This document shows, piece by piece, positions 1-47,747 of a stretch of 47,747 nt of DNA. How positions within the stretch are numbered: the stretch's first letter is position 1; the number at the start of each line of letters is the position of its first letter. This DNA is from Nitrospinota bacterium (GTDB lineage: Bacteria; Nitrospinota_A; UBA7883; JACRGQ01). A program made the translations under genes and the position numbers. The notes beneath the pieces were generated by a model. It was not told where the DNA came from. It was given only the letters and a program-made list of their open reading frames with translations, and searched no databases. The stretch spans positions 1-47,747 of the forward strand of contig JACRGQ010000012.1 of the NCBI GenBank assembly GCA_016217735.1, written 5' to 3'.

Positions 1-1
1 C

Positions 2-28
2 CGCTATGCGCTTCTTGAAATCGCATGA
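2..28 (+). CDS. C-terminal tail of an upstream gene (partial)
   Basis: The window opens in a plus-strand frame that reads eight residues (RYALLEIA) and stops at TGA. It could be the last codons of a gene lying to the left. If the repeats at 90-133 are the end of an insertion element, it could be that element's transposase or helper gene. Eight residues are too few to name a family, and the frame could be chance. Confidence 0.2.
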   Translation, partial: RYALLEIA

Positions 29-89
29 GTAACACCTCCTGCCCGAACATCGTCTTTCTCATAAAACGCCTCCATGGACGTTTTATATA

Positions 90-133
90 ACCGGACAGGT
101 AATGTGCTCCTACACCGGACGGTTAATGTGCTC
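90..133. repeat. Two tandem 20-bp direct repeats, possible insertion-element end
   Basis: ACCGGACAGGTAATGTGCTC at 90-109 recurs at 114-133 with 18 of 20 bases identical. The period is 24 bp. Read on the minus strand from 139, the segment starts TGTTGCGAG and then shows the two copies. Several closely spaced repeats behind a 5'-TG end is the architecture of IS21-family termini. That assignment is an inference; the other end of any element is outside the window. Confidence 0.55.
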
Positions 134-155
134 GCAACAATTTTTCCGTCTTTCG

Positions 156-183
156 TTGACATTAAAATAAATTTTGCTACCAT
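156..183 (+). promoter_or_regulatory. Candidate sigma-70 promoter of the fis-like gene
   Basis: TTGACA at 156-161 is followed after 16 bp by TACCAT at 178-183, which matches TATAAT at four of six positions. It lies about 80 bp upstream of the Fis-like start codon in an AT-rich stretch just after the tandem repeats. No other good match was seen in the 120 bp before the gene. Confidence 0.4.
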
Positions 184-263
184 TACAGCCATACTCAGTA
201 GTGAGTTTGGGGAGTTGGAGAAACCATTTCGTAATTTTGTTTGCCGCGGGTGTTGTTTCTTTT

Positions 264-497
264 ATGACGACTACTATTGACGACGTCCTTAACCGGGCGC
301 TTAAAGAACACTTATCAAAGATGCGCTCCGTACCCAACGGGCATCTGCACGACATGATCATGGGCGCGGTTGAAAAATCGTTGCTCAAGATGGTTATCAG
401 CGAAACCGAAGGCAATCAGTCGGATGCCTCGCGCATTCTCGGCATCAACCGGAACACCCTGCGTAAAAAGATCAAGGAATACCGGCTGGAGGTATGA
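264..497 (+). CDS. Fis-family DNA-binding protein
   Basis: A 77-residue protein matching the core and C-terminal helix-turn-helix of Fis, a nucleoid-associated DNA-bending regulator. The C-terminal motif runs GNQSDASRILGINRNTLRKK, close to the [20 protein letters not shown] of E. coli Fis. The helices before it (ALKEHLSKM, VEKSLLKMVI) fit the Fis dimerisation core. The protein is shorter than E. coli Fis (98 residues) and lacks its N-terminal beta-hairpin arm, which is needed for Hin/Gin invertase activation but not for DNA binding. The frame stays open upstream to 174, but the longer version begins with an unrelated hydrophobic stretch. ATG 264 was chosen by domain length, because no clear Shine-Dalgarno precedes it. 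The dusB gene that usually sits with fis is not seen here. Confidence 0.85.
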   Translation: MTTTIDDVLNRALKEHLSKMRSVPNGHLHDMIMGAVEKSLLKMVISETEGNQSDASRILGINRNTLRKKIKEYRLEV

Positions 498-502
498 CGG
501 GC

Positions 503-589
503 ATGGAAATGACGCTCTCCATTCCCCTGTCCACGCGTGAAGACCTCGTGCGCTGCACGGTGTTGATACTTTTTTTCCTGTTGGTATAA
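503..589 (+). CDS. Possible 28-residue membrane peptide
   Basis: A short frame begins just after the Fis stop codon. GGAGG at 488-492 lies 10 bp before ATG 503. The product has a short polar N-terminus and ends in a very hydrophobic stretch (CTVLILFFLLV) before TAA. It fits exactly into the 116-bp space between the Fis-like gene and the next gene, and translational coupling to fis is possible. I recognise no family. It may be chance, because only 28 codons support it. Confidence 0.22.
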   Translation: MEMTLSIPLSTREDLVRCTVLILFFLLV

Positions 590-613
590 CCCGCCGCTTC
601 CACTGGAGGACAA

Positions 614-922
614 ATGGTTCTGCTCGAATTCAGCATGACCCCGCTCGACAAAGGCGAAAGCGTAAGCGAATACGTCGCCCGCTCGCTCGACATCATAGAC
701 AAAAGCGGCCTCCCCTACCGGCTCAATCCGATGGGGACGGTCGTCGAAGGGGAATTCGACCAGGTGATGGGAGTGGTGAGGCAGTGCTTCGAGCGGATGT
801 CGCTGGATTGCAACCGCATCTCCACCACCATCAAAATCGATTACCGCAAAGGGAAATCAGGCCGCCTTGATTCCAAAATAGAGAGCGTGAAAAAGCGTCT
901 CGGCCGCGACATCAAAAGTTGA
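614..922 (+). CDS. Thiamine-binding MTH1187/YqgV-family protein (DUF77)
   Basis: A 102-residue cytoplasmic protein of the MTH1187/YkoF-like superfamily. The visible signature is the N-terminal strand LEFSMTPLDKGESVSEYVARSLDII, here read only in part as SMTPLDKGESVSEYVA, followed by SGLPYRLNPMGTVVEG and a C-terminal amphipathic helix ending KRLGRDIK. Family members form ferredoxin-like dimers or tetramers that bind thiamine or a related ligand, and they often occur as stand-alone genes of unclear pathway. GGAGGACAA directly before ATG 614 gives a strong ribosome-binding site. It is convergent with folE, whose stop lies 27 bp away. The family call is firm, but the physiological ligand here is not shown. 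Confidence 0.85.
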   Translation: MVLLEFSMTPLDKGESVSEYVARSLDIIDKSGLPYRLNPMGTVVEGEFDQVMGVVRQCFERMSLDCNRISTTIKIDYRKGKSGRLDSKIESVKKRLGRDIKS

Positions 923-948
923 ACGCGCCGCTCACCGCGGCAACGGTC

Positions 949-1503
949 TTAGAACGGCCGCTTGAGGGCGATCAGGTTCAGGAATTCCGAGCGGGTGCGG
1001 TTATCCGACCGGAAGGTGCCAAGCATCGCCGAGGTGACGGCGTAGTTGTTTTCCTTCTGCACCCCCCGCATGCACATGCAGAGGTGCCGGGCTTCCATCA
1101 CCACGCCCACCCCCTGCGGCTTTACATGATTGCGGATGGTCTCGGCGATTTGCGTGGTGAGCCGTTCCTGTACCTGCAAACGGCGGGAAAAGGCTTCCAC
1201 CAGCCGGGGAAGTTTTGAGAGGCCGATAATTTTGCCGTTCGGAATGTAGGCGATATGCGCCTTGCCAAAGAACGGGAGCAGGTGATGTTCGCACATGCTG
1301 TAGAACTCGATGTCCTTGACCAGCACCATTTCGTTGTATGTCTCGTCGAAGAGCGCTTCATTGATAAGCGCGCCGATATCGACGCTGTAGCCGGAGGTGA
1401 GGTACTTGAATGATTTTTCCACCCGCTTGGGAGTGTCGCGCAATCCCTGGCGGTCGGGGTCTTCCCCGATGGCGCGCAGGATTTCTCTAACGGCGTTTTC
1501 CAT
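949..1503 (-). CDS. folE: GTP cyclohydrolase I
   Basis: A 184-residue enzyme that opens the GTP ring and forms 7,8-dihydroneopterin triphosphate, the first step of folate (and often queuosine) synthesis. The zinc ligands are visible: Cys71 and His74 in CEHHLLPF, and Cys142 in RHLCMCMRG. The substrate-binding [20 protein letters not shown] and catalytic [15 protein letters not shown] stretches are intact. The length is normal for the short bacterial form and the start is ATG at 1503. It is the last gene of the long minus-strand block, 52 bp after the IHF-like gene. That gap is large enough for its own promoter, but none is obvious. Confidence 0.97.
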
Positions 1504-1555
1504 GACGGTATTCCTCAGTGGTAAATTGCTCGCGGGGGGACGCCGGGCCGGAGAA

Positions 1556-1831
1556 TCAGGTGTTTACCGCGGCCTTGAAATACTTGCCGGCTTTAAAGCG
1601 CACAACCTTGCGGGCGGTAATGCTCGCCTCTTCCCCGGTTTTGGGATTGCGGCCGATCCGTTCCCGTTTTTGGCGTACCTGAAAGGAACCGAACCGCCGC
1701 AGGATGACACTGTCGCCGCTCCCGAGGGTTTCCTTAACAAGCGAAATGATTGTCTCGACGGCGAGCTCGGCTTCCGGCTTTTGGAGTCCCGCCTGTTCCG
1801 AGATTTTGTTGACGATATCGATCTTTGTCAT
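1556..1831 (-). CDS. ihfA: Integration host factor/HU-family DNA-binding protein, IHF-alpha-like
   Basis: A 91-residue DNA-bending protein. It has the N-terminal helix pair ([16 protein letters not shown]), the [20 protein letters not shown] strand region and the diagnostic beta-arm [17 protein letters not shown] with the DNA-intercalating proline. The RRFGSF and [12 protein letters not shown] forms are closer to IHF-alpha than to HU. AAGGAG lies a few bases before ATG 1831. It follows dxr after 64 bp of AT-rich sequence that could hold its own promoter. The product would bend DNA at sigma-54 promoters, which fits the candidate sigma-54 promoter near 23.87 kb; that link is inference. HU cannot be fully excluded. 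Confidence 0.88.
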
Positions 1832-1895
1832 GCCATCTCCTTAATATAGAAACGATTACCGAAATATATAGCACACTTCACGGCGGCGTACAAAT

Positions 1896-3062
1896 TCAAT
1901 TCCGCCGCCGTCCGTGGCAGAGCGCACGGGCCGTAACGCGCGCCGCGGCATCCGCTTCCATCACCGTGCCCAAGCTTGGCGTACGCATGTCCGGCGTTCT
2001 GTCCATTGTTTTTTCGATGATGCGTGGAATGTCGACATAGCGGATTTTTCCATCCAAAAATTCCTCCACCGCCACTTCGTTCGCGGCGTTCAGCGCGGCG
2101 GGAATCACGCCTCCCCGGCGGACCGCATCGTAGGCAAGCCGCAGGCAAGAAAACCGCTTGGTGTCGGGCGGGAAAAATTCGAGCGGCCCCGCTTCGGCAA
2201 GGGACAATGACGCCAGTTTGGGGGCGGGCCAGCGATCCGGATAGGAAAGCGCGTAAGCTATTGGCACACGCATGTCGGGGAGGCCGAACTGCGCCATGAC
2301 GGAGGTATCCATAAATTCGACCATCGAGTGAACGATGCTCTGCGGATGAATAACCACCTCTATCCGTTCCGCCGGAATATCGTACAACCAGCGGGCTTCG
2401 ATTACCTCGAGGCCCTTGTTCATCATGGTGGAACTGTCGATGGTGATTTTACGCCCCATTTTCCAACGCGGGTGCTTCAGCGCCTGGGCCACGGTCACTT
2501 TTTTCAGTTCCGCCGCGGTCTTGCGCAGAAACGGCCCGCCGGACGCGGTGAGTATCAGTTTTTTTACCCGCTCGCGCGGCTCGCCGTTGAGGCACTGCCA
2601 GATGGCCGAGTGTTCGCTGTCGATGGGAAGTATTTGGGCGCCATGTTTGCGTGCGGCGGTCATCATGATCTTGCCCGCCATCACCAGCGGTTCCTTGTTG
2701 GCAAGCGCCACCCGTATCCCCTGCTTTATGGCGGCCAAGGCGGGAATAAGCCCCGCCGCGCCGACGATGGCCGATACCACCACATCCGGCTTGAGCGCTC
2801 CCACCAGTTCCGCGGCGCTGTGCGGGCCGGCAAATAACCGGGTGGCGGGAGGCACCGCCGCTTTCAGCTCCTTCCACGCCACTTCATGGGCGATGGCCGC
2901 TTTTTTCGGCTTGAATTCCCTGATCTGGGCGGCAAGCTCCCGCACATTGCTCTGCGCGGAAAGCCCCGCCACCTCAAACCTTCCCGGGTTGGCGCGCACC
3001 ACGTCGAGACAACTCTTGCCAATGGAGCCGGTGGAGCCGAGGATGAGTATCCTTCGTTTCAC
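1896..3062 (-). CDS. dxr: 1-deoxy-D-xylulose 5-phosphate reductoisomerase
   Basis: A 388-residue enzyme converting DXP to 2-C-methyl-D-erythritol 4-phosphate with NADPH, the first committed step of the MEP isoprenoid pathway. Visible motifs are the nucleotide-binding GSTGSIGKSCLDV at the N-terminus, the metal and substrate site DSEHSAIWQCL, ASGGPF, ITIDSSTMMNKGLEVIEA, HPQSIVHSMVE and NAANEVAV. The length is typical. The start is GTG at 3062 and overlaps the cdsA stop (GTGA), so the two are translationally coupled. Grouping with uppS and cdsA links isoprenoid supply to cell-wall carrier and phospholipid synthesis. The rseP gene that often follows dxr is absent. Confidence 0.97.
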   Translation of the reverse strand: MKRRILILGSTGSIGKSCLDVVRANPGRFEVAGLSAQSNVRELAAQIREFKPKKAAIAHEVAWKELKAAVPPATRLFAGPHSAAELVGALKPDVVVSAIVGAAGLIPALAAIKQGIRVALANKEPLVMAGKIMMTAARKHGAQILPIDSEHSAIWQCLNGEPRERVKKLILTASGGPFLRKTAAELKKVTVAQALKHPRWKMGRKITIDSSTMMNKGLEVIEARWLYDIPAERIEVVIHPQSIVHSMVEFMDTSVMAQFGLPDMRVPIAYALSYPDRWPAPKLASLSLAEAGPLEFFPPDTKRFSCLRLAYDAVRRGGVIPAALNAANEVAVEEFLDGKIRYVDIPRIIEKTMDRTPDMRTPSLGTVMEADAAARVTARALCHGRRRN

Positions 3063-3847
3063 GATATGTAACCGGCCAGCGCCAAAAATATGTAGTAGGC
3101 TGGCGCGGTAAGCATCAAGGCGTCGGCGCGATCCAGCAGGCCGCCGTGTCCCGGCAGGATGCTTCCGGAGTCCTTAACGCCAAAATGCCGCTTAATTTGC
3201 GATTCGGCCAAATCCCCAACCGGACCGATAATGCCGCCGATGAGTCCCGCCCCCGCAATGAGGACGACGTTCGCCTGCGAAAAAAAGATGAGCGCAAACA
3301 GGCCGGCAAAGATAACCGCGGAAACAATTCCCCCAACAACCCCCTCCACGGTTTTGCCGGGAGAGATGGCGGGGGCCAACTTGGTCTTGCCCATGGACCG
3401 CCCCACATAATAGGCGCCAATATCGGCGCCCCATGTTGCAAAGCAGATCAGAAGGAATTGCATCGGGCCGTTTTCCTCCATCCGGATCAAAACGGGGGCG
3501 CTGAAAGCGACTCCTATGTAGATGACGCCGAATATCGTGTAAACGGCCGGATTGATATCGTTCGCGGCATCTTCCAGCGCCGTGAAAAGAAACGCCACCA
3601 GAATAAGGGCCAGAGCCATGTAGGCCACATAATGCGAACTGATAAACGCCAGCGGTATCACAAGCGACGCGACAAGGCCGCGTATCCGATGGATGGCGAT
3701 CCCTTTTTGTAATGCCATTCGCGCATATTCAAGGAAACAGATGGCGGCGGCGAGTTCAATCATGGCGGTGAAAATGTTCGCTGGCGCGGAAATGGTCACA
3801 TATATGAACAGCGGGGCAAGAATCGCCGCGGTGATAATCCGTGTCAT
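3059..3847 (-). CDS. cdsA: Phosphatidate cytidylyltransferase (CDP-diglyceride synthase)
   Basis: A 262-residue polytopic inner-membrane enzyme making CDP-diacylglycerol from phosphatidic acid and CTP. The C-terminal family signature is clear: GDLAESQIKRHFGVKDSGS, then LPGHGGLLDRADALM. It is preceded by a KTVEGVVGG stretch and seven or more hydrophobic segments. The start is ATG at 3847. It lies 21 bp after uppS and overlaps dxr by 4 bp, in the usual frr-uppS-cdsA-dxr order. No irregularity was noticed. Confidence 0.96.
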   Translation of the reverse strand: MTRIITAAILAPLFIYVTISAPANIFTAMIELAAAICFLEYARMALQKGIAIHRIRGLVASLVIPLAFISSHYVAYMALALILVAFLFTALEDAANDINPAVYTIFGVIYIGVAFSAPVLIRMEENGPMQFLLICFATWGADIGAYYVGRSMGKTKLAPAISPGKTVEGVVGGIVSAVIFAGLFALIFFSQANVVLIAGAGLIGGIIGPVGDLAESQIKRHFGVKDSGSILPGHGGLLDRADALMLTAPAYYIFLALAGYIS

Positions 3848-3868
3848 CTCATCCCCTCTCCGCCGCCG

Positions 3869-4648
3869 TCAGGCCGTGGATCCGCCCGCAAGCGGACCCA
3901 ACTGATCGCCGGAGAGGCCAAAACGCCGTTCTCTCTTTTGGAACTCCCGTACCGCTTGCAGAAAATCGGTTCCCTGGAAATCGGGCCAGAGTATATCCGT
4001 GAACCAAAGCTCTGCGTAGGCGATCTGCCACAGCAGGAAGTTGCTGATCCGCTGTTCACCGCTGGTGCGTATCAGAAGATCAACTTCCGGAAGCCCGGCG
4101 GTATCCAGATGGCTGCCAATAGTCTCCTGCCCGATAGCCTCGGGATCGAGTCCGCCGCTTTTCACTTCGCGCGCGATTGCTTTTACCGCGTCCTCCAACT
4201 CCGCCCTTCCGCCGTAGCTGAGCGCCAGGGTAAGCACGGTGCCGGTGTTGTTTTTGGTCGACTCCTTGACCTGGTTTATGCAATCGATGGCGGCGGCGGG
4301 AAGTTCGGCGATCCGGCCAATGGTGTTGAACCGGATGTTGTTTTGCACCATCCGCATCATCTCTTTCATGAGGTATTCCTTCAGAATGTCCATCAACGCC
4401 GCCACTTCCGTGGGGGGACGTTTCCAGTTTTCGGTGCTGAAGGAATAAAGCGTAAGCGCCGGAAGCTTGATTTCCGAAGCGAGGGAAAGGATGCGGTCGA
4501 CGGTTGCGACGCCGGCGCGGTGGCCGAAAATGCGCGGCATCATCCGCCGCTTGGCCCAACGGCCGTTGCCGTCCATAACGATGGCGACATGGCGCGGCAA
4601 GCGGGCGCTGTCAATCGAATCCCAGAGCGCGGCTTCCGCCGGGGTCAC
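3869..4648 (-). CDS. uppS: Isoprenyl transferase (undecaprenyl diphosphate synthase)
   Basis: A 259-residue cis-prenyltransferase that extends farnesyl diphosphate with isopentenyl diphosphate to the C55 lipid carrier for peptidoglycan and O-antigen. Conserved segments seen are HVAIVMDGNGRWAKRR with the catalytic Asp, GHRAGVATVDRI, LYSFSTENWKRP and the C-terminal RTSGEQRISNFLLWQIAYAE followed by FTDILWPDF. The start is GTG at 4648, six bases after the frr stop begins, with GGAG about nine bases upstream inside the end of frr. The product uses precursors made through dxr, its operon neighbour. Confidence 0.96.
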   Translation of the reverse strand: MTPAEAALWDSIDSARLPRHVAIVMDGNGRWAKRRMMPRIFGHRAGVATVDRILSLASEIKLPALTLYSFSTENWKRPPTEVAALMDILKEYLMKEMMRMVQNNIRFNTIGRIAELPAAAIDCINQVKESTKNNTGTVLTLALSYGGRAELEDAVKAIAREVKSGGLDPEAIGQETIGSHLDTAGLPEVDLLIRTSGEQRISNFLLWQIAYAELWFTDILWPDFQGTDFLQAVREFQKRERRFGLSGDQLGPLAGGSTA

Positions 4649-4651
4649 CGG

Positions 4652-5209
4652 TCAATTCTCCATTATTTCTTTTTCTTTATTATGCACAATGGAGTCGACC
4701 TTCGCCACATATTCGTCGGTTATCTTCTGGATGCGCCCCTCGATTTTCTTCTCTTCGTCCTCGGAGAGCTCTTTGTTCTTCAGCTTGGCTTTGACCTTGT
4801 CCATCGCGTCGCGGCGGATGTTGCGGATGGCCACCTTATTTTCCTCGCCGATCTTTTTGATCATCTTGGCCATTTCCCTGCGGCGCTCTTCGGTGAGCGG
4901 CGGCATGTTGAGGCGAATCACTTTGCCGTCGTTCTGCGGCGTAATGCCGATGTCGGACGTTTTAATGGCCTTTTCAATTGCGGGCATCGCGGAAACGTCC
5001 CACGGCTGGACGACGATAACGCGCGGTTCGGGTGTGCTGACGGTTGCCATCTGCTTGATCGGTGTCTGGGTGCCGTAGTAATCCACATAAATGGTGTCCA
5101 GGAGACCGGCGGATGCCCGCCCGGTGCGGATGCCCGCCATTTCCTTCTGCAGCAGCGAAATGGTGGTTTCCATCTTCTGCTTGCCTTCCTGTTCGATAGT
5201 GGCTCCCAT
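4652..5209 (-). CDS. frr: Ribosome recycling factor
   Basis: A 185-residue factor that, with EF-G, splits the post-termination ribosome. The sequence follows the family from end to end: the IRTGRASAGLLD helix, YYGTQTPIKQMATVSTPEPR, QPWDVSAMPAIEKAI, and NDGKVIRLNMPPLTEERR, then a long charged helix. ATG 5209 was chosen because GGGGG lies eight bases upstream. A TTG at 5215 is also in frame but sits too close to that site. It begins three bases after the pyrH stop codon. Confidence 0.96.
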   Translation of the reverse strand: MGATIEQEGKQKMETTISLLQKEMAGIRTGRASAGLLDTIYVDYYGTQTPIKQMATVSTPEPRVIVVQPWDVSAMPAIEKAIKTSDIGITPQNDGKVIRLNMPPLTEERRREMAKMIKKIGEENKVAIRNIRRDAMDKVKAKLKNKELSEDEEKKIEGRIQKITDEYVAKVDSIVHNKEKEIMEN

Positions 5210-5211
5210 AA

Positions 5212-5931
5212 TCAATTCCCCCTTACAATCGTGCCAATCGGTTCGCCGCAGAGCACCCTCTTGATATTGCCTTTTTCAAACAGGTTAAAAACGATAATCG
5301 GCAAATGGTTGTCCATGCAGAGGGATATCGCCGCGGCATCCATCACGTTAATGCCATTTTTCAGCACATCAATGAACTTGAGCTCGGTATACTTGCGGGC
5401 CGTTTTGTCCTTCATCGGATCGGCGGTGTACACGCCGTCCACTTTGGTGGCCTTCAAAATCACTTCGGCGCCAATCTCCATCGCGCGCAGCGATGCGGTG
5501 GTATCGGTGGTGAAATACGGATTGCCGGTGCCGCCCGAAAAAATCAGCACCCGCTTTTTCTCCAGGTGCCGCACCGCGCGGCGGCGGACAAACGGCTCCG
5601 CCACCTGCGACATGGTGATAGACGTCTGCATTCGGGTTTCCGCACCCATCTGTTCGAGGGCGCTTTGCAGCGCCAACCCATTGATGACGGTGGCGAGCAT
5701 CCCCATATAGTCGGCGGTGGTCCGGTCAATCCCAGCCGCCGACGCAAGGGACCCGCGCAGGATGTTGCCGCCGCCGATAACGACGGCCACTTCCGCCCCC
5801 ATATCCTGAACTTCTTTTATCTCCTTGGCGATTTCCCGCACAGCGTCGTACAGAACCCCCTCTTTCTGGGCTCCGGCCATTGATTCGCCGGTCAGCTTGA
5901 GCAGTATTCTTTTATATTTCAGCTGGCCCAT
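5212..5931 (-). CDS. pyrH: UMP kinase
   Basis: A 239-residue hexameric kinase phosphorylating UMP to UDP in pyrimidine synthesis. Visible are the N-terminal [13 protein letters not shown], the nucleotide loop [11 protein letters not shown], the UMP-site region [20 protein letters not shown] and [20 protein letters not shown], and [15 protein letters not shown] 5931 was chosen because the protein then starts at the normal [10 protein letters not shown]. An open frame continues to 6036 but would overlap tsf with unrelated residues. The gene starts eight bases after the end of tsf, and its stop abuts frr. Confidence 0.96.
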
Positions 5932-5938
5932 GGGCAGC

Positions 5939-6535
5939 TCAAGCTTCCCCGAGCTGGTAGCGGACAAAACGGCGGACGACGATATTCTCACCGATCTCGC
6001 TGATCTTCGCCTTGACGAGCTCCTCGATGGTAACATCGGGATTTTTTATGAACTTCTGCTTCACAAGGCACTTTTCCTCGTAAAATTTGGAAAGGCGCCC
6101 TTCCACTATTTTGGCGACCACCGCTTCCGGTTTGCCGGATTCTTTCGCCTGATCGGCAAGTATCGCCCGCTCCCTGTCAACCACGGCCGCCGGTACGTCC
6201 TCCGGGTTTACATAAGCGGGGCTCACCGCGGCGATGTGCATGGCGATGTCTTTCACCATATCCTGAAACTTGTCGTTGCGGGCCACAAAGTCGGTTTCGC
6301 AGTTCACTTCCACCATGACGCCTATTTTGCCGCCGCCGTGGATGTAGGAAAAAACCGTCCCTTCCGAAGTGGCGCGGCCGGCCTTTTTGGCGGCCTTCGA
6401 AAGCCCTTTCTTGCGCAGGTAATCTATCGCCGCTTCCATATCGCCCTTGGTCTCGTTCAGCGCCTCTTTGCAATCCATGATCCCGGCGCCGGATCGTTCA
6501 CGCAGGTCTTTTACCAAATCAGCGGTAACAGCCAT
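5939..6535 (-). CDS. tsf: Elongation factor Ts, short form
   Basis: A 198-residue guanine-nucleotide exchange factor for EF-Tu. The N-terminal UBA-like domain reads [19 protein letters not shown] and is followed by the core with [23 protein letters not shown], here cited in part as [16 protein letters not shown]. The catalytic TDFV is present. It is about 85 residues shorter than E. coli EF-Ts (283) and matches the single-core form known from Thermus, which works as a dimer. It follows rpsB by two bases. Confidence 0.96.
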
Positions 6536-6537
6536 TG

Positions 6538-7341
6538 TTATTTCTCCCCGCCCTTGTCGGCGGCGGCCTTGACGGTACGGGCCGCTTCCCGCGCGGTCTT
6601 CGCCGCTTCGGCTTTAGCCGCCGTTTCCTCCTCGGCCTTCTGGCGGTTGCGCTTGGCCACTTCCGCGCCTTCGATTACGGCATTGGCGATTGTGGAGACC
6701 ACCAGGCGGATCGAGCGGATGGCATCGTCGTTGGCGGGGATGATGTGGTCGATTCCCACGGGGTCGCAATTGGTGTCGACCATCGAGATAATCTTTATGC
6801 CAAGCCGCTTGGATTCATGCAGGGCGATGGCTTCTTTCTTCGGGTCGATGATGAATACCACGCCCGGCAGTTTGGTCATGTTCTTGATGCCGGAGAGGTT
6901 TTTCTGGAGTTTCTTCATTTCGCGGTCAAGGCTCTGCACTTCGCGCTTGGGCAGCACTTCGAACAGCCCCCCTTCCGACATCCGCTCCAGTTCCAGCAAA
7001 CGGTCGATGGATTTGCGGACGGTTTCAAAGTTCGTCAGCATGCCGCCAAGCCAGCGGTTGGTGACGTGGAATGCGCCGCAGCGGACGGCTTCTTCTTCCA
7101 CGAGGAGCTGCGCCTGTTTCTTGGTGCCGATGAAAAGAAAGCTTTTCCCCTCGGCGGAGGCATCGTAGGCCGCCTTGATCGATTCCTGGAAAAGCTTCAG
7201 CGACTTCTGGAGGTCGATGATGTAGATACCGTTGCGGGCGCCGAAGATATACGGTTTCATCTTCGGGTTCCAGCGCTTGGTTTGATGCCCGAAATGCGAT
7301 CCCGCTTCGAGCATCTGTTTCATGGTGACAGTTACGTTCAT
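6538..7341 (-). CDS. rpsB: 30S ribosomal protein S2
   Basis: A 267-residue ribosomal protein. Recognisable stretches are [64 protein letters not shown] and the C-terminal [19 protein letters not shown]. The last 35 residues are an Ala/Lys/Glu-rich tail, longer than in E. coli S2 (241 residues). The start is ATG at 7341. It is the first gene of the minus-strand block. A 27-bp perfect hairpin lies about 105 bp upstream (7446-7472). Confidence 0.97.
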
Positions 7342-7445
7342 AAAAAAATCTCCTTATAGGGTTGTTCAACCGCCCGGGTTTGAAGGTATCAGCGGCCATG
7401 CCGCACCCTATTGCCTTCGTAACCGTTGCCGGACGTGATATTACT

Positions 7446-7472
7446 CATTCCCCGCGCAATGCGCGGTGAATG
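7446..7472 (-). promoter_or_regulatory. Strong hairpin in the rpsB leader
   Basis: CATTC-C-CCGCGC-AAT-GCGCGG-T-GAATG forms an 11-bp stem with one internal mismatch and a three-base loop. It lies about 105 bp upstream of the rpsB start on the transcribed strand. Many bacteria autoregulate rpsB-tsf through S2 binding to the leader, so a leader structure here could serve that role. There is no T-run after it to make a terminator. Confidence 0.4.
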
Positions 7473-7610
7473 AAACTAGCCGCTTATTGTATCAAAAAAT
7501 CCGGAAAATAAACCCCTATTTTTGCTTTATTTTTCCCTCCTCCAAGCGGAATTGTTTAGATGGCCGTTTTGCCATTCGCCGCAGCCGCTCCCCGGATCCG
7601 CATTCGGGCG

Positions 7611-7640
7611 TTGACAGCGTACAACCCCATCCCTTAGCAT
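7611..7640 (+). promoter_or_regulatory. Candidate sigma-70 promoter of tolQ
   Basis: TTGACA at 7611-7616 is a perfect -35 match. TAGCAT at 7635-7640 matches the -10 box at four of six positions, with an 18-bp spacer. Transcription would begin roughly 20 bp before the tolQ ribosome-binding site AGGAG at 7657-7661. Confidence 0.5.
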
Positions 7641-7666
7641 CGTTGAAACCATATTTAGGAGAACGC

Positions 7667-8401
7667 GTGGGATCAAACACAATGTCCGCCGCCACAGCCG
7701 TCACCAGCCACCAATCGGTCATCGACATGGTCGCATCTGCCGGTTCCGTGGCCAAAGGAGTGCTGATCTTGTTGCTTCTGTTTTCCATCGTTTCCTGGGC
7801 CATCATGATTTTCAAATGGATTTCCTACCGCCGTATTCGACGTGAAAATTCCGAATTCAACCAGATTTTCATAAAAAACAAGAGTTTGGACAGCATTTTC
7901 AATGCCAGCAAGGGAATGCGCGGAACCAGCCCCATCGCCCGCGTCTTCCTTTCGGGCTATGCGGAGTTTGAAAGCGAATTCCGCGCTTCCACCACGGCCG
8001 CCCAGATCGAAGAAGACCGCCGTTTTTTCCTTGAAAAAATTGACGGCATCGCCCGCTCGATGGAGCGGGCCACCGCCCAGGAAGTAACCATTCTCGAACG
8101 ATATCTCTTCTTTCTTGCCACCGCCGGCTCCACCGCCCCGTTCATCGGGCTTTTCGGCACCGTATGGGGGATCATGGAGTCGTTCCGGTCAATCAGCCTT
8201 ACCGCATCCGCCAACATCGCGGTGGTGGCCCCCGGTATTGCCGAGGCGTTGATCGCCACGGCCGCCGGCCTTATTACCGCCGTGCCGGCCGTCATCGGCT
8301 ACAACTACTTCGTCCAGAAGACGAAGGTGTTCGGCACCGAGATGGACAACTTCACCCTCGATTTCCTTTCACTCATCGAAAAGAACTTCGTAAAGCGCTA
8401 A
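7667..8401 (+). CDS. tolQ: TolQ/ExbB-family proton-channel protein
   Basis: A 244-residue inner-membrane protein. With TolR it converts the proton gradient into motion of TolA and the outer membrane. The first membrane segment is GVLILLLLFSIVSWAIMIF. A cytoplasmic loop follows, then the paired segments around FFLATAGSTAPFIGLFGTVWG and ALIATAAGLITAVPAVIGYNYF, which carry the family's pore-lining Thr and Ala positions. GTG 7667 was chosen because AGGAG stands five bases upstream. ATG 7682 is an in-frame alternative without a ribosome-binding site. Its stop overlaps by four bases the stop of the oppositely transcribed P-type ATPase gene, which separates it from tolR. Confidence 0.9.
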   Translation: MGSNTMSAATAVTSHQSVIDMVASAGSVAKGVLILLLLFSIVSWAIMIFKWISYRRIRRENSEFNQIFIKNKSLDSIFNASKGMRGTSPIARVFLSGYAEFESEFRASTTAAQIEEDRRFFLEKIDGIARSMERATAQEVTILERYLFFLATAGSTAPFIGLFGTVWGIMESFRSISLTASANIAVVAPGIAEALIATAAGLITAVPAVIGYNYFVQKTKVFGTEMDNFTLDFLSLIEKNFVKR

Positions 8402-10965
8402 GCCGCCGAAAACTTCCGGCGCCGCGCCGCCATCCTTATAAGTTCGAGACAACCTATTGTAGCCGCCCCGGCCACAATGCATATCAGCCAGTCAATCGTG
8501 TCCGGGGGCCGGAATCCGAACAGTTGGCGCAACCACGGCACATATATCACCAAACCCAAAAATGCGGCTGCCCCGCCGCAGAGCCACCAGAGCGACTGGT
8601 TGGGATTTTTGACCGCCTGAACGATGTGTTGCTCCAGCGAACGGTTGGCGAATATCAGCCCAACCGTAGCGATCAGCAATGTGACGAAGGAAAGGGTGCG
8701 GGCCTCTTCCATCCCGGCGCCGCGCCAAAGCGCCAAGCCGAACACCGCCAACACCACCGCGAATACCGCACCGCCAAGCAATGTGCTTGCCAACACCATC
8801 CGTCCGCTGAAAAGGGGATCGCTGGTTCTGCGCGGCGGGCGCTCCATAATGCCGGTCTCCTCCGGTTCCCGCTCGAAGACGATGGAACAGGCGGGATCGA
8901 TCACCATTTCCAGAAAGACGATATGGACCGGCATGAAAATCAGCGGCAGGCCGAAAAAAGCCGGGATCATCGCCATCCCGGCTATAGGCACATGCACGGC
9001 GACGGTGAAAGCCATCGCCTTTTTGATGTTGTCGTAAATGCGCCGCCCCGAACGCACCGCCGCCACGATGGAGGAAAAATCATCGTCGGTTAACACCAGC
9101 GCCGCCGCCTCGCGGGCCACATCGGTGCCGCGCGCGCCCATAGCTATGCCGATATGGGCGCTTTTGAGGGCGGGGGCGTCATTCACGCCGTCGCCGGTCA
9201 TCGCCACGATCTCGCCGTTTTTCTTGAGCGCGTCGACGATCCGCAGTTTCTGTTCCGGAACCACGCGCGCGAAAATGGTTACGCGTTTAATTCGTTCAGC
9301 GAGGGTCTCATCATCCATCGCTTCCACCTGCGCGCCGGTAACGCATTGGCCGGATTCAGAAAATCCGATGGCGCGGGCGACGCTTTTGGCCGTTTCGGGA
9401 TAATCGCCGGTAATCATCACTATCCGTATTCCCGCCTGGCGGCACTCGGCCACCGCCGACGGCACGGCGGGCCGCACCGGGTCGGTGAAGCCGGCCAGTC
9501 CCACAAACTCCAGCTCAAAGTCGTGCTGGTCATCCGGAAGCGCCGCTTCAGCTAAAACACCTTTCGCCACACCCAACACCCGCAGGCCGTCCCGCGCCAT
9601 CGCATTTGCGGCGGCGGTCAGCGCCCCAGCCCGCCTTTCATCCAGATGGCAAAGGTTGGCGATGGTTTCCGGCGCCCCTTTTGAGGCAATCACCAACCCT
9701 TCGCGCCCCGGCGAGCGCCACACATGGGTCAGCGCCGGAAACTGTTTGCTTAACGGGTATTCGCGCAACAGTTCGCGCTCGTAGCTGTGCAGGTGTTCGC
9801 TCCCCGCCAGACACATTCGCCCCATATCGGTTATCGCTTTTTCCATTGGATCGAACGGATCTTTCTTGCCAGCCAGGATGCAATGCTCGACCAAGTCGTG
9901 AAACGCTTCGGGCAGACCGCGCGCCCCTTCCATGACGGTGAAAAAAGCGTCTCCCGCATAAAGCCGGCTGACGGTCATGCTGTTTTGGGTGAGGGTGCCG
10001 GTCTTATCCACGCAGAGCACGGTGGCGGCCCCCAGTGTTTCCACCACCGGCACATGGCGGGTCAGCACGTTTTTTTGCGAAATGCGCCACGCCCCCAGCG
10101 CCAGAAAAATGGTCAATATCACCGGCATCTCTTCGGGAAGGATCGACATGGCCAATGTGAGTCCCGCCAGCAGCGAATCAACCCATTTGCCGGTATTCAA
10201 CACATACAAAAGCGACACCAGCGCGCAGAGTCCCAGTCCCGTCGCGGCCAACAACCTCACCACCCGGCGGGTCTCCTTCCAGAGCAACGTCTGCTCCGTT
10301 TCAATGTTCCGTAACGAGGATCCGATCTTGCCGATCTCGGTGTGAAGGCCGATGCGTAACACCTTGGCCACCCCCTGCCCCCGCACCACCAGCGTGCCCG
10401 AAAAAAGATACGGCAAGTCTTCGCCGCCCGGCTTTCCCATTTCCCGTTTTTCGCTCCCTCCCGGAGCTTTACGCACCGGCGCCGATTCGCCGGTCAGCGC
10501 CGATTCGTCCACCACCAAGTTGATGGAGGAAAGCAAAAAGCTGTCAGCGGGCACACGGTCGCCTTCCATCAGGATCACCAAATCATCCCGCACCACCTCG
10601 CGCCCCGGTATGCGCTGTTGCAGGCCATCCCGCACCACCAGCGCGCGGGGACTGGAGAGATCGCGCAATGCTTCAAGGGAGCGTTCCGTTTTCCGCTCCT
10701 GGTAAAACGTGATTCCCATGATGACGAAAACAAAGCTTAAAAGGATCAGCGCCTCTTGCACGTCGCCCAACACGAGGTATAGCGCGCCGCAGGCCGTCAG
10801 CAGCAGGAACATCGGCTCGCCCACAACCTCGCGCGCGATGGCGGCGGAACTTTTGGGTTTTGAGGCGGGAAGATCGTTATACCCTTCCCCGCTTAGGCGG
10901 CGGATCGCCTCCGCGGTGGAAAGTCCTTGAAGGTTTTCCAGGTCGAATCCGGTTTCCACGCCCAT
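8398..10965 (-). CDS. P-type cation-transporting ATPase (P2-like)
   Basis: An 855-residue membrane pump with all P-type landmarks. These are the actuator loop DESALTGES (about 153-161), PEEMP in transmembrane helix 4 (277-281), the phosphorylated Asp320 in DKTGTLTQNS, and the hinge MTGDGVNDAPALKSAHIGIA. There are about ten hydrophobic segments, six of them after the catalytic domains. PEEMP replaces the PEGLP of SERCA-type calcium pumps, so the ion is uncertain. Calcium, manganese or magnesium are candidates, and no heavy-metal CPC motif is present. The start is ATG at 10965. The gene sits between tolQ and tolR on the other strand, with its end overlapping the tolQ stop. It shows no codon oddity or flanking repeats. 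Confidence 0.9.
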   Translation of the reverse strand: MGVETGFDLENLQGLSTAEAIRRLSGEGYNDLPASKPKSSAAIAREVVGEPMFLLLTACGALYLVLGDVQEALILLSFVFVIMGITFYQERKTERSLEALRDLSSPRALVVRDGLQQRIPGREVVRDDLVILMEGDRVPADSFLLSSINLVVDESALTGESAPVRKAPGGSEKREMGKPGGEDLPYLFSGTLVVRGQGVAKVLRIGLHTEIGKIGSSLRNIETEQTLLWKETRRVVRLLAATGLGLCALVSLLYVLNTGKWVDSLLAGLTLAMSILPEEMPVILTIFLALGAWRISQKNVLTRHVPVVETLGAATVLCVDKTGTLTQNSMTVSRLYAGDAFFTVMEGARGLPEAFHDLVEHCILAGKKDPFDPMEKAITDMGRMCLAGSEHLHSYERELLREYPLSKQFPALTHVWRSPGREGLVIASKGAPETIANLCHLDERRAGALTAAANAMARDGLRVLGVAKGVLAEAALPDDQHDFELEFVGLAGFTDPVRPAVPSAVAECRQAGIRIVMITGDYPETAKSVARAIGFSESGQCVTGAQVEAMDDETLAERIKRVTIFARVVPEQKLRIVDALKKNGEIVAMTGDGVNDAPALKSAHIGIAMGARGTDVAREAAALVLTDDDFSSIVAAVRSGRRIYDNIKKAMAFTVAVHVPIAGMAMIPAFFGLPLIFMPVHIVFLEMVIDPACSIVFEREPEETGIMERPPRRTSDPLFSGRMVLASTLLGGAVFAVVLAVFGLALWRGAGMEEARTLSFVTLLIATVGLIFANRSLEQHIVQAVKNPNQSLWWLCGGAAAFLGLVIYVPWLRQLFGFRPPDTIDWLICIVAGAATIGCLELIRMAARRRKFSAA

Positions 10966-11035
10966 AATTAACAGTTTATCCCATTGCCGCCCTAAAACCC
11001 TTTAAATCGCGGAGCGCCGCAAGTATAATCGTGCA

Positions 11036-11054
11036 AACCGGTCATACGCCGGTT
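11036..11054. promoter_or_regulatory. Perfect inverted repeat before tolR
   Basis: AACCGG at 11036-11041 and CCGGTT at 11049-11054 are separated by seven bases, in the 106 bp between the divergent ATPase and tolR starts. It could be an operator shared by both genes or a small mRNA hairpin ahead of the tolR ribosome-binding site. Nothing identifies the protein that would bind it. Confidence 0.35.
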
Positions 11055-11071
11055 ATATGGGGGTAATGGAT

Positions 11072-11509
11072 ATGGCTCATCTCTGGAAAAAGCGGCGGCG
11101 CACCAGTGCCATGATGTCCGAAATCAACGTGACGCCGTTCGTCGACGTCATGCTGGTATTGCTCATCATCTTCATGGTCACCGCGCCGCTGGCCAAATTC
11201 GGCTTCGATGTACACCTGCCGAAAGTGGAGGCAAGCCCGGTGGTTCGTGAGGAGAACTGGATCATCACGGTGGACAAGAACCGCGCCATTTACCTCAACG
11301 AAACGGAGATAAGGCTGGAGGCCCTGGAAAAACGGCTCAACCAGCTGACAACCATCAATCCGCAAGTCGACGTGTTTCTCCGCGCGGATGAAACGCTGCC
11401 GTACGGCTTCGTCATGCAGGTGATGGGAAACGCGCGCCGCGCCGGTGTGCGGAATCTGGGCATGGTGACGGAGCCGGTTCCGCCGCCGGTCAAAGAGGAA
11501 AAGAAATAA
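11072..11509 (+). CDS. tolR: TolR/ExbD-family protein
   Basis: A 145-residue protein with a short cytoplasmic N-terminus (MAHLWKKRRRT), one membrane helix containing the proton-carrying Asp (SEINVTPFVDVMLVLLIIFM), and a periplasmic domain that binds peptidoglycan. ATG 11072 was chosen because GGGGG lies eight bases upstream. ATGs at 11057 and 11066 are in frame but too close to that site. The length matches E. coli TolR (142). The next gene starts six bases after its stop. Confidence 0.92.
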   Translation: MAHLWKKRRRTSAMMSEINVTPFVDVMLVLLIIFMVTAPLAKFGFDVHLPKVEASPVVREENWIITVDKNRAIYLNETEIRLEALEKRLNQLTTINPQVDVFLRADETLPYGFVMQVMGNARRAGVRNLGMVTEPVPPPVKEEKK

Positions 11510-11514
11510 CGCCA

Positions 11515-12357
11515 ATGACGGCCGGTCACGATACCTGTTACTCCCCGGAAGGCGACGGCGGCGACAACCTTTTCATTACGGTGCTCTTTGTCTCCCTTCT
11601 GCTGCATATGCTGGCGCTTACCGGTTTTTTCATTTATGGGGAATACATCGACCACTCCAGCGAGCCCCGCGTCAAACAGGAAGTGTACGTGGTACACCTG
11701 ATCGACCCGGGTCCCCTCACCGGCCGTTTCGAGATGGGGCGCTCTTCCGTGGTGGACGCCGCGCCGATGCCGACCGCGGTTAGCGCGAAAGCGGCGGCTC
11801 CGCCGGTCAAGCTGGAAATACCGGTGAGCAAAGATACGGGCGGCGAAGTGAAAAAGGTGGCGGAAACTTTGAAAAAATCCCCCGAAACAAAAGAGGCGCC
11901 GAGGCCGGATAAAAAAATCCCGCCGGTGAAGCAGGTGGAAACGGAATCCAAAAAAACCTCGAAGCTCAAGCAGAAAACGCCGGTCACCGAGGAGAAGAAT
12001 ACCGACGCGGCCGCCCGCGAAATACGCGAACGCAAGGGGGGTGGCAGCGTTGATATCCGCAAGTTCCCTTACGAGTGGTATTTAAACATCATGGAATCGC
12101 GCATATATGGAAACTGGGATACGTTCCGCGCCAACTTTTTCACCAACCGCGCGGCGCGGGTGGCCGTTTATTTCCAGTTAGACCGCGACGGCAAAATGCT
12201 CGACCTCAAAATAGAACATTCGTCGCTGAACGACGAAGTGGATAACTCGGCGCTCGCGGCGGTGCGGAACTCCGCCCCTTTCCCCCCGCTGCCGCCCGGA
12301 TACAAAGAAAAAACGCTGGAGGTACACTTTGGCTTCGTTCTGCAACCGTCACGCTAA
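11515..12357 (+). CDS. tolA: TolA/TonB-like energy-transducing protein
   Basis: A 280-residue protein anchored by one N-terminal membrane helix (LFITVLFVSLLLHMLALTGF). A long Pro/Lys/Glu-rich linker (about 90-180) spans the periplasm. The C-terminal domain (about 185-280) has the TonB-type pattern ARVAVYFQLDRDGKMLDLKI ... LAAVRNSAPFPPLP. The position between tolR and tolB says TolA, while the domain is closest to the TonB C-terminal fold that replaces classical TolA in many lineages. It would connect TolQR to TolB and the outer membrane. Its last 29 bases overlap tolB. Confidence 0.82.
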   Translation: MTAGHDTCYSPEGDGGDNLFITVLFVSLLLHMLALTGFFIYGEYIDHSSEPRVKQEVYVVHLIDPGPLTGRFEMGRSSVVDAAPMPTAVSAKAAAPPVKLEIPVSKDTGGEVKKVAETLKKSPETKEAPRPDKKIPPVKQVETESKKTSKLKQKTPVTEEKNTDAAAREIRERKGGGSVDIRKFPYEWYLNIMESRIYGNWDTFRANFFTNRAARVAVYFQLDRDGKMLDLKIEHSSLNDEVDNSALAAVRNSAPFPPLPPGYKEKTLEVHFGFVLQPSR

Positions 12358-13669
12358 AATCATCCTGCTGGCAGCGGCCCTGCTGGCCGCCGGGAGCGCC
12401 ATCGGCGGCGCCGCCGAAGTTTTTATCGACGTCTCGCGCCAGCGAACCGCGCAAATCACCATGGCGGTACCCCGATTTAACATGAAAGAAGCCAAGGAAA
12501 ACCAGAAAGAGGATTCCGCTTTTGCCGATCTGGGACAAAAGACAATGGAGTTCGACCTGTTGTTTTCGGGCTATTTCAGTATGCTTACCGACCGCGCGGT
12601 GTTGGGCGAAATTGAGTCCAAAACCGCCGATGCGCGCCACGTTCCCTGGGATATCTGGAAAGAAGCGAAGGTGAATGCGTTGGTCAGGGCCGATTACTAC
12701 GCCCTGCCGGATGACCAAGCCGCCCTGGAAGCCTACCTGTTCGATGTGGACCGCCACGAACAGCTTGCCGGCATCCGCTATACCGGCCCACGCGGCATAT
12801 TCCGCAAGATGACGCACAAGTTCGCCGATGAAGTCGTCTACCGCTTTTCGGGCGCGGCCGGCGTTGCCGACAGCCGCATAGCCTTTACCAGCAAGGTGAA
12901 GGGGCACAAGGAACTCTTCATCATGGATTACGACGGGTACAACCAGCAGCAGATCACCAAAGTCAACAGTATCATCATATCGCCGGACTGGGCCCCCTCC
13001 GGCGGCAAACTGCTCTTCACCTCTTTTCACATGAAGCGGCCCGCCATCTATATGCTCGACTTGCACAGCGGCAAGATCACCGCTATCGGCAGCAACACGG
13101 GCCAAAGCCAGTCGGCCCCCGCCTGGTCGCCCGACGGCAAAACCATCGCCTTCACCCAAGCCCTCAACGGCAATTCGGACATCTACACGATCAATGCCGA
13201 CGGCACCGGCCTCCGGCGGCTAACCGACGCCGACAGCATCGAAACATCCCCCACATGGTCGCCGGATGGGAAAAAAATCGCTTTCGTTTCGGACAGCGCC
13301 GGAACGCCGCAGATATATATAATGAACGCGGACGGCAGCGGCAAAGAGCGCTTCACCTTCAATGGCGATTACAACGCCGACCCGGCATGGTCGCCGCGCG
13401 GTGATAAAATCGCCTTTACCAGCATGCTTGATACCCGCTTTAACATCGTGGTGAAGAGCCTCGACGGACTTGTGGAAAAGCAACTCACCGCCGATATGGG
13501 GAGAAACGACTCCCCCAGTTGGTCCGCCGACGGCCGCCATCTGGCGTTTACCAGCACCCGCACCGGCACCAGCCAGATTTACATCATGAACGCCAACGGC
13601 AATAACCAGATGCAGCTTACGAATATGCCGGACGGCGCCAGCGGATGCTCATGGGGACCGCGCAACTAG
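12329..13669 (+). CDS. tolB: Tol-Pal system beta-propeller protein TolB
   Basis: A 446-residue periplasmic protein. A signal peptide (IILLAAALLAAGSAIGGAAE) is followed by the TolB N-terminal domain with FDLLFSGYFSML. A six-bladed propeller follows, with repeats such as APAWSPDGKTIAFTQ, SPTWSPDGKKIAFVSD, DPAWSPRGDKIAFTS and SPSWSADGRHLAFTS. TTG 12329 was chosen because GGAGG lies six bases upstream and the signal peptide then starts properly. It overlaps the TolA-like gene by 29 bp. No pal or cpoB follows; the next gene is on the other strand. Confidence 0.95.
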   Translation: MASFCNRHAKIILLAAALLAAGSAIGGAAEVFIDVSRQRTAQITMAVPRFNMKEAKENQKEDSAFADLGQKTMEFDLLFSGYFSMLTDRAVLGEIESKTADARHVPWDIWKEAKVNALVRADYYALPDDQAALEAYLFDVDRHEQLAGIRYTGPRGIFRKMTHKFADEVVYRFSGAAGVADSRIAFTSKVKGHKELFIMDYDGYNQQQITKVNSIIISPDWAPSGGKLLFTSFHMKRPAIYMLDLHSGKITAIGSNTGQSQSAPAWSPDGKTIAFTQALNGNSDIYTINADGTGLRRLTDADSIETSPTWSPDGKKIAFVSDSAGTPQIYIMNADGSGKERFTFNGDYNADPAWSPRGDKIAFTSMLDTRFNIVVKSLDGLVEKQLTADMGRNDSPSWSADGRHLAFTSTRTGTSQIYIMNANGNNQMQLTNMPDGASGCSWGPRN

Positions 13670-13704
13670 CGGCGAAAAACGTCAGCGATCCGCCGGAACG
13701 GGGA

Positions 13705-14322
13705 TTACATCCCCCGCAGGTTGTTGGCGATTGACCGGAGTATCTCTTTCCATTCCGCGATAAGCGGGGCCAGTTCATACTCCAAAATGTCGGCCAAGCT
13801 GATCCAGTCACGGTTTTTCTGCGTTGCAAAAAGGGTGTTCAGCACCTGGAGCAATTCCTGCTCCTTTTGGTTCAACGTGCCGCCGTCATGTTTCATCGCC
13901 TCGAAATCAAGGCCGTTGATGTTTTTCACCTTATCTATGATGCCGACAAAGGTCTGCAACCCTTCAACGCAATTGATGAAGTTCCGGTTGGCGGTTGTCT
14001 CGTCGTCCGTGCGGAACTTGTCGGCGCTTTGTTCAACCAGCGCCGCCAGTCCTTCCACATATTCGTCCATGGAATCGAGCGCGCGGATGGATACGGCGCG
14101 AAACGTGTCGGTGGCTATTTCTATAGACCGCACGTCCGCCACCGGTTTCGTTTTTATGGTCAACATTACGTTTTCGGGTATTTCTTCGCCGTTAATTTTT
14201 ATCGTGGAGATGAACTCATCCCTGAAAAACCGCTTTGCAACGAACTCTTCCAGCAAGCCGCCCAAATCCGCCTGACTTTGGGGATCCCACTGCACATCTT
14301 CACCGTTCAGTTTTATAATCAT
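13705..14322 (-). CDS. Unknown protein at the end of the glycosylation operon
   Basis: A 205-residue cytoplasmic-looking protein that I do not recognise. Residues 1-75 alternate strands and a helix (MIIKLNGEDVQW, LGGLLEEFVAKRF, STIKINGEEIPENVMLTIKT) in a way that suggests a small ubiquitin-like fold. Residues 85-205 look all-helical and acidic, ending EILRSIANNLRGM. ATG 14322 has AAAGGAAA seven bases upstream. A longer start at 14397 would overlap the GT9 stop as ATGA and add 25 unlike residues. Its position downstream of flagellin-glycosylation genes suggests an accessory or chaperone-like role there, but nothing in the sequence proves it. Confidence 0.75.
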   Translation of the reverse strand: MIIKLNGEDVQWDPQSQADLGGLLEEFVAKRFFRDEFISTIKINGEEIPENVMLTIKTKPVADVRSIEIATDTFRAVSIRALDSMDEYVEGLAALVEQSADKFRTDDETTANRNFINCVEGLQTFVGIIDKVKNINGLDFEAMKHDGGTLNQKEQELLQVLNTLFATQKNRDWISLADILEYELAPLIAEWKEILRSIANNLRGM

Positions 14323-14393
14323 CGTTGGGTTTCCTTTCACGCCGCCATTTTCCCATCCTTCGGAACGATACGCAACCGGAACGCCAACATTAT

Positions 14394-16037
14394 TCATTTC
14401 AACAATTCCTCCAGCCGATCCATGACAAACACGGCAAAACCGGCGGCGGCCGCATAGAGCGCGCGGGTTTCTTCCAGCATTACAACGGGCGCGGCATTGC
14501 CAATGTTTCCTTTGCCCATATTGAACAGCCGCACGGCGGGCATCAACTCCGGATGAGCCAAGCCGGCCATATCAATGGCCCGATCCACATCCAAAAACCG
14601 TTGCACCGTTTTTTTCACCTTGTCCATCCGGCCGTTTTTGAGATCGCGCACCGCCTCCCTGGCGAGTGTCTCCCCTTCCCCGGCCGCGTCCGCCAGTTTG
14701 CGGAAGACGCCGCGCTTTCTTTCCACCCAGCGCCGCAACTCTTCCGCGTCCGGCGGCGCATAATGCGCCGCAAGATAGCCGGCCACAAATTCCTTTCCGG
14801 ATCCAACGCCGAACGGCTGCATGAAAAATTGCCGGTAAATACGCGCCAGAATGTCGGTATCGGCGGATTGCGATTTTTTAAGCGGGCGCAAATCCCAAAA
14901 GCCATACTGGTCGAAATACGGCGCAAGCAGGCGCACTTTCGGGAAAGCGGCCGGTCCGAGAGGCGGCATCCCGCCGGGATTGTCCGCCAAATGTTGGGCG
15001 GCATCGGCCACCATTTCAGGCGTTACATAATCGAGACAGGCATAATGCGGGCAGGTGGAAGAATGAAGGCAAGGGAAACACGGCATCTCCGGCTCAAGGA
15101 GAACCGCCTTATCGCAGTAGGGGCCGGTTTCAAAACCATAGGCATGCACCAGGAAGAGCGCCACAATGGGCGTTCCGGCCGCGGCGGCTATGTGCATGGT
15201 GGCCGTATCGTTCGTCACGAGCACGGCGCAACGCTTCACTACGCCGATGAGTTGTTCCAGCGAGGTCTTGCCCGCGAGGTTGATATGCGGCATCTCCATC
15301 GCGGCGGCCGTTTCGTCCACCAGCTCTTTTTCCGCCGCCGCCCCCAGCAACACGGCTTTCGCGTTCCATCGGCGCGCCAGCAGATCGGCGCTTTTGGCAA
15401 AGTTGCGCGAAGGCCATCGGCGCTCCTTCATGCTGGCCCCCGCCTGAATGCCGATAAGCCGCTCTCCTTCCTTCACGCCGCATTCCGCCAGCAACGGCGC
15501 GGCCAGCCGCTCCGGTTCAGCGCTGTTGATGAATAATCCGCGCCCTTTTGGCTTCACGCCGCCACTGAGCTGGTAGATATCCACCAGATTGAAGGTGTTG
15601 TAACGGCGAAAGGAAAGAAGCGACGAGAAGTACATAAGCCACGGGTCGTTTATCACCTTGTTCCCCTCGCCGTCGCTGACGATGCCGCGCACGTCGGGGA
15701 TATTCAGCAACCGCCCCATGATGGCGGTGAGGTTCGAGTGGCTCAGGTTTATGAGCATATCGAATTTTTCCGCGGCCAACTGCGCCACGAAATTATCAAG
15801 ATAGAAATAAACGTCGGCGATGGATGTTTGCCCGCCGTCGGCATGAATGAACTGCTTGGGGTCGAACACCGTCAGTTTGTCGATATGTGGAAGGTTTTTG
15901 CAGATGCCGGAGAAACTGACATTCGCCGCGAGCGTGATGCGGCAGCCGGGAAATTCCTCTTTGAGGCCCGACAGCAGTGGCGATGTCTGTATGAGGTCGC
16001 CGATGCGGGTGAAGTTCAGGATCAGTATCTTCTTCAC
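14394..16037 (-). CDS. Glycosyltransferase family 9 (heptosyltransferase-like) with C-terminal extension
   Basis: A 547-residue protein. The first about 350 residues match ADP-heptose:LPS heptosyltransferases. Key stretches are KILILNFTRIGDLIQTSPLL at the N-terminus, GIQAGASMKERRWPSRNFA, and the nucleotide-sugar region CAVLVTNDTATMHIAAAAGTPIVALF followed by cysteines (PCFPCLHSSTCPHYACLD). The last about 190 residues are an unassigned helical extension. The start is GTG at 16037, overlapping the preceding gene's stop. In this operon it more likely decorates flagellin or another surface protein than builds LPS core, but LPS cannot be excluded. Confidence 0.85.
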   Translation of the reverse strand: MKKILILNFTRIGDLIQTSPLLSGLKEEFPGCRITLAANVSFSGICKNLPHIDKLTVFDPKQFIHADGGQTSIADVYFYLDNFVAQLAAEKFDMLINLSHSNLTAIMGRLLNIPDVRGIVSDGEGNKVINDPWLMYFSSLLSFRRYNTFNLVDIYQLSGGVKPKGRGLFINSAEPERLAAPLLAECGVKEGERLIGIQAGASMKERRWPSRNFAKSADLLARRWNAKAVLLGAAAEKELVDETAAAMEMPHINLAGKTSLEQLIGVVKRCAVLVTNDTATMHIAAAAGTPIVALFLVHAYGFETGPYCDKAVLLEPEMPCFPCLHSSTCPHYACLDYVTPEMVADAAQHLADNPGGMPPLGPAAFPKVRLLAPYFDQYGFWDLRPLKKSQSADTDILARIYRQFFMQPFGVGSGKEFVAGYLAAHYAPPDAEELRRWVERKRGVFRKLADAAGEGETLAREAVRDLKNGRMDKVKKTVQRFLDVDRAIDMAGLAHPELMPAVRLFNMGKGNIGNAAPVVMLEETRALYAAAAGFAVFVMDRLEELLK

Positions 16038-17830
16038 TTTTGCACCAGCAATTCGTTGACCATAAGCAAGAGGGATTCGGCGCGGCCAAGCGCGCCTTTG
16101 CCTTTACTGATATGATCCGCAACGGCTTTGAGCGACAATTCCCCTTCCGGGTCGAAGCCGCGCAAGAAGGCGGCGAGTTCGGCGTTACCTTTTGCTTCCG
16201 CCTCCGCGACCATGTTCTTCACCACGTTGCGCCCGTGGCTCTCCTCCTTTTGGCGGATGGCGAACGTTTCTCCCTCGCGCGAGAAGATAACCGCGAGCAG
16301 TTCTTCCATCCGCCGCTCGAAGGTGTGGTCTTCCAGCGTCCGTTCACGCCCCGCGCGGGCGATTGCTTCCCGCTCTTCGGGGTGCTTGAGGTAGCGGTCT
16401 ATCTTCCCGCGCAATTCTTCAAGCGAGGCATAGGTTTCAATTTCTTTTCCCGGCTGCATCAACGCGGGGAGTTCACTCCGCATATCGGCCAATTGGAACG
16501 CGCCGCAAGCGGCCAGTTCGAATACGCGGGGGTTCACAAAATCACCCACCGGGTCGATGCCGGCATTCATGATGCTGCTGTGCAGGTTCAGATTTATCTT
16601 CGATGCGCTGAATATCTTTATGTATTCTTCCGGGCTTAAACGGCGGTTCCGGTTCGCCACCCGTTGCCCCACCGCGCTGGAGAGTTCCCATTCGGTGCCC
16701 CATATTTTAAAATCGTAATCCAGCAGGCCGCTGAAAAAGACACGCCGATTGTTGTACCCGGCCCCCATAAAGGAGATATCGGAACCATAGCGTTTTGTAT
16801 CTTCCGGAGACAGCGGCAGCGGCTTGTGGTGCAACGGCGCGGATGCCTGCGGGAGATACGCCACGCAACGCGCCCCGGCTTTACCGAGACGCTCATGGAA
16901 TTCACCGCGTTGTATGGTGAAAAAATAATCGTAATAGGGGGCAACGCGGTCCCAGTACTTCAAGGTGCGGAAATCCTCGACAAACCAGAACGCGATGGGA
17001 ATTTTGAGTTGGCGCAAACGCGCAAGCGCCCCCACATCCAGCGGGGCTTGCGCCATGACCAGTATCAGATCGGGTTTGCGGTCGTCCGCCATCGCCACCA
17101 TAGCCTCGCCCAGCACATTGCTGTACAGCGCCTTGAGCTGGTGGCGGTGTGTTTCGTTGGGCGTTACTTCATCCATCAGGAAATAGGATTGCTTGAACGC
17201 AGTGGCGTCGAAGGCGGCCACATCCGCCCCCAGCGCGGTGAGCGCCTCTTTCACATAGCGGAAGGTGGTCTCGGTGCCGCCATAAATGGGACCGGCCAAC
17301 AATATGCGCGGTTTACGCTCGGCCACCAGTTTGCGCGTAATGAATGAAACCTCCAACTTGTCGTATTCCGCCTGAAAAAAGCGAAGGTAAGGCCGGTGCG
17401 CCATTATCCGCGCGCCCCGGCAATCGTAATCGTCCAGCACCCGGCGCACGCGTTTCCCCACAAAGATGCGGCATTTTTCCAAAGCAAATGCCATGTCGGC
17501 ATTTTCCATGGCGCTTTTAAAAATGGCCGCGGAAGGTTCCACCACCGTTACGTTCAGCCCGGCGCCCACCGCATCACGCAGGTGATGACCATAGCCAAGC
17601 CCGAAAACAATGACGTTTTTCACGCCTTGATCCATCTGTGCAAGCAGGCGGGCCCCCTCCTCTTCCGGCTTATAAGCGCCGTGCATCGCCACCCCTTCAT
17701 ATTTGAAAACCGGCAGGCCGTTCTTCGCCTGCTGCGTTTCGATGGCGGCGTCGATATTCGGTTCCAGCAAAGGCGCGAGATGGGGGTGGAACTTTTTCAG
17801 GAGACCGCTGTTTTGTTCCTTATACCGCAT
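16034..17830 (-). CDS. CgeB-like glycosyltransferase with Maf-like N-terminus
   Basis: A 598-residue protein in two parts. Residues about 45-160 contain GVKNVIVFGLGYGHHLRDAV and VTVVEPSAAIFKSAM, resembling the N-terminal nucleotide-binding part of Maf proteins. From about 180 on it follows the CgeB/DUF3880 GT-B glycosyltransferases: LLAGPIYGGTETTFRYVKEA, FWFVEDFRTLKYWDRVAPYY, SDISFMGAGYNNRR and VNPRVFELAACGAFQLAD. ATG 17830 was chosen because it keeps only an 11-bp overlap with the upstream gene. A cytosolic donor-sugar transferase acting with the adjacent Maf protein is the likely role; the sugar is unknown. Confidence 0.82.
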   Translation of the reverse strand: MRYKEQNSGLLKKFHPHLAPLLEPNIDAAIETQQAKNGLPVFKYEGVAMHGAYKPEEEGARLLAQMDQGVKNVIVFGLGYGHHLRDAVGAGLNVTVVEPSAAIFKSAMENADMAFALEKCRIFVGKRVRRVLDDYDCRGARIMAHRPYLRFFQAEYDKLEVSFITRKLVAERKPRILLAGPIYGGTETTFRYVKEALTALGADVAAFDATAFKQSYFLMDEVTPNETHRHQLKALYSNVLGEAMVAMADDRKPDLILVMAQAPLDVGALARLRQLKIPIAFWFVEDFRTLKYWDRVAPYYDYFFTIQRGEFHERLGKAGARCVAYLPQASAPLHHKPLPLSPEDTKRYGSDISFMGAGYNNRRVFFSGLLDYDFKIWGTEWELSSAVGQRVANRNRRLSPEEYIKIFSASKINLNLHSSIMNAGIDPVGDFVNPRVFELAACGAFQLADMRSELPALMQPGKEIETYASLEELRGKIDRYLKHPEEREAIARAGRERTLEDHTFERRMEELLAVIFSREGETFAIRQKEESHGRNVVKNMVAEAEAKGNAELAAFLRGFDPEGELSLKAVADHISKGKGALGRAESLLLMVNELLVQK

Positions 17831-19721
17831 CCGCTCTTTCCCCCGGCGCCCGCAATCCGCCTTCAAATCTGGCGGCGCGGATGTTTTTCTCCAATTCCCT
17901 CGTCACCTGGTACGCATCTTTAAAAAATATTAAAAATGATTCGGCGTTGATATAAGCCTGCTTCCCCGGATCGGCGGTTTTCAGGCCGCCGCGCAGCCGC
18001 TGTATCCTGTCCATCGTCCCTTCCAGCCGCCAACGGTTGATGCCCATAAATTCCGCCTCGCGCATCACCATTCCCAGATAGTTGGCGCAGGCGCGCGCGG
18101 CGGATTCCACCGCCGCGTTCTCCCCTTTGCGTTGGGCGGCGGCGGCGAGCCTTTCGGCTTCCTTGATGCCCATCGAGCAAACCTTTTTAATGTCCCGTGC
18201 TTTGGCCGCAAGCGCTTCGAGCCTTTGCCTGATAAACATAATATCGGCGGGAAGTTGCACGGGGCGCGCCGCCGCGATTATTTTGGCGATGTCCCGGCGC
18301 TGGCGGCCATATTTCAGCATAGCTTCCTGAATGCACATCGGCTTCGCGCCCGCAATTGCGGCCCCCCCCTCGGTGGTGTTGATGCAGTCAACCTCTTTTT
18401 GGGCGATGCGGATTTCAAACCAGTTGCGCCACGTGGTCATTTTCACGCTGCTTTTGAGCGTATGCCCGAGGTTTCCTTCCACCGTTCCCTGGATTTCACG
18501 GCTTATCGCCTCGTCATGCATCATTTCCACGCCGCTCATCTCGCCGGCGGCGCTGTAGACAAATTCGTCGTTGGCGCCGCCGCCGCTGTGGGTGCGGTTG
18601 CCGGTAAACGCGAGGTCCTGCCCGGTGAGAATGATCGGTGAACATCCCATGCGCAATGCCAGATCGAAAGCGGCGGTGGCCACCGACCCGCCGGTCAGGT
18701 TTTCGCCCAAGTCTCCGGTGAACTGCTCCAGCCACTGCACCATCGGTTCGCTATAGCTGGTTATCATCATCGGGCCGGCGCACTCCGTAAGAATAAGCGG
18801 ATAGGTGACCGGATTAACCACCAACGTATAATCGGGGCGCTCCGCCCCCGCCAAGTGAAAGTAGTTGTGCAGCAAGGCGTCCAATGCCACCACGAAATGC
18901 GGCACAACGCCGTTTTTCAGCAGTGTCTTCAGTGCGGTATCGACGCAAATGATGATCATGGAATCCCGCGCCGACATCAGCCAGCGGCAATTCTTGTCGA
19001 GCGACGGCCCCGCCGCCACGATCACCGCCGGCACTCCGGTCAGGCGGCCAAAAAGATGTTTGATGCCGGGGTTGCGCAGGATAACGTCCAGATTTGAAAA
19101 AATATTCCCCTGCCAGACCGATGAAAGGCGGCTGATGGAAGCGAGATTCCCTTCCGCCATCTGCTTCTGGCGGGCGAGCACCTTGTCAACCGCCTGATAA
19201 TAGCCGGTATCGCACGCCACCGCCGTGCCGTGCTTGATAACCTGAAAATTAGACCTGGTGAAAACGCCGAACTCCTCTTCAAGCCGGTGCATGACCGCGT
19301 CCACCGGACTTTCTCCGACGCTGATGACCACACGCGGATCGCCGATGAGTTCCGCCACGTCAAACCCTTCAAGCAGTTTTTTAAAATACCCCGGACTCGA
19401 CTCGACAAGCAGGATGAACGTGCCTGCATCGGAGGCCGCCAGCGTTTCGGTTAGCGTTTCACCCAGGCCGATGCCGAGCAGGATAATCACCTCGCTGAAG
19501 CCGAACTGCTTCCGCTCCGTGATCCGGCGGACATTGGGCGGCATCGGTTGTTTTTTGAAAATGGCCGTCTCGCCACCGGCGCATAAGACTTCGATGGCGG
19601 CGGCCTTTCCCCCCGCCTTTATCAGCCGCACGCGCGGGTCGTCCGGCGTGGCGCGTATCTTCGCGGTCAGCGCACGGTCTTTTGCCTCCAGCGCTTTCAG
19701 GTTTTTTACGTACACATTCAT
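17820..19721 (-). CDS. Motility-associated factor (Maf, DUF115) glycosyltransferase
   Basis: A 633-residue protein with the DUF115/MptE-like core at about 210-440: VIVAAGPSLDKNCRWLMS, IICVDTALKTLLKNGVVPHF, VVALDA, ENLTGGSVATAAFDLALRMG and ILTGQDLAFTGNRTHSGG. The flanking N-terminal segment (about 60-200) and a helical C-terminus are typical of Maf proteins. Maf proteins transfer nonulosonic acids such as pseudaminic or legionaminic acid to flagellin. Its start overlaps the upstream stop as ATGA. The nonulosonate biosynthesis genes and flagellin itself are not in this window. Confidence 0.9.
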   Translation of the reverse strand: MNVYVKNLKALEAKDRALTAKIRATPDDPRVRLIKAGGKAAAIEVLCAGGETAIFKKQPMPPNVRRITERKQFGFSEVIILLGIGLGETLTETLAASDAGTFILLVESSPGYFKKLLEGFDVAELIGDPRVVISVGESPVDAVMHRLEEEFGVFTRSNFQVIKHGTAVACDTGYYQAVDKVLARQKQMAEGNLASISRLSSVWQGNIFSNLDVILRNPGIKHLFGRLTGVPAVIVAAGPSLDKNCRWLMSARDSMIIICVDTALKTLLKNGVVPHFVVALDALLHNYFHLAGAERPDYTLVVNPVTYPLILTECAGPMMITSYSEPMVQWLEQFTGDLGENLTGGSVATAAFDLALRMGCSPIILTGQDLAFTGNRTHSGGGANDEFVYSAAGEMSGVEMMHDEAISREIQGTVEGNLGHTLKSSVKMTTWRNWFEIRIAQKEVDCINTTEGGAAIAGAKPMCIQEAMLKYGRQRRDIAKIIAAARPVQLPADIMFIRQRLEALAAKARDIKKVCSMGIKEAERLAAAAQRKGENAAVESAARACANYLGMVMREAEFMGINRWRLEGTMDRIQRLRGGLKTADPGKQAYINAESFLIFFKDAYQVTRELEKNIRAARFEGGLRAPGERADAV

Positions 19722-22700
19722 ATCGCGGTGCCGTTCTTTTCCAGCTGTTCCAGCAGCATCAATGCATCGCCGTGCTCCGGGTTGAAGATGAGGATGCGGT
19801 CAAGCGCTTCCCGCGCTTCGCCGTATTTCCCCTGCTGATAGTAAACGCCCGCCAGTCCGAATAGCAGATCGAGATTCGCCGGGTGGAGTTCGAGGTACTC
19901 CGTCAGCGATTTTTCGGCCAGCGCAAAATCTTTGGTTTGATAGCAGGCCTGCACCAGCGACGAGAGGGCAATCGGGTTTTCCGGATTTGCCGCTATCGCC
20001 TTTTGATAGCAGGCTATTCCCTCTTTCTGTTTTCCCGCATGGAAGAGCGCGATACCCAGCCCGCAGAGCGCGCGGTCATTCTTCCAGTTCGCCGCCACCG
20101 CCTTTTCATAATATCCGATGGCCGTCCCGTAGTCGCCCTTGCCCAGCCGTATGGTGCCAAGACCGATATTCGCCGCTTCCACAGCCCCCAGCCGTGCCGC
20201 CTTTTCGTAGAGGCCGCCGGCTTTTGCCGCATCGTTCACGCGCATGAGAAAATCGGCGTATTTGCAGAGCGCCGCCGCGTTTTCCCCGTCATGGTCCACC
20301 GCGAGGCGCGCCGCCTCCCCGGCGGCGCGGTACCGCTTCATATCCCAATAGCGGCGCGAAAGCTCCGCCGCATGTTGCGCAATGAGCCGTTTAACGCGTT
20401 CGGCGAAGCGCTCCAACGCCGCGGGATTTTCCGACGCGGCGACGGCAAAACAGCGCTCCGGCACCAGTTCAACCAACGCGGCGCTGAAACCAGCCGCCGC
20501 TTTAACCATTTTTTCCAGGCCCGCGGGGGAAAAACGGTGCAACGGCAGGGGGTACAGTTCATTCTCCGCCAACGCCGCATCGTACGCCACGGCAAGCAAC
20601 AGGCCATCCGGTTTCAGCACATGCTTCGCCTGGGCCACCATTTCAAAAATATCTCCTGTGGCATCAAGCGCGTGATTGAGCACAAGATAGTCAAGGGTAT
20701 GCTCCGCCGCCGGCAACGGTTCCCCCGCTCCGATAACGGCGCCGTTTCCTTCCACGGCGGCGTTAATCGCCAACCGTTCGGCGGATTCATCGGCGTTTGC
20801 GTAACGGCCAAACCAATCGCGCGCCCCGGCATCTTCCCGCGCGGCCCACCAGAGTTTGAGTCCTTCCCCCAGCAAACCGCCAGCCGCCAGCGCACACCCT
20901 TCATACTTGGGGCTTTCAGCTTCGCGATAAAGATTCCGCGCGGCGCCAAACCGCCCCACGGCCATGTTGAGGTGCGCCAACCGCAGTTTTCGCTCCGGTT
21001 GGATTTCCTTCAATTCGTCCAGCATGGAATAGAGCGCGTCCGGTTCGGGCTCTTCCGTCCGCAACAGCGCGGCGCCGGCGCTCACCAGCGGGTCGTCCAC
21101 ATCCCGCCGGAAAAAATCGTCTTCAGCCACAAGCGCGCGGAACCGGGCGGGATCGAACGGCGCGATATCCCGCGCCAACGTTTCCTGGCCGTGTCCCGCC
21201 ACGATGAGATATTGGAAAACGAAAAAATTGAACATCTCGCTTTCCGAAAGGCTGTCGATCTGCCAGCGGCCGATGCGAAGGATTCCCTTGCTCCCCTCCT
21301 GATATACGTTGTCGGCGCGCTTTCCCTGAACCAACGCGGCAATAAGGCCGCAACGCTTGAGCATTTCCCGAATCTCGTGAAGGGTAAAGAAATGGATGTG
21401 CGTCCGGTCCAGCAACCCTTCGTCCTGGTAGGTAAAACGCCCTTCCATCAGTTGGTTCAGCACCGATATGTGCTGGATGTTTGGAATGCTCATCACCATC
21501 ATGCCGTCGGGCGCCAGCAGCCGTTTGTGCCGCTTGAGCAATGCTTCGGGATCGCGCAGGTGCTCCAACACGTCCGAATAGATTATGCAGTCGAAATATC
21601 CTTCCGGATACGGCAGTTCCAGCCGCTCGCTGTCACCGGCAAATACGCGATCCAACAGCTTTGCGGCTTTTTGCGCCGCCTTATTGTTGTATTCCACCCC
21701 CACCACCTCGCGGGCGGGATTTTGCCGTTTCAGAGCCTGGCCGGTCTCCCCCGCCGCGCAGCCGACCTCCAGTATCCGCATGACGGTTGACGGCACCAGT
21801 TCGACCACTTCCGGGCGGACGTTGTGGAAGTAATGCTCCGGCTTGTCCCCCAACACAACGCTTTCGCGCCGTTCGCGCAAGGTTGCGATAATCTGTTCTG
21901 CTCGGTGGGCGTAGGTATGTTTCTCCAGCACGGCGGCACGGCCATTTTCGGCGATGGATTCCCGCTCATCTTCGTGTTGCAGGTAATAGGCGGCAAGCTC
22001 TCCAACATTCGCGTCGTTATACACCACCAGATGGCGGCGGTCTTCAAAAAAATCCGCCAGTCCTTCGGCGGTATCGGTCAGCAGGAGGCTGCCGGAGCAG
22101 AGCGCCTCGAACACCCGCATGTTGAGATCATTGCGGATGGCGTTGTTGAACACGATTTTCGAGGCGGAATATAGTTCCGCCATCTCTTCAAGGAACACCC
22201 GTTCGATTTTGACGTTGAAGCGCCGCTGGAGTTTTTCCAGCAACGCGGCCCGCCGCTGATGCTGCGGGGTGATGCTGCCGGCGAAGCCGATGTCGTAACG
22301 CTTCGCCGTTTCGCGCTTGCCGTGGATTTCGGGATCGCACCCGAGCGGCAGCCAGTGAACGTTGGCAATCCCCCGTTCTTTGAACGCCGGGATATATTCC
22401 CGTTGCGCCAGGAAAACCACGTCGAACTGGCGGGCCACGTTGATGTGGCTCTCAAGATGCAGATGGGTATCGATAAAGTAGGCCGCCTTCGGAATGGCAA
22501 GCATTTCAAGGCCCGCCGGAGGACCGTCCAATCCGCTCTCCACCCAGAGAAAGAAGTCCGGGGCAAAACCTTTGGGCATTTGCCCAAGGATACCGCTGGC
22601 ATCGCGCGCGATGGCACGGGGAATATCCTGGTTGAGTATCGGCGCCTTCATGTTTTCGAGGTTCCACATCTTGAGCACTTCGGGGGGCATCGATGCGCCG

Positions 22701-23797
22701 CTCGTGACCACATGGTGGTTCTTTTCAAAAGCGCGGCGGAGGTAGTGCGCCGTGGTGGCGGGGTAGTACGCATAATCCAACCAGACACTTGCCCTGCTCA
22801 AGCGATTTCTTGCTTCAGCACCCCCGCCGCAAGCCCTTGCAATCGCTGCGTTCCAACGGGAGATGAATTTTGAAATCGGAAATTTCTCCGCCACGGTACG
22901 CCGTGCCGCTTCCCCCATTGTCTTGGCAAGGAGTTGGTCGCTGAGCAATAGTTCCAGCGAGCGGCGGAGTTTCGCCAAATCGTCACTCACAAAACCATCG
23001 CGCCCATCGGTGAGCGGCGAGCTTGGATTTGCAAGCGAAACAACCGGCATTCCGGCCGCCATCGCCTCCAGCATGGAAAGATTGTAACCGTCTTCATACG
23101 GCTCTTTGGTGGTGTTGAGATAGACGCGGCATTTGCGCAGATGGTTTTTGAGATCGTCCCAGCTTTTTGAGGGGTGACTGTCATCCAGTTGCGGGTTGTC
23201 TCCCAGCAAGGTGGTCGGCAGGCCGGAGCAAAGCTCCACCTGCTCACGGTATCCGAGCATCAGATCACGCTCCATCACCCGGTTCCCCACACGCAAGACC
23301 GCCTTCAGTTCGCCGGTATATCCGCCATACTGGTTCACATCAATGCCGGGAGGAATAACCTCTCCTTCCAAGCCCCAGTCGGCTCTTTTTTGCTCCGAGA
23401 TAAAAACCGGCAAAACCCCTTCCAGAAGCGGCTTTACTTGCTCTAAATAGGTATTCCGATCCACCGTGTTGCCACCGAGGGCTATTTCCGTACTCAATTT
23501 ATTGTGGAAAACCAGAATTTTTGGGGTTTTTTGGCAACCCCGAACCGTCAAAAGATCATTGATATTTTGACAGATTACGAGGTCGAACGATCCCTCCTCC
23601 AATCCCTTATCCATATCAGCCTTGCTGACAGTTTTGGCGGTTTTGGGAAGGGGGCGGAATTTGGCATCCCACCTTCTTTGGAGGTTTTGACCCATAACAG
23701 GTTCATAGATAAAGAAATTGTTCCCGGTCTCAGCCAAAAGGCAGATATAAGGTTCATGCCAGTTAAAAGTGAGGACATTAAGCACTTTTTTCCCCAT
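19718..23797 (-). CDS. Giant glycosyltransferase / methyltransferase / TPR protein
   Basis: A 1359-residue multidomain protein. Residues about 1-320 form a GT-B glycosyltransferase (EAMAAGMPVVSLANPSSPLT). Residues about 330-660 form a second, CgeB-like transferase (FEALCSGSLLLTDTAEGLAD). Residues about 690-840 are a SAM methyltransferase (ILEVGCAAGETGQAL, IIYSDVLEHLRDPEALLKRH). Residues about 1010-1110 look like a degenerate second methyltransferase. About 1130-1359 is a TPR array ending GKYGEAREALDRILIFNP. ATG 23797 has GGAAGGAA ten bases upstream; the frame extends to a TTG at 23821 without a better site. It heads the glycosylation operon behind a candidate sigma-54 promoter. It probably builds and methylates a glycan while holding its protein target. 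Confidence 0.85.
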   Translation of the reverse strand: MGKKVLNVLTFNWHEPYICLLAETGNNFFIYEPVMGQNLQRRWDAKFRPLPKTAKTVSKADMDKGLEEGSFDLVICQNINDLLTVRGCQKTPKILVFHNKLSTEIALGGNTVDRNTYLEQVKPLLEGVLPVFISEQKRADWGLEGEVIPPGIDVNQYGGYTGELKAVLRVGNRVMERDLMLGYREQVELCSGLPTTLLGDNPQLDDSHPSKSWDDLKNHLRKCRVYLNTTKEPYEDGYNLSMLEAMAAGMPVVSLANPSSPLTDGRDGFVSDDLAKLRRSLELLLSDQLLAKTMGEAARRTVAEKFPISKFISRWNAAIARACGGGAEARNRLSRASVWLDYAYYPATTAHYLRRAFEKNHHVVTSGASMPPEVLKMWNLENMKAPILNQDIPRAIARDASGILGQMPKGFAPDFFLWVESGLDGPPAGLEMLAIPKAAYFIDTHLHLESHINVARQFDVVFLAQREYIPAFKERGIANVHWLPLGCDPEIHGKRETAKRYDIGFAGSITPQHQRRAALLEKLQRRFNVKIERVFLEEMAELYSASKIVFNNAIRNDLNMRVFEALCSGSLLLTDTAEGLADFFEDRRHLVVYNDANVGELAAYYLQHEDERESIAENGRAAVLEKHTYAHRAEQIIATLRERRESVVLGDKPEHYFHNVRPEVVELVPSTVMRILEVGCAAGETGQALKRQNPAREVVGVEYNNKAAQKAAKLLDRVFAGDSERLELPYPEGYFDCIIYSDVLEHLRDPEALLKRHKRLLAPDGMMVMSIPNIQHISVLNQLMEGRFTYQDEGLLDRTHIHFFTLHEIREMLKRCGLIAALVQGKRADNVYQEGSKGILRIGRWQIDSLSESEMFNFFVFQYLIVAGHGQETLARDIAPFDPARFRALVAEDDFFRRDVDDPLVSAGAALLRTEEPEPDALYSMLDELKEIQPERKLRLAHLNMAVGRFGAARNLYREAESPKYEGCALAAGGLLGEGLKLWWAAREDAGARDWFGRYANADESAERLAINAAVEGNGAVIGAGEPLPAAEHTLDYLVLNHALDATGDIFEMVAQAKHVLKPDGLLLAVAYDAALAENELYPLPLHRFSPAGLEKMVKAAAGFSAALVELVPERCFAVAASENPAALERFAERVKRLIAQHAAELSRRYWDMKRYRAAGEAARLAVDHDGENAAALCKYADFLMRVNDAAKAGGLYEKAARLGAVEAANIGLGTIRLGKGDYGTAIGYYEKAVAANWKNDRALCGLGIALFHAGKQKEGIACYQKAIAANPENPIALSSLVQACYQTKDFALAEKSLTEYLELHPANLDLLFGLAGVYYQQGKYGEAREALDRILIFNPEHGDALMLLEQLEKNGTAI

Positions 23798-23861
23798 ACT
23801 CGGCACGTTCCTTCCTATCAATGGTCATTATTTTGACGCAACTATATCTTTAGTAGATAGG

Positions 23862-23878
23862 AGCAAGATGCAGACCAA
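23862..23878 (-). promoter_or_regulatory. Candidate sigma-54 promoter of the glycosylation operon
   Basis: On the minus strand TTGGTCTGCATCTTGCT has the invariant GG and GC doublets with exactly ten bases between them, and a perfect TTGCT downstream half. The upstream half keeps TTGG and the final G of the TTGGCACG consensus. It lies about 65 bp before ATG 23797. Sigma-54 control is common for flagellar genes, which fits Maf downstream. No enhancer site was identified. Confidence 0.5.
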
Positions 23879-23905
23879 AAAGGGAAATGGGTAGTGTCCG
23901 ATAAC

Positions 23906-23946
23906 GGGGGGCTAGAAAAAGATGGAGCATTACGCGCCCCCCCCCC
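23906..23946. repeat. G6 and C10 homopolymer tracts after the MFS/spermidine-synthase gene
   Basis: Six G at 23906-23911 and ten C at 23937-23946 could pair across a loop of about 25 bases, starting one base after the stop codon of the minus-strand gene. In RNA this could end transcription poorly or mark a messenger end. A run of ten C is also a likely place for a sequencing length error, but it lies outside coding sequence. Confidence 0.35.
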
Positions 23947-23947
23947 G

Positions 23948-26749
23948 CTATTGAGCGCCGGGCAGTGGGACGCTTTCCGGGGCGGTAGGCCCGGTGGGAC
24001 GCGGCACCACAAGGCTCTCGGCGATTTCGGGATGCAGCCTGGCGAGTTCCTGCATGGCCTTCACCGCCTCTTGTTTCATGCCGAGATGCTGGTACGACTT
24101 GGCAAGATAAAAATACGCTTCGGGCAACTGGGTGTTGGCCTGCGTTGCCCATTGGAACAACGCGGCTGACTGCTGATAATCGCGGCGATGGTAATACAGG
24201 TAGCCGAGATCGAAAACAGAGAAGGAAAGATTCGGTTCGCGCGGAACGATACCGGCGGCCTTCCGGTAATTCTCGTACTCGGACGCGTAGTTGCTGAGCG
24301 CGTGGTCGACCCTGCCGAGCAACAGATTTGTCCGCGCTTCGAAGTAACGGTCGATGACGCCTTTAAGCTCGGCGTCGGATTCGGCGCCCGCGATCATGGG
24401 AGTAACCTTCTTCCTGAGATCGATAAGTGTTTTGAAGTTGATGACGGCATTTTCCCGCCGTTTCCAGATGTAGCGGGGAGCGGTGAATTCTATGACGGGC
24501 CGGTTATCCGTGTTTAACTCGGCTCCCTGCGTGAAATCCATCACCCCCGCTCGATCCATCACATAAAAGCTGAGAAAGCTCAGCGGGTCGCTTGCTTCGA
24601 TCATATCCCTCTTCACGGCGGGGATTTCGAGCGCGGCCGCCAGCTTGTCGGGGCGCAGGCCGAACGGTTCGGACGATCCCATCAGCAGCAACGTGGGCTG
24701 CTGGCTGTTGACATCGCCGTACCATACCGTCACATGCTCAAAGGCTGTGGCGAATGTGTGGAGTATCACCTTCAGGTTATCGGGGGAAAGCTGGTACAGC
24801 GGCAGCCACTGGGCCATCGCGCCCCCCGGTTTCAGCGCCGCCTTCACATGGCGGAAATGTTCCAGCGTGAAGAGGCTCCCCTCCCCCGCGCTATCCGGCT
24901 GAAAAAGGTCGGCGATAACAAGATCGTACTTCTTCTTCGTCATCCGTACGTAATGGCCGCCGTCCCATATGGTAAGGTGGAACCGCTTGTCGGCGATGAT
25001 GTTATGGTTATCTTTTTCAAAAAACCGCTGCACGTCCACAAGGGAAGGAACGATCTCGACGCAATCGATGCTCTTGACGGCGGAGTGCCCCCCCACCGCG
25101 CCGGAGGTAATGCCGGAGCCGAGCGAAATCACCAGAACGTCTTCGGCGTCCAGCTTAAGCAGCAGCGGCATATGACCGAACCGCACGGCAACGTCGCCGC
25201 TGGTGGCGAGCTGATAACTGTTCACCAAAAGCATCAGCGGCCCGTTGTTCTTTTCCTGGGCCACCTTCACGGTGCCGATGGCGTCCTCTTGGGTGAACAG
25301 GAGTTTGTCGCCTGTTTTTAAACCGACGCCCATATCCACGTTGAATATCCCGGTAAGCGCTACGGTTATCACGATCGCGAATCCCGATGCCGGGATGATC
25401 CACGCCGCGGCCTTCCGCCTTGAAGAAGACAGTACGGCGATGAACCCGGCAACCATGGCAACCCCCGAAACGGCGATGATGCTTTTCTGAAGCCCGAAAA
25501 TGGGGATGAGGGCAAAACCGCTGACTAGCGCGCCCACGATGCCCCCCACCGTTCCAACGGCGTACACGCCGCCCATATTCTCGCCCAGCACGCCCATATC
25601 CTTGGTGGTTACGCGGCAGATGAGCGGGTACGCAAGTCCCATCAGGAATGTCGGCAAGATGAAGGCCATGGCCATGACGATAAACATCACAATAGCGTCC
25701 GTGGTAAGGGTCATTTCGCCAAACATGATTCTAAGGGTCATGGCCATATCCACCGATTTCGCCAATATGCCGATGCTGGCCAAACCCAACAGGCCGATGC
25801 CAACCTCGGCAAGGCCGAACAGCCACATCGGATCCTTCAGCCTGTCCAAATACTTGCCGAAGAACCAGCTGCCAAACGCCATCCCCAAAAGAAAAACTGT
25901 GAGTAGGTTGCTGAAAAGGTAAACCGTCGACTTGAAAGAAACCGCAAATCCGCGCGTCCAGAGCACCTCGAACGCCATCGAGCAAAAGCCCGCCAAGAAG
26001 AACAGGGCAAGGGCGCGCCCGCGTGAAACCGAATGCGCGGTTGCCGCCGGCCCTTCCCGCTTGGCTTGTTCTTTTTTCTTCTTTGGTGTCGGGGCCGATT
26101 TTGCCCGGATCTCGGCATCCGGCGCATCCACCTTAATTTCATCCCGCGTGAACCAAATGACCGCCGCAACGGCGGCATTGAGGCAAAGGGCAATCATGAT
26201 GGCGCCCCATATCCCCAGTTGCGGAATGAGTATGAAGCCTGAAAGAAACGATCCCGCCATCGCCCCGTAGGTGTTAAAAGCGTAGATGGAACCAATGCTA
26301 AGCCCCACCCCTTCGAGGCTCTCCGTGACCATTTTTCCCATAACGGGCAGCGTTCCCCCCATCAACATCGTGGGAGGGAGCAGGATGATGAAAACCAGCA
26401 CATATCTGATAATGATCCACCCGCCGCCGGTAACCGATTCGGGGGTCATCACCGATACAATCGCGTTATCCAGCACCGTTATCAATAACGTGACCACAAG
26501 CGCGCTGATGGCAATCCCCGCCTCCATGAGCGCGTACATCTTCAGCGGGCGCTTTGCGGCATCGGTTCTTTTTCCCCAAAAGTGGCTGCCTATCGCCAAG
26601 CCCGAAAGGAACCCGGCCACCACCATTGAAACGGCATACACCGTGTTGCCAAACACGAGCGAGAGTATGCGCACCCAGCAAACCTGATAGATCAGCCCGG
26701 CGGCGCCGGATACAAAAAAACATGCAAGAAAAAGTCTATTGAGCTTCAT
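23948..26749 (-). CDS. Fused MFS-like membrane / spermidine-synthase-like / TPR protein
   Basis: A 933-residue protein. Residues 1 to about 475 hold roughly a dozen membrane helices starting FLACFFVSGAAGLIYQVCWV, the hallmark of the fused MFS/spermidine-synthase family. A Lys-rich cytoplasmic loop lies near 225. Residues about 490-740 are a SpeE-like aminopropyltransferase/SAM fold: VLVISLGSGITSGAVGGHS, YDLVIADLFQPDSAGEGSLF and ALKPGGAMAQWLPLY. Residues about 850-933 contain TPR-like helices (PEAYFYLAKSYQHLGMKQEA). The substrate is unknown in this family. It starts inside the last 14 bp of the NtrC-like regulator, so it is coupled to the sensor genes. No polyamine pathway gene is nearby. Confidence 0.85.
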   Translation of the reverse strand: MKLNRLFLACFFVSGAAGLIYQVCWVRILSLVFGNTVYAVSMVVAGFLSGLAIGSHFWGKRTDAAKRPLKMYALMEAGIAISALVVTLLITVLDNAIVSVMTPESVTGGGWIIIRYVLVFIILLPPTMLMGGTLPVMGKMVTESLEGVGLSIGSIYAFNTYGAMAGSFLSGFILIPQLGIWGAIMIALCLNAAVAAVIWFTRDEIKVDAPDAEIRAKSAPTPKKKKEQAKREGPAATAHSVSRGRALALFFLAGFCSMAFEVLWTRGFAVSFKSTVYLFSNLLTVFLLGMAFGSWFFGKYLDRLKDPMWLFGLAEVGIGLLGLASIGILAKSVDMAMTLRIMFGEMTLTTDAIVMFIVMAMAFILPTFLMGLAYPLICRVTTKDMGVLGENMGGVYAVGTVGGIVGALVSGFALIPIFGLQKSIIAVSGVAMVAGFIAVLSSSRRKAAAWIIPASGFAIVITVALTGIFNVDMGVGLKTGDKLLFTQEDAIGTVKVAQEKNNGPLMLLVNSYQLATSGDVAVRFGHMPLLLKLDAEDVLVISLGSGITSGAVGGHSAVKSIDCVEIVPSLVDVQRFFEKDNHNIIADKRFHLTIWDGGHYVRMTKKKYDLVIADLFQPDSAGEGSLFTLEHFRHVKAALKPGGAMAQWLPLYQLSPDNLKVILHTFATAFEHVTVWYGDVNSQQPTLLLMGSSEPFGLRPDKLAAALEIPAVKRDMIEASDPLSFLSFYVMDRAGVMDFTQGAELNTDNRPVIEFTAPRYIWKRRENAVINFKTLIDLRKKVTPMIAGAESDAELKGVIDRYFEARTNLLLGRVDHALSNYASEYENYRKAAGIVPREPNLSFSVFDLGYLYYHRRDYQQSAALFQWATQANTQLPEAYFYLAKSYQHLGMKQEAVKAMQELARLHPEIAESLVVPRPTGPTAPESVPLPGAQ

Positions 26750-28169
26750 GGTCGTGCTTTTTTCCGATACTGTTTTCCTGTTTATTCTTGCCTTCCACCG
26801 AGTGGCGGATATTGTCAGCTTCTTTGAGCATGCCCACCCGCTTCAATATCCGGTAGAACGACATCCTAGTCACGCCCGCCATTTCCGATGCGCGCGAAAT
26901 GTTCCCTTTATACTTCAATATCAGGCTTTCAAGATAACGTTTTTCGAACTCCTCCAAATATTTACTTCTTGCCTCCTTAAATGAAAGGCTATAGGTCTGA
27001 TCCGAATTTAGCACATTTTCCGGCAGGTGCTTGGTCATTATGATCCGCTCTTCCGTCATGGATGCCGCGCGTTCAACGGCGTTGCGCAGTTCGCGCACAT
27101 TACCCGGCCAATCGTATGCCATAAGCCGCGCCAAGGCGTCCGCGTGCAGAACCTGGCGGAGCGTCTGGTTTTTCTCCGACCTTTGCCGCAGGAAGTGATC
27201 GCACAATACCCCTATATCCTCTTTCCTGTCACGCAACGGCGGAATTACAATATTGATGACGTTGAGGTAATAGTAAAGGTTTTCGCGGAATTTTTTTTCC
27301 GCGATGGCGGCCTGAAGGTCCGCGGACGTGGATGTTATCACGCGGATATCAAGCTGTTTCGTCTGCCATTCGGCGTTTTCATACACCTTGCGGCTTTGCA
27401 GAATGCGTAAAAGGCGGGCCTGCATGGCCATGTCGAGGTCTTCCACCTGCTTAATGTACAGCGTCCCCCCGTTGGCGGCCTCGAACACGTTTGTTTCGTG
27501 GGGCGCCTTCTCCCCGGTGCCGCTGTATGGCAGAATTTTCATCATTTCGCTCGATAGGACGCTATAGTCCACGATAATGAACGGGCCGTTCACCCGCTTG
27601 CTGTGCAGATGAACCGCACGGGCGGCAAGCTCCTTGCCCGTTCCCGTTTCACCCTGTATGAATACGTTGGAATCGGTTGCGGCGATCCGCTTTATCTGCT
27701 CCTCCACGACGATAAACTTGGGATGTTTGCCGACGAAATAATGGTCAAAATAACCGGCCTGGAGTTTCCGTTTAAGATCCGTGTTCTCTTTTTGCAACAG
27801 ATGCTGATCCACCGCGCGGCGCATGGTTATCAGCAGTTGATCGGAGGTGAAAGGCTTTGTGAGATAATCAAACGCCCCCACCTTCACCGCATCCACCACT
27901 TTATCGATGGTTGCATGCGCCGAGATCATAACAACTGGGATATGTGGAAACGCATTCTTGACTTCCTTCAGGATAACCATTCCGTCCTTGCCGGGCATTA
28001 AAAAGTCGGTCACCACCACGGCCGGCTTGTGCTCCCGCACAAGATCCAGCACGTTCAGGCTGGATGAAGAGGTCACACAACGAAACGAGTCGCCATCCAG
28101 GATGCGCGCGCAATTTTCAAGCAGATCAGGCTCGTCATCAACAAACAGTATCGTGACCGGTTCGGTCAT
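26736..28169 (-). CDS. NtrC-like response regulator with a degenerate sigma-54 ATPase domain
   Basis: A 477-residue regulator. The receiver (1-125) keeps the acidic pocket DDE at 11-13, phospho-acceptor Asp55 in VTDFLMPG, Ser83 and Lys105. The AAA+ domain (about 145-375) keeps Walker A GETGTGKE (173-180). The region that should hold GAFTGA is shortened to KILPYSGTGEKAPHET, and Walker B reads GGTLYIKQVEDL, with Lys240-Gln241 where Asp-Glu is expected. FRENLYYYL replaces FRxDLYYRL. A Fis-type helix-turn-helix (KGNISRASEMAGVTRMSFYR) closes it. The protein should bind DNA but is unlikely to drive sigma-54 RNA polymerase. It overlaps the kinase stop (ATGA) and is the kinase's presumed partner. Confidence 0.9.
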   Translation of the reverse strand: MTEPVTILFVDDEPDLLENCARILDGDSFRCVTSSSSLNVLDLVREHKPAVVVTDFLMPGKDGMVILKEVKNAFPHIPVVMISAHATIDKVVDAVKVGAFDYLTKPFTSDQLLITMRRAVDQHLLQKENTDLKRKLQAGYFDHYFVGKHPKFIVVEEQIKRIAATDSNVFIQGETGTGKELAARAVHLHSKRVNGPFIIVDYSVLSSEMMKILPYSGTGEKAPHETNVFEAANGGTLYIKQVEDLDMAMQARLLRILQSRKVYENAEWQTKQLDIRVITSTSADLQAAIAEKKFRENLYYYLNVINIVIPPLRDRKEDIGVLCDHFLRQRSEKNQTLRQVLHADALARLMAYDWPGNVRELRNAVERAASMTEERIIMTKHLPENVLNSDQTYSLSFKEARSKYLEEFEKRYLESLILKYKGNISRASEMAGVTRMSFYRILKRVGMLKEADNIRHSVEGKNKQENSIGKKHDHEAQ

Positions 28170-30145
28170 TTATCATCCCCCCGTTGAGCGGCGTTGTCTG
28201 AAAGAACCGGGGCGCTTGACGCGCGAACCAAGTGGATAGTGAACACCGTGCCGGTTCCCGGCTCGCTTTCGACGTTAATGAAGCCGCCCGTATCCTTGAC
28301 CAACCCATAGCTTATGGCAAGCCCCAGTCCGGTGCCGGACCCCACCTCTTTGGTGGTGAAAAACGGCTCGAAAATGCGATCCACTATTTCGGGCTTCATC
28401 CCATGCCCCGTGTCGCGCACTTCAAGAAAAATCCCGCCTTCGCTGTCCAGCCCGCTTCTCACCGTGATCGTGCCTCCCTCATCCGTTGCCTGGAAGGCAT
28501 TATGCACGATGTTGTATATCACCTGTTCGATGCCGGAAACATTCAAGCTCGCCTTTGGCAACCCAGGCTCCAGTTTCCGCGCAAGCGTTATCCCTTTTTT
28601 CCTGATCGGCAATTCGATAAGGCTGAGGACACGCTCGACAATCTCGTTTAAATCCGCGGCCGCCAGTTCGGTCGAAGCGCTCCGCGAAAAGGTGAGCAGG
28701 TTTGCCGCTATCGCGCCTATCCGCACGGAGTGGTTGTAAAGCACCTCGATATCCCTCTTCAGCATATCCGTCTTGCCCTTTTCGATATCCTTTTTCATGA
28801 GTTCCAGCCGGGTGATCAGTATCGAAATGGGATTGTTTATCTCATGCGCCACGCCAGCGGCTAAAAAACCTATCGCCGCCAGCTTTTCCGCCTGCATAAG
28901 CTTCCGTTCCACCTTCTTGATGTGGGTCGAACGTTCTTCCACCTTGTTCTCCAGCGATTGACTGTACTCTTGCAGAAAGTCCGCCATCATATTGTACGCA
29001 TTGGCCAAGGATTCTATTTCGTCCCCCGACCGTATTTTCAGGCGATGATCCAGCTTTCGCTGGCGAATCTGCTCAACACCCTCCCGAAGCTTTTCAAGAT
29101 CGCGGGTAAGCGTGTAGGAAACGGCCGCGGCCACAAGAAGGCAGAGAAAAAGCGCCTCGGCCAATCCCACCAGGTATTCTTTTTTTATTTTATTCATTGC
29201 CGGGATGAAGCTGGCCCGCGGATAGCGGTCATACACCACGTAATAAAAGTCCTTGTTCCCGGCCTGAAGATATATCGGCCGAAACGCAAAAATATAATCA
29301 GGATCGTCTGTGATCAGCCCCGTCCTCCCCGATAATATCTGTGCCGCCACCTGGCCGGAATGGTCGTTCCGTATGTTCCCCTCGTCAAGGAAAGACTGGC
29401 CCGCGCCGGGCGCCTTAAACGGATTGTAGATATAGTTTCCGTTTTGCGAGACCATCGCGGCTTTTCGCCTGCCCTCAAAAGAAACGCGTTTCAGCGCCCC
29501 GATAATATTGGAGCTGTCAAGATCCGCGTAAACGACACCGCTGGGTTTGCCGCTGCGGGAGAACATTTTGGTGGCGAACCGGATGAGCGGTTGGCTGGAA
29601 ATATCCGCGCGGTTGCTGACCATGGTGTACATCGGGATGGCCGCTATGCCGTACCCGCCCTGAAACGCCGCCTCCACATAATACGTCGAAGTAAGGCGGT
29701 TGACCAGCTTATCCGGCGGCGTGGTAATTATTTTATCATTATTCTTAAACATTACCAGCTTTTCGTTTCCGAACTCGTCCAACAACCCGACGCCCGAATA
29801 ACCGGAGCGCAACGAAAGGAAGTTGTAAAATTCCCTCTCGACCAGCGATTTCCAATAAAGCGTCCCGGTGGGTTTCCTGCCAGGAACATTAACAAGGAAT
29901 TCTATCGCCAAGCTGGAGCGCAGATAGTTGACATCCGTAAGCACATTTTTAAATGCCGCTTCGATCTCCTTGGAGCGCGTTATGGCATTCTGGAAAACCA
30001 GCCTGGTCTCCCTGTCCTCAATGGAATCCCGCGTTGCGTTCAGGTTCTGGTAGAGGAAATAGCCGATAGGCAGGAACGTCACCAGCAAAAGCGCAAGGGT
30101 GAACTTCTTCCATATGCGGTTGTAGAGCGGCCTGAACGGATTCAT
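28166..30145 (-). CDS. Membrane sensor histidine kinase (Cache-HAMP-HisKA-HATPase)
   Basis: A 659-residue kinase. The first membrane helix is at about 14-34. A long periplasmic region of about 290 residues has Cache-like features (VVYADLDSSNIIGALKR, FAFRPIYLQAG). The second helix is at about 324-346, HAMP at about 347-400, and a coiled segment leads to HisKA with phospho-acceptor His434 in AAGVAHEINNPIS. The ATP-binding domain has IVHNAFQA, DTGHGM and GSGTGLGL. It starts 11 bp after the upstream FGE-like gene and overlaps the regulator as ATGA. The periplasmic input domain and the exported neighbours upstream point to an extracytoplasmic ligand sensed directly or through those proteins. Confidence 0.93.
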   Translation of the reverse strand: MNPFRPLYNRIWKKFTLALLLVTFLPIGYFLYQNLNATRDSIEDRETRLVFQNAITRSKEIEAAFKNVLTDVNYLRSSLAIEFLVNVPGRKPTGTLYWKSLVEREFYNFLSLRSGYSGVGLLDEFGNEKLVMFKNNDKIITTPPDKLVNRLTSTYYVEAAFQGGYGIAAIPMYTMVSNRADISSQPLIRFATKMFSRSGKPSGVVYADLDSSNIIGALKRVSFEGRRKAAMVSQNGNYIYNPFKAPGAGQSFLDEGNIRNDHSGQVAAQILSGRTGLITDDPDYIFAFRPIYLQAGNKDFYYVVYDRYPRASFIPAMNKIKKEYLVGLAEALFLCLLVAAAVSYTLTRDLEKLREGVEQIRQRKLDHRLKIRSGDEIESLANAYNMMADFLQEYSQSLENKVEERSTHIKKVERKLMQAEKLAAIGFLAAGVAHEINNPISILITRLELMKKDIEKGKTDMLKRDIEVLYNHSVRIGAIAANLLTFSRSASTELAAADLNEIVERVLSLIELPIRKKGITLARKLEPGLPKASLNVSGIEQVIYNIVHNAFQATDEGGTITVRSGLDSEGGIFLEVRDTGHGMKPEIVDRIFEPFFTTKEVGSGTGLGLAISYGLVKDTGGFINVESEPGTGTVFTIHLVRASSAPVLSDNAAQRGDDK

Positions 30146-30156
30146 CTGGGGCGAAG

Positions 30157-30978
30157 CTACTCCGCATCCTTAACGCACCTGAAGGTTATTATATGGCTCC
30201 TTGATTCAACCGGAACGGACTCCCTGTAGGCCGCCCGGGCGGTTATATTGAGGTCAACCCACGAGGCCCCCTTTAACACGGCCATATCTTTATGGGCGGG
30301 ATCAAGCGTGGCGGTCCATTCCCGCGAGTTCCCGGCCATGTCGTGCGCGCCGTAAGGGCTTACATCGCCCGGCGCCAACCCAACCTTATTTCCGGTGTTC
30401 ACCTTACAAAAACCATGCTCGATAAACTCGAGATTGGAATCAGCCGTTGCGGCCATATTTGGATCAAACTTGTTTCCCCATGGAAACACCCTGCCATCCG
30501 TGCCGCGGGCCGCCTTCTCCCACTCCTCTTCAGTGGGAAGCCTCTTATGCGCCCATTTCGCATAGGCCTCGGCATCCTCCTTGTTTACATACAGAACGGG
30601 GTTGTCGGGAGAATCCGCGGGATAGGTTCCGCCGCTCCAGTGCTGGGGAGCGGCGTGACCGGTTTGTTTTATGAACTCCATGTATTTCCGGTTGGTCACC
30701 TCATAGATGTCGATATAAAAAGCTTTCAGCTTCACCTTCCTTTTAGGCATCTCGGTTTCGAAAGGGTAATCCTTGTAAAGTACCCTTCCGCCAAACTCCT
30801 TTTTCATGGAATCGATTTCCTGTTGGGTGCTCCCCATCAGGAAATCGCCCGCGGGAACCAATGCCATCCCTTCGGGCGCGGGCTTCACCCCGCCGTTTGA
30901 CGAATGCGCGGTGTGGTGAAATGCCAAAAACAGCACAGTGAACGTAACCGCGGCCGCTTGCTTTGCCGAAATTTTCAT
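30157..30978 (-). CDS. Exported FGE/SUMF1-family protein lacking catalytic cysteines
   Basis: A 273-residue protein with a signal peptide (AAAVTFTVLFLAFHHTAHS) and a complete FGE-sulfatase fold: GMALVPAGDFLMGS, FYIDIYEVTNRKYMEFIKQ, AEAYAKWAHKRLPTEEEWEK, GRVFPWGNKFDP, SPYGAHDMAGNSREWT and FRCVKDAE. In formylglycine-generating enzymes the segment after KGGS carries the two copper-binding active-site cysteines. Here it reads KGASWVDLNITARAAYRES with none. It is therefore probably a binding or structural member rather than a sulfatase-activating oxidase. AAGGAG lies five bases before ATG 30978, which overlaps the stop of the binding-lipoprotein gene. Confidence 0.88.
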   Translation of the reverse strand: MKISAKQAAAVTFTVLFLAFHHTAHSSNGGVKPAPEGMALVPAGDFLMGSTQQEIDSMKKEFGGRVLYKDYPFETEMPKRKVKLKAFYIDIYEVTNRKYMEFIKQTGHAAPQHWSGGTYPADSPDNPVLYVNKEDAEAYAKWAHKRLPTEEEWEKAARGTDGRVFPWGNKFDPNMAATADSNLEFIEHGFCKVNTGNKVGLAPGDVSPYGAHDMAGNSREWTATLDPAHKDMAVLKGASWVDLNITARAAYRESVPVESRSHIITFRCVKDAE

Positions 30979-32387
30979 AGTGGCTCCTTAACGGCCACGA
31001 AGCGGTACTGGTTGCCCTTGCTTTTCACTTCAAAAAGAAACGGTTCCTTGATAGCCTCGCGGTTCTTATCCATGGTGGTCTTGCCGGTCACGCCTTCATA
31101 ATCCTTCACTTCCGCGAGGGCATTCCGGATATGGCTCGGCCGCAATGACTTGGCCTTTTCCACCGCTTTCGCCAGCATATAATACGCATCGTAACTCAAA
31201 GCGGCCACCCGCGACGGCATGCGATTGTACTTTTTCTTGAAATTGGCCACAAATGTTTTAATGCGCGGATTGTCCGAATCCTCATTGAAGCCGCCATACA
31301 CAATCGTCCCGGCGGCGGCCGCGCCCAAAGCGGTAAATTCCGGAACGATAAGATCCTCCGCCCCCACCATGGGAATTTTCAACCCCATCTTCCTCATCTC
31401 CTTGATCACTTGGGCCCCTTCCGCCCCGTCACCGGTGTAAATGATCGCGTCGGGAGGATTGTTTTTGAGCTTTTTCAGTTGCGCCGGTATGCTGGCCTCG
31501 TCTTGGCCGACGTGGCTCATCTCCGGCGACAGGAGGTACAGCTCATGCGTAAGTTCGGCTTTGTTCGTCTCAATCTCGAGTTTGAACGCCGCCGACAATT
31601 TGACGGAATAGTCGTTAACCAACGAAGTGAATAACGCGAACTTTTTAATCTTTTTCTCGGCGACAACATACTCCATAAGCCGCTTTATCGCGTGGTTGTC
31701 ATTAAGAGTGTTGCGGAAATAGTAAGGTCCGGTATCCCCCAGCCGCCGCCGCGAGCCGGCGGATATTAAAATCAGTTGATTATCATTAATGGCCTTGCTG
31801 GCCGAAAAGCTTACCTCTCCGGTCGGAGCGCCGATAATGGCGGCGACATTTTCATGGAGGAAGTTGTTAACGCCGGCCCGCGCTCCGTCCATGGTACCCT
31901 TCGTGTCAAAAACCAGAAGATCGTACTTTTGGCCCCGGATACCGCCGTGATCGTTTATTTCATCAGATGCCATTTCCGCCCCATCCACCGTATCTTTACC
32001 GAAAACCTCAACATCGCCAACCAATGGGGCAAGAACCGCTATTTTATTCGCACGTGGCCGTTCCTTCTCAATTTGCGCTTCGGTTCTTACGCCAAAACCG
32101 TATTCGGCTGGAGCTTTTTCCGCGGTCGAAGGATCGTAAAGGGGGGTTTTGGATGGATCATGTAAATCATCCTTGAAATCGCTTTCCCGTTTCGCCCTTT
32201 TATCCATGACCGACTCATCCGGCATTTCCCCTAAAATATTCTTCTCGTCAATATCTGATTTTTTGGTCGTTTTATTCTCTTGGCCGCCGCTGCATCCGGC
32301 TGAAAAAGCGGTAAGCGTGAAAACTAAAACAAAAGAAGACAGAAAAATCGGGCCTAAACGCAAAATATTTTGGCTTATTATCCCCAT
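30975..32387 (-). CDS. Periplasmic binding lipoprotein (Peripla_BP_6, LivJ/LpoA-like)
   Basis: A 470-residue lipoprotein. A hydrophobic signal (FLSSFVLVFTLTAFSAGC) ends in Cys32. A charged linker of about 80 residues follows, then the two-lobed type-1 binding fold: KIAVLAPLVGDVEVFGKDTV, NDHGGIRGQKYDLLVFDTKG, NFLHENVAAIIGAPTGEVSF, PDAIIYTGDGAEGAQVIKEM and RVAALSYDAYYMLAKAVEKA. No ABC permease or ATPase for amino acids is nearby, so a sensory or peptidoglycan-enzyme-activating role is more likely than import. ATG 32387 gives a proper signal peptide but has a weak ribosome-binding site. Longer starts to 32540 would overlap the divergent gene. Confidence 0.85.
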   Translation of the reverse strand: MGIISQNILRLGPIFLSSFVLVFTLTAFSAGCSGGQENKTTKKSDIDEKNILGEMPDESVMDKRAKRESDFKDDLHDPSKTPLYDPSTAEKAPAEYGFGVRTEAQIEKERPRANKIAVLAPLVGDVEVFGKDTVDGAEMASDEINDHGGIRGQKYDLLVFDTKGTMDGARAGVNNFLHENVAAIIGAPTGEVSFSASKAINDNQLILISAGSRRRLGDTGPYYFRNTLNDNHAIKRLMEYVVAEKKIKKFALFTSLVNDYSVKLSAAFKLEIETNKAELTHELYLLSPEMSHVGQDEASIPAQLKKLKNNPPDAIIYTGDGAEGAQVIKEMRKMGLKIPMVGAEDLIVPEFTALGAAAAGTIVYGGFNEDSDNPRIKTFVANFKKKYNRMPSRVAALSYDAYYMLAKAVEKAKSLRPSHIRNALAEVKDYEGVTGKTTMDKNREAIKEPFLFEVKSKGNQYRFVAVKEPL

Positions 32388-32451
32388 TTTGGGGTAAGAT
32401 TCCGTAGTTGGTTGGGTGAGGGTTTTGGACCGTTTGTTTAGGAGAAGCGTC

Positions 32452-33096
32452 TTGCTAAGTTTAAGAAATTTTATCATCGTATTAGTTTCCTTGTTCTTTA
32501 TTGCCATTGTTCCTAAATCGTTTGCCGAATCCGGAAGCATGGTTGAGATCCCTGCCGGGGATTATAAGTCCGGCCCAAGTAAAAAGACAGTTAAAGTGGA
32601 AAAGTTCAGTATCGATACTAACGAAGTTACCAACGCCCAATATAAAGAATTCAGAAAAGAATTCGAAATCCCCGCGGGAAAAGAAAAACATCCCGTCGCG
32701 GAAATTTCCTATTTCGATGCGGAAGCATACTGCAAAGCCGTTGGCAAAAGGCTTCCCACGCGGAACGAGTGGGAAAAAGCGGCGCGCGGCACGGACGACA
32801 GGGAATACCCGTGGGGTAGCAAGTTCGAAAAGGGCAAAGCCAATACGCTTGAATCGGAAAAAAACGGAACTACGCCGGTGGGCAGCTACCCCAAAGGGGC
32901 AAGTCAGTACGGCGTAATGGATATGGCCGGTAACCTGTGGGAATGGGTCGATGCCTGGGACAGCGGTGAAAAGAAATATCGCATTGCCATGGGAGGCTCC
33001 TATTTCGAGGACGGAGACATGTCGAAGGTCTATACCGAACTCAAATCGATTCCGGATGACCAGCATGAATATATGGGATTCCGCTGCGCCAAGTGA
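32452..33096 (+). CDS. Second exported FGE/SUMF1-family protein lacking catalytic cysteines
   Basis: A 214-residue protein. TTG 32452 was chosen because AGGAG lies seven bases upstream and a clean signal peptide follows (LSLRNFIIVLVSLFFIAIVP then KSFA). The 32416 ATG has no such site. The compact FGE fold shows SMVEIPAGDYKSGP, FSIDTNEVTNAQYKEFRKE, AEAYCKAVGKRLPTRNEWEK, REYPWGSKFEKG, YGVMDMAGNLWEWVD and MGFRCAK. The catalytic segment is GGSYFEDGDMSKVYTELKS, without cysteines. It faces the binding-lipoprotein gene across a very short shared promoter region and is a paralogue of the FGE-like protein in that operon. A periplasmic binding role is inferred. Confidence 0.85.
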   Translation: MLSLRNFIIVLVSLFFIAIVPKSFAESGSMVEIPAGDYKSGPSKKTVKVEKFSIDTNEVTNAQYKEFRKEFEIPAGKEKHPVAEISYFDAEAYCKAVGKRLPTRNEWEKAARGTDDREYPWGSKFEKGKANTLESEKNGTTPVGSYPKGASQYGVMDMAGNLWEWVDAWDSGEKKYRIAMGGSYFEDGDMSKVYTELKSIPDDQHEYMGFRCAK

Positions 33097-33136
33097 ATTA
33101 ACGCTAAAACAACGTGACGGAAGAGGGATTGACGTG

Positions 33137-33568
33137 ATGGAGAGGTTGCGCCGGGAATTGGCTTTGTTTCTTCTTTTAGCCCTCATCTTCACCGGTTGCT
33201 CGAAGAAAATGGGCGGCACAGAAAGCGGAAGCTCCAAAAAAGGGGCGGTTTCCAGCAATTTCTACACCCCTTCCCCTGAAGACATCATAAAAGACCCGGA
33301 AACGGGTCTTGATGTAACGAAAAACATCTTAAACATTACCTTCTCCAAAAAAATGGACGAAACGGCCATTAAAGCGGTCATTTCGTCCATCAACGGCGAA
33401 ATCGTGGGCCAAGACAGAGCGGCACGGCTTTACCAGGTACGTATTAAAAACGCGACGAGCCTTGACGACCTCGACAAAATCGGCACTAAGCTGCTTGCCG
33501 AGAAAGGGGTGGAAGTCGTTTCTAGCAATTTCGTCTCCGTCCATACCGATCCTTTCTACGTCAGGTAG
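33137..33568 (+). CDS. Lipoprotein with protease-prodomain-like domain
   Basis: A 143-residue lipoprotein with signal ALFLLLALIFTGC (Cys21). After a Ser/Lys-rich linker, residues about 55-140 read NILNITFSKKMDETAIKAVI, GEIVGQDRAARLYQVRIKN and ATSLDDLDKIGTKLLAEKGV. This strand-helix-strand pattern resembles the propeptide or inhibitor fold of S8 subtilisin-like proteases, but no protease domain follows. It may inhibit or chaperone a protease in trans; that is inference. ATG 33137 and the GTG just before it are both possible starts, with GAGG upstream. The last eight bases overlap the end of the convergent lipoprotein gene. Confidence 0.7.
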   Translation: MERLRRELALFLLLALIFTGCSKKMGGTESGSSKKGAVSSNFYTPSPEDIIKDPETGLDVTKNILNITFSKKMDETAIKAVISSINGEIVGQDRAARLYQVRIKNATSLDDLDKIGTKLLAEKGVEVVSSNFVSVHTDPFYVR

Positions 33569-33899
33569 CCGGCATGATCTCCAGCTTGCGAAGAACTATG
33601 CCCACTTCCTTGTTATAGAATTCAACGTACCCTTGCAATTTAGGGTCGGCGGCCTGTAACGCATCCAAAGCTTTCTTGGCCTCGGCGAAAGGAACCACGT
33701 CGGCCGCTTCCACCCGTATGATGGTGTTTTCCCCTTCTTTCTTCACTTCATACACCTTCCATTCGGGATTGATCTTGGTGAATGCGGCCTGGTACTTGTC
33801 CTCCTCGCCGCCGCCGCTGGAACAGGCGGTAAAAACCAAAGCCAGCACGGCCACGGCCGCAAGCGTCTTTACATTTCTGATAACTGCATCCATCTTCAT
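33561..33899 (-). CDS. Small lipoprotein of unknown function
   Basis: A 112-residue lipoprotein with signal LAAVAVLALVFTAC (Cys26), a short Ser/Gly spacer and a mixed alpha/beta domain (EWKVYEVKKEGENTIIRVEA, AKKALDALQAADPKLQGYVE, FYNKEVGIVLRKLEI). I do not recognise the family. ATG 33899 has GGGAG seven bases upstream. It is the last gene of the GldA/F/G-DUF4340 block, 16 bp after the small cytochrome c gene, so it is probably co-transcribed with that exporter. Confidence 0.75.
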   Translation of the reverse strand: MKMDAVIRNVKTLAAVAVLALVFTACSSGGGEEDKYQAAFTKINPEWKVYEVKKEGENTIIRVEAADVVPFAEAKKALDALQAADPKLQGYVEFYNKEVGIVLRKLEIMPAT

Positions 33900-33915
33900 A
33901 CTTTGTCTCCCTTGG

Positions 33916-34290
33916 TTACTGAGCCACTTTCTTGTCATTTTCCTTCAGAAAATTGATGATCTCCCGCCTTGCCTTATCGTCGGCCATGATCTTAATCGCT
34001 GGCATGGCAATCCTGTATTTTTCCTTAAGCATAACCGCATCGGCATCGCCGCTTTCAATCATTGCCTTGGGGTTCTGGAGCCATTTGTCAATCCAAGCTT
34101 CGGTACGCCTGCCCGTCACTCCCTGAAATCCCGGGCCCTTGGAGGTCTGATCCGTCAGCTTATGGCAACCGCTGCAATATTTGACGTATAGCCGCTCCCC
34201 TTCCCCCTGGCCTTCCTCCGCTCTAACGCCGCTGGCCATGCTCATGACGGCCATAATGGTCAATACAAACATCTTCAAACAACGATCCAT
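33916..34290 (-). CDS. Small exported class I cytochrome c
   Basis: A 124-residue protein with a signal peptide (MFVLTIMAVMSMASGVRA) and one haem site, CSGCH (Cys39, Cys42, His43). Met96 in YRIAMPAIK is the likely sixth ligand. The order GERLYVKYCSGCHKL, GPGFQGVTGRR, WLQNPKAMIESG and ARREIINFLKEN is the usual monohaem pattern. It is a soluble periplasmic electron carrier. AAAGGAA lies eight bases before ATG 34290. Its place inside an ABC-exporter operon rather than beside an oxidase is unexpected, and its partner is unknown. Confidence 0.92.
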   Translation of the reverse strand: MDRCLKMFVLTIMAVMSMASGVRAEEGQGEGERLYVKYCSGCHKLTDQTSKGPGFQGVTGRRTEAWIDKWLQNPKAMIESGDADAVMLKEKYRIAMPAIKIMADDKARREIINFLKENDKKVAQ

Positions 34291-34314
34291 CAATTTGTTC
34301 CTTTCGCGCCGGCA

Positions 34315-34965
34315 CTACTCGATAAATGAGGTTTTAAGGCCGACTCCCGCGCTTGTCCATACAAGCTTCCCCTTCTTCATGTGGGGAAGATGCTTGGCCA
34401 CAATTTTTTTCGCCTCTTCGCTTTTGCTCCGTTCAATGTGGGGCGTCAGGCTTTCACCGCCCGAAGATTCTTTCACGTCGATTTCCACGTCAAGGGCGCC
34501 TTCGGCGTCAACTCGAATGACCGTTACACGCCATTCGCCCTTCCCCAAACCCTCAAGATCTTTCTTTATTTTCTCAAGAACTTCCTTTGAAACGCCGCCG
34601 CCGCTGGCTTTTCTCTTATCGATCACGCTTTGGTAATTCGTGCGCACAGCGGCCAGAAGCCGCTCATCGCCGGTGTTTTTCGCATACATTTGGGCCATAG
34701 TGCCCGCGATGTTGAACAGAAAATCCTGTTCCTGCGGATTAGCGCCGGGCGATACGGCGTACTCGACCATTCCCTTCACTTCTTCCGGCACTTCGGCCGC
34801 CCTGGTTTTGATGATATTAGCCATCGCGGCTTCATCTTTTTTGTCAAATGCCTCAATGAACGCATTGCCGACGCTGACCTGTTCTTCGGCTTTCACTTGG
34901 CCGGGAAACATGGCGACGCCCGCAATGATGATCGAAAACATGAAAACCGCAATTTTGTTGAACAT
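34315..34965 (-). CDS. Exported protein of unknown function
   Basis: A 216-residue protein with a signal peptide (KIAVFMFSIIIAGVAMFPGQ, cleavage near VKA). It has an all-helical first half (IEAFDKKDEAAMANIIKTRA, GTMAQMYAKNTGDERLLAAV) and a beta-rich second half (GEWRVTVIRVDAEGALDVEI, KGKLVWTSAGVGLKTSF) resembling an NTF2- or DUF4878-like domain. ATG 34965 was chosen because GGAAGG stands six bases upstream; an ATG at 34971 touches that site. It lies between DUF4340 and the cytochrome c gene in the same operon, 14 bp after DUF4340. No function can be assigned. Confidence 0.75.
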   Translation of the reverse strand: MFNKIAVFMFSIIIAGVAMFPGQVKAEEQVSVGNAFIEAFDKKDEAAMANIIKTRAAEVPEEVKGMVEYAVSPGANPQEQDFLFNIAGTMAQMYAKNTGDERLLAAVRTNYQSVIDKRKASGGGVSKEVLEKIKKDLEGLGKGEWRVTVIRVDAEGALDVEIDVKESSGGESLTPHIERSKSEEAKKIVAKHLPHMKKGKLVWTSAGVGLKTSFIE

Positions 34966-34979
34966 ATACATCCTTCCCG

Positions 34980-36341
34980 CTAAAGATCCTTTAAAAAGGT
35001 TTCCAACACACGCTTTGCTCTTTCCTCCAGGGTCAAAATGCTTTTCTCGGCGGTCGAAAATGCATACACATATCCCGCCGGAGTGGCTTTGCCCAGGTTG
35101 AGTGTTATCGGGGCCGCACTATCCTCTAGCCACATCTGCGCCTGGATGCCAGCCGGTTCGAGGCCGTATTGGCGCACATCACGCAAGTCGCCCGAGACAA
35201 ACTCCTTTATTTCGAACTTCTTCGTTTCCTCGATGAAGTCGTTAACCATGGCAAAGTCCACTTTCGCCCCCAGCACGTCCCCTTTTCTCCATTCATTTTC
35301 GGGGTCCTTCACCAACACAACCGACTTTGCGGCGCTGCGCAGTTCGATCCGCTTAAGCTTTTCGCCCTCGAAGAAGAAAAGCTGCTTGCTCCTCATCTCA
35401 TCCGCGGAGCGTGGGATGGAGTTCACGGCTTTCTCCTCCAATATGAAAATGGCATCCCGATCCGACATGGCGCAAAAATATCCGCGTTTTTCCGGACTCC
35501 GTTTCCCGATGTCGATCTGTACGGTGGGGTTTGAATCACCGCTGATCCAAAACTTGATCACCGCCGATGGCTTGTCGAGCCCATATGCGGCGAGTTTTTC
35601 CTTCTTTTCCGAGATGAACTCCTTCACCTCGCTGTTCGCAAAAGCCCCCATAAAGTCGAAAAGTTTTTTCTGATCCATGCGGGCGTTAACCGGTTTCTCA
35701 ATCCTCCACATACCGGATTCGGAAAGTTTGAAAAGCATCGGCGAACCTTCCCAGTTAACCGCCACTTGGTCAACCATGACGGGGTTGAGCTTCAACACGG
35801 ATTTGTCGCGGAAATAATACGCGTCCTTGTCGGCCTCGGCGCGGCAATCGGCGTTAACCCGGTATACCGGCTTGAGTCCTTCCAACTGGGCATATGCAAT
35901 GCCCATCATGGGCGCCCTGGCGCCAAAAAGGATGGTATGTTCTTTCAATTCCTTCCCCACTTTGAGAGTGAGAGTAATGGAAGGGACGGCCAGCCCGAAT
36001 TCGGTCAGCCGTTCGGGTGTGGGATTCGGATCCATAACATATTCCGAGTCGTTCCGGGATTCGGTCACTTCATGGATGAACTTCTCGACCGTCTCATTTT
36101 TAGCCATGGCGTTTAAGGGAGAAACAATCTTCCATCCCTTCTCCCACCTCTCAAGCTCTATGGTGCCCGATTCCTTCTTTATCGTAAGGGCGAGAACCTG
36201 ATCCGCGGTAAAAGGAAGGAGACGGGTCTGCTCTTCTTTCTTCTGTTCGGCGATCTTGGTGGACTTGAAGTCAAGCATCGTATAGCCGCCAATCGCCACA
36301 AGGACGATAATCCAGATAAAAGTCTTTTTAAAGTACGTCAT
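34980..36341 (-). CDS. DUF4340 domain protein of a Gld-type exporter
   Basis: A 453-residue protein with one N-terminal membrane anchor (FIWIIVLVAIGGYTMLDF) and repeated DUF4340 units in the periplasm. Typical repeats are LALTIKKESGTIELERWEKG, RLTEFGLAVPSITLTLKVG, LAAYGLDKPSAVIKFWISG and RQYGLEPAGIQAQMWLED. DUF4340 genes almost always accompany GldG and its ABC partners, and that is so here: it follows gldG by 21 bp. The product is thought to act with the exporter on the outer face of the membrane; its biochemical role is not known. Confidence 0.9.
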   Translation of the reverse strand: MTYFKKTFIWIIVLVAIGGYTMLDFKSTKIAEQKKEEQTRLLPFTADQVLALTIKKESGTIELERWEKGWKIVSPLNAMAKNETVEKFIHEVTESRNDSEYVMDPNPTPERLTEFGLAVPSITLTLKVGKELKEHTILFGARAPMMGIAYAQLEGLKPVYRVNADCRAEADKDAYYFRDKSVLKLNPVMVDQVAVNWEGSPMLFKLSESGMWRIEKPVNARMDQKKLFDFMGAFANSEVKEFISEKKEKLAAYGLDKPSAVIKFWISGDSNPTVQIDIGKRSPEKRGYFCAMSDRDAIFILEEKAVNSIPRSADEMRSKQLFFFEGEKLKRIELRSAAKSVVLVKDPENEWRKGDVLGAKVDFAMVNDFIEETKKFEIKEFVSGDLRDVRQYGLEPAGIQAQMWLEDSAAPITLNLGKATPAGYVYAFSTAEKSILTLEERAKRVLETFLKDL

Positions 36342-36362
36342 GCCACGCTCCGCCGCTTCTCA

Positions 36363-37925
36363 TCACCTGAACCATCTCCGCTTGCTGTAGATACCCACGC
36401 CAACAAGAAGTATGGTGGAGGGAATCATGACCACGGGGAGCCAGAAAATCGCCCTTCCCTGCGATGCCGTCAGCACCACCGGCGTCACATCCTTTTTACG
36501 CGCCCGCACGGCCACCAGATCGGCCTCTTCGGCAAGCCAACTTATGGTATTCATGAAAAGGTCGCCGTTGCCGCCAAGGTTGAAATTGGTGTTGTTGGCA
36601 AAGTCGGAATCCCCAACGAGAATGATCTTCCCGTACTTCTCCCTCTTGCCCCCTTCGGCGTCTTCGCCCCCCTTAACGGGAATGGTCGTTACCGCCATGA
36701 TGGGAAGGGGGCCGCGTTTATCGCTCCCCTCGTCGTAGCTCACATCGCCGCTTTCAAGCTGCTTCTTGCTGGTCTCACCCCAACTGTTGGGGCCGGTCAG
36801 AGCCAACTGGTAGCGGCCCTGCTTCGGATCTTCGTCTATAAAAACAGTTTCCGCGATGGGGAAAAACGACATCAGTTTGAATTCCTGCGTAAGCGGGTGC
36901 TTCTTGTGGTAGGCGTAAACAACCGGGGTGAGGTTGTTCGCGCCGTACAACTGGCTCTGCTGGTCAATGATGACGTCATCGCTTATTTTGAAGCCGTACG
37001 TTTCCAGCCACCTTCTGAAAGCCGGGGGATGGCCGGGATCGATCTCGGCGAAAATGGCGCCCCCCTGCTTGTAGTAGGCGTCAAGCTTTTGAAGCTCCTC
37101 GGCCGCCATATCGCGTTCGGGGCTGGCAATAATCACAACGGATGCATTCGCCGGTACTTCTTTGACCTGGGCGAGCACCAGTTCCTGCAAGGCGAAGTTC
37201 TGGTTCGCCAGAGCGGTCGTGGCGGCGTTGTATCCCGCCTTGCCGGATGAGCCCGGCTCTTTTTCTCCGTGCCCTTTGACGAAGTAGATGGTCTTTTGCT
37301 TGCTTTGCAGCAGCTTGATGATGCCGTTGGTGATGGTCTCCTCGCGCTCATTGGCGATTTTGATTTGCTTGGTGCCCGACATCAGCAGCATGATCCGGTA
37401 TTCCGAAACGCCGTACTTGCTTGCCAAGCCGGGGTTCTGATCGGGATCTATGAACGTGAACGTAAAGTTCGGCGAAACGTTGGCGTATTCCTCCAGCAAA
37501 TCCCTCGCGGTCTGACGCTGCTTGGCATGCACCGTGCCGGATTCGCCGCGGTAGAAGGCCACCACCTTAACCGGCGTGGTCAGGGTGGAAGCGATTTTTA
37601 TAGACTGGGCGGAAAGCGTGTACCTGCCGGTTCGCGTCAGATCGAGGCGCTTTTTGTGGGCTTCCCCCAAAAAACCCGCGAAGATGACGATTACAAAGAA
37701 CACCGCAACCATGATCATCATGTTTGCCCCGTACTTTGCGCTCTTTCTCAATAAAAGCTTCTTGATCTCCTCAAACCGAACGTACAGGAGAAAGAGGCCC
37801 AACATAAGCCCTATCCAGAGCAATGCGGCGGCGGTAAGTGTCATGGCGCCCGAAATGGCGTAAATGGCCGCGCCGCCGATAATAAATGCAAACGCCAGTA
37901 TGGCGGGAACTGCTATACGATACAT
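36363..37925 (-). CDS. GldG-like ABC transporter auxiliary protein
   Basis: A 520-residue protein with three hydrophobic segments near the N-terminus, ending with MMIMVAVFFVIVIFAGFLGE. A large extracytoplasmic domain belongs to the GldG/DUF4350-like family (RLDLTRTGRYTLSAQSIKIA, EYANVSPNFTFTFIDPDQNP, TIYFVKGHGEKE), and a C-terminal helix (FWLPVVMIPSTILLVGVGIY) anchors it again. In Flavobacterium, GldA, GldF and GldG are needed for gliding. In other phyla the same set serves unknown export or envelope tasks. It starts five bases after gldF ends. Confidence 0.88.
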   Translation of the reverse strand: MYRIAVPAILAFAFIIGGAAIYAISGAMTLTAAALLWIGLMLGLFLLYVRFEEIKKLLLRKSAKYGANMMIMVAVFFVIVIFAGFLGEAHKKRLDLTRTGRYTLSAQSIKIASTLTTPVKVVAFYRGESGTVHAKQRQTARDLLEEYANVSPNFTFTFIDPDQNPGLASKYGVSEYRIMLLMSGTKQIKIANEREETITNGIIKLLQSKQKTIYFVKGHGEKEPGSSGKAGYNAATTALANQNFALQELVLAQVKEVPANASVVIIASPERDMAAEELQKLDAYYKQGGAIFAEIDPGHPPAFRRWLETYGFKISDDVIIDQQSQLYGANNLTPVVYAYHKKHPLTQEFKLMSFFPIAETVFIDEDPKQGRYQLALTGPNSWGETSKKQLESGDVSYDEGSDKRGPLPIMAVTTIPVKGGEDAEGGKREKYGKIILVGDSDFANNTNFNLGGNGDLFMNTISWLAEEADLVAVRARKKDVTPVVLTASQGRAIFWLPVVMIPSTILLVGVGIYSKRRWFR

Positions 37926-37930
37926 TTAAA

Positions 37931-38710
37931 CTATGCCCTCCATCTTTTCGATTCAAGCGAATGCATGCTGAGAAACAAGAAGAACACCGCGAAGAGAAGA
38001 TAGTAGGTGATATCCGACGTATCCAGCACACCTCTCGCAAAAGTGTCGAAGTGCGAATGAAGCGAAATGTACTCCAGGATTATACCCATCTTTTCGCCGA
38101 CAAATCCGGCCGAAGACCCGATCATGTAGAGAACCATAAGAGAGGCGAAAGAAAGAACCGCCGCGATGACCTGGTTCTCCGTGAGGGACGACATGAATAA
38201 GCCGAGCGAAATGAACGCCCCGCCCATACACAACAGTCCGCTGTAGCCGGAGAGGATGACGCCCCATTCGGGATCGCCGAAAAACGCGACGAGCAGCAGG
38301 CACGGAAACGACAGGGAGAGCATAATGGCGAATATCCCCATGCAACCCGCGAATTTCCCCAGCACCAATTCAATATCCTTCACCGGATAGGTAAGAAGCA
38401 GCTCGATGGTGCCGGTCTTTTTCTCCTCGGAAAACGACCGCATGGTGAGCATGGGAAGCATGATGAGCATTACGATGCTCACCACGCCAAAAAACGGCCG
38501 GATCACGAATTCCGTTACGTTCAGCACGCCGTATTGGGCGGCGACCATCGGGTCGGTCTGGGCCTGGAAGCTGATGGTGCTGAATCCGGCGAAGATATTG
38601 TAAAAGTAGTAGCCGATCAGCGCGGAAAATATGGTAATCACCACGAACGCCACGGGCGAATAAAAGTACGACCGTATTTCCTTTGTCAGGATGAAAAAGA
38701 AATTCCTCAC
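37931..38710 (-). CDS. ABC-2 type permease, GldF-like
   Basis: A 259-residue permease with six membrane segments, beginning LTKEIRSYFYSPVAFVVITI. It keeps the ABC-2 landmark MLTMRSFSEEKKTGTIELLL followed by TYPVKDIELVLGKF. The start is GTG at 38710, overlapping the ATPase stop (GTGA). It forms the channel with the ATPase upstream and probably works with GldG and DUF4340 downstream. The substrate is not known. Confidence 0.92.
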   Translation of the reverse strand: MRNFFFILTKEIRSYFYSPVAFVVITIFSALIGYYFYNIFAGFSTISFQAQTDPMVAAQYGVLNVTEFVIRPFFGVVSIVMLIMLPMLTMRSFSEEKKTGTIELLLTYPVKDIELVLGKFAGCMGIFAIMLSLSFPCLLLVAFFGDPEWGVILSGYSGLLCMGGAFISLGLFMSSLTENQVIAAVLSFASLMVLYMIGSSAGFVGEKMGIILEYISLHSHFDTFARGVLDTSDITYYLLFAVFFLFLSMHSLESKRWRA

Positions 38711-39663
38711 TGTTTTGCCTCCTCCTCGGTCACGATACGGATAAATATGTCCTCCAGGCTCATCTTCATCGGCGTCAACTCATACAGTTCCCACTGACGC
38801 TCGCCGGCGAGCCGGGCCACGAGGTTGGAAGACTGGCTATCCATCTCGAACTCTATCGTGTATTTGCTGGTTGCCACGCCGGTCTCGGCGGGGCTGAGGC
38901 AATCCACCCTCTTGACGCCCCGTATCTTCCGAAGCCCTTCCTGCACATCGGCCTGCCTGCCGCCGATGCGCGCCACCACGCGGTTGCTTTTGGTAAGCTG
39001 CGCGGTGAGGTTTTCCGGGGTGTCAACCGCCTTCACTTTTCCCTCGTCGATGATGACAACCCGCTGGCAGAGCATACTTACCTCGGGAAGAATGTGGCTG
39101 CTTAATATGATGGTCCGCGCTCCCGCCAGCCCTTTTATCAACGAGCGTATTTCTATGATCTGCTTGGGGTCGAGGCCGATCGTCGGCTCGTCGAGGATTA
39201 ACACTTCGGGATCGTTTATCAGCGCTTGGGCAAGGCCAACCCTTTGGCGGTACCCTTTGGAAAGTTCGCCGATGAACTTGTGGGCCATGTGCGTAAGGGC
39301 AACCTGCTCCATCACTTCGGCAACCCGGCTTTTTATCTGTTTCCACGGCACGCCTTTAAGGCCGGCCACGAAACGGAGGTAGACCGGCACCTGCATGTCG
39401 GTGTAAAGCGGAACCGTTTCGGGAAGATACCCGATCCTGCTTCGCACCTGAAGGGATTCTTCGAACACATCGAATCCGGCCACCTTCACGGTGCCGCTTG
39501 TGGCGGGCATGAAGCAGGTGAGAATTCTCATCGTGGTCGTCTTCCCCGCGCCGTTCGGCCCCAGAAATCCAAGGATCTCACCCTTGTTGACATTAAAGGA
39601 AATGTCCGTGATCCCCCTGGCATTGCCGCCATAAATTTTTGTAAGGTCTTTAACTTCTATCAT
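38707..39663 (-). CDS. ABC transporter ATP-binding protein, GldA-like
   Basis: A 318-residue ATPase. Walker A is GPNGAGKTT, followed by the Q-loop region YLPETVPLYTDM. The signature is LSKGYRQRVGLAQAL, Walker B is VLILDEPTIGLDP, and the switch His is in ILSSHILPEV. Residues after about 225 form the C-terminal extension typical of ABC-2 drug, lipid and Gld exporters. The start is ATG at 39663. It opens the exporter operon. The terminator at 39757-39790 separates it from the cytochrome gene further upstream. Confidence 0.94.
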   Translation of the reverse strand: MIEVKDLTKIYGGNARGITDISFNVNKGEILGFLGPNGAGKTTTMRILTCFMPATSGTVKVAGFDVFEESLQVRSRIGYLPETVPLYTDMQVPVYLRFVAGLKGVPWKQIKSRVAEVMEQVALTHMAHKFIGELSKGYRQRVGLAQALINDPEVLILDEPTIGLDPKQIIEIRSLIKGLAGARTIILSSHILPEVSMLCQRVVIIDEGKVKAVDTPENLTAQLTKSNRVVARIGGRQADVQEGLRKIRGVKRVDCLSPAETGVATSKYTIEFEMDSQSSNLVARLAGERQWELYELTPMKMSLEDIFIRIVTEEEAKQ

Positions 39664-39756
39664 CTGGAAAAAATCCCCTTAAAAACAATCCCACACTATC
39701 CCTCTTGGTTACATAAGCAAAAATCATGCTAGTGCATATTACATGGATTAAGGAAT

Positions 39757-39790
39757 AAAAAAAAGCCCCGGTTTTGAAAAAACCGGGGCT
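39757..39790 (-). terminator. Strong intrinsic terminator after the large cytochrome c gene
   Basis: AGCCCCGGTTTT at 39764-39775 and AAAACCGGGGCT at 39779-39790 make a perfect 12-bp stem with a three-base loop. On the minus strand it is followed by a run of eight T (A at 39757-39764 on the plus strand). It begins 25 bp after the cytochrome c stop codon and ends that transcript before gldA. Confidence 0.93.
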
Positions 39791-39815
39791 AAAGAATCAG
39801 ATTTCGTTCAGATTC

Positions 39816-40955
39816 TTATTTGTCTTCGGCCCAGTCGCCCATCTGGCCGGTGCCAGCGCCGGAGGTCTTCTGTACGGAAACGCCGACCTTCTTGGAAGCC
39901 AAGCGGCCGCCACCGATCGAGCTGAATCCACCCCGCTGGGTGCCGTACGCAAGCTGGTTGGTGCTGCCGCGGCCAGCCATAAAGCCCGCGTCTTCAAGCA
40001 TTTCGTTCATTTCCTTGAACTCCGCGCTCTTATCAGCATTGGCGGCGGTAATATCGTCCTTATCCGCCTTGTAGGTCGGGGAGAGGGAGCGAATGAACGC
40101 AACCAAGTTCCAGATGTCCTGGTCCTGAACGACGTTACCCCAGGGAGGCATGGAGGTGGAGAGGTTGCGGAATTCGCCGCCACCTTTAATGACGCCGAAA
40201 AGATCGATGTTGCTGATGTTGTCGGCGTACTTGCCGTTGGTCAGATTGCGCGGGCGGGGATCAAGCTTGGAAGCGGTCGGGCCATCGCCTTTGCCGGTCC
40301 AGCCGTGGCAATGCACGCAGTAGAACGAGAACCAGTGAGCGCCCTGATCCGGGTCGGCACCCGCAACCTGAGTGACGAACCCTTTGTCCTTATCGTGACC
40401 CGGGCGGGTGAGGTTATTCCACTGGTTAACCCACTCGTTGTAGTCGCCGCCGAGCTTCGAACCGCTCTCATGTTTGCGGAACCATGCTTCGGTAACGCCG
40501 GACTTCTCGCCCAACCCGGATTGGGTATCGTTGTACTGGCCGGTCCATTTGTTCTTATAGCGGGCCTTCATCAGGTCTTCAAGCGGCGACTTGTTCGCTT
40601 TCTTGATACCAAAGGTCTTTTCATTGATGTTGTCGGGGTTGTCAGCTACCTTACCAACGCCGGTCAGGTAGTCGAATCCCGCAACGCCGTAGGTGGAGGT
40701 ACCGGAAGCCTTTTTGGTGATCTTCGCATCATCAGCTTCAATGTTATATTCGTCGGCTTCTTTACCATATTGATCGCGGAGCTTTTCAGCCTGTTCTTCT
40801 GAAAGGTCGCCGGCCTTCTTGGCCGCATCCAGTTCGGCGGCGGAAACCTTCGCACGTGCCGCATGAGCGTCGGTGGTGATCGCCACCAAGCCGAAACCGA
40901 AGGTCAAGGAAAACATGCCAAGTATGAATGGCGTTGCAAGTCGTTTAAGCGTCAT
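39816..40955 (-). CDS. Large exported monohaem cytochrome c
   Basis: A 379-residue protein with a signal peptide (FILGMFSLTFGFGLVAITTD, cleavage near AHA). A charged 150-residue N-terminal region (about 33-195) has no recognised fold. A class I cytochrome domain has haem site CVHCH (Cys213, Cys216, His217) and Met269 in STSMPPWG. The ending GMFSSIGGG-like Gly/Ser stretch is low complexity (YGTQRGGFSSIGGGRLASKK). ATG 40955 has GGGGAG upstream; the frame continues to 41006 but without a signal. It is probably the electron acceptor of the cytochrome b complex encoded upstream, though a 388-bp space separates it from the lipoprotein gene. Confidence 0.9.
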   Translation of the reverse strand: MTLKRLATPFILGMFSLTFGFGLVAITTDAHAARAKVSAAELDAAKKAGDLSEEQAEKLRDQYGKEADEYNIEADDAKITKKASGTSTYGVAGFDYLTGVGKVADNPDNINEKTFGIKKANKSPLEDLMKARYKNKWTGQYNDTQSGLGEKSGVTEAWFRKHESGSKLGGDYNEWVNQWNNLTRPGHDKDKGFVTQVAGADPDQGAHWFSFYCVHCHGWTGKGDGPTASKLDPRPRNLTNGKYADNISNIDLFGVIKGGGEFRNLSTSMPPWGNVVQDQDIWNLVAFIRSLSPTYKADKDDITAANADKSAEFKEMNEMLEDAGFMAGRGSTNQLAYGTQRGGFSSIGGGRLASKKVGVSVQKTSGAGTGQMGDWAEDK

Positions 40956-41001
40956 AAACTTTTGCTCCCCTAAAAAAATCGTCAATAAATACCAAAAACC
41001 C

Positions 41002-41017
41002 TGCAATCACTTTTGCA
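41002..41017. promoter_or_regulatory. Inverted repeat TGCAA-N6-TTGCA at the cytochrome c promoter
   Basis: TGCAA at 41002-41006 and TTGCA at 41013-41017 face each other across six bases, about 47 bp upstream of the cytochrome c start and beside a TATATA. The size and position suit a dimeric repressor or activator site. The family that would bind it is not identified. Confidence 0.35.
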
Positions 41018-41146
41018 ACATATATACCCTTATTTCTGAAAACTCTCTTTGCATCCAGACTGTATCGGCAAAGATTCACATCATAAAAAATTGATTGCAA
41101 GAAAAGCATGGGGGAAAACGATTGTGTTGGTGATAAAGAAAAAATG

Positions 41147-41161
41147 TGACAATTTTTGTCA
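41147..41161. promoter_or_regulatory. Perfect 15-bp palindrome TGACAATTTTTGTCA
   Basis: TGACAA at 41147-41152 and TTGTCA at 41156-41161 are exact inverted copies around TTT. The site lies about 190 bp upstream of the cytochrome c start codon in non-coding sequence. It is similar in size to sites of CRP/FNR-type dimers, but it is neither TTGAT-N4-ATCAA nor TGTGA-N6-TCACA. Confidence 0.4.
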
Positions 41162-41359
41162 TCATTGTTTTTAAGCCAGCTACATTGCCATTTACATCAA
41201 ATATATTCATCGTTACGTTAACATAACTATGGATATTGAACATTGCGTTCTTGTCAAAACGATCACATTGCCGTTAAATTAGGCCGCAACAGCAAAGATA
41301 CAGTGGCACATAAACCGAGGCTAAATAATCTGCAACCTAAAAGATACACTTCCTTAAAA

Positions 41360-41425
41360 ACCGTCCGCCCGGACCCCGTGCCATCTTCAATTACGGGAAG
41401 GCCGAGACTCACTCCCGGCCGGTTT
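41360..41425 (-). terminator. Weak terminator-like hairpins after the lipoprotein gene
   Basis: On the minus strand, 25-90 bp after the lipoprotein stop, there are three consecutive small stems: GGCCG/CGGCC, CCCGT/ACGGG and GTCC/GGAC. The last is followed by GGTTTTT. Together they may end the cytochrome b-lipoprotein transcript. Each stem is only four or five base pairs, so the call is weak. Confidence 0.3.
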
Positions 41426-41449
41426 ATCACCCCATAGGGCTGTTCGCTG

Positions 41450-42061
41450 TTACCGAGCCGAAGTGTCTTTGACAACGCACCCGGCAAAAAACCATTTGTC
41501 ATCGTAAGAGTATATCATTACGCTTTCGTCGTGCCGGATTTTCCGAAGGCTGCATTCGTAAACAGCGTCTTTCACCTTCACTCCGTTATATTCAGGGGCC
41601 TCTTCGGGCTTCGGATAGGAGACGGAAACAGTGGAAACAACGACAACCCCTTTTTCATAAGCATCGCCCATTTTCTTTTCAGCTGGCACAGGATCATGGG
41701 GTTTCCCGATTTCCACTTTGGCGGAAGGGGGAAAAAAGAACTTTTCCGCCCACTGAACATTTGCCATGTCCGCGGCAGTGGCATCATAAATAGCCTTATG
41801 CCTTTGAAAGTGTTCGGCCTCCTGTTTTTGAACATCTCCGCTCTCGCTCTTTTGGATCCATTTCTTCTGCCTGGCGGTGACCTGACTCAACGCGTAAATG
41901 GTATTGAAATCGCCTTTCTGAACGGCGTCAATATAATCCTTGAGCACCTGTGTCGGGTTGCCGGGAATCTTATCGAGTGTGCAAGCCGATACCGCTCCCA
42001 CCATCAGGGCTGGCAGGGCAATCGCGCGGAAGAGATTTTTACCAAACAACTTGCGGTTCAT
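41450..42061 (-). CDS. Lipoprotein of the cytochrome b operon, NTF2-like
   Basis: A 203-residue lipoprotein with signal AIALPALMVGAVSAC (Cys27). The mature part begins NPTQVLKDYIDAVQKGDFNT, the usual opening of DUF4878/NTF2-like domains, followed by helices and strands (KGVVVVSTVSVSYPKPEEAP, SVMIYSYDDKWFFAGCVVKD). ATG 42061 lies inside the last 23 bp of the cytochrome b gene, with GAGG seven bases upstream, so the two are translationally coupled. A role in assembling or anchoring the cytochrome complex is suggested only by position. Confidence 0.8.
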   Translation of the reverse strand: MNRKLFGKNLFRAIALPALMVGAVSACTLDKIPGNPTQVLKDYIDAVQKGDFNTIYALSQVTARQKKWIQKSESGDVQKQEAEHFQRHKAIYDATAADMANVQWAEKFFFPPSAKVEIGKPHDPVPAEKKMGDAYEKGVVVVSTVSVSYPKPEEAPEYNGVKVKDAVYECSLRKIRHDESVMIYSYDDKWFFAGCVVKDTSAR

Positions 42062-43172
42062 ACCAATGCCTCATCATCCAGCGGTTGTCGAGAAGGAGCG
42101 GGTTTCGCTTTGTATCTTTGTAGCTTACCGGAGGTATTCCCATCCGGTCCCCCTGCGCTATGTTGTGGCAGCTGTTGCATCCCATCCAGGGGGCTTTCAC
42201 GCTTCCCCACAAAAGCCCCACGACCATCAAGATGCACACGATGCCGCCCACCCCCATGTAGACCAGATTGATCCGCCGGGAGAGTTTTGCGGCCACTTTA
42301 TCCTGGTGCGCCCCCTTCTTCTTCCTTTTGAAAAGGTACGGGACGATAAACACCAACGCCAGGAAGAAAAACGGGATCCAAAAGAGGAACAGGGGCCAGT
42401 TTCGGGGAGGATAGTACCAATACGGAAGCTCGAACGTGACGAAGAACCACTCAGGAGCCGGAATGTACATCCCATCCATTGGAAACGGGATGCTTTCCGG
42501 ATCCGCCGAAGGAACCGGGAAGACGACGCTCATGGCGATGATCGCGATGATAAGCGGGATCGATGCGAACGTCTGGCGGATAAAATAGTCCGCCATCCCC
42601 CGTCTCCTGAAACGCGAGATACAGTGTATTTCAAGGAGGACAAAGGTGATTATCGGCAACACGATGTCGTGTATCACGAAATTGCGGGTGGGCGTGTAGG
42701 TAACCATCATAAAGTTGTAGAGGTAGTCGCCAACCAGCGGGATGTGCTTAAGCCAGTTGTTAAACATCTCCATCATCCAGTACCCCTTCCATTCCCACGG
42801 CAGAATGGTGCCGCTGATGAGGAAGGAGACGAACAATATTGAAAGGAGAACGCCGGTGAGCCAGTACTTCTTCCGGCCTCCTTGATAATCTTTCCGGAAG
42901 TAGCCGGTGAAAAAGTGAATAAAAATGGCGACACCCATGAAGAAAGCGCCGTAGCGGTGGATGTTGCGGGTCAAGCTCCCAAGGAACGCCTCGTTGGTGA
43001 AGTATTGGACGGTTTTATAGGTCTCTTTCAGCGACGGTTCGTAATAAAAGATCATGTAGAGGCCGGAGAAAAGCTGGCCCAGCAACAATATGAACGCCAG
43101 CCCGCCAAAGTAGTGGCGGATATGAATCTTTTTGGGTTTTATCCGTGCCCAAAGACCTGCTTCATTTTGCAT
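42039..43172 (-). CDS. Cytochrome b (b6f-like) with C-terminal haem c motif
   Basis: A 377-residue membrane protein. The haem b ligands are His72/His86 (13 residues between) and His168/His183 (14 between). The 14-residue spacing in the second pair is the b6 type rather than the mitochondrial or proteobacterial type. PEWFF (240-244) corresponds to the quinol-site PEWY of subunit IV, so both halves are in one chain. After the last helix there is CNSCH (332-336), a c-type haem site, then RNPLLLDNRWMMRHWYEP. About eight membrane helices are predicted. It is the quinol-oxidising core of a bc-type complex. The Rieske iron-sulfur partner is not beside it. Confidence 0.92.
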   Translation of the reverse strand: MQNEAGLWARIKPKKIHIRHYFGGLAFILLLGQLFSGLYMIFYYEPSLKETYKTVQYFTNEAFLGSLTRNIHRYGAFFMGVAIFIHFFTGYFRKDYQGGRKKYWLTGVLLSILFVSFLISGTILPWEWKGYWMMEMFNNWLKHIPLVGDYLYNFMMVTYTPTRNFVIHDIVLPIITFVLLEIHCISRFRRRGMADYFIRQTFASIPLIIAIIAMSVVFPVPSADPESIPFPMDGMYIPAPEWFFVTFELPYWYYPPRNWPLFLFWIPFFFLALVFIVPYLFKRKKKGAHQDKVAAKLSRRINLVYMGVGGIVCILMVVGLLWGSVKAPWMGCNSCHNIAQGDRMGIPPVSYKDTKRNPLLLDNRWMMRHWYEPQVVW

Positions 43173-43262
43173 TAACTATCCACCCAAAAAACGTTGATAA
43201 GCCGTACATTACACGTTGCCAAGTCACAGGTTTTTTTCGCCCGAACCGTCAATCCGCCAAAC

Positions 43263-43277
43263 ACCGGAATTTCCGGT
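43263..43277. promoter_or_regulatory. Perfect palindrome ACCGGAA-T-TTCCGGT upstream of cytochrome b
   Basis: Seven-base arms are exact inverted copies around a single central T. The location about 90 bp before the cytochrome b start suits an operator for the cytochrome b-lipoprotein operon. A further ACCGG occurs near 43299 (AAACCGGAT). The binding protein is unknown. Confidence 0.4.
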
Positions 43278-43500
43278 TCCAGCATTACAGAGCCAGAAAC
43301 CGGATATTCGTTTCGTAACAAAAAACCTCATTTCAGAATTTTCACATTTCACCCCAAAACAAGGACAGAGGCACATGATAGCCGCCGCAACTTTTTCCGT
43401 CAATTTTTTTCCATATCCCCCAAACCCCATTTTCCGGCGAGGATGACAAACTACACCCTTCAAATCCGCCAACGGCACCATTTCCTTTCAAAAACGCCAA

Positions 43501-43534
43501 ACCAGCCATCGAGGCGAAAAACCCCGTGGCTGGT
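43501..43534 (-). terminator. Weak candidate terminator after the pentahaem cytochrome gene
   Basis: ACCAGCCA at 43501-43508 pairs with TGGCTGGT at 43527-43534 across an 18-base loop. On the minus strand the stem is followed by TTTGGCGTTTTT. It lies about 60 bp after the pentahaem cytochrome stop codon. The loop is long and the T-run broken. Confidence 0.3.
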
Positions 43535-43594
43535 ATTCATCCGGGTGCGGTGGCGGAGAAATCGCGCGCGCTCTGGTGTACAAAGCCTGGAGCG

Positions 43595-44794
43595 TTATTG
43601 TTCCGCCACGCCCAGTGGAACGTGCAGGTGTTCCTCGGAATCAACCACCGGGTTTTGGGTGATAAACGCCTTGGCGGAAACCTTTAGGCTCCCCGCCGGC
43701 ACGTTGGCGAACACAAAACGAACCTTCCGCGTTTCCATCGGCGTCAACGCCGTGTTGTATTTTTCCGTCATCCCTTTCAACTGGATATCGGCCTCGGTTG
43801 TCAGCCAGTTGCCGTCCTTGTCGAGAATGCGTTTGCCGAACGCCCGCACCTGCACCACGCGGACCAATCCATCCCCTTCCACGCCCACCTCCAGCGTAAG
43901 CGCGCGGGACGGCGAGCCGGTGGGGATGTTATGCCCCGCCTTCGCATTCGTCATGGCAACATCCACCACATACGCCCCCTCTTTGTTGAGCGCGGCCGAC
44001 AGTATCTCTATCGCCACCGCGCCGCCCAGCCTTTCCCTGTCATGGAAAAGGCTGTGGTCGGCAATGGTTGTCTTTTGCGGTTTTTTAACCGATGACACAT
44101 AGGGAGTTCCGCCTATCGCGGACATGTGGCATTCCTGGCACTGTATGCCCTGTCTGGCATATTCCGAGGCCTTCCATTCGCTGTACGTCTCGCCCACTTT
44201 CAGGGCGTTCGCGTTGAGCATCTCATGGCATCCGCCACAGAGTTCCGACTTGTTGAACCACTGGGCGTACGCCGCCTGGTGGGCGGCGGGATTTGAACCG
44301 GATGGATTCGGTTTCGGCCCCAGCAACCTCATGGAGGCATGCTTTTGCCCGCCCACGTCCAGCTTGAACGGAGCGGTCATGTTCTTCAAGTCCACCGCCT
44401 CGACCGTGTGGCAAAAATCGCAGGTAACCCCTTCCCGCGTGACGGGAAGTTCCGCATTGACATCCTTGGTGGCCAGAGTGGTGGGAGCATGGCATTTCAA
44501 ACAGTAATCCTTCGCCCTTCCGTCGGTGTCGATAAACGCCTGCCGGTACGCTTTCTGGAAAATCGGGCTGCCGAATGCCCGCGCGTGGAATGATTTTTTC
44601 CAGCTCTCATAAATGTCCGCATGGCAGTACCCGCAGACGGTTGCGCCGGTATAGGAGGTGCGGTCGATTTCCGGCCCCGCCGCCGCGCTCCCCGCGGCAA
44701 GGAAGAACGCCGCCGCCAGAAGAACAAGGCATCGCGCCGGAAACGGGATTGAATATCCGGAAAAATCGGAGCGCTGAAAAGAATTTGTGCCCAT
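43595..44794 (-). CDS. Exported pentahaem cytochrome c
   Basis: A 399-residue protein with a signal peptide (CLVLLAAAFFLAAGSAAAG). Five CxxCH haem sites are at 54-58 (CGYCH), 98-102 (CLKCH), 125-129 (CDFCH), 186-190 (CGGCH) and 219-223 (CQECH). The spacing and the early TGATVCGYCHADIYESWKKS pattern are those of the cytochrome c554/NapC-related multihaem group. Residues from about 250 on form a beta-sandwich-like C-terminus (KAGHNIPTGSPSRALTLEVG). ATG 44794 has GGGGG eight bases upstream; the ATG at 44800 is too close. It probably passes electrons to or from the cytochrome b complex encoded downstream. The terminal substrate is unknown. Confidence 0.9.
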   Translation of the reverse strand: MGTNSFQRSDFSGYSIPFPARCLVLLAAAFFLAAGSAAAGPEIDRTSYTGATVCGYCHADIYESWKKSFHARAFGSPIFQKAYRQAFIDTDGRAKDYCLKCHAPTTLATKDVNAELPVTREGVTCDFCHTVEAVDLKNMTAPFKLDVGGQKHASMRLLGPKPNPSGSNPAAHQAAYAQWFNKSELCGGCHEMLNANALKVGETYSEWKASEYARQGIQCQECHMSAIGGTPYVSSVKKPQKTTIADHSLFHDRERLGGAVAIEILSAALNKEGAYVVDVAMTNAKAGHNIPTGSPSRALTLEVGVEGDGLVRVVQVRAFGKRILDKDGNWLTTEADIQLKGMTEKYNTALTPMETRKVRFVFANVPAGSLKVSAKAFITQNPVVDSEEHLHVPLGVAEQ

Positions 44795-45135
44795 GACCAT
44801 TTCCCCCTACTACAACCAAGTTAATGCCTCTTAATCGCCTATGGCCTTTAATTCCTTCGGCGACAAATCTTGCATGGTTTCAGTACGGTTTCAGTCCGAG
44901 TTTCTCCCGCCAATATGATTATAACCCATCCTGCCCGGATATAACTATTTCCATTCCGTCCCGCACAACAGTCCCCGGAAAACCGGCGTCACGCACAACG
45001 TGTGTTAAAATCGCGGGAGAAGCAAAGCACAAAGCGTTTGCGTCATCCTGAGGGAGCCTTGGCGACCGAAGGAACTCTTTCGGGAAAAAGATTCTTCGCC
45101 TGCGGCTCAGAATGACAATTTAGGGGAAAGAAGAA
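44795..45135. other. Divergent intergenic region before the disulfide oxidoreductase
   Basis: These 341 bp separate two divergent genes. The right part holds the 75-bp inverted-repeat element at 45042-45116. GGTTTCAGT occurs twice near 44880. No gene or RNA was recognised. AGGGGA at 45122-45127 is the ribosome-binding site of the next gene. Confidence 0.5.
45042..45116. repeat. 75-bp inverted-repeat-bounded dispersed element
   Basis: GTCATCCTGAG at 45042-45052 and CTCAGAATGAC at 45106-45116 are inverted copies with one mismatch. Between them lies sequence that reads AGATTCTTCGCCTGCGG near the right arm. The GTCATTCTGAG...GAAGAATCT pattern is a short intergenic repeat seen in many unrelated bacterial genomes. 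It is too short to encode anything. It ends 20 bp before the start of the next gene and so would be in its leader. Confidence 0.7.
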
Positions 45136-46563
45136 ATGGCAAAATTCGATTACGACCTGCTGATTCTCGGCGGCGGCGCGGCCGGATTGGTCTCTTCCAA
45201 AATGGCGCGCGGTTTCGGCAAAAGCGTCGCCGTGATAGAAAAGGGAAAACTGGGCGGGGAATGCACCAACTTCGGCTGCGTGCCGAGCAAAGCGCTCATC
45301 AGAACCGCCAAAGCCGCGCACGAGCTGAAACATCTGGACGCGCTGGGCCTCACGACCGCATCCCCCATCGCCATCAATACCGGCGGCGCAATGCGGCACG
45401 TCCGCTCCATCGTTGAAAAAGTTTACAACACCCACCTCCCCGCAAGCTTCAAGGCGCTGGGGATCGACCTCTTTTTCGGCGGCCCGCGGTTCACCGATAA
45501 CCACACGGTGGTGATGGACGGCAAAACGATCACCGCCAACAAGATAATCATAGCCACCGGCTCCAGCCCGCTCATCCCCGCCATCGAAGGGATCGATAAA
45601 ACGCCATACCTCACCAACAACACGGTGTTCTCGCTCGATACGCTGCCGCGCTCGCTGGTGGTCCTCGGCGGCGGCCCCATCGGGATAGAGCTGGCCTCGG
45701 CCCTCAACCGGCTGGGCGTTGAAACCACGGTGGTGGAGATGTTCGACCGGATACTGTTCCGGGAAGACCGGGAGCTTTCGGACATGCTTGCGGGCAAAAT
45801 GCTGGGCGAGGGACTGAACATTGTAACGTCGGCCAAGGCGGTGAAGCTGTCGGGCGACGCATCGCGGATAACCCTCACCGTGGAAACAAATGGCGGCCCG
45901 CGCAAAGAGATCACCGCGCAGAGCATACTTATCGCATCGGGACGAAAACCGAACACGGACGGGCTCGACCTCGAAAAAGCGGGCGTCCGCCACAACAGCA
46001 ACGGCATCGAGGTGGACGAACGGCTGCGGACCGCATCGGATAACATCTACGCCTGCGGCGATGTCACCGGCCCGTACCGCTTCAGCCACATGGCGGAATA
46101 CCAGGCGATCCTCGCCTGTTCCAACGCATTCCTCCCCGTCAAGCGCAAGGCCGATTACAGCCATGTGATCTGGTGCACGTTCACCGACCCGGAGCTGGCG
46201 CACGCGGGCCTCACGGAAGAGGAAGCGCGGGCCGCCCACGGCGACAGCATCAAGGTGCTCCGCTTCGATTACAGCAAGATCGACAGGGCGCGGACGGACA
46301 TCGAAGAGTTCGGCATGAGCAAAATTATTTTAGATGGCAGGGGAAAATTCATCGGCGCCCACATACTCGGCATGCATGCCTCCGAGGTGCTGCACGAGAT
46401 ACAGTTGGCAAAACATTTCAACATTCCCTTTGAGCGGATATGGCAGGCGATCCACCTGTATCCCAGTTATTCCGATGTGATACGGCAGTCGTCGAAATAC
46501 CACTACGCCGCAAAAATGGGGAACAACCCGTTTATTAAATTGCTGAAGAAAGTCCTGCGGTAA
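45136..46563 (+). CDS. FAD-dependent pyridine nucleotide-disulfide oxidoreductase
   Basis: A 475-residue class I flavoprotein of the dihydrolipoamide dehydrogenase/mercuric reductase group. The FAD site is LILGGGAAGL. The redox disulfide is Cys43-Cys48 in GECTNFGCVPSKA, the NAD(P) site is VVLGGGPIGIELASALNRLG, and the second FAD site is IYACGDVTGPYRFSHMAEY. In the C-terminal dimer domain the usual HPTxxE is AIHLYPSYSD: His440 is kept but Glu is replaced by Asp447. It lacks the C-terminal cysteine pair of mercuric reductase. No 2-oxoacid dehydrogenase genes are near, so an NAD(P)H-disulfide or quinone-like role is possible and the substrate is open. Confidence 0.88.
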   Translation: MAKFDYDLLILGGGAAGLVSSKMARGFGKSVAVIEKGKLGGECTNFGCVPSKALIRTAKAAHELKHLDALGLTTASPIAINTGGAMRHVRSIVEKVYNTHLPASFKALGIDLFFGGPRFTDNHTVVMDGKTITANKIIIATGSSPLIPAIEGIDKTPYLTNNTVFSLDTLPRSLVVLGGGPIGIELASALNRLGVETTVVEMFDRILFREDRELSDMLAGKMLGEGLNIVTSAKAVKLSGDASRITLTVETNGGPRKEITAQSILIASGRKPNTDGLDLEKAGVRHNSNGIEVDERLRTASDNIYACGDVTGPYRFSHMAEYQAILACSNAFLPVKRKADYSHVIWCTFTDPELAHAGLTEEEARAAHGDSIKVLRFDYSKIDRARTDIEEFGMSKIILDGRGKFIGAHILGMHASEVLHEIQLAKHFNIPFERIWQAIHLYPSYSDVIRQSSKYHYAAKMGNNPFIKLLKKVLR

Positions 46564-46694
46564 GGGTTAAGGTCGCACCTAAACCGGCCAGCCATCACCT
46601 GTAAACGCTTTTCGTGACTATCTCATGTACGCGCCGAAATGCCACAAAACAAGACCTACCCCTGAACCCGATGCAATGTATGTTGATATCGAAA

Positions 46695-47663
46695 TTATTT
46701 TCGTGCTTTTTTCTTTACGATCTTCTTTGGGCCTTTTTTTGGTTTCTTTATTGCGATCTTTTTCTTTTCTGCATTTTTAGTTCGATCCTTCGGTTTTCCA
46801 GTCGTTCTTTTTACCTTGCCATGCGGCTTGAGTGTCGAGAAAGCCCGTTCTCTTTGTATTCTCAAAAACCAATCTTGTTCCTTCCCCTCAAATTGGGCTT
46901 TCGTCATTTCAAAAGCCACAGGGGGATAATCCTCAGGCGCTATATCTGTGATTTTTTTCCACCCTGCAATAAATTGATTTAATTTGGATATCTCTTCTAG
47001 ATTTGCCCATTTTGCTGACTCATACAATTTTGAAGATAATCCATCCAAAAGTGCCATTATGCGTTTATTGTTGTTTTTCTTACTCCTCGAATGTGCAGCT
47101 TCCATCCAAGAAATAAGCGGATGTCGCTTATTGAAGACTGAGATTTGGGAACTATTCTGGAATGTTCCATAAGGCATGCTAAAGGTTATGCCTATCCTCT
47201 CCTTTTCCAGCCAATCAATATTGATACTCGACGTCTCGTCACGAACGATTTGATAGGTTTCCGCCGTTTCCTTAATTGATTTTCCAAAATATATCAGAAT
47301 GCCGCCTTTATCTAGCTGCCCAACTCTTACAATCTCCCTTCCTGAAAAAATTAGTTTTTGAACAACATCGCTTAATTTATTTAATGTGCCGTAGTCAATC
47401 ACGACGGAATTATCGGAAGCTTTTCCGGCACCACTTATCTCAAAATACTCTTGGCGTTTTACTTTCGCAATTCCGTAAGAATCGGGAAGATACGCTAATT
47501 CTTCAAGCATACCTAATGCGTTTAGGGACAGTATTTGTTGTTTTCCCCCACCCCAGACCGGAACAATATCACCAAGCTTTGCAGCAAATTCATCATTCGA
47601 ATGTATTTCTATACACAGCGTCTTAAATAATTGCGCATAGTCTTTTAAGCTGTCCGTTTGGCC
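46695..47663 (-). pseudogene. AT-rich gene of unknown function, probably missing its 5' end
   Basis: The frame is open for 322 codons, from 47663 to the stop at 46695, and ends in a Lys-rich tail (KKIAIKKPKKGPKKIVKKKA). An ATG occurs at 47510, but coding-like sequence continues upstream in the same frame (DYAQLFKTLCIEIHSNDEFA, GDIVPVWGGGKQQILSLNAL). This suggests the real start was further upstream. That upstream frame runs into the 3' end of an IS630-type transposase. I do not recognise the family; ISVFNKRHPLISWMEAAHS looks like part of a folded domain. Base composition near 40% GC contrasts with the neighbouring genes and suggests transfer. It may still be translated from 47510. Confidence 0.6.
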
Positions 47664-47745
47664 TCAGCCATTTATCCAACTGTTTTCCGATAACGACAAT
47701 CAACTCCTCAAGGCTTTTGAAATACCTGTTATGGGTGCATAGGCG
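47623..47745 (-). mobile_element. C-terminus of an IS630-family transposase (partial)
   Basis: The last 40 codons of a minus-strand gene enter from the right edge and stop at TAA 47623-47625. The peptide includes RLCTHNRYFKSLEELIVVIG and LRPNGQLKRLCAII. The THNRYFxSLEELI pattern following the DDE domain is typical of IS630-family transposase C-termini. The inverted-repeat end of the element should lie just left of 47623 but was not recognised. Confidence 0.65.
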
Positions 47746-47747
47746 TC

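Follow-up and report, generated by a model that had tools for sequence, protein, structure and literature searches.

A largely Nitrospinota-specific regulatory and periplasmic gene set that probably serves a clade III nitrous oxide reductase cluster

The DNA analysed here (the window) is a 47,747-nucleotide contig from Nitrospinota bacterium (JACRGQ010000012.1). Its central part contains a five-gene minus-strand operon encoding a binding lipoprotein (BP), an FGE-fold protein (FGE1), a sensor histidine kinase (HK), a response regulator (RR), and an MFS/SpeE/TPR fusion, and, across a divergent region, plus-strand genes encoding a second FGE-fold protein (FGE2) and a lipoprotein (LP2). These and the neighbouring features are listed below; L-NosZ denotes clade III (lactonase-type) nitrous oxide reductase, and homologues in L-NosZ loci of a second phylum are indicated.

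23948..26749, minus strand: MFS/SpeE/TPR fusion, 933 aa, final gene of the five-gene operon (NF037959, Pfam, synteny)
26736..28169, minus strand: NtrC-type RR, receiver and HTH conserved, ATPase motifs gone
28166..30145, minus strand: HK, with periplasmic dCache, HAMP, and intact H, N, and G boxes
30157..30978, minus strand: FGE1, exported FGE-fold protein lacking the catalytic Cys pair
30975..32387, minus strand: BP, Peripla_BP_6 lipoprotein; homologue 3′ of DUF4340 in second-phylum L-NosZ clusters
32388..32451: divergent BP/FGE2 control region, ~64 bp
32452..33096, plus strand: FGE2, second exported FGE-fold protein lacking the Cys pair; TTG start, conserved Shine-Dalgarno sequence
33137..33568, plus strand: LP2, lipoprotein with a putative subtilisin-prodomain-like domain
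33561..33938, minus strand: small lipoprotein (sLP), convergent with LP2, recognized by conserved order
33916..34293, minus strand: exported cytochrome c (Pfam, conserved order)
34315..34971, minus strand: exported protein without a Pfam match, conserved in the cluster
34980..36341, minus strand: DUF4340 protein, also in second-phylum L-NosZ clusters
36363..37925, minus strand: GldG-like ABC auxiliary protein, also in those clusters
37931..38710, minus strand: ABC-2 permease, also in those clusters
38707..39663, minus strand: ABC ATPase, also in those clusters
39764..39790, minus strand: stem-loop resembling a terminator (12 pairs followed by a T run), between the ABC operon and the cytochromes upstream of it
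39816..41006, minus strand: 396-aa cytochrome c, with a second-phylum homologue close to L-NosZ
41450..42061, minus strand: unknown-family protein, conserved in the cluster
42039..43172, minus strand: cytochrome b with a C-terminal CNSCH haem-c motif, conserved in the cluster

An open-reading-frame check recovered all five operon genes and their junctions as first described: BP (stop at 30975) and FGE1, and likewise HK and RR, are joined by ATGA overlaps, HK and FGE1 are separated by 11 bp, and RR and MFS/SpeE overlap by 14 bp. The FGE2 start is TTG at 32452, set by a Shine-Dalgarno sequence conserved in relatives, and the BP start is most likely ATG at 32387. With these corrected starts the divergent region comes to about 64 bp, and both the second FGE-like protein and the lipoprotein placed across it in the preliminary description are present.

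HK matches the Pfam models for HAMP, HisKA, and HATPase, with a dCache match that lies below the cut-off. The predicted structure of the sensor (pLDDT 82) has a double Cache fold and matches dCache-type PDB entries with E values down to 1e-11, confirming the proposed Cache kinase, and sequence comparison indicates that the H, N, and G boxes are intact. HK is found in 18 of the 24 genomes of the Nitrospinota phylum, in each of which an RR orthologue adjoins it; a distant kinase relative in L098 (36% over full length) is solitary and has no partner genes. RR has the Pfam architecture Response_reg, Sigma54_activat, and HTH_8 (HTH_8 above cut-off), and its best NCBIfam match is NtrX, at 365.6 bits against a cut-off of 600. 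The suggestion that its ATPase is dead is upheld by the alignment: in every aligned cluster orthologue the GAFTGA motif, which is present in control paralogues L065 and L066, is absent, the Walker-B DE is missing, and the second Arg finger is lost (GGTLYIKQV, FRENLYYYL). The phospho-acceptor D55 and K105 are invariant, and a Fis-type HTH is present. RR exemplifies, across the phylum, an NtrC-type protein in which the ATPase motifs are gone but the kinase and DNA-binding parts are retained.

BP matches Peripla_BP_6 (4e-55), and FGE1 and FGE2 match FGE-sulfatase (1.6e-44 and 3.1e-42, respectively). Orthologue alignments reveal that both FGE-fold proteins lack the catalytic Cys pair and are in this respect SUMF2-like; the label of pseudoenzyme therefore holds for both, and active FGE/sulfatase maturation is rejected. 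LP2 has no match in a Pfam search. Its AlphaFold model (pLDDT 79) has a beta-alpha-beta-beta-alpha-beta topology, and the best Foldseek matches are fervidolysin and the subtilisin BPN′ prosegment (TMt 0.75, rmsd 2.2), supporting a protease-prodomain-like fold as predicted earlier, although with E values of only 0.01–0.06. MFS/SpeE comprises MFS_1, Spermine_synth, and TPR regions and scores 129.6 bits to NF037959 (cut-off 40).

Comparison of loci reveals that the seven genes occupy the central part of a group of about 20–25 clustered genes. The wider cluster comprises two cytochrome b units, many c-type cytochromes, an ABC/GldG/DUF4340 exporter, and L-NosZ, together with extra Vgb-type propellers, bd-I-like proteins, and EB_dh-type proteins. 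In other families the order cytb-...-ABC-ABC2-GldG-DUF4340-34315-cytc-sLP / LP2-FGE2 / BP-FGE1-HK-RR-MFS/SpeE (34315 being the exported protein at that coordinate) is kept wherever the contig reaches, with protein identities mostly about 45–65%. Conservation of order across families at about 50% protein identity places the reality of the operon far beyond chance, and at least four of the seven genes co-occur across genera, which the preliminary description had named as support for a system. The glycosyltransferase genes that flank the window's cluster downstream are not kept next to it in relatives, and chance or housekeeping synteny is accordingly rejected. Downstream of MFS/SpeE, most other genera carry, in the same orientation, a gene annotated 'nitrogen cycling' (NOV5WD8W) and then L-NosZ. 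The window's genus does not show this linkage: the window genome carries an equivalent NOV5WD8W/L-NosZ block on another contig (C36), and in a second genome (G001) the block lies ~75 kb off. A second MFS/SpeE paralogue sits in the L-NosZ block.

NOV5WD8W scores 224.8 bits to NF052405 (cut-off 170), and the neighbouring enzyme scores 578 bits to NF052460, 'clade III lactonase-type nitrous-oxide reductase', with nitrous oxide reductase (N2OR) structures as its best PDB matches. Nitrous oxide reductase is the sole known enzyme for conversion of N2O to N2 (PMC13122619), and the clade III or lactonase type was first described in 2025 (He et al., Nature 2025;646:152, as cited in PMC13122619). L-NosZ is present in 16 of 18 phylum genomes having HK (16 of 17 among those that are testable) and in 0 of 6 lacking HK. 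The two exceptions are G004, in which 24 kb are masked exactly at the expected place, and G022, a fragmented, 81%-complete metagenome-assembled genome. Close orthologues of DUF4340 and FGE2 were not detected in the six genomes lacking HK; across all 24 phylum genomes, NosL is absent (0/24) and NosD has no match above cut-off.

L-NosZ loci of the second phylum, in which five of six enzymes exceed the curated cut-off, carry c18, cytb, cytb-C, Vgb propellers, cytc22/27, and the window's cytochrome c, as well as the series ABC-ABC2-GldG-DUF4340-BP. None of HK, RR, FGE1, FGE2, LP2, or MFS/SpeE was seen in these second-phylum clusters, and they are therefore dispensable for L-NosZ in general. Because BP follows DUF4340 there, in clusters without such a kinase, we assign it, as judged from gene order, to the ABC/GldG/DUF4340 arm.

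These comparisons argue that the seven genes probably make up a regulatory and periplasmic arm that is for the most part peculiar to Nitrospinota and belongs to a clade III L-NosZ cluster, in which the upstream cytochrome b/c, ABC, GldG, and DUF4340 genes would constitute the core electron-transfer and assembly arm. As the operon lies beside L-NosZ in most relatives, its most likely role is to sense the conditions for L-NosZ, to assemble this enzyme, and to connect it to its electron supply. We propose that a periplasmic cue would be detected by the dCache kinase, possibly together with BP and the FGE-fold proteins, resulting in phosphorylation of RR. Lacking ATP hydrolysis and σ54 contact, RR would act as a plain DNA-binding switch, presumably at σ70-type promoters of the cluster, and the HK/RR pair may in this way regulate L-NosZ and the cluster. 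Electrons from quinol would pass through the cytochrome b/c chain to L-NosZ. The ABC/GldG/DUF4340 proteins and BP would stand in for the NosDFY-L of classical NosZ in copper/sulfur-site assembly, and FGE1, FGE2, and LP2 may be non-enzymatic periplasmic assembly or binding proteins; the assembly role of each periplasmic protein is thus putative. More tentatively, and with somewhat more doubt than confidence, we suggest that L-NosZ matures through a separate machine with no relation to NosD/NosL, consisting of a GldG-type ABC exporter, DUF4340, and a Peripla_BP_6 lipoprotein; Nitrospinota would have supplemented it with non-enzymatic FGE-fold chaperones, a prodomain-like chaperone, and a dedicated two-component system with a σ54-independent NtrC-type pseudo-ATPase regulator.

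The regulatory part of this reading has a competitor, since a second NtrC-type regulator with σ54 motifs (c26) lies near the cluster in both phyla. An unlikely but serious alternative is that the cluster-adjacent pair with σ54 motifs (c26/c38) is the true regulator and that the window's degenerate pair only tunes its output, for example as a DNA competitor or a mixed-oligomer subunit. In Nitrospinota c26 adjoins the bd-I block, and in the second phylum it diverges from L-NosZ; these locations would fit this alternative, as would the retention of receiver and HTH in the degenerate RR. However, RR shares only 27–35% identity with c26 and is at least as similar to other NtrC proteins, and a pattern scan of the L-NosZ promoter region 5′ of NOV5 in genus g1 detected no σ54 −24/−12 element. 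Comparison of the BP/FGE2 gap with the NOV5-L-NosZ promoter revealed no common regulator binding site; a weak TNACCCC-like palindrome occurs with varying spacing in some genomes, and a conserved TCAATTATTTTCTTGATT block lies 5′ of NOV5 and has no copy in the window.

We consider it rather improbable that the propeller enzyme next to the module, while related to L-NosZ, is a different copper redox enzyme without N2O-reducing activity, with the module as its regulatory and assembly arm. Nitrospinota L-NosZ proteins score 576–614 bits, under the curated NF052460 cut-off of 700 bits, and are 52–57% identical to second-phylum members, which are mutually 64–80% identical; the extra Vgb-type propellers and the bd-I-like and EB_dh-type proteins suggest unusual chemistry. 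In both phyla one classical CuA His is replaced by Met, which counts against the L-NosZ cluster reading. Against the improbable alternative, the His set and the CuA Cys/Cys/His/Met are invariant between Nitrospinota and five second-phylum members (of which four exceed the cut-off), and the neighbour c18 and much of the remaining cluster are common to the second phylum. We infer that N2O is the probable substrate.

The preliminary description had envisaged a self-sufficient periplasmic sensor of a ligand or of protein quality, with MFS/SpeE as the membrane enzyme under its control. The tight HK-RR-MFS/SpeE operon, the dCache sensor, and the prodomain-like LP2 are consistent with such a model, and its premise of a real, dedicated system stands. 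Its self-contained character is not supported: the genes are embedded class-wide in the respiratory L-NosZ cluster, are co-inherited with L-NosZ in a near all-or-none manner, and include a lipoprotein that travels with ABC/GldG/DUF4340 without the kinase, making the model very unlikely. A conventional operon for the uptake of branched-chain amino acids, equipped with a two-component system, to which the Peripla_BP_6 assignment of BP might point, is rejected as scarcely credible, since no Liv-type permease is found among the annotated conserved cluster genes and the NCBIfam amino-acid and urea models score far under cut-off.

The L-NosZ cluster reading names candidate maturation factors common to two phyla (ABC/GldG/DUF4340/BP), candidate electron-transfer partners of L-NosZ, and, in Nitrospinota, a dedicated sensor pair, and so turns assembly and switching-on of L-NosZ into directly testable questions. 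It also raises the possibility of N2O consumption by Nitrospinota in groundwater and in the sea.

Clade III L-NosZ clusters of the two phyla resemble each other in their cytochromes b and c, Vgb propellers, and ABC-ABC2-GldG-DUF4340-binding lipoprotein series. The Nitrospinota clusters differ in adding FGE1, HK, the pseudo-ATPase RR, MFS/SpeE, FGE2, LP2, sLP, and one more cytochrome c, and in an enzyme score under the curated cut-off. NosDFY-L, the maturation system of clade I/II NosZ, likewise combines an ABC ATPase, an ABC-2 permease, and a periplasmic partner near a nosZ-type gene, whereas the window's cluster has GldG, DUF4340, and Peripla_BP_6 in place of NosD, and no NosL; literature searches on DUF4340/GldG together with nosZ returned nothing relevant. 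RR joins NtrX, Rhodobacter NtrC, and HupR, which are GAFTGA-less NtrC relatives of NtrC architecture unable to engage σ54 normally, but differs from them in that all aligned orthologues also lack the Walker-B acidic pair and the second Arg finger, and in that its partner kinase carries a dCache sensor. FGE1 and FGE2 share with SUMF2 (pFGE) and GldK/PorK, to which they have matches, a non-catalytic FGE fold without the Cys pair, but are small exported proteins that occur as a pair and are linked to a respiratory cluster. Finally, the window's MFS/SpeE resembles the fused MFS/spermidine synthases of NF037959, from which it differs by the addition of TPRs.

The seven-gene system of the window is real, and its membership of a clade III nitrous oxide reductase cluster is well supported; instead of the free-standing envelope sensor proposed in the preliminary description, it forms the regulatory and assembly side of that cluster. 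We infer the regulatory link to the cluster and the roles of the individual proteins. Five minus-strand and two plus-strand genes are present, with junctions exactly as had been described. Specifically, the genes for the binding lipoprotein (BP) and the first exported FGE-fold protein (FGE1), and those for the dCache sensor kinase (HK) and the NtrC-type response regulator (RR), are joined by ATGA overlaps; FGE1 and HK are separated by an 11-bp gap; and RR and the MFS/spermidine-synthase/TPR fusion (MFS/SpeE) overlap by 14 bp. Pfam agrees with the assigned gene labels for all but the lipoprotein LP2, which has no Pfam match and for which the claimed prodomain-like fold was found. The start of the second FGE-fold gene, FGE2, was corrected to TTG 32452 (with a Shine-Dalgarno sequence kept across relatives), and the best-placed BP start is ATG 32387, so that the divergent gap is ~64 bp. 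FGE1 and FGE2 both lack the Cys pair, consistent with their description as pseudoenzymes, and their closest solved structures by alignment are CalU17 and SUMF2.

At least four of the seven genes occur together across genera. In particular, a single-copy HK orthologue, adjoined by an RR orthologue, is present in 18 of the 24 phylum genomes examined, and order and strand are kept, at ~45–93% identity, in loci whose contig extends far enough; in one distant locus (genome G021) no FGE1 was found in the BP–HK interval. The HK sensor alignment matched Nitrospinota/Nitrospinales MAGs, including some entered under 'Nitrospirae'; matches elsewhere were only weak or partial. The kept order runs on upstream in the window through a small lipoprotein, cytochrome c, a 218-aa exported protein, DUF4340, and GldG, followed by an ABC-2 permease, ABC ATPase, cytochrome c, small protein, and cytochrome b. 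Directly downstream of the system, the window has glycosyltransferase/methyltransferase genes that do not adjoin it in relatives; the synteny is therefore a property of the cluster. The downstream block of large proteins (13705–23821), one with glycosyltransferase, methyltransferase, and TPR domains (19718–23821), is not a conserved neighbour of the cluster in other genera. Upstream of cytochrome b lie a multihaem cytochrome c554-like protein (43595–44800) and a pyridine nucleotide-disulphide oxidoreductase (45136–46563), with no counterparts found in the relatives' loci compared. A full-length HK relative (36% identity; L098 3892–5847, Nitrospinota MAG) is solitary, without regulator or cluster genes, and the kinase match of L081 (genome G012) has an in-frame TAA, reflecting sequencing error or decay.

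In most other genera, MFS/SpeE is followed on the same strand by the 'nitrogen cycling protein' gene NOV5WD8W (above the NCBIfam cut-off) and a protein, L-NosZ, whose top NCBIfam model is the clade III lactonase-type nitrous oxide reductase (578 bits versus a cut-off of 700) and whose top PDB matches are N2O reductases. Past L-NosZ lie the protein c18, cytochrome b and its C-terminal half, two Vgb-type propellers, and a second MFS/SpeE; a bd-I-like/cytochrome c block occupies the opposite cluster end. In the window's genus the L-NosZ block stands apart, in genome G001 on the same contig ~75 kb from RR, and in the window genome on another contig:

L249 (contig C36), 7169–17094: NOV5WD8W, L-NosZ, c18, cytochrome b halves, two Vgb propellers, second MFS/SpeE

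An ArsR-HTH/rhodanese fusion, possibly a sulfur-sensing regulator, lies at the edge of this block (17787–18443).

L-NosZ is present in 16 of 18 HK-positive and 0 of 6 HK-negative phylum genomes, a co-occurrence that, the genomes being few and related, is supporting evidence and not a formal test. Of the two HK-positive genomes without it, one is masked for 24 kb at exactly that place, and the second is an 81%-complete MAG split over 600 contigs. The six HK-negative genomes also have no close orthologues of DUF4340 and FGE2.

A search with the L-NosZ model NF052460 identified six members in another phylum, five above the cut-off. Five loci there carry, as far as contigs extend, homologues of c18, the Vgb propellers, and cytochromes c22/c27, three of them also cytochrome b. 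These five loci also carry, within the same contig limits, homologues of the window's cytochrome c (35–38% identity), ABC ATPase and ABC-2 permease (mostly 55–61%), GldG (46–48%), and DUF4340 (about 33–37%), and a BP homologue (32–34%) follows DUF4340 in the three loci with continuing contig. In a further locus, G193, L-NosZ has just cytochrome c and c18 from this set nearby. Second-phylum L-NosZ loci showed no FGE, MFS/SpeE, or window-type kinase pair. The window genes thus split into a core arm, common to L-NosZ clusters of two phyla and including BP, and a second arm observed to date in Nitrospinota alone (FGE1, HK, RR, MFS/SpeE, FGE2, and LP2). NosL was found in none of the 24 phylum genomes, and NosD in none above its cut-off; given this absence and the linkage, the ABC/GldG/DUF4340/BP arm is the leading candidate for L-NosZ maturation. 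AhpC/TSA (thioredoxin-like) proteins, candidate Cu-site thiol chaperones, flank second-phylum clusters (L271 11784–12329; L268 12369–12947).

HK has intact H, N, and G boxes and a dCache sensor. The ATPase of RR had been called dead, and indeed, in an alignment including control paralogues, the GAFTGA motif, Walker-B acidic pair, and second arginine finger are intact in the controls and missing from all cluster orthologues; the orthologues keep the phospho-acceptor Asp, conserved Lys, and Fis-type HTH. As judged from these residues, RR is expected to be a DNA-binding protein that responds to phosphorylation, and is predicted to be incapable of remodelling sigma54 holoenzyme by the canonical route. 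Another NtrC-type regulator, with its sigma54 domain kept, lies near the Nitrospinota cluster and divergent to L-NosZ in the second phylum:

L206, 1474–5156: NtrC-type regulator with sigma54 domain, dCache kinase alongside
L270, 6957–8423: NtrC-type regulator with sigma54 domain
L267, 11685–14384: NtrC-type regulator with sigma54 domain, dCache kinase alongside

This protein could be a second regulator, and its position near the cluster in both phyla means that sole regulation by the degenerate HK/RR pair is not certain.

Nitrospinota L-NosZ and the second-phylum members share, without variation, a set of His residues and the CuA Cys/Cys/His/Met; Asn/Glu follows the His of the HH motif in L214 3499–5301 and homologues of both phyla. 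The invariant residues make it likely, but not proven, that Nitrospinota L-NosZ, which does not reach the curated cut-off, is an N2O reductase. Compared with classical NosZ, L-NosZ of both phyla has Met in place of one CuA His.
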